Source of the DNA: a virus
Direction: 5' to 3' (one strand)
DNA length: 28,255 nucleotides
Virus record (IMG/VR): IMGVR_UViG_3300031227_000303
Location: 1 to 28,255 of that record
The notes beneath the pieces are model-generated. The model had not been told where the DNA came from. It made no database searches and saw only the letters and a list, made by a program, of their open reading frames with translations. Positions 1 to 28,255 of the stretch are shown piece by piece. Within the stretch, counting starts at the first letter, position 1. Each line of letters begins with the position of its first letter. The position numbers and the translations under genes were made by a program.

Positions 1-190
1 TACAAATTTCTCTAATTATTTTCTCAACTTTATCAGGATATAACATAGGCTCACCGCCAGTTAATAAAATTTCATCATACCCCGTAAAATCAGTACAAAC
101 AGGCAAATTTTTAATATCCCAATCTTTATTACAACAGCCAGAACAGTTACGATTACAGTCTTCCCAAAGAATTAATCGTAATTTATTCAC
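1..190 (-). CDS. Radical SAM protein, 5' part only (runs off left edge)
   Basis: Reading the minus strand from GTG at 190 gives 63 codons that stay open to the left edge. An AGGAGG-type ribosome binding site lies just upstream (about 192-201 on the plus strand). Around residue 12 there is a Cys-x3-Cys-x2-Cys cluster (CNRNCSGC), the usual [4Fe-4S] ligand motif of radical SAM enzymes, followed near residue 50 by GGEP, the SAM-binding motif of the family. The CX3CX2C motif sits very close to the N-terminus, as in short activase or QueE-like radical SAM proteins, but too little is present to name a substrate. It is transcribed away from the rest of the window and has its own promoter at 235-263. 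It is one of three radical SAM genes in the window. Confidence 0.8.
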   Translation of the reverse strand, partial: MNKLRLILWEDCNRNCSGCCNKDWDIKNLPVCTDFTGYDEILLTGGEPMLYPDKVEKIIREIC

Positions 191-234
191 TTTTTCCTCC
201 TTCATTACCTTAATTAATTAATCCTAACATACTC

Positions 235-263
235 AATATATCACAATAATAGCCCAAAGTCAA
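235..263 (-). promoter_or_regulatory. Sigma70-type promoter for the left-edge radical SAM gene
   Basis: On the minus strand TTGACT (263-258) is separated by 17 bp from TATATT (240-235), preceded by TG one base upstream (extended -10). The predicted transcript starts near 228 and has a short leader before the ribosome binding site and GTG at 190. Read directly from sequence; activity is inferred. Confidence 0.7.
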
Positions 264-355
264 GAAAATATGCCCTGTCATAAAAAACTTTTTCGTAGCA
301 ACTCCTTAATCTCACTAAAGTTACAAATCTAACTACTTTATTGCCAAGTTTTCCC

Positions 356-384
356 TTTACAAAAAAATAAATCCTCGGTATAAT
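356..384 (+). promoter_or_regulatory. Sigma70-type promoter facing a non-coding region
   Basis: TTTACA (356-361), a 17-bp spacer and a perfect TATAAT (379-384) on the plus strand. The predicted start is near 391. No plausible plus-strand protein gene follows for about 1 kb, but a structured, terminator-ended segment does, so the promoter probably drives a small RNA. Confidence 0.7.
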
Positions 385-390
385 AATCCG

Positions 391-543
391 TACAAGGGAA
401 GCGGGAATAGAGGTACAGTACTACTAAAGACATTAAAAGGCAAAGTACGTACAAGAACTATATACAAAACTAATATTAACGTCTTTTAATCGGAGATAAG
501 AAGCGATAGCTTCTTGAAACGTATTAAAAGGCGTGTTTTTTTT
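391..543 (+). ncRNA. Candidate small structured RNA
   Basis: A transcript from the promoter at 356-384 would run to a T-run at 536-543, about 150 nt. Two structured parts are visible. First, GTAC (413-416) and GTACT (418-422) pair with AGTAC (444-448) and GTAC (449-452), giving a 9-bp stem with one bulged A. Second, a 12-bp outer stem (479-490 with 523-534, one G-U) encloses a 7-bp hairpin (498-504 with 509-515, loop GATA). The decamer ATTAAAAGGC occurs twice, in the first loop (432-441) and in the terminator arm (523-532). Both copies can pair with 481-490, so the RNA could switch between two folds. I do not recognise a known family. The minus-strand frame opposite it has a TTG start with no ribosome binding site and looks spurious. 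Confidence 0.6.
479..543 (+). terminator. Compound hairpin with T-run, ends the candidate small RNA
   Basis: Outer arms 479-490 and 523-534 pair over 12 bp with one G-U. The inner hairpin 498-515 has a 7-bp stem and 4-nt loop. Eight T residues follow at 536-543. The outer arm is AT-rich, so it is weaker than a textbook intrinsic terminator, but the geometry is right. Confidence 0.6.
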
Positions 544-608
544 GAAAAAATTTAACGACAAAAACAAGACCTTTCTTTGGTATAAAAATAGTAAGGTTAA
601 TTCCGAGT

Positions 609-627
609 TTGCCCTATTTTTGGGCAA
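609..627 (-). terminator. Short GC stem-loop just after the minus-strand operon
   Basis: TTGCCC (609-614), a 7-nt loop and GGGCAA (622-627) form a 6-bp stem immediately downstream of the stop of the minus-strand gene at 634-1026. No clear T-run follows on the minus strand, so it may be a weak or factor-dependent terminator or only an mRNA 3'-end stabiliser. Confidence 0.35.
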
Positions 628-633
628 TATTAA

Positions 634-1026
634 TCATAGCAGGTTTCCTTGTTTTTTAATCTTTAACCGCATTTCTTTTAATTGTTCTGCTATCCCCACT
701 ACTTGTTCATAAAATAAATTTTCGGACGCATAGGCTTTTTTGTGCTCTACTACCCAAGGATTGATTTTTTCCATATAATGCCACATTTCATGGATTATTG
801 TTTTGGTGATGCTTTCTCTGGTTTCTCCGCTGTCAATATTGATATTATGGGTTTCTAATTCAAATTCCCCCCGATTCTCCTCAAGTTTGTCCCAGACAAT
901 AACCACCCTTGATGGGATAGTAACATTCTTGTAGCACCTGAGAAATATAGAGAATATGGCTATAATTAAGTCATTAATGGTGGTGCGGGGAATTGGGCCA
1001 CGTCCTTTTATGGTTGTTTTGATCAT
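634..1026 (-). CDS. Small HExxH metallopeptidase-like protein
   Basis: A 130-residue protein with the zinc-metallopeptidase signature HEMWH at about residues 78-82, inside a helix (KTIIHEMWHYMEK). A segment rich in Glu and His follows (WVVEHKK, SENLFYEQ) that could provide a third ligand. The N-terminal half is beta-rich (IPSRVVIVWD). The layout resembles the SprT/ImmA class of compact phage-borne metallopeptidase domains, but I cannot assign a family. There is no signal peptide or membrane segment, so it should be cytoplasmic. The ATG is three bases after the stop of the upstream gene (1030-1335), so the two form a minus-strand operon. Catalytic activity is inferred only from the motif. Confidence 0.6.
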   Translation of the reverse strand: MIKTTIKGRGPIPRTTINDLIIAIFSIFLRCYKNVTIPSRVVIVWDKLEENRGEFELETHNINIDSGETRESITKTIIHEMWHYMEKINPWVVEHKKAYASENLFYEQVVGIAEQLKEMRLKIKKQGNLL

Positions 1027-1029
1027 TAT

Positions 1030-1335
1030 TTATAGCTCCAGCGTTCTTTTCTGATGTTTAACATTACTTGAGTCAAATGTGGGCGGGTGTTTTAATATTT
1101 CTATTTCTTTCAATAGGGCTTTGTTTTCTTTTTGGAGTCTAATTATTTCCGCCTTATTTAATTCTATTGTGTCATCGCTATTAGGATAAGGTTCGTTGTT
1201 AGATATAATAGTAGTTTTTACACAGAGGTCATAGTCCATAGGATAGTATTGTTTGCATAAAAGGCACTTTTGACGACTTTCATCCCAATTACCAAATTGA
1301 TGACAATCTTCTACAATATTATCTTTAATCGTCAT
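1030..1335 (-). CDS. Hypothetical Cys-rich protein with C-terminal coiled coil
   Basis: A 101-residue protein not recognised as a known family. The N-terminal part holds Cys and His residues in metal-site spacing (C-H at 11-12, then C24-x2-C27, then C38). The C-terminal part, from about residue 59, is a charged heptad-like stretch (LNKAEIIRLQKENKALLKE) typical of a coiled coil. An AGGAGAG ribosome binding site lies 5 bases before the ATG. It is the first gene of the two-gene minus-strand operon and faces away from the accessory block starting at 1470. It could be a small zinc-binding adaptor, but no role can be stated. Confidence 0.6.
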   Translation of the reverse strand: MTIKDNIVEDCHQFGNWDESRQKCLLCKQYYPMDYDLCVKTTIISNNEPYPNSDDTIELNKAEIIRLQKENKALLKEIEILKHPPTFDSSNVKHQKRTLEL

Positions 1336-1356
1336 TTATTCTCTCCTTTCAAATCA

Positions 1357-1385
1357 AGAATAGCTCTAAATTTTTCAGAAAGCAA
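1357..1385 (-). promoter_or_regulatory. Possible promoter for the minus-strand operon
   Basis: On the minus strand TTGCTT (1385-1380), a 17-bp spacer and TATTCT (1362-1357) lie just upstream of the ribosome binding site. The match is moderate and the leader would be very short. A nearby TTGACA (1407-1402) is a better -35 but has no -10 at a workable distance. Confidence 0.35.
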
Positions 1386-1402
1386 GAAAAAATAATAAAT
1401 GT

Positions 1403-1418
1403 GTCAATTTCATTTGAC
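1403..1418. promoter_or_regulatory. Inverted repeat between divergent promoters, possible operator
   Basis: GTCAA and TTGAC arms separated by 6 bp overlap the -35 element of the rightward promoter and sit upstream of the leftward gene start. The position suits a repressor site, but the arms are only 5 bp, so chance is possible. Confidence 0.25.
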
Positions 1419-1442
1419 TTTAGGCGATTTGTGGGGTATCCT
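1414..1442 (+). promoter_or_regulatory. Sigma70-type promoter for the accessory block
   Basis: TTGACT (1414-1419), a 17-bp spacer and TATCCT (1437-1442) on the plus strand. The predicted start, near 1449, lies about 20 bases before the ATG at 1470, with GAGAGGA between them. It could drive the long co-oriented run of genes that follows. Confidence 0.6.
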
Positions 1443-1469
1443 TGATTTGAGTTTATGAGAGGATAAACT

Positions 1470-1667
1470 ATGATGCAGGGTTGGCTAAAGGCTAATAAGG
1501 TGTCTAAATATATACCGGAGCTAGAGATTGACGAGAATTGTCCCTTGTGTAGGGCTCCTATTTATGTATATATAGAAGGGAATCTTATTTTTAATGAAAA
1601 ATGCCCGGAAGGGTGTTATAATCACGTTACCGATTTGGAAATGTCAGATTTTATGTTGGATTGGTAA
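1470..1667 (+). CDS. Small Cys-pair (zinc-ribbon-like) hypothetical protein
   Basis: A 65-residue protein with C24-x2-C27 (CPLC) and a second cluster CPEGC around residue 45, the spacing of a small zinc ribbon. The rest is short and acidic at the C-terminus. The start is an ATG pair preceded by GAGAGGA. It is the first gene of the plus-strand accessory block and lies 11 bases upstream of the cREC gene. It belongs to no family I can name. Several similar small Cys-pair proteins occur in this window (9183, 10115, 26557). Confidence 0.6.
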   Translation: MMQGWLKANKVSKYIPELEIDENCPLCRAPIYVYIEGNLIFNEKCPEGCYNHVTDLEMSDFMLDW

Positions 1668-1678
1668 AGGGTTAACAG

Positions 1679-1963
1679 ATGAAGATATTCCTTGACGACA
1701 TACGAAACGCTCCTGATAATAGTTGGGTAGTTGTCCGTGATGGGCATATTTGCATGAATCTTCTATCAACTGGAATAGTAACTGAAATAAGTTTTGACCA
1801 TGATTTAGGTGATGACTGGTGTAATGGATATGATGTACTTTGTCATATTGAGTTATTAGTTTGGCATGGAGCTATTTTAAAGCCCATTATTTATATACAT
1901 ACTGATAATGCCGGAGCAAGAAATAAGATGGTTTTGGCTAAGAAAAAGATAGAGGAAATGTGA
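1679..1963 (+). CDS. cREC domain protein (cyclic-phosphate processing receiver-like)
   Basis: A 94-residue protein that is essentially one domain. The N-terminal strand MKIFLDDIRNAP has the LDD-x-R signature, followed by FDHDLG near residue 40, a GYD element, and a late strand with IHTDNAGARNKM. These fit the family annotated as cREC, a receiver-like domain that comparative genomics has linked to processing of cyclic phosphate RNA ends. The next gene is the RNA ligase RtcB, which overlaps this stop codon by one base and itself joins 2',3'-cyclic phosphate ends. The neighbourhood therefore supports an RNA end-processing role. The biochemical activity of the family is a prediction and is not proven by this sequence. 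Confidence 0.75.
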   Translation: MKIFLDDIRNAPDNSWVVVRDGHICMNLLSTGIVTEISFDHDLGDDWCNGYDVLCHIELLVWHGAILKPIIYIHTDNAGARNKMVLAKKKIEEM

Positions 1964-3135
1964 TGAAATGGATTAATACAGATAATATAGTTCTAATTAA
2001 ATCATGGTGTAAAGATTTAGAGGAAGGGGCTTTAGCACAAGTAGAAAATTTAGCTAACCATCCATGCGTGTTTAAGCACGTAGCCATAATGCCAGATTGT
2101 CATGTGGGATATGGAATGCCTATTGGTGGGGTAGTAGCATTAAAGGGTGCAGTAGTGCCAAATTTTGTCGGGGTGGATATTGGCTGTGGGATGTGTGCGG
2201 TAAAAACTACTGCTAAGACTAGTGGGGTTACTACTGGTATATTACATCGGATTATTGATGATTTAAAATTAAGAATTCCAGTAGGTAAAGAACACAGGAA
2301 AGCCCCCCTTGATTGGGGTGGATTTGATGACCCAGATTTATGTTCTATAATTAAGGAGAATCTTAAATCTGCTGGACATCAACTAGGAACTCTCGGATCG
2401 GGCAACCACTTCATTGAGGTACAAGTCGATGAAGAAGGCTATATTTGGCTTATGCTCCATAGTGGTAGTAGGAATATTGGATATAGGATTGCAAATCATT
2501 TTCATAAAAAGGCAGTAGAGTTATGTAAGAGGTGGTATTCTCCCGTGGAAGCAGATAATTACTCGTCTGCTTTTCTTCCCATTGGGACTAAAGAGGCGGC
2601 TGAGTATATAACATCTATGAATTGGGCTTTGGAATTTGCCAAAGAAAATAGACGGATTATGATGAAGATATTTAAAGAAGTTATAAATTCATTTACGGGG
2701 TGTACGTTTAGTGAAGAAATAAACATCCATCATAATTTTGCGGCTATAGAGAATCATTTTCGAGAAAACGTATGGGTACATAGAAAAGGAGCAACAAAGG
2801 CTTATAAGGGGCAATTAGGGATTATTCCGGGTAGTATGGGGACGGCTAGCTATATTGTCAGAGGATTAGGAAATATTCAATCATTTAAGTCTTGCTCTCA
2901 TGGGGCCGGTAGAAATTGTGGTAGGGCAGAATTTTGTAAAACACATACCGTTGAAGAGTGTAACGAGAGTATTAAAGATGTTGTATTTTCTGGATGGGGT
3001 GATAATAGAAAAGGGAATCCTGATATTAGTGAAGCTCCAGAGGCATATAAGAATATTGATGAAGTAATAGAATCACAATTGGATTTGGTAGATATAGTAA
3101 CAAAATTAAGACCTTTAGCAGTAATGAAGGGATAA
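1963..3135 (+). CDS. rtcB: RtcB family RNA-splicing ligase
   Basis: A 390-residue protein covering the whole RtcB fold. The metal site GVDIGCG supplies Asp72 and Cys75, GSGNHF and HSGSRN carry histidine ligands, IHHNF follows, and SHGAGR supplies His313, the residue expected to be guanylylated. The C-terminus ends in a PLAVMKG-type tail as in complete RtcB proteins. RtcB joins 2',3'-cyclic phosphate or 3'-phosphate RNA ends to 5'-OH ends using GTP and manganese. I chose the ATG at 1963, which shares a base with the upstream stop and sits 6 bases after AGAGGA. A GTG at 1960 is too close to that site. With the cREC gene it forms a translationally coupled RNA-repair pair. No key residue appears to be missing. 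Confidence 0.95.
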   Translation: MKWINTDNIVLIKSWCKDLEEGALAQVENLANHPCVFKHVAIMPDCHVGYGMPIGGVVALKGAVVPNFVGVDIGCGMCAVKTTAKTSGVTTGILHRIIDDLKLRIPVGKEHRKAPLDWGGFDDPDLCSIIKENLKSAGHQLGTLGSGNHFIEVQVDEEGYIWLMLHSGSRNIGYRIANHFHKKAVELCKRWYSPVEADNYSSAFLPIGTKEAAEYITSMNWALEFAKENRRIMMKIFKEVINSFTGCTFSEEINIHHNFAAIENHFRENVWVHRKGATKAYKGQLGIIPGSMGTASYIVRGLGNIQSFKSCSHGAGRNCGRAEFCKTHTVEECNESIKDVVFSGWGDNRKGNPDISEAPEAYKNIDEVIESQLDLVDIVTKLRPLAVMKG

Positions 3136-3139
3136 ATAA

Positions 3140-4105
3140 ATGCTTTTAGAAGATATTGGCTTTTACACCCTATCTGATGATAGAGCAAAAAATGTTAGTA
3201 TTGATAGTCCTTTATGGCGGTGTGAATTATTGCTTACTGATAAATGTACCTTTAAGTGTCCTTATTGTAGAGGAATGCGGGAAGATCTTCGTGGGACATT
3301 AACATTCAAGGAAGCAAAGAACGTGGTAGATTTATGGATTGCAGAGGGGCTTAGAAATGTCAGATTTTCTGGGGGTGAGCCTACTGTATGGAAGGACCTT
3401 GTAAAATTAGTGGCCCACTGTAAGAAAAATAATGTAGAAAAAATAGCAGTTTCTACTAACGGTTATTCTGACTTAGATTTATATAAAAGATTAATAGATG
3501 CGGGAGTAAATGATTTTTCTATATCATTAGACGCATGTTGTGCCGCCGTTGGTGATAGAATGGCCGGTAGAAAAGATTCGTGGGATGTGGTAGTAAAAAA
3601 TATTAAAGAAGTAAGTCAACTGATTTATACTACCGTTGGGATGGTTTTTACTAAGGAAAATATAGCACAGGCCAAAGAAAATGTTCTATTTGCAGACTCA
3701 TTGGGCATTTCAGATATAAGAGTTGTTCCAAGTGCTCAGTATAATAAGGCTTTAAAAATTTTAGAAACGTTGCCGAGTGAGATTTTGGATAAGTATCCTA
3801 TTTTAAGATATAGAATAAATAATGTTAAAAAGGGTAGAAATGTTAGAAAAATGACTAAAGAGGACAGTGGTAAGTGTTGGTTGGTTTTAGATGATGCCGC
3901 TATTGCGGGTGGTTATCACTTCCCGTGCATTATTTATTTGAGAGAGGGTGGAAATCCAATTGGTAAAGTTGGGGACAATATGCGGAAAGAGCGTGAAAAT
4001 TGGATGAATGTCCATAATTGTTGGGAAGATAAAATTTGTAGAGAAATGTGTTTAGATGTTTGTATTGATTATAATAATAAAGTGGCTAAATTTAAAGAGA
4101 CATAA
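3140..4105 (+). CDS. Radical SAM protein, MoaA/SPASM-like
   Basis: A 321-residue enzyme with the radical SAM cluster ligands C36, C40 and C43 (CTFKCPYC), GGEP near residue 80, and a STNG and SLD strand pattern of the TIM-barrel core. A Cys-rich C-terminus (CWEDKICREMC, then DVC) and C249/C265-type cysteines suggest an auxiliary cluster as in SPASM or twitch domains. Such enzymes often modify peptides or sugars by radical chemistry. The substrate is unknown here. It starts 5 bases after the rtcB stop in a GGGATAAATAAATG context, and tRNA-Thr follows 7 bases after its stop. Its place between RNA-repair genes and tRNAs leaves RNA modification possible, while the glycan-type genes further on suggest another role. 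Confidence 0.85.
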   Translation: MLLEDIGFYTLSDDRAKNVSIDSPLWRCELLLTDKCTFKCPYCRGMREDLRGTLTFKEAKNVVDLWIAEGLRNVRFSGGEPTVWKDLVKLVAHCKKNNVEKIAVSTNGYSDLDLYKRLIDAGVNDFSISLDACCAAVGDRMAGRKDSWDVVVKNIKEVSQLIYTTVGMVFTKENIAQAKENVLFADSLGISDIRVVPSAQYNKALKILETLPSEILDKYPILRYRINNVKKGRNVRKMTKEDSGKCWLVLDDAAIAGGYHFPCIIYLREGGNPIGKVGDNMRKERENWMNVHNCWEDKICREMCLDVCIDYNNKVAKFKET

Positions 4106-4112
4106 ATAATGT

Positions 4113-4185
4113 GCACTCGTAGCTCAAGTGGTAGAGCATGGGTTTTGTAAATCCAAGGTTGGGGGATCATGGCCCTCCGAGTGCT
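4113..4185 (+). tRNA. tRNA-Thr(UGU)
   Basis: A complete cloverleaf. The acceptor stem is 4113-4119 with 4178-4184, perfect over 7 bp. The D arm is GCTC/GAGC. The anticodon stem is 4139-4143 with 4151-4155, with loop TTTGTAA and anticodon TGT at 4146-4148. A 5-nt variable loop and T stem GGGGG/CCCTC (one G-U) follow. The T loop reads ATCATGG instead of the usual TTCRANY. No CCA is encoded. It reads ACA, a codon used heavily in the threonine tracts of the structural genes downstream. Confidence 0.88.
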
Positions 4186-4200
4186 TTTAAAAAATAAAGC

Positions 4201-4228
4201 TTGTAAAAAGGAATAAATAAGGTATAAT
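4201..4228 (+). promoter_or_regulatory. Possible promoter ahead of the small basic ORF and tRNA-Gln
   Basis: TTGTAA (4201-4206), a 16-bp spacer and perfect TATAAT (4223-4228). The predicted start coincides with the ATG at 4235, so a transcript would be leaderless for the small gene. It would also serve tRNA-Gln. Confidence 0.45.
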
Positions 4229-4234
4229 ATTCAA

Positions 4235-4348
4235 ATGCAGAACTATGACGAGTATGATGAAAAACGGGAACGCAGGGAGTCAAAGAAGGAAAAGCAGAAG
4301 CTCCAGCACAAGGAGCAGAAGAAAAAGAAAAGACGGATAAAGGAATAA
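4235..4348 (+). CDS. Tiny highly charged, basic protein (37 aa)
   Basis: ATG at 4235 opens 37 codons of almost only charged residues: an acidic start (MQNYDEYDEKRERRE) then a Lys/Arg/Gln helix ending in KKKKRRIKE. No Shine-Dalgarno sequence sits at normal distance. The nearest AAGGA is over 20 bases upstream, beyond the TATAAT. Codon choice (CGG, CGC, AGG, CTC, GAG) is richer in G and C than the neighbours. It lies exactly between two tRNA genes. If translated it could be an RNA- or DNA-binding peptide. It could also be a non-translated spacer. Confidence 0.4.
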   Translation: MQNYDEYDEKRERRESKKEKQKLQHKEQKKKKRRIKE

Positions 4349-4353
4349 ATCAT

Positions 4354-4425
4354 TGCCCCATAGTATAATAGGTAATACCAAAGCTTTTGGAGCTTTTATT
4401 TCAGGTTCAAGTCCTGATGGGGCAT
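4354..4425 (+). tRNA. tRNA-Gln(UUG)
   Basis: The acceptor stem TGCCCCA (4354-4360) pairs perfectly with TGGGGCA (4418-4424). The D stem is GTAT/ATAC. The anticodon stem is AAAGC/GCTTT with loop TTTTGGA and anticodon TTG at 4387-4389. The variable loop has 4 nt, and the T arm has a 5-bp stem and a canonical TTCAAGT loop. No CCA is encoded. It reads CAA. Fold quality is high. Confidence 0.9.
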
Positions 4426-4439
4426 TTTTAGGATAAAGT

Positions 4440-4661
4440 ATGACAAGTATTGTTATTAGTGGTTTGATTTTAGCAACTTATCTTCTATATGGAATGAAGC
4501 ACAGGTCAGGCCCATTTATAGGAATAATAGCCAATTTTCTTTTTGCAGGAGCTCATTCCAGACAACCAGAGGATATTGGCTATGTTGTTTTAGGCGTTAT
4601 TTTGGTCTTTGTAAATTTATGGAATTTTGTTAGCTGGAGTAAAGATGATGAAGTGGAATAA
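4440..4661 (+). CDS. Small membrane protein
   Basis: A 73-residue protein with two clear hydrophobic segments, about residues 3-19 (IVISGLILATYLLYG) and 47-63 (IGYVVLGVILVFVNLW). A weaker apolar stretch at about 25-37 (FIGIIANFLFAGA) could be a re-entrant or third segment. The C-terminus is acidic. AGGA lies 7 bases before the ATG. It lies directly after tRNA-Gln and overlaps the start of the methyltransferase gene by 17 bases. No family recognised. Small inner-membrane proteins in phage accessory regions are often superinfection-exclusion or lysis-related, but nothing here proves either. Confidence 0.6.
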   Translation: MTSIVISGLILATYLLYGMKHRSGPFIGIIANFLFAGAHSRQPEDIGYVVLGVILVFVNLWNFVSWSKDDEVE

Positions 4662-5403
4662 TGTAGTTATTGATGTTGATGGTATTTTAAGAAAAGATTC
4701 GCGGAGCAGTCGCTCTGCTTTACGTGATGATGTCTTTAATCTTTATAATTTGGTAGTTAAGCACAGGCCAAAACGGATTTTGGAGATTGGTGTAGATTAT
4801 GGCGCATCTACACGAGCCCTTATGCTTGGTTTGTTAAAAGTTGGGGGGGACAAAATAGAGAGCATCGATAATCGAGATTGCAGCACTATCTTGGATATTT
4901 TAATGCCTACTCCCAAACTTACTAAATTAGCTAAAGAATATTGGAAATTTCATTTAGGTGATAGTAAAGATAAAGAGTTGCTGGATACGATTGAAGATTT
5001 TGATTTCTTATTTTTGGATACAAGTCATGTTGCGGAGCAGACGGTAGTGGAATTAGATATGTGGCTCCCAAAACTTAAACCCGGTGGTGTGGCAGTTTTT
5101 CACGATGTTAAAACACGTTTTGAGGGCGTTCAAATTCCACTGAATGATTATTTTAAGAAGCACCCTGAGTTTAATTGTCTTTATACAACCATGCCAAATT
5201 CTCGTCATGGTTTGGGTGTTTTAATGATAGAACCAAAAGAAGTTATAAACAAAGAAATAAAAAAAAGAGATATGACTTATGCAGAGGCAGTAGAAGAAGC
5301 GACAAAACTTGATAATGATGAACTTATGGAAGATGAATTAGAAAAAGTTAATGCTAAAGAAGATGTTAAGGTAGAGAATGATAAAGAAATAAAAGAGGAG
5401 TAA
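4645..5403 (+). CDS. SAM-dependent methyltransferase, Methyltransf_24-like
   Basis: About 252 residues. A Rossmann-type core begins with ILEIGVDYGAST (motif I, SAM binding), continues with IESIDNRD (acidic residue after strand 2), FDFLFLDTSHV (motif IV region) and LKPGGVAVFHDV (post-motif), the pattern of Methyltransf_24 and CmcI-like enzymes that often act on sugars or small molecules. The last 45 residues are a highly acidic, Glu/Lys-rich tail. ATG 4645 or 4648 are both possible, with GGAG at 4636-4639. An upstream in-frame TTG is unlikely. A shorter paralogue lies at 6625. It directly precedes a glycosyltransferase-like gene, so methylation of a glycan is a reasonable guess. Confidence 0.75.
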   Translation: MMKWNNVVIDVDGILRKDSRSSRSALRDDVFNLYNLVVKHRPKRILEIGVDYGASTRALMLGLLKVGGDKIESIDNRDCSTILDILMPTPKLTKLAKEYWKFHLGDSKDKELLDTIEDFDFLFLDTSHVAEQTVVELDMWLPKLKPGGVAVFHDVKTRFEGVQIPLNDYFKKHPEFNCLYTTMPNSRHGLGVLMIEPKEVINKEIKKRDMTYAEAVEEATKLDNDELMEDELEKVNAKEDVKVENDKEIKEE

Positions 5404-5409
5404 ATAATA

Positions 5410-6105
5410 ATGCCCAACAGCGCATTGACTATAATGACCCCATTTGCCTCCCGGAAAAAATGGGTACCCGAATTTTATATAAAAACAATCACGGCTTTGG
5501 ATCTTTGTTTGTCCGAAGGACAACATCCTTCCTTTGTGTTTGTAAATAATTCAGGTAATCCTTCCTATTTGGATCCTATTTGCGACGCCGTAAATAAAAT
5601 TTATCCTGAAAGCACTATTCATTGTATAATTGATGACGAAGTTTTTGATAACCCAAACTCTGTTGAAAAGACCACCAAGATGTACAATCTTTGGTGGAAA
5701 ATGAAGGATTATGTAGATGGAGATTATGTGCTATCTTTAGAAGATGATGTTGTTCCCACCCCAGACGCAATTACAAAAATGAAGGAATTTTTAAATTCGG
5801 ATTCAAATATTGCTTTTGTGTCGGCTGCCGTACGACGAAGGGGTGGGGGTTGGATGAATCATGCTATTATTAATGGTGTAATGAAACACTGGATTCAGGA
5901 TGACCCGTTTGAGGTTCATTTATCTCATATGAGTTGTGTTTTGTTTCGTGGTGATGTGTTTCAAAAATTGTCTCTTGAAAAAGTATCAAATTATGTATGG
6001 GAACATACTATAATGAATGATATAAAAGCGATGGGGATGAAAGCATGGTGTTTAGGGTATCAATGTGTGGCCAAACACTATGCAAGTCCAGAGAGGTTTT
6101 GGTAG
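5410..6105 (+). CDS. GT-A-type glycosyltransferase-like protein, copy 1
   Basis: A 231-residue protein with a GT-A look: an N-terminal strand with TPFASRKKWV, then FVFVNNSGN, and an acidic motif LSLEDDVVP near residue 112 that matches the metal- and nucleotide-sugar-binding DxD-like element. A late aromatic/His segment (MSCVLFRGDVF) follows. It is clearly paralogous to the gene at 9397-10122: both share TPF-x2-RK-x-WV, NN-(T/S)-G, LDPI and E-(D/H)-DVVP in the same order. GAGGAG precedes the ATG at a good distance. The acceptor is unknown. Candidates are the phage's own Thr-rich virion proteins, host wall sugars or modified DNA bases. Confidence 0.65.
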   Translation: MPNSALTIMTPFASRKKWVPEFYIKTITALDLCLSEGQHPSFVFVNNSGNPSYLDPICDAVNKIYPESTIHCIIDDEVFDNPNSVEKTTKMYNLWWKMKDYVDGDYVLSLEDDVVPTPDAITKMKEFLNSDSNIAFVSAAVRRRGGGWMNHAIINGVMKHWIQDDPFEVHLSHMSCVLFRGDVFQKLSLEKVSNYVWEHTIMNDIKAMGMKAWCLGYQCVAKHYASPERFW

Positions 6106-6112
6106 ACAAAAT

Positions 6113-6613
6113 ATGGTAGCAGACGAAAGACATTTTGGAAATATGCATGGTGGTACTAATGCTAAGAATGAGTGGCTTACTCCACCATCTATTTTGGACG
6201 CTTTAGGAGAATTTGATTTAGACCCTGCTAATGGTGTAAATATGCCTTGGGAAACGGCAAAACATAGTTTTACTATTAAAGACAATGGTCTAATGCAAAA
6301 ATGGTTTGGTAGAGTTTGGTGCAATCCTCCCTATGGTAGTGAATGTGGAGAATGGGCAAAACGATTGGCTTTTCATGGTAATGGAATAATGTTGACCTTT
6401 GCTCGTCCTGATACTAAGTGGTTTCACGAACATGTTTTTAATAAAGCAGAAGCTATTTTATTTATCAAAGGAAGGCTAAAATTTCATCATATTGATGGAA
6501 CGCCCGCTTCTAACTGTGCAGGAGCACCCTCTTGTTTAGTCGCGCATGGAGAAGAAAACGTAATTGCATTAGAGGACTCTGGATTAAAGGGTTATTTGGT
6601 ATATTTAAAATAA
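6113..6613 (+). CDS. Phage N6-adenine DNA methyltransferase (Dam-like)
   Basis: About 166 residues matching the phage-type N-6-adenine methyltransferase family. NEWLTPP near the N-terminus and FDLDPA form the SAM site, and VWCNPPYG is the catalytic NPPY motif of N6-adenine methyltransferases. The C-terminal part has FIKGRLKFH and a P-x-S segment usual for the family. The start is uncertain: ATG 6113 follows the upstream stop by 7 bases but lacks a good ribosome binding site, and an in-frame ATG at 6080 overlaps the upstream gene. It should methylate adenine in phage or host DNA, probably protecting against restriction or marking the genome. Confidence 0.88.
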   Translation: MVADERHFGNMHGGTNAKNEWLTPPSILDALGEFDLDPANGVNMPWETAKHSFTIKDNGLMQKWFGRVWCNPPYGSECGEWAKRLAFHGNGIMLTFARPDTKWFHEHVFNKAEAILFIKGRLKFHHIDGTPASNCAGAPSCLVAHGEENVIALEDSGLKGYLVYLK

Positions 6614-6624
6614 GGGATAAATAA

Positions 6625-7287
6625 ATGATTATCAACGAAAATGAAGCAAAACGAATCTTAAATAAATATATGGTTGGTCCTACTTATCAGAAAGGTATTC
6701 CATTACACTGTGAAGATTTGAAGAAAGGTATTCTTGGTTTTCCTTTGATTCAATATGGTATTATAACTACAAGTAGGATTCAACGCATTTTAGCCATTGG
6801 TTCGGCTTGGGGTTATGTGCCAAGGATTCTTGCAGAAGCAGCACAACAGACTGATGGTAGAGTTGATTTTGTTGATGCTTCTTATCATTATAAAAAAGAT
6901 GGTCATTGGTTGGCATGGGGTGGTACAGATAATTGGAGTAAGTTTGCTAACGACTATAAGGCAATGAAAGAATATTTTGATGGAATGCCGATTGACCTTC
7001 ATGTTCATACAATAGAAAATTATTGTTTATTGCGTCCTAATGATACGTATCAATATATTTATGTAGATGGAAATCACAGTTATGAGGGAACTAAATCAGC
7101 TTGTGATTTAACATACCCAATGCTGGAGTGTGGTGGATTCATGGTAATGCATGATACTAATGTTCAACATATAAATGATGCAAGATGTCAGGGACCAAGA
7201 CATGTGGCTGAAGAGATGCGAGGCAAATTCAAATCTTGTTTGGAATTTGGAGAAGCACCGGGTCTAACTATTTTCAGGAAAGAATAA
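6625..7287 (+). CDS. SAM-dependent methyltransferase, Methyltransf_24-like, second copy
   Basis: A 220-residue protein with RILAIGSAWGYVPR (motif I), VDFVDAS (strand 2 end), YQYIYVDGNHSYEG (motif IV region, typical of Methyltransf_24) and ECGGFMVMHDT. The order matches the larger methyltransferase at 4645, so they are distant paralogues. It starts in a GGGATAAATAAATG context. Its stop overlaps the ATG of the B12-type radical SAM gene (TAATG), so the two are probably translationally coupled. Substrate unknown. The neighbours suggest small-molecule or sugar methylation. Confidence 0.72.
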   Translation: MIINENEAKRILNKYMVGPTYQKGIPLHCEDLKKGILGFPLIQYGIITTSRIQRILAIGSAWGYVPRILAEAAQQTDGRVDFVDASYHYKKDGHWLAWGGTDNWSKFANDYKAMKEYFDGMPIDLHVHTIENYCLLRPNDTYQYIYVDGNHSYEGTKSACDLTYPMLECGGFMVMHDTNVQHINDARCQGPRHVAEEMRGKFKSCLEFGEAPGLTIFRKE

Positions 7288-8486
7288 TGTCAACAAAAGT
7301 AGCGTTATATATGCCGCAAAAACTCCATAGTGGGAAAGGTGTTCCAGTATGGCATTCTCCGGCCCTTGCTTATTTTTCTGCTGTAATAAAACGAGATTTA
7401 CCACAGTTTGAAGTTGTCTATAACCCCCCTGTAAATACTTTATCTCCCGGCGATTGGGCGTTAATTACTTCTGTTACACAGAATTATAATGCCGCCCTTG
7501 AATTGGGGGAGCAATTACATAAACAGGAAATTTGTACAGTTATTGGCGGTCCTCATTTTTCCGCATTACCTAATTTAGAAAATACCCCGTTTGATTTTGG
7601 GGTTATTGGTGAGGGGGAACTGGCCGTTCTTAAAATATTGTGCGGTGACTATGCTCCCGGTATTGTAAAAGAAGAACAAATTGAAGACTTAGATTGGCTC
7701 CCCATTGCTGATAGAGGTACCATCGGTGGTTATAAAGCTAATAATTGGGTAAATGGTTCTAGAGGCTGTCCTTTCAAATGTGCCTTCTGTTCTTCCAGAA
7801 TGATGTGGGGCAGAACCAGATACTTCTCCCCTCAGAGAGTAATTGAGGAAGCTGAGACTATTATAGGGCATAGTCCTTATCTATATTTTGTAGATGATAA
7901 TTTTACTCAAGATGCTGATAGGTTTATTGAAATTTGTGATTTAATGGAACAGAGACAATTTAAAAAGAAATTTTCTCAAATATATGCGAACATCAGGGCC
8001 GATGCATTTAGAAAAATTGATATTCTCCCACATTTGCGACGTGCCGGATTTAAGGGAGTCGCAATAGGGATGGAATCGGGATCAAATAATACTCTGAAAA
8101 AAATACGAAAAGGCGTTACAGTAGAAAAGAATCAAGAAACAATAGATAGGTTACATAAAGGTGGAATAGGGGTGGTAGCTTCTTTTGTTACGGGGATGCC
8201 AGATGAAACAAAAGAAGAAATAGAAAGCACAAAAGAATTTTTAGTTAAAAATAAGGAGAAGTGGTTGATTGCCGTTATTTATCCAGTTATGCCATTTCCC
8301 GGCACGGAGTTATGGGACATTGCAAAAAAGGATGGGTTAGTCTCAGAGGATATGAATTGGGATTTATTGAATGCTGATATGACATCACGAGATTGGGACT
8401 GGGATAAATATATTATCCTATCTGATAAACTTACAAAAGAAGATTTACAGTCCGTTTGTGCTTATTATAAACGAGGTCAGTATTAA
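7287..8486 (+). CDS. Radical SAM protein with B12-binding-like N-terminal domain
   Basis: A 399-residue protein. Residues 1-130 form a Rossmann-like domain with VIGGPHFSALP and DFGVIGEGE, as in B12-binding radical SAM (class B-type) enzymes. The classic DxHxxG cobalamin motif is not evident. The radical SAM core follows with C161, C165 and C168 (CPFKCAFC) and then FVDDNFT, GMESGS and VASFVTGMP as expected for the family. Members carry out methylations at unactivated carbons, ring formation or thiomethylation. The ATG at 7287 overlaps the upstream stop and has AGGA just before it. Its coupling to a methyltransferase and nearness to glycosyltransferase-like genes suggests a shared modification pathway. 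Confidence 0.85.
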   Translation: MSTKVALYMPQKLHSGKGVPVWHSPALAYFSAVIKRDLPQFEVVYNPPVNTLSPGDWALITSVTQNYNAALELGEQLHKQEICTVIGGPHFSALPNLENTPFDFGVIGEGELAVLKILCGDYAPGIVKEEQIEDLDWLPIADRGTIGGYKANNWVNGSRGCPFKCAFCSSRMMWGRTRYFSPQRVIEEAETIIGHSPYLYFVDDNFTQDADRFIEICDLMEQRQFKKKFSQIYANIRADAFRKIDILPHLRRAGFKGVAIGMESGSNNTLKKIRKGVTVEKNQETIDRLHKGGIGVVASFVTGMPDETKEEIESTKEFLVKNKEKWLIAVIYPVMPFPGTELWDIAKKDGLVSEDMNWDLLNADMTSRDWDWDKYIILSDKLTKEDLQSVCAYYKRGQY

Positions 8487-8539
8487 AATGAATAGAGAAG
8501 AAGTTTGTAGGACGTTGGGAGTTTTTGCGGTAGATATAA

Positions 8540-8827
8540 ATGCCTGAAGATAATGTAAGAAGAGCTTTTAGTAAAGTTAAAATTATTATGGATGGGCATG
8601 GACAAGGAAGATTATGGTTAGATGGTGTTGAAATTCGTGCCGTAGTTGGTTGGGATATAGCGACTAGAGTTGGGGATACAAATAGAATGACAGTGCAACT
8701 TTTAGTGGAAGAGGTAGAGATTGATGCTCCTGTAGAAGTCACTTTAGTAGATACAAATTATCCTCCTGAAAATATGTTTCCAAGAACACTAGACCACAGG
8801 GAATTGGAATTTTCTGGTGAAGAATAA
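8540..8827 (+). CDS. Hypothetical protein
   Basis: A 95-residue protein that I cannot assign. It is predicted to be rich in beta strands: GRLWLDGVEIRAVVGW is followed by MTVQLLVEEVEI and VEVTLVDT. It has no Cys, signal peptide or membrane segment and ends in an acidic tail. The ribosome binding site is weak. Its stop overlaps the start of the ligase-fragment gene. A small structural or regulatory phage protein is possible. Confidence 0.5.
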   Translation: MPEDNVRRAFSKVKIIMDGHGQGRLWLDGVEIRAVVGWDIATRVGDTNRMTVQLLVEEVEIDAPVEVTLVDTNYPPENMFPRTLDHRELEFSGEE

Positions 8828-9062
8828 AGATAAAACATTTGAAGATATTATGCTAGACCATTTATCTAAATATCAGATTTTATGTGAGATAATGAGATTA
8901 TCTAAGGAAATAAAACGCCACAATAATCTTTACTATCAAGAATGTATGCCAGAAATAAGTGATTATGAATATGACATGATGCTAAAGAAATTAGAAAAAC
9001 TGGAAGAAGAAAATCCAGAGTTTCTTTATCCAGACAGCCCAACACAGATAGTAGGACACTAA
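8817..9062 (+). CDS. Orphan N-terminal (Ia) domain of NAD-dependent DNA ligase
   Basis: An 81-residue protein. From about residue 27 it matches the first part of LigA: an Ile/Leu-Lys-x-His-Asn-x-x-Tyr-Tyr motif (KRHNNLYYQ), then PEISDYEYD, a Leu/Glu-rich helix, and PDSPTQIVG. In complete LigA proteins this Ia domain binds NMN of NAD and is required for the self-adenylation step, and the nucleotidyltransferase domain follows directly. Here the frame stops after QIVGH and no adenylation domain follows. It starts with GTG at 8817 overlapping the upstream stop (ATG at 8850 is an alternative). It may be a remnant, a NAD-binding stand-alone domain or a partner or inhibitor for host LigA. Confidence 0.75.
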   Translation: MKNKDKTFEDIMLDHLSKYQILCEIMRLSKEIKRHNNLYYQECMPEISDYEYDMMLKKLEKLEEENPEFLYPDSPTQIVGH

Positions 9063-9064
9063 AA

Positions 9065-9182
9065 ATGATTAATCAATTTGATTTATTAAAAAAAGATTGG
9101 AACGTTCTCATTAATTGAAGAATCTGATTACGTTGAGAATGCTAAATTACAAGAGCGTTTAAAGAATTTGGGGTATATGTAA
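9065..9182 (+). pseudogene. Frameshifted small gene (about 38 codons)
   Basis: ATG at 9065, preceded by AGGA, opens MINQFDLLKK and then runs into a stop after 17 codons. If one A of the seven-A run at 9088-9094 is skipped, the frame continues as IGTFSLIEESDYVEN to a stop at 9180-9182, just before the next ATG. So either the gene is broken, the run has one A too many, or a +1 shift occurs at the run. The product is too short to assign. Confidence 0.4.
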
Positions 9183-9407
9183 ATGCACACTGAACACGAG
9201 AGATGCGGTTGGTGTCGTAAAATAGGTCATTGTGATGATATGGTGGAGATAATGAATAGGACTTATGGTGATAGAAGTATTGACTGGTATTGTTCAGATT
9301 GTTTTTTTACTAATTTGGTTATAGAAGTATCAGCAAAAAGTAAAAGAGCTAGATTAATTTTTCACGGCATTACTAGAGATATTAAGGACGAAAAAGATGA
9401 AGGATAA
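9183..9407 (+). CDS. Small zinc-finger-like protein
   Basis: A 74-residue protein with C8-x2-C11 (CGWC), then C17, and a second pair C38-x2-C41 (CSDC) with nearby His residues, the spacing of a treble-clef or zinc-ribbon. The C-terminus is charged. It overlaps the second glycosyltransferase-like gene by 11 bases, so the two are likely translated together. No family assigned. Small zinc proteins in phages often bind host RNA polymerase or nucleic acid, but this is only a general possibility. Confidence 0.6.
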   Translation: MHTEHERCGWCRKIGHCDDMVEIMNRTYGDRSIDWYCSDCFFTNLVIEVSAKSKRARLIFHGITRDIKDEKDEG

Positions 9408-10122
9408 AACAGTAACAGTATGCACACCATTTGGTCCAAGGAAACCGTGGGTAGCAGATGTTTGGAAGCAGGGGGTCCTGAATTTAAGTCTCCCTGATGA
9501 CGCCCAATTCATTCTTTATAATAATACTGGGGATAAATATTTTCTTGACCCAATTCAGGAGTGGCTCAATCAAATAAACCCAACTTGGTTTTCTATCATT
9601 CTTCAAGATGGGGATACATCTTCATTTTGCGCCCTCAATCAAGCTCGTCCAATAGCCATAAAATTAAATAGATATTGGCAAGATTTTATTGACTTAGCGG
9701 ATACAGACTATATAATATCATTAGAGCATGACGTAGTTCCAAAATGGAATACATATAACGAGTTTGTCAAGAACATAGAGGAAACAGAGAATGCTGGAGC
9801 AATAGCGGCTCCTGCCAAAACAAGGCACGGGGCGCATAAGTATGTTACTATGGTGAGACAAGCAACAAGTGGGTTTAGTAATTTTGCATTTATGACGCCG
9901 AAGGAAACTGGCTTAGAGGAATGTGGGTGGTCATCTATCTGTTGTGTGCTATTTAAGACGGAGATACTGAAATCATATCAAGTAGAGGAAACAGATGGGT
10001 TTATGCTGAAGAGAGGCTTAGAGGGCGCTTTAATGCGCCATGTGTGGCTCTCAGGTCAGAGGACATATGTAAATTGGGGTTACTCAGTGAATCATTATCA
10101 GGATGAAAAAAATTATGTCTAA
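9397..10122 (+). CDS. GT-A-type glycosyltransferase-like protein, copy 2
   Basis: A 241-residue paralogue of the gene at 5410. The order of motifs is the same: TPFGPRKPWV, LYNNTGD, YFLDPI and an acidic ISLEHDVVP near residue 106 in place of EDDVVP. The change of the middle Asp to His in that motif could alter metal or donor use. A conserved SSICCVLFKTEIL segment matches SCVLFRGDVF of the first copy. It overlaps the upstream zinc-finger gene and the downstream Cys-rich gene. Two diverged copies suggest two different transfers, such as sequential sugar additions. No acceptor can be read from sequence. Confidence 0.62.
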   Translation: MKDKTVTVCTPFGPRKPWVADVWKQGVLNLSLPDDAQFILYNNTGDKYFLDPIQEWLNQINPTWFSIILQDGDTSSFCALNQARPIAIKLNRYWQDFIDLADTDYIISLEHDVVPKWNTYNEFVKNIEETENAGAIAAPAKTRHGAHKYVTMVRQATSGFSNFAFMTPKETGLEECGWSSICCVLFKTEILKSYQVEETDGFMLKRGLEGALMRHVWLSGQRTYVNWGYSVNHYQDEKNYV

Positions 10123-10381
10123 GTTTTGTGTTATTTGTAGGAATGGGGAGCGCTATGAAAGTGCGTTATGCCCACACTGTAATTCTGGTAAGGAGAAGAA
10201 AAGTATGTATAGAACCTATTGTTATTGTGCTGGGTATAATTTATTAGAATTTGATTGCTTATGTAACTATCATAACGAATTTGGAATGGTTATTGGAAAA
10301 TATACTCCTAATCAGATAAATGAGAAAGATAATGACGATCCTGATGAATATTTAGCTGATGACACAATTAAAAAAGGATAA
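10115..10381 (+). CDS. Small Cys-rich (double zinc-binding) protein
   Basis: About 88 residues from ATG 10115. C-x2-C (CVIC) and C-x2-C (CPHC) pairs are followed by CYC and CLC, enough ligands for two zinc sites. The C-terminus is acidic (DNDDPDEYLADD). An in-frame ATG at 10103 is too near the AGGA at 10100. It overlaps the end of the glycosyltransferase-like gene. A degenerate copy of its C-terminal tail is found about 190 bases downstream (10521-10568), indicating a partial duplication. Function unknown. Confidence 0.55.
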   Translation: MSKFCVICRNGERYESALCPHCNSGKEKKSMYRTYCYCAGYNLLEFDCLCNYHNEFGMVIGKYTPNQINEKDNDDPDEYLADDTIKKG

Positions 10382-10385
10382 ATTA

Positions 10386-10466
10386 ATGCACGTAGAAGCC
10401 CACAATGGAATGAAAAGATGTATAGATAAACACCTTACAAGTCGGTTTGAAGAAAAGCCAAATTAA
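10386..10466 (+). CDS. Possible 26-residue small protein
   Basis: ATG at 10386 is preceded by AGGA in an AGGATAAATTAATG context, like many starts here, and opens 26 codons (MHVEAHNGMKRCIDK onward) to TAA at 10464. It lies 4 bases after the upstream stop. The good initiation site argues for translation; the short length argues for caution. It may be a truncated gene next to the duplicated fragment that follows. Confidence 0.35.
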   Translation: MHVEAHNGMKRCIDKHLTSRFEEKPN

Positions 10467-10520
10467 CAACTGTGGAAATATTTGTTGAAGGCCTGTTGAC
10501 GTTTGGTGTGGCAACAAAAT

Positions 10521-10568
10521 GATAATATTGATGAATATTTAGCCGATAATATAATTTTAAAAAGTTGA
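10521..10568 (+). pseudogene. Degenerate duplicate of the preceding gene's C-terminus
   Basis: This stretch translates as DNIDEYLADNIILKS then stop, close to DNDDPDEYLADDTIKKG at the end of the gene at 10115-10381. The DNA also matches (GATGAATATTTAGC). No ATG leads into it, only TTG/GTG codons at about 10503-10509. It looks like the remnant of a duplicated small gene. Confidence 0.5.
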
Positions 10569-10577
10569 TAAAAAATA

Positions 10578-11249
10578 ATGGCTAAGATTTCAATAAAAGA
10601 GGTGCTAATCAAAGAGGAACTAAAAAAGGTTAGACTAGTTGCAGTTACAGAGCAGAGTTTAAATGATATATTTTTAAGTGGTAAAGATATTTGGCAATCT
10701 TTTGGGCTTGATGGGATCGTAGTTAATCCTAGAATTATATCTATACATCATGAAATAGAGAAGCAAAGATTGCTGTTAAAAATACAATCCCCATCATTTT
10801 CTCCTATTGAAGATGGGTGTGAGATTCCAATTATTATCTTATTGGTAGAAAGAAAGGATGAAAAAGAAGAAGTATCAGAGGAGACAGAAGCAGAAGCGGC
10901 AGATAGGATACTCCTTGAAGAGATGGAGGTAGCAAGGCAAGAAATTGTACAAGGAGGTTATAGAGTACGACCCAGAGCAGTTCCAATGGCAGAAAGTCCA
11001 TTTCCTGGTAATGCTTTTAGAGATTTAATGGAGAGTTCGGGGATAGAAGATTTTCGTAATAGGTCAATACAAAGAGAAACAACTGATGAACTTTTTAGAG
11101 AACGACCTCAGGCAGTTTCTTTTCAATCAAATGGTAGAAGAACAGAGGATACTCAAATAGATTCAGATGAATTAGAGGCGGCACGAAATACATTTATAGA
11201 GGAACAGGAAGATATTATAGAACGGAATAGGTCCACACTAGCTGACTAA
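10578..11249 (+). CDS. Hypothetical acidic protein before the terminase
   Basis: A 223-residue protein not recognised. The first 95 residues look like a compact mixed fold with IISIHHEIEKQRLLLKIQ and IPIIILLVERK strands. From about residue 95 it becomes strongly Glu/Asp/Arg-rich and low in hydrophobics (KEEVSEETEAEAADR), likely disordered or coiled, and it ends acidic. It is the last gene before the structural promoter at 11.3 kb. The place just before the large terminase is where a small terminase subunit is often found, but I see no helix-turn-helix and do not call it that. Confidence 0.55.
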   Translation: MAKISIKEVLIKEELKKVRLVAVTEQSLNDIFLSGKDIWQSFGLDGIVVNPRIISIHHEIEKQRLLLKIQSPSFSPIEDGCEIPIIILLVERKDEKEEVSEETEAEAADRILLEEMEVARQEIVQGGYRVRPRAVPMAESPFPGNAFRDLMESSGIEDFRNRSIQRETTDELFRERPQAVSFQSNGRRTEDTQIDSDELEAARNTFIEEQEDIIERNRSTLAD

Positions 11250-11308
11250 GAAATACGCGCAATATATTCTAATCTCTAATAAAATCTAATTATAACAAAC
11301 CAACCAAA

Positions 11309-11351
11309 ACTAAAATTTAGTTATTGAAATATCTCCAAAATATGATATAAT
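11309..11351 (+). promoter_or_regulatory. Structural-operon promoter P1 with upstream box
   Basis: TTGAAA (11324-11329), a 16-bp spacer and TATAAT (11346-11351), with TG one base before the -10 (extended -10). Five bases upstream of the -35 lies ACTAAAATTT (11309-11318), which is part of a 15-bp palindrome, 11308-11322. The same box, spacing, spacer length and TATAATG occur at 17831-17874. Predicted start is near 11358, 72 bases before the terminase ATG. Confidence 0.75.
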
Positions 11352-11358
11352 GTGACTC

Positions 11359-11379
11359 AATAGTCAGAAGTTGACTATT
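11359..11379 (+). promoter_or_regulatory. 8-bp stem-loop at the predicted transcript start
   Basis: AATAGTCA (11359-11366), loop GAAGT and TGACTATT (11372-11379) form a perfect 8-bp stem at about +1 to +21 of the transcript from P1. It could protect the mRNA 5' end or act as a repressor site in DNA. Confidence 0.45.
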
Positions 11380-11429
11380 TTGATATTGCTCAGAGTGATT
11401 CAAAATGAAGTCATTGGAGATAATTAGAA

Positions 11430-14156
11430 ATGCCTACCAAAAAGAAAAACCCACTCACAACAGATACAATCGATTTTGCAAAACTTTATACTCCGACTAG
11501 TAAACAAATGGAAGCACATTTACGACCGGAGAAGTATATATTATTTGGGGGAGCAATGAGAGGAGGAAAATCGGTTCACAAAGATACTATAGTGTTAAGT
11601 AAGACTAAAGGATATATTCCTATATGTGAAGTAGAAAAAAATGATTTTATTTTATCTATGACGGAAAAAGGCAAGTTAGAATACTCAAAAGTATTGAATA
11701 CAAATTATATTCCAAATGAACTTACTTATAAAATTACTACTAGAACAGAACAATCTATTATTTGTAGTTATACGCATCCCGTCTTAACGCAACGGGGGTG
11801 GGTAAGATATAATGAATTAATTTTGGATGATAAGATTGCAATTTCTAGACAGCACCCTTCTCCCGATTTAGAATTTTCTGAGATAATTTATGATGGGTGG
11901 TGTCTTGCTATCATTGCACATTTAATTGGGAATGGGTGCGTAACAGAAGGCACTCCAGTTCTATCTTGTTTTAATTTAAAACAAATTCAATTTCTACTTC
12001 GTATTTTGCCTGAAAATTTTAAATTTACTGAATATAGCGAAGGAAAATTTGGTATTTCAGACCCAAAGAATCCCGGTAAAAATTTATTAACTGATATATT
12101 AAGAGAATTAGGGCTATATGGTAAAACTAGTTATTATAAGTTTATTCCTCATCAATATAAAAATCTTTGTAAAGAAGATTCTGCTTTTTTCTTAAATTGT
12201 CTTTATGGGACGGATGGTTGGGCTTGTTTGGGTGAGAAACGTTGTGAGGTTGGTTACACTAGTACAAGTAAACAATTGGTTCTTGATGTTAAAGATATGC
12301 TGTTAAAATTTGGTATTGTTGGTATGTTTAGTCAGAAAAAAACTCCATCTGACTTTGGAGTTGCTTATACTATATCTATTAAACGAGCCAATGATATTAA
12401 AAAATTTATTAAAGAAATTGGGATTTATGGTAAAGAAACGGGGACTGGGGCTTGTTTAGCTCGATTAGAAAATACTAAGTGCTCATTTAACGGTGATACT
12501 ATTCCGAAGATTATGTTTAAGCATCTTTTGGATGGTATGAGTTGCTCTAAAGGGACTAAGCAATATAAATTAAAGAAAAATTTTAGATATTTAGGACAGC
12601 CCACTGTACAACGTCAATATCTTCAAGAAGCTATTAAAGATTATCCAGAATTTGGTGTTTTGTATGACGTTGCACATTCTGATTTATATTGGGATGATAT
12701 TAGATCGTTGGAGAGCCTTAATAAAGAAGAAAATTTATATGACTTAGAGATAGAAGGAAATCATAATTTTGTAGCTAATAATATTATTGTACATAACTCC
12801 GCTTGGCTCGTTGCAGAAGCTCTGCAACTCTCCTTCGATTACCCCGATAATAGGGGATTTTTATGTAGGCATGAAGCCGCTACATTTATGAAGACCACCT
12901 ATTTAGAATTAATGAAATTTTTACCGCCAGAAGCCATAGCTAATCATAACCAGAGCAGACAGTTTATTGAATTAATAAATGGTAGCCGTATTGACTATGG
13001 TGGGTTGAAGGCCACTGAAGGCGCAAAGTCTTTGGAACGATTAAAATCAATGACATTAGGTTGGTTTGGAATTGATGAAGCGACTGAAACAAATGAAGAG
13101 TTGTTTAAATTATTAATGACTCGTTTATCCTTGAAAACACCACGTTCCCCAAATATGCATTTCAGGGGAATGATAACAGCAAATCCAGAGCCGGGTTGGG
13201 TAAAGCAACGGTTTGTAGACCAACAACAAGATAATTATTATTTTGTATCTGCACTTCCTAAAGATAATCCCCATAACCCAGATACCTATGAGTCAGAATT
13301 ACGGAGAGAGTTAGAAAAAGACCCTGAGTGGGTGGCTCGATATTTAGACGGGGATTGGGAAGTTGATTCCCTGACCCCATTTCCATTGGTATTTCCTTTA
13401 TCTAATATTAGGTCTGCTGTAGATTTGGGGAGATTGGATAAGTGGGAAATTATAGAAGATACTAAAGATAAAGATAAAGATGAAGAATGGAATCCAGAAG
13501 TAGATGGGGAACAAACAGCAGAAGCCAAAGAAAAAAAGAAAAAAGATAATACAACAGTTGTACTCGCCGCTGATATTGGTGCTGGAACTGGTGGTGATGA
13601 GTCAGTGCTTGTTTCAAGAATCAATGGTTTCTGTAAATTAGAATTTCGTAGTAAGAAGATGAACACGATGGCTTTTGCTGGAAAAATAGGCCAGACGGCG
13701 ATAGAGTTAGAGGCAGAAGGTTTTTCAGTTGACAGGATAGTGGTTGATGGGACTGGATTAGGAATTGGTGTTTGTGATAGATTAGATGAAGATGAATATT
13801 TAAGAAAGCGGCTGGAGAGATTTATTGCTGGTGGAAAGCCCAGAAATAAAGAAAGGCTTAAATTAAATAAGCATGAACTGTTGACGAGAGATTATTTTAA
13901 TGCGAAAGCTGAAGCATATTGGGAATTTAGAGAAGCAATGCAGGAAGGTAAGGTATCTTTACCTGATGATACTGATTTATTATCTCAGCTTCAGCCAATT
14001 AGATATAGGTTACGTTCTGATAGACAAATTCAAATTGAATCAAAGGATGATTTAAAAAGGCGTGGACTCAAATCTCCTGACATTGCAGAAGCATTTATTA
14101 TGCTATATGCACGAGGAAGCAGGGTCGCATCTGATTTGAATATTTTTTATATTTAA
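11430..14156 (+). CDS. terL: Phage terminase large subunit, interrupted by an intein
   Basis: A 908-residue precursor, about 499 residues after splicing. The ATPase domain has Walker A GGAMRGGK|S, split by the intein, and Walker B WFGIDEA. The C-terminal nuclease has an RNase H-like core beginning with ADIGAGTGGDES, then VVDGTGLGIG and the late acidic SPDIAEAF. A Lys/Glu-rich linker (about residues 672-706) joins the two. The enzyme powers DNA packaging through the portal and cuts concatemers. GGAG precedes the ATG. It is the first gene of the structural block and is followed by the portal gene after 15 bases. Without splicing the P-loop would be disrupted, so packaging should depend on protein splicing. 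Confidence 0.95.
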   Translation: MPTKKKNPLTTDTIDFAKLYTPTSKQMEAHLRPEKYILFGGAMRGGKSVHKDTIVLSKTKGYIPICEVEKNDFILSMTEKGKLEYSKVLNTNYIPNELTYKITTRTEQSIICSYTHPVLTQRGWVRYNELILDDKIAISRQHPSPDLEFSEIIYDGWCLAIIAHLIGNGCVTEGTPVLSCFNLKQIQFLLRILPENFKFTEYSEGKFGISDPKNPGKNLLTDILRELGLYGKTSYYKFIPHQYKNLCKEDSAFFLNCLYGTDGWACLGEKRCEVGYTSTSKQLVLDVKDMLLKFGIVGMFSQKKTPSDFGVAYTISIKRANDIKKFIKEIGIYGKETGTGACLARLENTKCSFNGDTIPKIMFKHLLDGMSCSKGTKQYKLKKNFRYLGQPTVQRQYLQEAIKDYPEFGVLYDVAHSDLYWDDIRSLESLNKEENLYDLEIEGNHNFVANNIIVHNSAWLVAEALQLSFDYPDNRGFLCRHEAATFMKTTYLELMKFLPPEAIANHNQSRQFIELINGSRIDYGGLKATEGAKSLERLKSMTLGWFGIDEATETNEELFKLLMTRLSLKTPRSPNMHFRGMITANPEPGWVKQRFVDQQQDNYYFVSALPKDNPHNPDTYESELRRELEKDPEWVARYLDGDWEVDSLTPFPLVFPLSNIRSAVDLGRLDKWEIIEDTKDKDKDEEWNPEVDGEQTAEAKEKKKKDNTTVVLAADIGAGTGGDESVLVSRINGFCKLEFRSKKMNTMAFAGKIGQTAIELEAEGFSVDRIVVDGTGLGIGVCDRLDEDEYLRKRLERFIAGGKPRNKERLKLNKHELLTRDYFNAKAEAYWEFREAMQEGKVSLPDDTDLLSQLQPIRYRLRSDRQIQIESKDDLKRRGLKSPDIAEAFIMLYARGSRVASDLNIFYI
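11571..12797 (+). mobile_element. Intein with LAGLIDADG homing-endonuclease domain in terL
   Basis: In-frame insertion of 409 codons (residues 48-456). It begins with Ser (SVHKDTIVLS, block A), has block B as SYTHPVLT, two LAGLIDADG-type motifs (AHLIGNG near residue 170 and CLYGTDGW near residue 265), then block F YDLEIEGNHNFVANN and block G IIVHN, followed by extein Ser457. Removing it restores GGAMRGGKSAWLVAEA, a normal terminase P-loop. It is a Ser1 intein with Ser+1. In the first LAGLIDADG motif the usual Asp is Asn, which may weaken or remove DNA cutting by that half-site. Inteins in terminase P-loops are known; this one looks able to splice. Confidence 0.92.
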
Positions 14157-14171
14157 CGGAGAGAACTAGTA

Positions 14172-15632
14172 ATGCTTAAAGTAAAAAAAATATCCCCTAA
14201 AAAATTAAAATTAAAATTAAAGGCCAAACTTGATAAGGCGTCCAAGACGACTCCTTTAATAGTAGCGGCAATTGGATTAAATAATCCAATCATTCGTCCC
14301 GCTACCAAATACACAGAATATGCCGAGCTTTATAATTCTAATGTTTGGGTTTATTCATGTATTAGGGCGATTGCAGATGCCGGTATGGGTTTACCTTTAC
14401 GTGTTTTTTATAAAGCTCTCAATGATGAGGAAGTAGAAAAAGCAATTAAACTTAAAAAACGAGTTATTACTAAAGATCCAACTGATAAGGTTCAGTGGAT
14501 TGAAGTGGACGATGAAGATAGAACTGTAATGCTACTTCAAAATCCGAGCCCCGTTGCGACTTGGGTAGATTTAGTAGAAGCTACAATGATATATTTAGAA
14601 ATTGATGGTAATGCGTTTTGGGAAGTAAGTAGGGTTGGAGCAATTCCTACAGAATTATATCCGATGCGTCCTGATAGGGTATCAATAATTCCAAGAAAAG
14701 ATGGTAAGGGCGTAAAAGGGTATCTTTTTAAATTAAATAATAGGGCAAAAGGAGCGACATTACCTGCTGAAGATGTCCTTCATTTTAAATATTTTAATCC
14801 TTTGGATGATTGGCGTGGAATGGGGTCCGTACAACCTGCAACCGATGCTATTATTAAATATCAGTATATTGATAGGTATAATAAGAATTTCTTTAAGAAC
14901 GATGCTACTCCTGCTGGTTATTTATGGACAGAGCGCCCCTTAGAAGAAGAGGATATAAAGAGGGTATCTACACAGTGGAACCAGGGGCATAGGGGCGTTG
15001 GGCATGCACACAAAACCGCCGTAATGCCTTTCGGTCTTAAATACGAGAGGCTTGGGTCAGAGCCTAAAGGTGATTGGTTTACAGAGTTAGTTAAATCCTC
15101 TCGTGAGGAAATGTTATCTTCTTTCTCTGTTCCTCCAGTTCACGTTGGGTTGATGGAACATGCTAAGTATGATAATTATAAATTACAGGAATTTGCATTT
15201 TATCGTGGAACAATACGGCCAAAAACACAAAAGATTTCTGCTGTTTTAACTAGATTTTTGAATGATGAATTTGGGGAAATAGATAAGAAAACTTATTGGG
15301 TCGAGTTTGATTTTGAAGAATTCCTTGGTGAAGATATTAAACAGAAAATTGATAGATACTATCGATTATTCTCAATGGCGGCTATTACTCCTAATACAAT
15401 TATTGAAGAATTTAATCTTGGTAAGCCCTATGAGGATGGTGATACTTATTATATTGCTCCGGGGTATTTGCCAGTTGATGGCGAATCAAGGCGTGAATTA
15501 GCAATGATGGGCGATGAGTACAACGAAGCAAAGCGACAGTTTGATAATGCTGTGGCAGAAGCACACCCGGCGACTAATGAGAATGCTCAAGATGGGGGCC
15601 AAGAGGAAGTAGCGGAAGAAACAGATGAGTAA
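14172..15632 (+). CDS. Portal protein, HK97 family
   Basis: A 486-residue protein with the family pattern: NVWVYSCIRAIADA near residue 57, a stem region with LEIDGNAFWEV and ELYPMRPDRV, LHFKYFNPLDDWRGMGSV, and SVPPVHVGL followed by a long helix (KLQEFAFYRGTIRP). An acidic Glu/Asp-rich C-terminal tail follows. Portals form the dodecameric ring through which terminase pumps DNA. GGAGAG precedes the ATG. The gene follows terL and overlaps the next gene by 8 bases, the normal order in HK97- and SPP1-like phages. The basic N-terminus (KKISPKKLKLKLK) is a little longer than usual. Confidence 0.93.
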   Translation: MLKVKKISPKKLKLKLKAKLDKASKTTPLIVAAIGLNNPIIRPATKYTEYAELYNSNVWVYSCIRAIADAGMGLPLRVFYKALNDEEVEKAIKLKKRVITKDPTDKVQWIEVDDEDRTVMLLQNPSPVATWVDLVEATMIYLEIDGNAFWEVSRVGAIPTELYPMRPDRVSIIPRKDGKGVKGYLFKLNNRAKGATLPAEDVLHFKYFNPLDDWRGMGSVQPATDAIIKYQYIDRYNKNFFKNDATPAGYLWTERPLEEEDIKRVSTQWNQGHRGVGHAHKTAVMPFGLKYERLGSEPKGDWFTELVKSSREEMLSSFSVPPVHVGLMEHAKYDNYKLQEFAFYRGTIRPKTQKISAVLTRFLNDEFGEIDKKTYWVEFDFEEFLGEDIKQKIDRYYRLFSMAAITPNTIIEEFNLGKPYEDGDTYYIAPGYLPVDGESRRELAMMGDEYNEAKRQFDNAVAEAHPATNENAQDGGQEEVAEETDE

Positions 15633-16494
15633 TGTTGCCATAGAACAAGTATCTGCTTTTCAGAACTTTCTAATTAGTTATACTAATTTACGAGAAGGTA
15701 AAATGATTCGTAGATTAAGTATTGATATTACCAGATATACACTATGGTTTAGTCGAGATTATGCGGATATTATTAATAATATTAGGCATAAAGTAGCCTT
15801 AGACTATTTGATGTCTCTCCAAAAAGCAGAAGTTAGTATCGAATTTATTGACATTGAAAATATAGAAGGAATGCGAGAATCATTAGAGAAAGTTTATGTT
15901 CAAATTTTGGTAAGCTCAGGAGAACGCGCCGCTGAATTTATGAATATTGGATTTTCCTTTAATTTAGTAAGAGATGAATATATTGAAGCGGCACGTAAGT
16001 TTTCTGGAGATTTAATTACCAATATTAGTAATGATACAAAATTGATAGTTAAAGACACTATTACCAGAGGCATTGAGGAGGGATGGGGAGCACCAAAGAT
16101 AGGTCGTGCTTTAGAAAATTACGTTGGAATGAATCAACGGCAATTAATAGCATTAAATAAGCTTGAGGAGAAGTTAAAAAGATGCGGAATTACTGGAATA
16201 GATTTAGAGAGACAAGTCTCTAATGAAGCGGTTAAAAAAAGACGGTATCGTAATTTAATGATTTCTAGGACAGAAGCAGCAAGAGCAAGGTCTGAGGGGG
16301 CATTAGAAGTTTATAAAAAAGATGGACTTGAGAAGGTAATATATATTACAGCGTCAAATCCATGTCCTATTTGCTCCCCTTGGGAAAGTAGAGTATTAAC
16401 ATTGCATGAGGCTGAAGGATTAATTCCGCAACATGGGAATTGTTTATGTATGTGGATTCCGTATACAGAAAATATTGAAGAAAGTATTAGATAA
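15625..16494 (+). CDS. Head morphogenesis protein, SPP1 gp7/Mu F-like
   Basis: A 289-residue protein. The N-terminal two thirds are helical. The C-terminal module carries the family signature: ISRTEAARARSEGAL, then SNPCPICSPW and PQHGNCLCMWIPY, a Cys/His cluster typical of the Phage_Mu_F (minor head protein) domain. Such proteins are in few copies per virion, bind the portal and help DNA ejection or head assembly. It overlaps the portal gene by 8 bases, and the prohead protease gene starts 14 bases after its stop. Confidence 0.9.
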   Translation: MSNVAIEQVSAFQNFLISYTNLREGKMIRRLSIDITRYTLWFSRDYADIINNIRHKVALDYLMSLQKAEVSIEFIDIENIEGMRESLEKVYVQILVSSGERAAEFMNIGFSFNLVRDEYIEAARKFSGDLITNISNDTKLIVKDTITRGIEEGWGAPKIGRALENYVGMNQRQLIALNKLEEKLKRCGITGIDLERQVSNEAVKKRRYRNLMISRTEAARARSEGALEVYKKDGLEKVIYITASNPCPICSPWESRVLTLHEAEGLIPQHGNCLCMWIPYTENIEESIR

Positions 16495-16508
16495 TAGGAG
16501 CAGTAATA

Positions 16509-17792
16509 ATGAAAGTTAAGATTGAAAACATCACAGAAAAAATTCTTAAATCTATGGAAAACAACCAAGATTTATATGCTTTGAGAATGCGGTTTCTTCA
16601 ATTATGGGATAAGTATTTTCAAAATACTTCCATTCATTCTGTGACACAGAGGCCGGGAGTTATTAATAAAGTAGATTTTCTTCATAATTATTCTTTGCTT
16701 ATGTCTGAATTTAAGGACAGGGGGTTAGGGTTTAATACTCATTCTGTAGATAAGTATCTAATGAGGAAGAATTTTCTACGGGGTATTTCCCCGTCAGAAA
16801 TTGGGGAGATTGTAGTTGCTCACGATTGCATTGTTATACACGGCGATGTTTTGAAAAATCCGAAAACTGCTGCTACTATGGATATTTCAGTAAGAAAGGA
16901 TGTTAAGGATTTTCTGGAAACTAAGGATAACGAGGAAAGTTCTTTAATTTCTAAATTTATTACGAATCAAATTGATGGTGGCATTGAAATAAGAATAACT
17001 GACAATAAACCCTCTGGGGAAAAGTATGTCCCTCTCTTCGATTTGGTCTTACGGCCCCATAGTAGCTACGAAACCAAAGTCTGGAAAGATGGAGAAGAAG
17101 TAAGTAATGCTGATTTTACCTATGATATTGATAATACTATAGTTGCAACGATTGAGTCGAAAGAATTACGTAAGGATAACAATAAATTTGCCTATACATG
17201 TAAGTTAGGTAGTATTGATATTGGGCCTACGGAACTAATAGACGATTCATTAGTGGTTGGTACTAAGGTTAAATTAGAGCTAAATAAAAATGAATTTTCT
17301 GAAAATGGTGAATTGAATTTAAAGTTACATAAAATTTTAGAAGCCACGCAGGATGATGAAACTACTGGAGAGGCCTATAAGAAATTATTGAAAGTCCTTG
17401 AAACCACACAACTTAAAAAATTTGCTGATTTTAAGATAAACAAATTAAATACTCCAGAACACGTTGCAGGAGGCATTGTATATGAGCCCGATGTCGTAGA
17501 TTTACAGGGTGATTTTACAGATCAAGCCGAAATTCAAAAAGCTATGTATTATTTTATGGAACAGCAACATCAGATGAAAATTATGCATGGTGGAATCCCA
17601 CGAGATGATATTGTTGTATTAGAGAATTTTCAGGCTGAAATTGATACAATGAAGGGCGGCCAGCTCCTCAGGAAGGGTGCTTGGTATCTTACGGTCAAAG
17701 TCAACGATGAGGGAATTTGGCAAGATATAGAGTCTGGAGAAATTACTGGATTTAGTCTTGGTGGATATTCTCAGGCTGAAATTCTGGAATAA
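16509..17792 (+). CDS. Prohead protease, XkdF-like (S78_2), with long N-terminal region
   Basis: A 427-residue protein. Residues about 310-425 match the XkdF-type prohead protease: HVAGGIVYEPDVVDLQGDF, a helix, IMHGG with His360, then WYLTVKVNDEGIW and GEITGFSLGGYS with Ser416. His and Ser in these positions are the expected catalytic pair. The preceding 300 residues hold an unusual region with VIHGDVLKNPKTA and MDISVR, and a later beta-rich FAYTCKLGSIDIGPTE part, which may be a nucleotidyltransferase-like and OB-like pair (tentative). The frame stops soon after GGYS, while the segment usually found next in this family (VDEVSLVDKAANGRKFF) is encoded after a 160-bp gap in the next gene. Confidence 0.8.
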   Translation: MKVKIENITEKILKSMENNQDLYALRMRFLQLWDKYFQNTSIHSVTQRPGVINKVDFLHNYSLLMSEFKDRGLGFNTHSVDKYLMRKNFLRGISPSEIGEIVVAHDCIVIHGDVLKNPKTAATMDISVRKDVKDFLETKDNEESSLISKFITNQIDGGIEIRITDNKPSGEKYVPLFDLVLRPHSSYETKVWKDGEEVSNADFTYDIDNTIVATIESKELRKDNNKFAYTCKLGSIDIGPTELIDDSLVVGTKVKLELNKNEFSENGELNLKLHKILEATQDDETTGEAYKKLLKVLETTQLKKFADFKINKLNTPEHVAGGIVYEPDVVDLQGDFTDQAEIQKAMYYFMEQQHQMKIMHGGIPRDDIVVLENFQAEIDTMKGGQLLRKGAWYLTVKVNDEGIWQDIESGEITGFSLGGYSQAEILE

Positions 17793-17825
17793 ATTGTTTA
17801 TTTTTTCACTAATGTTGTAATTACC

Positions 17826-17870
17826 ATACCACTAAAATTTTATTATTGACTTCTATAAATTTTGTGGTAT
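17826..17870. repeat. Imperfect inverted repeat around promoter P2
   Basis: Arms 17826-17840 and 17857-17870 pair over 14 bp with a single bulged T at 17833. The 16-bp loop contains the -35 element and the right arm overlaps the -10. As RNA it could end transcription from upstream (no T-run follows). As DNA it could be an operator or cruciform. Confidence 0.55.
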
Positions 17871-17873
17871 AAT
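17831..17873 (+). promoter_or_regulatory. Structural-operon promoter P2 with the same upstream box as P1
   Basis: TTGACT (17846-17851), a 16-bp spacer and TATAAT (17868-17873) with TG one base before it. ACTAAAATTT (17831-17840) lies exactly 5 bases upstream of the -35, as at P1. It would give extra transcription of the scaffold-like and capsid genes. Confidence 0.75.
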
Positions 17874-17877
17874 GCTA

Positions 17878-17890
17878 TTCATTGAATGAA
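17878..17890 (+). promoter_or_regulatory. Palindrome at the predicted P2 start
   Basis: TTCATT-G-AATGAA is a perfect 6-bp inverted repeat at about the first transcribed base, the same place as the stem-loop behind P1. Possible repressor site. Confidence 0.3.
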
Positions 17891-17927
17891 GACGAAGGCA
17901 GAGATTTGCGAGTACCTCCTACCTAAT

Positions 17928-17978
17928 TTTCTCGTGAAATGCTACTAAAGCCTTGCTCAATAAGCACTTAGCGAGAAA
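17928..17978 (+). promoter_or_regulatory. Leader hairpin covering the start region
   Basis: TTTCTCG (17928-17934) pairs with CGAGAAA (17972-17978). Inside, TGCT (17940-17943) pairs with AGCA (17963-17966) with two mismatches between. It ends 4 bases before ATG 17983 and places the alternative TTG 17953 in the loop. An ACCTCC segment just upstream (17914-17919) is complementary to the internal ribosome binding site GGAGGT at 18105-18110. Translation control is possible. Confidence 0.4.
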
Positions 17979-17982
17979 TCTT

Positions 17983-18660
17983 ATGTTTTTTTCCACCGTA
18001 AATCCAAAGCGGAAATTATTTAACATTGAGGTTGATGAAGTCAGTCTCGTTGATAAGGCCGCTAATGGAAGAAAATTCTTTGTAATTAAAAGACATAAAC
18101 CTATGGAGGTAAAACCCTTGAAAAAAGAACTGATTGATTTACTTAAATCATTCGTTCCACAGAACGCTGTGGTAGATTTGGAAAAGTTGGAAATCTCAGA
18201 AGAGGATCAAGAAAAGCTTTTAAAGTCTCTTAAAGTATTGGAAAGTTATAAAAATGACGTTCCGGACGAGATTATTAAGGCTATTTCTACGGTTCTTTTC
18301 ACTCAAATCGAAATGAAAAAAAGCGATGAGATTGAACCTAAAAAAGATACCAAGGATAATACAGTAGACGTTTTGGACGAAGAAATACTTACTAAAGCCA
18401 TTGTTGCGGCTATTGCAGAAGCGGCAAAACTTGATAAAGATGAAATTAAAGTTGGGGAACTTGTTACATCTTTAACTGAAAAACTTGATAAAATTCTTAC
18501 TTGCGTTGAAAAGAAAGATGATTCTGAAGAAGACGAAGATAAAGAAAATGACAAGATGTACACTGAAAAAGAAGCTCAGAACATGAAAGATGAATCTTAT
18601 AATAAAGGTGTAGAAGACACCATTGCCGAAGTTGAATCAACTTATGGTAAAGATAAATAA
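17983..18660 (+). CDS. Prohead protease C-terminal segment plus scaffold-like protein
   Basis: About 225 residues from ATG 17983, with no good ribosome binding site there. The first 35 residues contain VDEVSLVDKAANGRKFF, a segment that in XkdF-type proteases follows the catalytic part in the same chain, so this looks like the detached end of the protease encoded at 16509-17792. The rest is a Lys/Glu/Asp-rich helical region (LEKLEISEEDQEKLLKSLK and an acidic DDSEEDEDKEND stretch), as expected for a capsid scaffold. A strong GGAGGT lies 7 bases before an in-frame TTG at 18118, so a shorter 180-residue scaffold product is likely. The major capsid gene follows 19 bases later. Confidence 0.65.
   Translation: MFFSTVNPKRKLFNIEVDEVSLVDKAANGRKFFVIKRHKPMEVKPLKKELIDLLKSFVPQNAVVDLEKLEISEEDQEKLLKSLKVLESYKNDVPDEIIKAISTVLFTQIEMKKSDEIEPKKDTKDNTVDVLDEEILTKAIVAAIAEAAKLDKDEIKVGELVTSLTEKLDKILTCVEKKDDSEEDEDKENDKMYTEKEAQNMKDESYNKGVEDTIAEVESTYGKDK
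18105..18120 (+). promoter_or_regulatory. Internal ribosome binding site and TTG start (nested scaffold)
   Basis: GGAGGT at 18105-18110, a 7-base spacer and TTG at 18118, in frame with the surrounding gene. It is the best ribosome binding site in this gene, better than at either upstream start. It would yield a 180-residue product (KKELIDLLKSF onward). Nested scaffold genes inside prohead protease genes are known in tailed phages. Confidence 0.55.
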
Positions 18661-18679
18661 CATTGGAGGTCTAATTTAG

Positions 18680-19765
18680 ATGCCAAAGATTGATATTAAA
18701 AAAACTGTATCGGAAACAATGAAGAGCCTTGCTGTTCGCAAATCAACGTTGGATCCAGATGCAGGAAATGTAGAAAATAAAATTAGCCTTGCAAAATATA
18801 TTCGTGGCGCTTCTGGCCGAGGTTGGGAAGATGCTGACGTAGATAAGTCTTTGTATTGCACGGTTAATAAAGTTCTCACAGAAGGCACGAGCACTGCTGG
18901 TGGTTTCTTAGTTGCTCCCGAATATTCTAAAGATTTGATTGGGTTGCTGGAAGCTAAATCAGTTGTTCGTCAACTGGGACCGCAAATACTTCCTATTAAT
19001 AGTGATACTATTAATATTCCCAGAAATACTGATGGGTCTACTGCTTATTGGGTAGATGAAGATACGGCTACTACTGAAAGTGACCTTACTTTTGGGCAAC
19101 TCACGCTAGTTCTGAAGGGGTTAGGCGCACTTGTTCGTACAAGTAATTTCTTGCTTGCAGACGCTTCTCCGGCAATTGATGCCCTTATTCGTAACGATAT
19201 GATGTCTAAAATTGCCCTCTTAGAAGACCTTGCATTCTTGTTTGGTACTGGCGGTGATCAGCCCCTTGGTCTGTATAATGACCCCGATATTAGTAGTGTT
19301 ATTCTTGGTGATCCTAATGGGGCTGCTCCCACAGTGGACAATCTTTATGATGCCATGTATGCGATAGAAGCCAATAACGCTAGTTACAATGCTTGGGTTA
19401 TGAATCCCAGAACTAAGAATACGCTTCGTAAGCTGAAAGATGCTAATGGTCAGTATATTTGGCAGATGGGCGATATTACTAAGGGTGAGCCTGATACCCT
19501 GCTCGGCCTCCCGGTCAAGATGACTACTCAAATTCCGATTACTACGACTTGTGGAGTAAACGCTGACTGTTCTCACATTTTCTTAGGCGATTGGAGTGAG
19601 TTTATTATAGCAGAGCGTGCAAACGAAGGTCTGAAAATGGCTATTTCTGATGAAGAAGGTGATTCGTTTGCTAAGAATCTGTCGGCTATTCGCGGTGTGC
19701 TTAGAGTCGATTCTGGAGCTAGGCAACCCGGCGCATTTTATATTATTAATGGCGTTCGTGCGTAA
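18680..19765 (+). CDS. Major capsid protein, HK97 fold
   Basis: A 361-residue protein with the HK97-type pattern: a helical N-arm, then LTEGTSTAGGFLVAPEYSK at about residue 70, IPRNTDGSTAYWVDE, a long backbone-helix region, ALLEDLAFLFGTGGDQPLG, and the late LGDWSEFIIAERA and SGARQPGAF. The gene has the strongest Shine-Dalgarno in the block (GGAGGT, 13 bases before ATG). Unlike HK97 itself the N-terminal scaffold region is short, in line with a separate scaffold encoded just upstream. Codon usage shows more G and C than the accessory genes, as expected for a highly expressed gene. Confidence 0.95.
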   Translation: MPKIDIKKTVSETMKSLAVRKSTLDPDAGNVENKISLAKYIRGASGRGWEDADVDKSLYCTVNKVLTEGTSTAGGFLVAPEYSKDLIGLLEAKSVVRQLGPQILPINSDTINIPRNTDGSTAYWVDEDTATTESDLTFGQLTLVLKGLGALVRTSNFLLADASPAIDALIRNDMMSKIALLEDLAFLFGTGGDQPLGLYNDPDISSVILGDPNGAAPTVDNLYDAMYAIEANNASYNAWVMNPRTKNTLRKLKDANGQYIWQMGDITKGEPDTLLGLPVKMTTQIPITTTCGVNADCSHIFLGDWSEFIIAERANEGLKMAISDEEGDSFAKNLSAIRGVLRVDSGARQPGAFYIINGVRA

Positions 19766-19786
19766 TTTATTACAGGAGTTTAATAC

Positions 19787-20152
19787 ATGCGAGATTTTGC
19801 AGGTGAAACTTATTACAAACAGCTTGTAGCTTGTGCTACGATTTTAGGTGCTTCTAGCAATACAAGTTCTGTTGATATGGAAACTTGTCGCAATGCTAAA
19901 GTTATTGTTGATTTTGTAAAAAGTGATGATGATTTTACCACGTTGAACATTCAACATTCAAGTGACGATTCAACATTTACAACTCATACCGCCATTGGCG
20001 CTATTGCCGCAACTGAAAATGATTCTTATGATTGTTCTCGGCTGAAACGTTATGTGCGCCTTAGTTGGACACGTAACGGTTCTGGTGGAAGTAGCACTTG
20101 GTGTGCTTACATAGTTGGTGACCGAGCACTTCGTAGTCCGGTTGAGGACTAA
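19787..20152 (+). CDS. Hypothetical virion protein after the capsid gene
   Basis: A 121-residue, beta-rich protein (NAKVIVDFVKSDDDFTT, then LNIQHSSDDSTF, and RYVRLSWTRNG) with an even number of Cys residues. The compact beta-sandwich look and position straight after the major capsid gene suggest a decoration or minor head protein, but I do not recognise the family. The pattern NIQ-H-S-D-D-STF and VRL-W-x-R resembles phage proteins annotated only as hypothetical structural. AGGAG precedes the ATG. Confidence 0.55.
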   Translation: MRDFAGETYYKQLVACATILGASSNTSSVDMETCRNAKVIVDFVKSDDDFTTLNIQHSSDDSTFTTHTAIGAIAATENDSYDCSRLKRYVRLSWTRNGSGGSSTWCAYIVGDRALRSPVED

Positions 20153-20159
20153 CATTTAA

Positions 20160-20262
20160 TTATACGGGGAGCTAATTTTTGGTGATGCAGTTTTCGACCT
20201 TTTCTAGACTATTTGTATTTGGCTTAAACAATACTGGCATTTCACCTATTTTAGCTCCCTTT
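20160..20262 (+). ncRNA. Structured intergenic RNA element
   Basis: In the 136-base gap between two structural genes, GGGAGCTAA (20167-20175) pairs perfectly with TTAGCTCCC (20251-20259). Further in, GGTGA (20181-20185) pairs with TCACC (20242-20246) and TGC (20186-20188) with GCA (20237-20239). The closed loop is about 48 nt. No T-run follows. It may be an mRNA processing or stability element between capsid and tail-fibre-like genes, or a weak terminator. Confidence 0.5.
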
Positions 20263-20288
20263 ATATACTTTTCAAAGGAGAATAAAAT

Positions 20289-21026
20289 ATGCCGGTGAAT
20301 GAAGAATCTAGGCAAACAACTCTTCTCCCAGTTCAAAATTACACGGACAGGATTATAATTAGTGATGGTGGCAGAGTCGAAGATCAGGGAGGGGCCTCCT
20401 TTGAAGATGATTTCTTAGGCGATCTTATTGCTGATCAATATGCCGCTAATGCTGATGGTGGTGGAGCTTCAGCTATTGTTGCCGCCGTTGGTGGGACAGT
20501 AGGAATTACTACCGCCGCTACTAATGATAATAAATCAGAACTTACCGCTGAATTGAATTGGGCTGCTTCAAAGTCAGTTATATTTGAAGCAAGAGTGACT
20601 GTAGACGCAATTACTACAGTTAATTTTGAAGTTGGGTTGAATGATGCTAAAACAGAGGGGGCAACAACCCTTCCGTTTAGCGACAATGATACGCCTACTG
20701 CCGTTGCAACAAATGCTGTAATGGTTGGCTTTGATACAGATGCATCAACTAATACTAATTTAACTGCCTTAGTTGTGAAGGCTGGAGTAGCACAAGCCCT
20801 TGATTTAGGGGTCGCTCCTGTGGCCGCAACATATAATATCATACGTATTGAAACTAATACGGATGGGGATGCTGATTTCTTTGTGGATGGTGTTTACAAA
20901 GGCTCATTAGCAGACGCAGTAACAGCAGCGACTGCTCTCACTCCTTATATGGGAGTTCAAAACAGGACGACTGTTATTACTCGTAAGTTGACGGTTGACT
21001 ATCTCCATTTATATCAGGATCGTTAA
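20289..21026 (+). CDS. Lectin-like virion protein A (no Thr tail)
   Basis: A 245-residue protein. After an N-terminal anchor (ESRQTTLLPVQNYTDRI) there is a beta-rich domain with FEDDFLGDLIADQYAANADG at the start, NWAASKSVIFEARV, IRIETNTDGDADFFVDG and VDYLHLYQDR at the end. This is the pattern of a concanavalin-like jelly-roll: an opening D-F/D-D-F, an IFEARV strand and a last strand. It is a tandem paralogue of the next gene, with the same anchor, and differs mainly by lacking the threonine tail. AGGAG precedes the ATG. Likely a capsid-decorating or carbohydrate-binding virion protein. The lectin role is inferred from fold pattern only. Confidence 0.6.
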   Translation: MPVNEESRQTTLLPVQNYTDRIIISDGGRVEDQGGASFEDDFLGDLIADQYAANADGGGASAIVAAVGGTVGITTAATNDNKSELTAELNWAASKSVIFEARVTVDAITTVNFEVGLNDAKTEGATTLPFSDNDTPTAVATNAVMVGFDTDASTNTNLTALVVKAGVAQALDLGVAPVAATYNIIRIETNTDGDADFFVDGVYKGSLADAVTAATALTPYMGVQNRTTVITRKLTVDYLHLYQDR

Positions 21027-21047
21027 TAGAGATAAGGAGAATATATT

Positions 21048-21875
21048 ATGCCTGTAAATCCAGAATCAAGACAAACTGGACTTCTCCCCATTCAAAACTA
21101 TACTGATAGAATTGTAGTTCATACTGGTGGTAGGATAGAAAATGCTGGAGGCCCTGCTTTTGAAGATGATTTCTTAGGTGATGTAATAGCTGACCAGTAT
21201 GCCGCTAATGCTGACGGGGTAGGAGATACTGCCGTTACATCGGAAATTGAAGGCGCTATTATAGTTTATACGTCAGCGGCCAATGATGAAAAGTCTGAGG
21301 TTGCTACCGAGTTGAACTGGGCCGCTTCTAGGTCTGTTATATTTGAAGCAAGAGTACAAATTGAGGGTGATATTACAACGGTTAATGCCCAAGTTGGTTT
21401 GAATGACTCAAAGGTTGAACCGGCTTCTAATCTTCCGTTTAGTGATAATGACACTCCCACAACTGCAACAAATAATGCTATATTGGTAGGATATGATACA
21501 GATGCAGCTACCAATACTAATTGGACGGCATTGACTGTTAAAAGTGCGGGAACACCACAAGCCCTTGATTTAGGTGTGTTACCAGAAGTAGATGAATATA
21601 ATGTAATTCGCATTGAAACCAATACAGATGGAGATGCGGATTTCTTTATAGATGGTACTTACGTTGGAACTTTGGCTGATGCTGTAGATGCTGAAACGCC
21701 CCTTACTCCTTATTTTGGATGTCAAAATAGGTCGGCGGCGACAAGAACTGTGATGGTTGATTATTTACATTTATATCAAAATCGTACTGGTGATGCTGAT
21801 ACTGTTACAACCACTACGACTACAACGACAACGACGACTAGTACGACGACCACAACGACAACCACTACTCCGTAA
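21048..21875 (+). CDS. Lectin-like virion protein B with C-terminal Thr tract
   Basis: A 275-residue paralogue of the previous gene, alike along the whole domain (PVNPESRQTGLLPIQNYTDR, NWAASRSVIFEARV, ETNTDGDADFFIDG, VDYLHLYQNR). The extra C-terminus is TGDADTV followed by 21 residues of Thr with one Ser, and a final Pro. The duplication of the whole gene, followed by addition of the tract, is the simplest history. The tract may be a spacer, a glycosylation target or a joining point that once led into a further domain. AGGAG precedes the ATG. Confidence 0.62.
   Translation: MPVNPESRQTGLLPIQNYTDRIVVHTGGRIENAGGPAFEDDFLGDVIADQYAANADGVGDTAVTSEIEGAIIVYTSAANDEKSEVATELNWAASRSVIFEARVQIEGDITTVNAQVGLNDSKVEPASNLPFSDNDTPTTATNNAILVGYDTDAATNTNWTALTVKSAGTPQALDLGVLPEVDEYNVIRIETNTDGDADFFIDGTYVGTLADAVDAETPLTPYFGCQNRSAATRTVMVDYLHLYQNRTGDADTVTTTTTTTTTTTSTTTTTTTTTP
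21807..21869 (+). repeat. Threonine-codon tract (21 codons)
   Basis: Mixed ACA/ACT/ACG/ACC codons, 20 Thr and one Ser (AGT), at the very end of lectin-like protein B. Synonymous codons are mixed, so the DNA is not a simple trinucleotide repeat. Confidence 0.95.
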
Positions 21876-21933
21876 TGGAGAAGTTTAAATTAAAGTAAGC
21901 TGTTGGACAACTCATTGTTGTTTTCCTAAATTT

Positions 21934-21957
21934 GTGGGGGGATTAAGTTCCCCCTAC
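21934..21957 (+). terminator. GC-rich hairpin in the gap before the next structural gene
   Basis: GTGGGGGG (21934-21941), loop ATTAAGTT and CCCCCTAC (21950-21957) form an 8-bp stem with one G-U. It is stable enough to pause or stop transcription but is followed by an A/T mix and not a T-run. TATAAT at 21962-21967 has no matching -35, so I do not call a promoter. Confidence 0.4.
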
Positions 21958-21992
21958 AATATATAATAGCACCTTTTTTGGAATAGTTTAAT

Positions 21993-22391
21993 ATGTATCC
22001 AAATAAAACTTTCAATGTTTCAGATAGGCTTGTAATTGGACCAGTTGCTCGTACGTTGGAGACTTTGTTGGGCCGAGAAATTTCGTTGGAACTTCAGTGG
22101 CTAACTGTTCGTAATGTTGGTGATGCTACCATTTATTTTTCAACAGATACAGCGAGTACAAATTCGGCCCCTTTAGCAGAAAATGAAGTTATTACTTTTG
22201 TTCAAAATCAAGCTAATTTTAATGAGTTATCTTTTATTACCGGAGGCGCGGCGCAACCATTAGTTGTTATTGAAGGTAGAGTTCATTGGGAAATTCTTGG
22301 TGCAGCTACCGCATTTCCTACTATTACTACTACTACAACAACTACTACGACTACAACAACAACTACTACAACAGCAGCACCACAACAATAA
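21993..22391 (+). CDS. Small virion protein with C-terminal Thr tract
   Basis: A 132-residue protein. A beta-rich body (ELQWLTVRNVGDATIYFSTD, VVIEGRVHWEIL) is followed by 16 Thr residues in a row and AAPQQ. The body resembles small phage proteins that cap or decorate, and the WLTVRN-x-G-x-x-TIYFS pattern is like immunoglobulin- or cupin-type strands, but I cannot name a family. The ribosome binding site is weak (GGAA). It lies between the two lectin-like genes and the tail-tube-like gene. The tract makes it one of five Thr-tailed or Thr-linked proteins here. Confidence 0.55.
   Translation: MYPNKTFNVSDRLVIGPVARTLETLLGREISLELQWLTVRNVGDATIYFSTDTASTNSAPLAENEVITFVQNQANFNELSFITGGAAQPLVVIEGRVHWEILGAATAFPTITTTTTTTTTTTTTTTTAAPQQ
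22326..22373 (+). repeat. Threonine-codon tract (16 codons)
   Basis: Sixteen successive ACN codons (Thr only) near the C-terminus of the small virion protein, followed by Ala-Ala-Pro. Confidence 0.95.
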
Positions 22392-22425
22392 AGAATTATC
22401 ATATAGTTAGTGGAGTAACAAAAGT

Positions 22426-23364
22426 GTGGCTCGATTTTCAGGTAAAGATGGTTATTTCAAGGTCAATGAAACAGGAAGTGTGCCAGAGGAAACTCTGGCT
22501 ATCACTAACTGGACTTTAAATATAGAATCAGAGCAAATAGAGAACTCCGGTTTAACCAGCGATGGTTGGCGGGAGTTTTTCATTGGAATGAAGTCTTGGA
22601 CTGTCTCTGCTTCCGCGCATTGGGAAACCACTGAAACTAAAATATATAGATCCGACCCTACTCCTCCAATGATTTCAGTAGATAATGAATTAGATTGGCA
22701 AGGAATTTCTGATTCTACTTATGGGTATCAATGGCAAGGAACAGTAGTTGTTTCTAGGGTATCAGTGGAAGTTGGAATTGACGCAACAGTTAAATATAAT
22801 ATAACTGCAATAGGTACTGGGGAATTAGTTTATCCTATAGACGTTGACCTTACTACAACAACTACAACGTCAACTACTGCTGCTCCAACTACAACTGGAG
22901 CCCCCACAACAACGGAACCGCCGTCTTCAACGGCATTTCCTCCAATTACAACTACGACTACCACTACAACGACAACTACTAGCACTACGACTACTACAAC
23001 TACGACTACCAGTACGAGTACAACTACTACTACGACCACTAGCACAACCAGCACTACAACGACAACTACTAGCACTACGACCACAACGACTACTAGTACA
23101 ACAACCACAACTACAACGACGACTACAACAAGCACGACTACAACGTCAACTACTACGACAAGTACCACCACTACTAGCACAACGACGACTAGCACAACGA
23201 CTACTACTACGTCAACAACAACAGCAGAATATTTATTTACAGATTATTTTGACGATGAATCATTAGACGCAAGATGGGTCAAAGAATATGGTACTGCTGG
23301 AGCAATTAGTGAAACTGCAGAGCCAGGATTCTTACAAATAACACCAAGTAAGGGAGGTATTTAA
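22426..23364 (+). CDS. Tail-tube-like protein fused to a long Thr-rich region
   Basis: A 312-residue protein starting with GTG (GGAG upstream). Residues 1-140 have the order seen in siphovirus tail-tube proteins: FSGKDGYFKV, WTLNIESEQIE, SDGWREFFIGMKSW, a central strand pair, and VEVGIDATVKYN with GTGELVY at the end. After that come about 124 Thr-rich residues with Ala/Pro/Ser/Glu breaks. The last about 45 residues (YFDDESLDARWVKEYG) look like only the first strands of a lectin-like domain, cut short by the stop. The tube-type fold before the head-tail connector gene is an unusual order, so it may instead be a decoration protein with the same fold. Confidence 0.6.
   Translation: MARFSGKDGYFKVNETGSVPEETLAITNWTLNIESEQIENSGLTSDGWREFFIGMKSWTVSASAHWETTETKIYRSDPTPPMISVDNELDWQGISDSTYGYQWQGTVVVSRVSVEVGIDATVKYNITAIGTGELVYPIDVDLTTTTTTSTTAAPTTTGAPTTTEPPSSTAFPPITTTTTTTTTTTSTTTTTTTTTSTSTTTTTTTSTTSTTTTTTSTTTTTTTSTTTTTTTTTTTSTTTTSTTTTSTTTTSTTTTSTTTTTTSTTTAEYLFTDYFDDESLDARWVKEYGTAGAISETAEPGFLQITPSKGGI
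22852..23223 (+). repeat. Long Thr/Ser tract with Pro-Ala breaks
   Basis: Codons 143-266 of the tail-tube-like gene, nearly all ACN, with Ser roughly every 5-12 residues and a Pro/Ala/Glu/Phe patch near 22878-22950. Mucin-like composition. Confidence 0.95.
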
Positions 23365-23366
23365 CA

Positions 23367-24014
23367 ATGAGTTACCTTGATCAGAAGCGAGAATTAGAGA
23401 TAGAACCATATGAAGCGGCAGCAGAAGAAGCTGGAACGAGTGAAGTTTCTGACGTTCAGGAAAAAGAAGTTATTTATCCTATAGATAAAACAACACGGAG
23501 ACAAAAATTAGGATATTCTTGTCTATTAAAAGAAGCGGCTCGTAGAGAACATGCACAAAAACAAATTGATAATAAAGATGGGAAACTCTCAGATGAGGAT
23601 TTTTCTTCTTATAAAGAAACGTATGAAGTTAGTATGAGGGCAATTAGTAAATCTATTAGTGATAGAAAACAAGATTCTACACTGGAAGATTTAAATGAAG
23701 TTGATTTAGTAAATCATATCACATTTGATAAAATAAATATTCCAGTAGAAAAAGATACGTGGGAAAAGCAGTTGGGTTGGGCGTTAGATGCTAGAGAAAA
23801 AATGCGTAGAGACCATAATGAAAAGGGAACTGCTTATAGAGATGGCGATTGGTCTAATTCTCAATGGGTTTATTTTAAAGATTCCTTTGATGCAAAAAGT
23901 ATGGTGCTTTCAAAGAAAATTAATGACTTGAAAGATAATCCTCCTCAAGCGGATATAGATTCAATAGTAATTATTGATGTAGTTAAAGACAAAATAAAAA
24001 TGGTTGAAAAATAA
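23367..24014 (+). CDS. Hypothetical helical protein with an internal duplication
   Basis: A 215-residue, charged, mostly helical protein. Two halves align: KTTRRQKLGYSCLLKEAARR...KETYEVSMRAISKSISDRK (from about residue 41) and KDTWEKQLGWALDAREKMRR...KDSFDAKSMVLSKKINDLK (from about residue 131). Both run LG-(Y/W)-x6-R-E-(H/K) and end in an SKSI/SKKI helix. So the gene arose by internal duplication of a unit of about 60 residues. GGGAGG precedes the ATG. It sits two bases after a Thr-rich gene and directly before another, but has no Thr tract itself. It may be a chaperone or linker for these virion proteins. Function unknown. Confidence 0.55.
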   Translation: MSYLDQKRELEIEPYEAAAEEAGTSEVSDVQEKEVIYPIDKTTRRQKLGYSCLLKEAARREHAQKQIDNKDGKLSDEDFSSYKETYEVSMRAISKSISDRKQDSTLEDLNEVDLVNHITFDKINIPVEKDTWEKQLGWALDAREKMRRDHNEKGTAYRDGDWSNSQWVYFKDSFDAKSMVLSKKINDLKDNPPQADIDSIVIIDVVKDKIKMVEK

Positions 24015-26114
24015 ATGGCTTATGAAGACCTAACTGGCTTTACGCAGGTTGACCCGAACAGTAATTACACAACAACAACCATAAAGTGTACCTTTGCCGC
24101 CTTAAGGCGCGATGCAGATGCCTACGTTTATAAATCATATGGCTCAAATTATTTTGGTGATTTTGCCCACAGTTATGATTTTGAGTGGACGGCACAAACC
24201 GCGAACGCCGAACTGGTTGGGCTTTGGGCGGTTACCGATACTCCTGCCAGTCACGGTGATATGTGGGCTAATGCCAATGGCCTTGTCACGTATATTGTTC
24301 GTGGCTGGCAGGGAACAAAATTAGGACTTGCTAATTATGCTGGGCATAATGAGGACCACTCCTCTGTGCTTTCAAAAGATACCCAGTATTGGGTAGATGT
24401 TTCCCGAGATGGCACTGCTGGGGAAGCTAAGATATATTCCAATGCAGCCAAAACAACCCTTGTTGATACGGTGTCTGTGGTGACATCCGAACAAGAATAT
24501 GAATATTTAATGTGTGGCTGTTCAAGGGAAGATGGAAATGATGGTGGCGACACATTTACTGGTTATAGCGAAAATTATGATTTAGATGCTGATGCAACTA
24601 CTACAACTAGCACCACTACAACAACTACAACCACCTCTACTACAACTACTACGACAACAACGACGACCACGAGCACCACTACGACGACAACTAGTACAAC
24701 TACAACAACTACAACAACTACGACTACCAGTACAACGACGACTACGACTACAACGACAAGCACCACTACTACGAGCACAACGACGACAACAACGTCTACT
24801 ACTTCAACAAGCACAACGACAACTACCAGCACTACTACAACGAGCACAACGACTACCACTACAACGGAAGCTCCAACTACAACAACAACGACTTCTACAA
24901 CAACAACAGCCGGGGCTGATTATACATTTACGGGCGCGGGAACGACCGATTCCAATGGTGATTATACTGAAAATGGAACAAATTTAGGTAAGCCAGCTTA
25001 TGAAGGCCCAAATAATTATTGGTTGAGCTTTGATAATGCAATGGGTGATTATTGGTGTATTACCCCTGCTGGAATTTGGCCGGTCGAAGCGGCTGATTAT
25101 TTTCTTGCAGGTAGTGGTGATACTCCGCCATTGGGGGAATATGCGGCTTATAATGGAGACGCACCGAATGGAACATTGGCAGAAGCCACAACTACCACAA
25201 CAACAACTACGACCACTTCTACTACAACTACTACAACTACGACTAGCACGACAACCACTACTACAACTAGTACTACGACAACAACGACGACCACGAGCAC
25301 CACTACGACGACAAGCACCACTACTACGAGCACAACGACGACAACAACGTCTACTACAACTACTGAGGCCCCTTATGGCCCATGTTGGGCGTATCAAATA
25401 GCGGATAGTGATTTTGATGTATATACTTATTTTACTAACAATGGAACTGTAAATAGAATTGAAGGTGGGCTACACTGTGCTAATGATGCAGAAACAGCAA
25501 GAGCATCAATAAGATTATATTATTATAATGGAAATTGGGAAATTGGTTTAAAAATAAATAGTAATTCTGAAGTTATTGATAATGCGTATGCGTTTGACGC
25601 AGTTTATTTTAGAATGAAAAGAGTTGGAAGCACTTTTACTTATTACCATGCCCCTCCGGGATATTATGCTTGGGGATTAATTCCGTGGGAAGAAATTACA
25701 CCTACCATTGATAATATTAGTACTGCTGATTCTATGAATTTGGGATTGTATGGAGTAACTAATGGAAATGAGATACAGAGTACATTAGATTATAATTTCT
25801 TTATTGTATTAGTGGGGGGGCCTACTAAGACCACTACTACGACTACTACTACCACCACTACTGCGGGGCCTGTTCCAGATGATTGTTGTGCCGATTGTTA
25901 TTGTGATACTGCTAGTCAAGGAACAGTTTTAGGCGAGTGTACGTGGGATAGTGGTGATTGTGGAAGCGCAGGTACAGGTTTTTGTACTTACACTGAGACT
26001 GCTAGCATTTGTGCGACGGGCATTGGTGGCGATGCTTATGGTGCAGATTGTACGGCTGGAACTGGAACGGAAACTTCTTATGATTATACAAGTGATAATT
26101 GTGTCCCGGTTTAA
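24015..26114 (+). CDS. Large multi-domain virion protein with three Thr tracts
   Basis: A 699-residue protein. Domain 1 (about 1-194, MAYEDLTGFTQVDP at the start) is concanavalin-like and paralogous to the gene at 26794. Thr tract 1 (codons 195-298) follows. Domain 2 (about 299-391, YTENGTNLGKPAYEGPNNYW) resembles short binding repeats of environmental phages. Thr tract 2 (392-450) follows. Domain 3 (about 451-603, CWAYQIADSDFDVYTYF) is lectin-like. A short tract, then a Cys-rich end (about 617-699) with CCADCYC and CTWDSGDC follows. Expected role: receptor- or glycan-binding fibre or decoration protein. It follows the previous stop immediately, suggesting coupled translation. Confidence 0.65.
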   Translation: MAYEDLTGFTQVDPNSNYTTTTIKCTFAALRRDADAYVYKSYGSNYFGDFAHSYDFEWTAQTANAELVGLWAVTDTPASHGDMWANANGLVTYIVRGWQGTKLGLANYAGHNEDHSSVLSKDTQYWVDVSRDGTAGEAKIYSNAAKTTLVDTVSVVTSEQEYEYLMCGCSREDGNDGGDTFTGYSENYDLDADATTTTSTTTTTTTTSTTTTTTTTTTTSTTTTTTSTTTTTTTTTTTSTTTTTTTTTSTTTTSTTTTTTSTTSTSTTTTTSTTTTSTTTTTTTEAPTTTTTTSTTTTAGADYTFTGAGTTDSNGDYTENGTNLGKPAYEGPNNYWLSFDNAMGDYWCITPAGIWPVEAADYFLAGSGDTPPLGEYAAYNGDAPNGTLAEATTTTTTTTTTSTTTTTTTTSTTTTTTTSTTTTTTTTSTTTTTSTTTTSTTTTTTSTTTTEAPYGPCWAYQIADSDFDVYTYFTNNGTVNRIEGGLHCANDAETARASIRLYYYNGNWEIGLKINSNSEVIDNAYAFDAVYFRMKRVGSTFTYYHAPPGYYAWGLIPWEEITPTIDNISTADSMNLGLYGVTNGNEIQSTLDYNFFIVLVGGPTKTTTTTTTTTTTAGPVPDDCCADCYCDTASQGTVLGECTWDSGDCGSAGTGFCTYTETASICATGIGGDAYGADCTAGTGTETSYDYTSDNCVPV
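24597..24908 (+). repeat. Threonine-codon tract 1 (104 codons)
   Basis: Nearly all ACN with scattered Ser codons and one Glu-Ala-Pro break near the end. It links domain 1 to domain 2. Confidence 0.95.
25188..25364 (+). repeat. Threonine-codon tract 2 (59 codons)
   Basis: Links domain 2 to domain 3. Its second half (25271-25357) is built from two exact pieces of tract 1. Confidence 0.95.
25271..25357 (+). repeat. Exact repeats of tract 1 joined with a 69-bp deletion
   Basis: 25271-25314 equals 24647-24690 exactly (44 bp). 25308-25357 equals 24753-24802 exactly (50 bp). The offsets differ by 69 bp, or 23 codons, so tract 2 looks like tract 1 with an in-frame internal deletion. The junction is a shared 7-base ACGACAA. 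Confidence 0.85.
25830..25862 (+). repeat. Short threonine-codon tract 3 (11 codons)
   Basis: Eleven ACN codons between domain 3 and the Cys-rich C-terminal domain of the large virion protein. Confidence 0.9.
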
Positions 26115-26129
26115 CAGGAGATAAAATAA

Positions 26130-26573
26130 ATGGTTTGTCCTTATGAAATATCCAGAACAGATAAAAATGCTAAATGCTCTCAGCTTTGTTCTGCTTCTGG
26201 ATTTACTGTTTCAGTTAGTCTAAAGTTGTGTGAAAAATGTGATAAAAAACCCCTTGAAACTTCAACATCAGTGAAGGCTATGTTGGTATCAGCACTACGC
26301 TCTAGGTTAATAGCTGGAGATTGTCCTCGTTATCAAGTCCCTAACCCTGTAGATATAAAAAAGGCAATGACAAAGTTAAAATCTCTAATCAGTAATGATG
26401 CGTTAGAAGAAGTTTTTGAGAGTATGATTTATAATCAAAGTAGGATAAAAGAATCTGATGGGGGACATCCCCTTACTACTTTAAATACTAAATTTAATGA
26501 GATAGCAGTTGAATTTGAAATGCAGCCTGTACTAGAAAAATTAGCAGGAAAACATAATGGCAGTAGTAAATAA
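26130..26573 (+). CDS. Hypothetical protein with Cys-rich N-terminus
   Basis: A 147-residue protein. Cysteines at about residues 3, 16, 20, 34 and 37 (CPYE, CSQLC, CEKC) are spaced for a metal or Fe-S site. The remaining 100 residues are helical, with NPVDIKKAMTKLKSLI and EVFESMIYNQ. No family recognised. AGGAG precedes the ATG, and the stop overlaps the next gene by 17 bases. Together with the following zinc-ribbon gene it interrupts the run of lectin-like virion genes, so the pair may be non-structural. Confidence 0.55.
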   Translation: MVCPYEISRTDKNAKCSQLCSASGFTVSVSLKLCEKCDKKPLETSTSVKAMLVSALRSRLIAGDCPRYQVPNPVDIKKAMTKLKSLISNDALEEVFESMIYNQSRIKESDGGHPLTTLNTKFNEIAVEFEMQPVLEKLAGKHNGSSK

Positions 26574-26790
26574 TACGCCTTTTATAAACATTTTAGAAAG
26601 TCTCTCCATGCTTAGAAATGGTGAAGATAATATAGTAAAAGCACGTAGAGCTATTTGTAATGAATGTTCTGAACATTATTTTAAGAAGAATGTATTAAGA
26701 TGTAAAATTTGTGGGTGTTCCGACCCCACCACTAAGCGCCCCCGTTGTCCTGTGGGTAAATGGGGAAAATCTTTAGCAGAATTGAAGTAA
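26557..26790 (+). CDS. Small zinc-ribbon protein
   Basis: A 77-residue protein. C-x2-C (CNEC) near residue 34 is followed by CKICGC near residue 49 and a Cys-Pro near residue 64 (RCPVGKWG), the pattern of a rubredoxin-like zinc ribbon common in phage structural regions. The N-terminal 30 residues form a helix. It overlaps the previous gene and precedes the lectin-like gene at 26794 by 3 bases. Many phages encode such a protein next to tail or fibre genes, with unknown role. Confidence 0.6.
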   Translation: MAVVNNTPFINILESLSMLRNGEDNIVKARRAICNECSEHYFKKNVLRCKICGCSDPTTKRPRCPVGKWGKSLAELK

Positions 26791-26793
26791 AAT

Positions 26794-27588
26794 ATGGCAT
26801 ACGAAAATTTAACTACATTCACTGAAGTTGACCCTAATGGGGATTTTACGCTAACTGCTACTCGATGTACAGTAGATACTATGCGTAGAGATGTAGCTGC
26901 ATGGGTTTTTAAATCGTATGGAGCCAATCACTTTGGTGATTTTGATCACGATTTTACATTTGCTCACACAGGTGGAACTGTAAATACAGTATCAAATTGG
27001 GGTGTTTGGGGTGTTACTGACATTCCCGGTACAATTGCTGACAATGAAGATGGCATTTATATTGAAATTGATATGTCATATCCGCGCCTTCGGTTCCTGA
27101 ATCTTGGGGTATATAGTGCGGATGCTTGGAATGGTTTAGTAGCCCTTACAACTTATTACTGTACAGTCACTCGTAATACTACTACTGGACAATTAAAGAT
27201 TTATTCTGATTCTGCTCGAACGATACTATTAGACACCCTCTCTGTTACAGCAGCAGCAACTCAATTTGAGTATTTATTGGTAACTCAATCAACAGAATCA
27301 GGTATTAATCCTGACCAAACGATATCCGGTTATACGGAGAATTTTGATTTAAAAGGTGGTGGAGTTACTACCACAACCACAACGACGACTACTACTTCAA
27401 CAAGTACAACGACAACAACGAGTACAACGACCACCACAACGAGCACTACTACTACGAGCACAACGACCACAACAACCACAACTACGAGTTCGCCTATTTT
27501 TACAGTAGCAAGCGTATTAAGCAATGAGTTATCTATTACAGGAACTTTAGCTCAGAATTTAACTATCAGTAGTACATTAGAACAATAA
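26794..27588 (+). CDS. Lectin-like virion protein with internal Thr tract
   Basis: A 264-residue paralogue of domain 1 of the 699-residue protein: MAYENLTTFTEVDPNGDF against MAYEDLTGFTQVDPNSNY, then AWVFKSYGANHFGDFDHDF, GQLKIYSDSARTILLDTLSV and SGYTENFDL in the same order. After about 191 residues comes a 40-codon Thr/Ser tract and a short end (FTVASVLSNELSITGTLAQN) with two near-repeats of an SxLxxxLxIxxTL pattern. The ribosome binding site is weak. Likely a second version of the same virion-surface lectin with a different tail. Confidence 0.62.
   Translation: MAYENLTTFTEVDPNGDFTLTATRCTVDTMRRDVAAWVFKSYGANHFGDFDHDFTFAHTGGTVNTVSNWGVWGVTDIPGTIADNEDGIYIEIDMSYPRLRFLNLGVYSADAWNGLVALTTYYCTVTRNTTTGQLKIYSDSARTILLDTLSVTAAATQFEYLLVTQSTESGINPDQTISGYTENFDLKGGGVTTTTTTTTTTSTSTTTTTSTTTTTTSTTTTSTTTTTTTTTSSPIFTVASVLSNELSITGTLAQNLTISSTLEQ
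27367..27486 (+). repeat. Threonine-codon tract (40 codons)
   Basis: ACN codons with Ser breaks in the lectin-like gene. A 20-bp piece, ACTACTACGAGCACAACGAC, is also found in tracts 1 and 2 of the large virion gene. Confidence 0.95.
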
Positions 27589-27599
27589 AGGGATTATTT

Positions 27600-27890
27600 A
27601 TGGCAAACAATGTATTTCAAAGAAATGAAACTATAATTTGTTCTATTACTATTACTGATGCTGATAGTGTTGCAATAAATCCTGATACATCTATGACTAT
27701 AACTATTACTGATTGTTCTGGAGATGTTATTATAGATGGAGTTGCCATGACAAATGATGCCGTTGGTAGTTATCATTATGATTATAATCCTGCTACGGAT
27801 GCAGAATTGGGTGGATGTAAAATTAGATATAAGGCAACAAATAATAGTCGTCTTACCATCGTAGATGATTACTTTAATTTGAGGGCATAA
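27600..27890 (+). CDS. Small beta-rich virion protein
   Basis: A 96-residue protein predicted as all-beta (IICSITITDADS, TSMTITITDCSGDVII, SYHYDYNPA, GCKIRYKATNN, VDDYFNLRA). This is the pattern of small immunoglobulin-like phage proteins that often lie next to the head-tail joining genes. GGGA precedes the ATG by 8 bases. The next gene, the head-tail connector, starts 2 bases after the stop. A neck or decoration role is plausible. Confidence 0.55.
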   Translation: MANNVFQRNETIICSITITDADSVAINPDTSMTITITDCSGDVIIDGVAMTNDAVGSYHYDYNPATDAELGGCKIRYKATNNSRLTIVDDYFNLRA

Positions 27891-27892
27891 TT

Positions 27893-28255
27893 ATGGCATG
27901 TGGACTGACTAACTTAGCTAATGCAAAATTATATTTAGGAATACCAGAGTCAGATTCCACCAAAGATGATTTATTATTGATGATAATAGACCAAGTGGAA
28001 AATACGGTAGAACGCTATTGTAATAGGACTTTTGCATCTACTAGCTATACAAAAAAGAGATATAATGGAAAAGGTAGTGCCATCCTTCAATTTGAGGATT
28101 ATCCTGTAACGGCTATTAGTAGAATTGCTACAAATACGTATGGTGTATTTTTATTAAATAATACGTCAACTGATGCATCTCATGCAACAGTTGCGGTGTC
28201 TACTACAGGAATAACCTTAGTTATTGTGGGTGGTGTTAATGCTGGAACGGATACC
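27893..28255 (+). CDS. Head-tail connector, gp6-like (runs off right edge)
   Basis: ATG at 27893 opens 121 codons with no stop before the edge. The N-terminus LTNLANAKLYLGIPESDS followed by DDLLLMIIDQVENTVERYC and NRTF is the typical start of gp6-like head-tail connector (DNA-packaging) proteins: a short strand-helix, LGI, an acidic loop, and a long helix with the VE-x-YCNR-F end. These proteins form a ring under the portal. Later beta-rich residues (YPVTAISRIATNTYGVF) match the insertion domain. Its appearance eight genes after the capsid gene, and not right behind it, shows how large the inserted virion-surface region is. Confidence 0.8.
   Translation, partial: MACGLTNLANAKLYLGIPESDSTKDDLLLMIIDQVENTVERYCNRTFASTSYTKKRYNGKGSAILQFEDYPVTAISRIATNTYGVFLLNNTSTDASHATVAVSTTGITLVIVGGVNAGTDT

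Follow-up and report, generated by a model that had tools for sequence, protein, structure and literature searches.

The window analyzed here is a linear record of 28,255 bases from a tailed phage that has not been cultured; its capsid gene reaches at best about 36% identity to anything found, and its portal gene reaches about 30%. At its left edge the window opens with the start of a radical-SAM gene, which resembles an HxsC-like gene of crAss001 and shares at most 68% identity with genes in other viral contigs. Two further minus-strand open reading frames (ORFs) follow before position 1470, where a plus-strand operon starts that continues through the structural genes. The segment at 391 to 543 is flanked on both sides by these minus-strand genes and is bounded on the plus strand by a promoter and a terminator (Table 1). 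A first-pass annotation had described it as a stand-alone small RNA with two mutually exclusive folds, built on the logic of an attenuator, and had rightly noted that no gene follows on that strand, which is empty until 1470.

Table 1. Coordinates of the features at and around the 391-543 unit
Feature	Position	Strand	Basis or remark
Radical-SAM gene, left edge	1-190	minus	runs off window edge
Sigma70-type promoter, TTTACA-17-TATAAT	356-384	plus	consensus scan, 11/12 matches
TTTACA box	356-361	plus	followed by 17-nt spacer
TATAAT box	379-384	plus
5' domain of the predicted RNA	391-478	plus	A-rich, weak structure, start-codon scan
Bulged GUAC stem (GUAC-A-GUACU / AGUAC-GUAC)	413-452	plus	folding
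Decamer ATTAAAAGGC, copy 1	432-441	plus	exact repeat, in GUAC-stem loop
Two-part intrinsic terminator with T8	479-543	plus	folding, shuffles, window scan
GTCTTTTAAT	481-490	plus	terminator 5' arm; pairs with either decamer copy
Decamer ATTAAAAGGC, copy 2	523-532	plus	exact repeat, terminator 3' arm
ORF, 130 aa	634-1026	minus	ORF list
ORF	1030-1335	minus	ORF list

The consensus promoter named in that annotation is present, and transcription from it is expected to start near 390 to 392. No other site in the first 5 kb reaches 11/12 matches, and the plus strand of the whole window has four such sites, this one included; the spacing of the two boxes is ideal. Judged by consensus alone, the unit has a promoter of its own, as a small RNA gene should. 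Two other 11/12 plus-strand promoters end at 11351 and 17873, each just 5' of structural genes, which makes it plausible that this type of promoter is used in the phage. These two promoters (11310 to 11351 and 17832 to 17873) also have a common upstream text, CTAAAATTT followed by TTATTGA, which is possibly a promoter signature of the phage.

The compound terminator reported earlier was likewise found and proved to be very strong. Its two-part hairpin of 22 bp (479 to 534) is made of an outer helix, in which 479-492 pairs with 520-534, and an inner helix, in which 497-504 pairs with 509-516 around a GAUA loop; a run of eight T residues follows. At -25.4 kcal/mol, the fold was equalled by none of 200 shuffles (z -5.17), and the window scan ranked this terminator as the strongest in the window. 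The T run begins 152 nt past the promoter, a distance at which the own terminator of a small RNA gene would be expected. The plus strand, with z -4.68, folds better than the minus strand, with z -2.26; part of the difference comes from two G-U pairs in the terminator, which would be A-C on the opposite strand. A minus-strand function of the hairpin was rejected, since it is weaker on that strand and has no T run there. Because the flanking genes both lie on the other strand, no other plus-strand transcript is known that would need this terminator.

To compare the arrangement with chance, we defined a unit as a promoter with at least 11/12 matches followed at 60 to 350 nt by a terminator of -15 kcal/mol or lower. 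Of 120 shuffled strands, one contained such a unit, and the real window contains a single one, at 391-543. We therefore consider it likely that this position harbors a transcription unit about 150 nt long.

Between the expected start and the terminator, the predicted RNA is rich in A (42 of the 88 nt), and its fold is no better than that of shuffled sequences (z -0.82); the folding signal of the whole RNA resides entirely in the terminator and not in the 5' part. The bulged GTAC-rich stem described in the first-pass annotation does form, with 413-422 pairing with 444-452, but it is weak (-6.7 kcal/mol, z -1.03). In the nested model it is about 72 to 92% populated and closes a purine-rich loop of 21 nt (423 to 443) that holds the first decamer. 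A start-codon scan found no ATG, GTG, or TTG between 391 and 513, as expected of an RNA with no translated frame, an absence that is only mildly unusual for the base composition of the spacer (13% by chance). That the unit encodes a short protein or leader peptide is hardly credible: a 13-codon frame does begin with TTG at 514, but it lies within the terminator, its start is buried in the hairpin, and no ribosome-binding site is nearby, and the coding alternative was rejected for want of a usable start codon. A role as a CsrA sponge was also rejected, as there are just three GGA motifs.

The exact decamer repeat is real, at the coordinates given in the first-pass annotation, and both copies can pair with 481-490, as proposed there, each over 10 bp including one G-U pair. 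An exact decamer repeat arose in 47 of 2,000 shuffles of the 153 nt (2.4%), and a shuffled 5' part could form at least 10 contiguous pairs with the terminator 5' arm in 3.7% of cases. The transcription unit thus clearly exceeds what chance would give, and the decamer repeat and the alternative pairing exceed it just marginally, with no correction for the many places inspected. The full RNA has a minimum energy of -35.1 kcal/mol, compared with -23.9 kcal/mol when pairing of 432-441 with 481-490 is forced and -22.9 kcal/mol for the second register. In growing transcripts, the first alternative pairing made up at most 1.4% and the second less than 0.1% of the nested ensemble, and in this prefix folding both were gone by 530 to 535, once the terminator closes. 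Thermodynamic folding, which the first-pass annotation had recommended as a check, thus gives a dominant terminator fold among nested folds and does not support a two-fold switch.

These results bear directly on the idea of a switching RNA, in which 432-441 and 523-532 would compete for 481-490 in the manner of an attenuator or riboswitch. As in terminator-bearing attenuators and riboswitches, pairing of the terminator 5' arm with an earlier segment is conceivable, and it could happen before copy 2 is synthesized. Such systems have two comparably stable folds and a regulated gene on the same strand, whereas the alternative here, among nested folds of the full RNA, is 11.2 kcal/mol less stable, and the next plus-strand gene, at 1470, stands behind two opposing genes; with no plus-strand gene nearer than that behind the terminator, no candidate for switching is evident. 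The folding calculations cover nested folds, with pseudoknot energies estimated by hand. A pseudoknot between the loop of the GUAC stem and 481-490, outside the nested model, is geometrically possible and would be compatible with the stem; by these hand estimates its energy before about position 520 should be close to that of competing folds, and the terminator should still displace it. Weighing the real repeat and pairings against their energetic cost, their frequency in shuffles, and a 5' fold that is not above chance, we regard a switching RNA as quite improbable. Still more so is a ligand- or partner-responsive switch in which the loop-481-490 pseudoknot would alternate with the terminator hairpin and control both the length of the RNA and read-through towards the late genes.

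We searched for relatives of the unit in several ways. DNA searches of phages and plasmids gave no homologue, and exact patterns with 21 to 22 specified bases gave nothing above chance in viral and genome contigs. All 4227 models of Rfam release 15 were run down to an E value of 10 with no match above the gathering cutoff; the best small RNA match was RprA, at 18.2 bits versus the 70 needed. When positions 341 to 560 were compared with about 110 whole virus records that share the capsid or a radical-SAM gene, a set that may omit the records nearest to the window, no convincing match was seen. The loci of 80 capsid relatives gave scattered matches at chance level, mostly of 14 to 30 nt, with one of 39 nt (E 0.06 to 0.1) inside a gene-dense, AT-rich stretch. 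No relative was found for the neighboring gene at 634-1026. The left-edge radical-SAM gene has relatives in 30 viral loci; where upstream sequence is present, these generally follow genes on the same strand, and no divergent promoter-terminator unit like that at 391-543 was recognized there. None of these searches yielded a homologue to align for compensatory changes, and nothing therefore points to selection acting on the RNA. Close kin of the phage may exist among records left out of the search, and since near kin of the window may be missing, the lack of homologues says nothing firm about conservation.

Targets were sought among the phage's own genes in the window. Predicted pairing of the RNA with their ribosome-binding sites was no better than that of shuffled RNA, and the longest exact complement, 13 nt at 12622-12634, lies in the terminase/intein frame and not at a start site. 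On these grounds we rejected the idea that the RNA acts as an antisense regulator of genes of the phage itself.

Taken together, the small RNA part of the first-pass annotation stands, carried by the promoter, the strong terminator with its strand bias, and a stretch up to 513 that has no start codon, and the switch part does not. The unit at 391-543 is likely to be a stand-alone small RNA. Host RNA polymerase would start near 391 at the near-consensus promoter and stop near 543 at the intrinsic terminator, yielding an RNA of about 150 nt that would go untranslated and have its 3' end protected by the two-part hairpin. Pairing could involve the open 5' part, rich in A and G, and the loop of 21 nt, and because of these available segments the RNA would most likely act in trans, on host RNA or on phage RNA encoded outside the fragment. 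We put about an even chance on this fuller reading, that of an orphan, lineage-specific small RNA gene acting in trans. The evidence for the transcription unit consists of sequence signals, and we infer from them the transcript, its ends, the action in trans, and the target.

Two other explanations accept the transcription signals and take the RNA differently. The promoter might be incidental and the terminator an insulator that keeps plus-strand transcription from continuing antisense into the minus-strand genes at 634-1335, leaving an RNA with no function. This would fit the position of the terminator, 91 nt short of the 3' end of the opposing gene at 634-1026, as well as a 5' domain with no structure above chance and no target found. 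However, no source of plus-strand transcription is known to the left other than the same promoter, and a near-consensus promoter would be an odd accident at this place; we consider this explanation unlikely. The more interesting rival, since a long plus-strand operon begins at 1470, is a terminated leader. In lambda, the late leader transcribed from pR' and terminated at tR' is known as 6S RNA, a stand-alone RNA of about 150 to 200 nt close to the start of a long operon. The RNA at 391-543 could similarly stop at 543 until a phage antitermination factor later permits read-through across 634-1335 into the operon. The layout of a strong promoter, a short untranslated leader, and a strong terminator heading a long plus-strand block is the same, and the promoter-like sites immediately 5' of gene 1470 are weaker (9/12). 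Against this, two opposing genes, absent in lambda, lie between the RNA and the operon, the terminase gene and the later gene at 17953 each carry an 11/12 promoter of their own, and neither an antiterminator gene (a Q-like factor) nor a pause site was recognized in the fragment. We therefore hold the leader to be rather improbable; were it correct, it would be an antitermination layout spanning opposing genes.

For the small RNA gene, the closer comparison is with trans-acting small RNAs encoded by phages, of which PreS of lambda and SprY of prophage phi12 are tabulated in PMC12197685. Like these, the RNA at 391-543 would be a short phage transcript with no reading frame, and SprY is of similar length, at about 125 nt. 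The transcripts and targets of PreS and SprY have been demonstrated, whereas 391-543 is known here from signals in the DNA. The small RNAs of uncultured phages have scarcely been catalogued, and its unusually clean start and stop signals make 391-543 a fair candidate for transcript mapping.

Several other features of the window were recorded. A block at 1679-4425 holds a cREC gene (cyclic-phosphate receiver domain), an RtcB RNA ligase gene, a radical-SAM gene, and two tRNA genes (Thr-TGT and Gln-TTG), a combination suggestive of RNA repair. Its radical-SAM gene (3140-4105) is widespread: a 735-kb phage and at least 80 viral loci contain relatives, which are 47 to 63% identical. An intein interrupts the large terminase gene (11430-14156) in frame and carries a homing-endonuclease domain of the LAGLIDADG type (Pfam Intein_splicing and LAGLIDADG_3). 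Two adjacent genes at 20289-21026 and 21048-21875 are paralogous, with products beginning MPVNEESRQTTLLPVQNYTDR and MPVNPESRQTGLLPIQNYTDR, respectively, and from about 21800 to 27600, downstream of the capsid gene, several proteins contain long threonine-serine tracts.

Follow-up and report, generated by a model that had tools for sequence, protein, structure and literature searches.

Do the genes lying at positions 1679-4425 of this viral DNA work together on RNA during infection, as a sequence-only reading had proposed in calling them an RNA-repair and tRNA module? The window, i.e. the whole stretch of DNA that was analysed, is IMG/VR virus record IMGVR_UViG_3300031227_000303 (28,255 bases). 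Capsid, portal, protease and terminase genes are present on it, and the virus is a bacterial one. The row contains the following features:

1679..1963, + strand: cREC (cyclic-phosphate processing receiver) protein, 94 aa (Pfam cREC_REC PF20274, E 7.8e-21)
1963..3135, + strand: rtcB RNA ligase, 390 aa from the ATG at 1963, or 391 aa from a GTG at 1960 (PF01139)
3140..4105, + strand: radical SAM enzyme, 321 aa (Radical_SAM PF04055, E 4.1e-25)
4113..4185, + strand: tRNA-Thr, anticodon UGU, without encoded CCA (ARAGORN; Rfam RF00005, 54.6 bits)
4235..4348, + strand: putative short ORF of 37 aa with a very high content of Lys, Arg and Glu, located between tRNA-Thr and tRNA-Gln (translation)
4354..4425, + strand: tRNA-Gln, anticodon UUG, without encoded CCA (ARAGORN; Rfam RF00005, 61.3 bits)

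The cREC, rtcB, radical SAM, tRNA-Thr and tRNA-Gln genes form a head-to-tail row on a single strand, and this row is real: the Pfam matches of the three proteins are all far over their respective gathering scores, and both tRNAs were called by ARAGORN and by Rfam (cut-off of 29 bits for RF00005). The gene calls are not due to chance. The one-base overlap noticed earlier is there as well, the TGA stop codon of cREC (1961-1963) and the ATG of rtcB having position 1963 in common; 7 bp separate the radical SAM gene from tRNA-Thr.

With matches in 659 of 50,697 phage records, RtcB is a common phage gene, yet its role there has so far been guesswork. The protein of the window matches PF01139 over the ligase domain (E 3.3e-107; 359.8 bits versus a cut-off of 27). 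When it was aligned to P. horikoshii RtcB (PDB 1uc2, the reference for residue numbering), D95, C98, N202, H203, H234, H329 and H404, which we take to be the metal- and GMP-binding catalytic positions, were all found identical. The seven active-site positions examined are all kept. The rtcB gene looks intact, and its product is predicted to ligate 3'-phosphate or cyclic phosphate ends to 5'-OH ends. RtcB itself copes with 2',3'-cyclic phosphate ends; since it processes them alone, cREC is not required by RtcB.

What cREC could contribute was considered in the light of its sequence and of its neighbours. The protein scores 75 bits against PF20274 (cut-off 27); it has kept the acidic motifs LDDxR and DHDL as well as HxxN, and D6, D7, R9, D40, D42, H74 and N77 are invariant across 11 sequences, the window included. 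Hydrolysis of cyclic phosphates by cREC is a published prediction. The sequence-only reading expected cREC-RtcB pairs to recur. The cREC collection scan covered the best 80 of 217 matches, and among the matches listed none of 146 cREC loci had RtcB within 8 kb. From the RtcB side, three sets of loci were used: set 1 (best 80 of at least 579 matches), set 2 (best 80 of at least 585) and set 3 (an actinophage sample of 42 loci in 34 groups). In the two best-80 sets, cREC was within 2 kb of RtcB at only 1 of 155 loci. Set by set, cREC was near RtcB in 1 of the best 80 of set 1 (locus L209, 1.9 kb upstream), in 1 of the best 80 of set 2 (locus L370, 5.3 kb distant) and in 0 of the 42 actinophage loci of set 3. 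With 0/146 and 1/155, the general pair or operon is rejected, or at the least weakened, and the result comes very near to the outcome named as refuting the sequence-only reading; yet radical SAM, cREC and RtcB were found together once more, reordered, in locus L281. Among the IMG/VR records carrying the radical SAM family (best 80 of 90 matches), 17 of 80 had RtcB, 9 had cREC and 4 had both, versus about 1.9 expected by multiplication, which is a weak co-occurrence.

cREC might instead be a signal eraser, destroying the molecules that alert the host to damage (tRNA fragments with cyclic phosphates, or cyclic derivatives of ADP-ribose) while RtcB repairs alongside. One account (PMC7824862, section 20) proposes cADPr or 2',3'-cyclic nucleotides as the substrates of cREC and links the protein to NAD systems. 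Among the matches listed, 5 of 108 groups have, close to cREC, a family that resembles a WYL regulator by eye, and in locus L229 NAD genes adjoin RtcB and the radical SAM gene. This has to be set against the window itself, where no CARF, WYL or NAD gene was identified, and against the open-access literature, where no test of cREC activity was found. We keep this possibility tentatively, as the best placed of the alternatives.

The presence of RtcB near tRNAs did recur in other phages. Groups were counted with one row per 90% identity group, and 5 records of set 2 duplicated in set 1 were removed. In the best-80 sets, 19 of 148 RtcB groups had a tRNA no more than 300 bp away, whereas this held for 21 of the 622 ORFs taken from these loci as controls (p<=5e-5 by paired resampling); the other 129 groups had none within that distance. 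Among the best 80 of set 1, the tRNA density was 0.41/kb at 0-300 bp of RtcB versus 0.09-0.14 farther away, and among the best 80 of set 2 it was 0.30/kb versus 0.04-0.14. In the actinophages of set 3, 5 of 34 RtcB groups had a near tRNA. Locus L229 illustrates the arrangement, with the order tRNA-radical SAM-ORF-RtcB-three tRNAs.

One tRNA dominates beside RtcB in the best-80 sets: tRNA-Pro(UGG) is present in 11 of the 19 groups having a near tRNA (6/11 in set 1 and 5/8 in set 2) and accounts for 11 of 31 near tRNAs versus 5 of the 157 lying over 1 kb off. In these same sets, the figures were 7/21 versus 5/133 with 70% groups, and 0/5 versus 3/73 with 60% single-linkage groups (38, one row each). 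None of the 9 near tRNAs of the actinophage set was tRNA-Pro(UGG), and we count the preference as weakened. The tRNA-Thr and tRNA-Gln of the window differ from this dominant species.

These two tRNAs could also serve codon supply: the codons read by tRNA-Thr(UGU) and tRNA-Gln(UUG) would be ones that this AT-rich phage uses heavily, chiefly in its poly-threonine structural proteins, and RtcB would be incidental or a keeper of the tRNA stock. Thr makes up 13.1% of structural-gene codons, with single genes reaching 36%, Ser/Thr runs in these genes reach 92 codons, and CAA represents 65% of all Gln codons. However, Gln is merely 2.5% of codons, ACA supplies 30% of structural-gene Thr codons but is exceeded there by ACT (41%), and codon supply does not predict the RtcB-tRNA adjacency seen in unrelated phages. 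We regard it as unlikely.

The radical SAM enzyme has a CX3CX2C motif (C36, C40 and C43) and further cysteines at positions 246, 263, 300, 304 and 308. In a 60-member alignment, C40, C43, C246, C263, C300 and C304 are invariant, and C36 and C308 are conserved in at least 90%. The top Foldseek match of its AlphaFold2 model (pLDDT 94) was BlsE (7vob, TM 0.67), and the nearest folds (BlsE, SkfB, SuiB and MoaA) include several peptide or nucleoside enzymes. With the CX3CX2C motif, C-terminal auxiliary-cluster cysteines, and BlsE, SkfB and SuiB leading the fold matches, the enzyme, as modelled, resembles SPASM/twitch enzymes and not tRNA modifiers. The tRNA modification suggested earlier gained no support from profile and fold comparisons: matches to tRNA-modifying enzymes of the MiaB or TYW1 type were generic and low-scoring only, and such enzymes are absent from the 50 best fold matches listed. 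Viperin (pVip) was also rejected, as its match (E 9.2e-13) spans residues 31-162 only, i.e. the common radical SAM core. The gene belongs to a phage family that apparently has no name.

In the collection scan for this family (best 80 of 90 matches), RtcB was within 5 kb of the radical SAM gene in 11 of 71 other groups, or 12 of 72 with the window, and in none of the remaining 60. The RtcB proteins so linked are at a median of 33% identity, and the linkage corresponds to 11 changes on the radical SAM tree (trees were made with FastTree and have modest support). The placement test used 16 of the 19 records carrying both genes, excluding the near-duplicate G045 and two huge-phage records with the genes more than 100 kb apart: the distance between the two genes was below that of random placement (p 5e-7). 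Including the two far cases gave p 2.5e-6, and further removing two contigs below 10 kb gave p 3.2e-5. Starting from RtcB, the radical SAM family was found in 1 of the best 80 of set 1, 0 of the best 80 of set 2 and 0 of the 42 actinophage loci of set 3.

A conserved small protein of about 90 aa (SP) was commoner than RtcB near the radical SAM gene (25 of 72 groups have it no farther than 2 kb away; best 80 of 90 matches). Neither Pfam nor PHROG had a match to it, PDB sequences had no convincing one, and no fold matched it at E<=0.001. Radical SAM and SP may thus be another two-gene system acting on a protein or metabolite, with the nearness of RtcB secondary, a role that the peptide and nucleoside enzymes among the nearest folds would suit. 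But no SP is found in the window, and 6 of the 25 groups with SP have RtcB as well as radical SAM (among the matches listed), so that we judge this explanation of the row improbable.

That cREC, rtcB, radical SAM and tRNAs are separate cargo of a mosaic accessory region, with no joint pathway, is more doubtful still: the genes downstream of the row (glycosyltransferase, methyltransferase, Dam and B12-radical SAM) are similar cargo, cREC and RtcB are seldom together, and in locus L234 the radical SAM gene adjoins a glycosyltransferase in a record entirely devoid of RtcB, but radical SAM and RtcB are closer than random placement predicts, RtcB-tRNA adjacency exceeds that of ORFs in the same loci, and cREC, likewise accessory, has RtcB nearby in 0 of 57 viral groups versus 11 of 71 for radical SAM (among the matches listed; Fisher p 0.001).

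To conclude, the radical SAM-RtcB and RtcB-tRNA links are stronger than the cREC-RtcB link, and the row is, on a modest balance of probability, a phage RNA-maintenance cassette. Of the RNA-repair and tRNA reading, the RtcB residues and the recurrence of RtcB with tRNAs and with radical SAM hold up; the cREC-RtcB pairing and tRNA modification do not. During infection, host metal-independent RNases (toxins or abortive-infection anticodon nucleases) would generate 2',3'-cyclic phosphate and 5'-OH ends, RtcB would re-join RNAs with such ends, and the adjoining tRNA genes would provide tRNA as repair substrate or replacement, so that protein synthesis could go on. cREC would most likely open the cyclic phosphates left unsealed by RtcB (signals, fragments or ADP-ribose derivatives) rather than prepare ends. 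The radical SAM enzyme is a true partner in the cassette; the fold class of its model suggests that it acts on a peptide, protein, nucleotide or sugar rather than making a known tRNA modification. A bolder proposal, and frankly a long shot, is an unrecognised phage translation-rescue module in which RtcB acts with tRNAs from the same transcript and with a SPASM-like radical SAM enzyme devoted to the task, in some cases also with cREC or SP. There, the tRNA-Pro(UGG) beside RtcB would be the target of an undiscovered but widespread host anticodon nuclease, and a modification by the radical SAM enzyme (of tRNA, nucleotide or protein) would resist or signal the attack. The repeated placement of RtcB by tRNAs, often one in particular, and by a single radical SAM family offers testable targets, namely the identity of the tRNA that is cut, of the host enzyme cutting it and of whatever the radical enzyme adds.

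Protection by RtcB together with tRNA is a proposal dating from 2011, and cREC-ligase linkage is one dating from 2021. Cluster K1 mycobacteriophages likewise combine a phage RtcB with a phage tRNA, tRNA-Trp, and shielding from host tRNA cleavage was speculated upon by the authors (PMC3203893); unlike in the window, the tRNA is near the left end, apart from RtcB, and the accessible part of that paper describes neither a cREC nor a radical SAM gene. The available portion of the jumbo-phage account (PMC7824862) describes cRec-RNA ligase linkages, names no RtcB pair and has no mention of radical SAM; that of the Proteus phage Privateer report (PMC7881722) mentions no cREC or radical SAM partner.

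With phage T4 Pnkp-Rnl1, the row would share the phage-encoded reversal of anticodon-loop cuts. In T4, Pnkp and Rnl1 mend tRNA-Lys cut by PrrC, through a kinase/phosphatase and an ATP-dependent ligase that seals 5'-phosphate to 3'-OH. Unlike T4, the window has a predicted one-enzyme, GTP-dependent 3'-phosphate/5'-OH ligase. If our reading is true, phage counter-defence extends from the kinase-ligase route of T4 to a one-enzyme route.

The strongest evidence for an RNA-repair cassette in the window, a reading towards which we lean only slightly, was provided by relatives, where RtcB is found beside tRNA genes and the radical SAM family beside RtcB, and not by the cREC-RtcB pair put forward in the sequence-only reading. 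The 28,255-base IMG/VR virus record (37% G+C) codes for a portal protein, a protease, a capsid protein and a terminase that carries an intein; two minus-strand genes come first, followed by a co-directional row, from ORF 1470-1667 on, in which sugar, methyltransferase and B12-radical SAM genes come after ORF 4440-4661.

Features of the first part of the row
1470-1667, plus strand: ORF (gene call)
1679-1963, plus strand: cREC (secure family assignment)
1963-3135, plus strand: rtcB (secure family assignment)
3140-4105, plus strand: radical SAM gene (secure family assignment)
4113-4185, plus strand: tRNA-Thr(UGU) (secure family assignment)
4235-4348, plus strand: basic ORF of 37 codons with a high Lys, Arg and Glu content, between both tRNA genes (translation)
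4354-4425, plus strand: tRNA-Gln(UUG) (secure family assignment)
4440-4661, plus strand: ORF (gene call)

The identities proposed for cREC, RtcB, the radical SAM gene and both tRNAs are secure at the family level, and the claimed one-base overlap of cREC and rtcB is exact: the gaps from cREC to rtcB, radical SAM and tRNA-Thr are -1, 4 and 7 bases. Elsewhere in the window, the terminase large subunit (11430-14156) is split by a LAGLIDADG-domain intein (PF14890, PF14528), just after the Walker A motif as judged by eye, and 2-205 (minus strand) holds the start of another radical SAM-like protein, cut at the record end, with weak Fer4_12 and Radical_SAM matches.

Loss of RtcB active-site residues in relatives had been named as a possible objection. 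On alignment with P. horikoshii RtcB (PDB 1uc2), the window protein keeps D95, C98, N202, H203, H234, H329 and H404, all seven of which we take to be metal- and GMP-binding positions. RtcB does recur near phage tRNAs: a tRNA lay within 300 bp of RtcB in 19/148 non-redundant viral groups (sets 1 and 2, best 80 of at least 579 and of at least 585 matches) versus 21/622 control ORFs of 200-600 aa from the same loci (paired resampling, 141 loci, p<=5e-5). Set 1 alone gave 11/74 groups versus 2/228 controls, set 2 gave 8/74 and the actinophage clade (set 3) 5/34. Among isolate records, 4/15 had an annotated tRNA within 2 kb of RtcB (YP1, Pumpernickel, Count and Bongo) and 11/15 had none. The sampled relatives closest to the window RtcB were at loci L154 and L155 (60%) and L219; in the latter, rtcB ends at 2596 and is followed by tRNA-Pro(UGG) at 2605, tRNA-Thr(UGU) at 2940 and tRNA-Glu at 3019. 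In Microbacterium phage Pumpernickel (L397:1319-1771), the gene just upstream of RtcB is annotated as an ADP-ribosyltransferase but matches a Macro domain (PF01661, 8e-7).

The near tRNAs included tRNA-Pro(UGG) in 11/19 groups (11/31 near tRNAs versus 5/157 tRNAs more than 1 kb away, p 1e-6). These 11 cases, whose tRNA sequences differ, represent 10 changes on the RtcB tree. The figures were 7/21 near versus 5/133 far at 70% grouping, 0/5 versus 3/73 at 60% single linkage, and 0/9 near tRNAs in set 3; the window tRNAs are Thr and Gln, with no Pro. One oddity concerned IMGVR_UViG_3300004154_000029, whose rtcB coding region contains, in frame, an entire tRNA-Pro(UGG) gene (L192:8358-8432) scoring 63.7 bits with Rfam; the gene sits at a loop absent from relatives, and tRNA processing would there cut the rtcB messenger.

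The radical SAM family was scanned with three members as query, keeping the best 80 of 90 viral relatives; once the window and two uncultured huge phages were added, 80 rows scored above the limit and formed 72 groups at 90% identity. Within this set and counting the window, RtcB was at most 1 kb away in 7/72 groups and at most 5 kb in 12/72. The latter trait corresponds to 11 changes on the radical SAM tree, and the linked RtcB proteins share a median identity of only 33%. RtcB was present in 8/50 and 11/32 whole records with the family. In 16 of the 19 records carrying both genes, their distance was below that of random placement (combined p 5e-7; 2.5e-6 when two huge-phage records with widely separated genes are included). 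Seen from RtcB, the family is rare (1/80, 0/80 and 0/42 in sets 1-3, the first two being best-80 samples). One locus (L229) reads NAD synthase, QRPTase_N-domain protein, tRNA-Ile, radical SAM, an ORF without convincing family match, RtcB, tRNA-Asn, tRNA-Arg and tRNA-Gln(UUG); its NAD synthase and phosphoribosyltransferase-like genes, immediately 5' of the tRNA/radical SAM/RtcB row (3948-5808), agree with published NAD-RNA repair links. In another (L244:6516-10019), the radical SAM gene lies within an array of phage tRNA genes, with a tRNA directly on either side; the locus has 21 tRNA genes in all. A small protein family (SP, about 90 aa; e.g. L281:7536-7802 and L308:7735-8001) occurs within 2 kb of radical SAM in 25/72 groups; its AlphaFold2 model has a pLDDT of 94.6, and no Pfam, PHROG or PDB fold match was found.

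As for the enzyme itself, the suggestion that it modifies tRNA is unsupported. The best PDB folds for its AlphaFold2 model (pLDDT 94) were BlsE (TM 0.67), SkfB, SuiB and MoaA, conservation across 60 aligned members covers the radical SAM cysteines as well as five C-terminal ones, and the enzyme is SPASM/twitch-like. Among open-access papers, none was found that links radical SAM enzymes, phages, RtcB and tRNA; those matching radical SAM, phage and RNA repair deal, by their abstracts, with other subjects.

In excerpts of PMC7824862 and PMC9503650, cREC is a predicted processor of cyclic phosphates, with a stated operonic linkage to several RNA ligase families. Outside the window, 146 cREC loci were sampled: 86 from viruses, which form 57 groups at 90% identity (the collection scan keeping the best 80 of 217 matches), 56 from bacterial genomes and four from isolate phages. 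cREC was re-found in 145 of them; RtcB was found in 0/146, over at most 8 kb per side (4-5 kb for isolates), many contigs ending sooner. The contrast between RtcB near cREC (0/57 viral groups) and near radical SAM (11/71) was significant (Fisher p 0.001). Conversely, cREC was found at one of the 80 best-match loci in set 1 (L209, 1.9 kb distant, Pfam E 5e-15), one of 80 in set 2 (L370, 5.3 kb) and 0/42 in set 3; with radical SAM as bait, it was within 5 kb in 4/72 groups, window counted (best 80 of 90 viral relatives). One relative, L281, has the order SP, radical SAM, cREC and RtcB, the last truncated by the contig end. Thus the cREC-RtcB pair, though real here and with at least one relative in another order, is no standard operon.

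RtcB joins a 5'-OH end to a 3' end that carries a phosphate or a cyclic phosphate, and many toxins leave such ends; from this biochemistry, the window RtcB would reseal toxin-type RNA ends. Because RtcB itself opens cyclic phosphates, cREC would be dispensable to this ligase, and its targets may be signals; a bacterial repair operon is induced by cyclic-phosphate tRNA fragments, according to a portion of PMC7790460. The tRNAs may serve as substrate, as replacement or as codon supply. The last explanation draws on Thr making up 13.1% of structural-gene codons (ACA being 30% of the Thr codons there) and on uninterrupted Ser/Thr stretches in these genes, the longest of 92 codons. At 21048-27588, several structural-region proteins contain such stretches, with mixed Thr codons, and Thr reaches 36% of a protein.

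The association of RtcB and tRNA in phages as a shield against tRNA cleavage is an old idea, as passages of PMC3203893 indicate (compare PMC7881722). A phage RNA-repair set based on RtcB would be of a known kind; the recurrent radical SAM partner is new.
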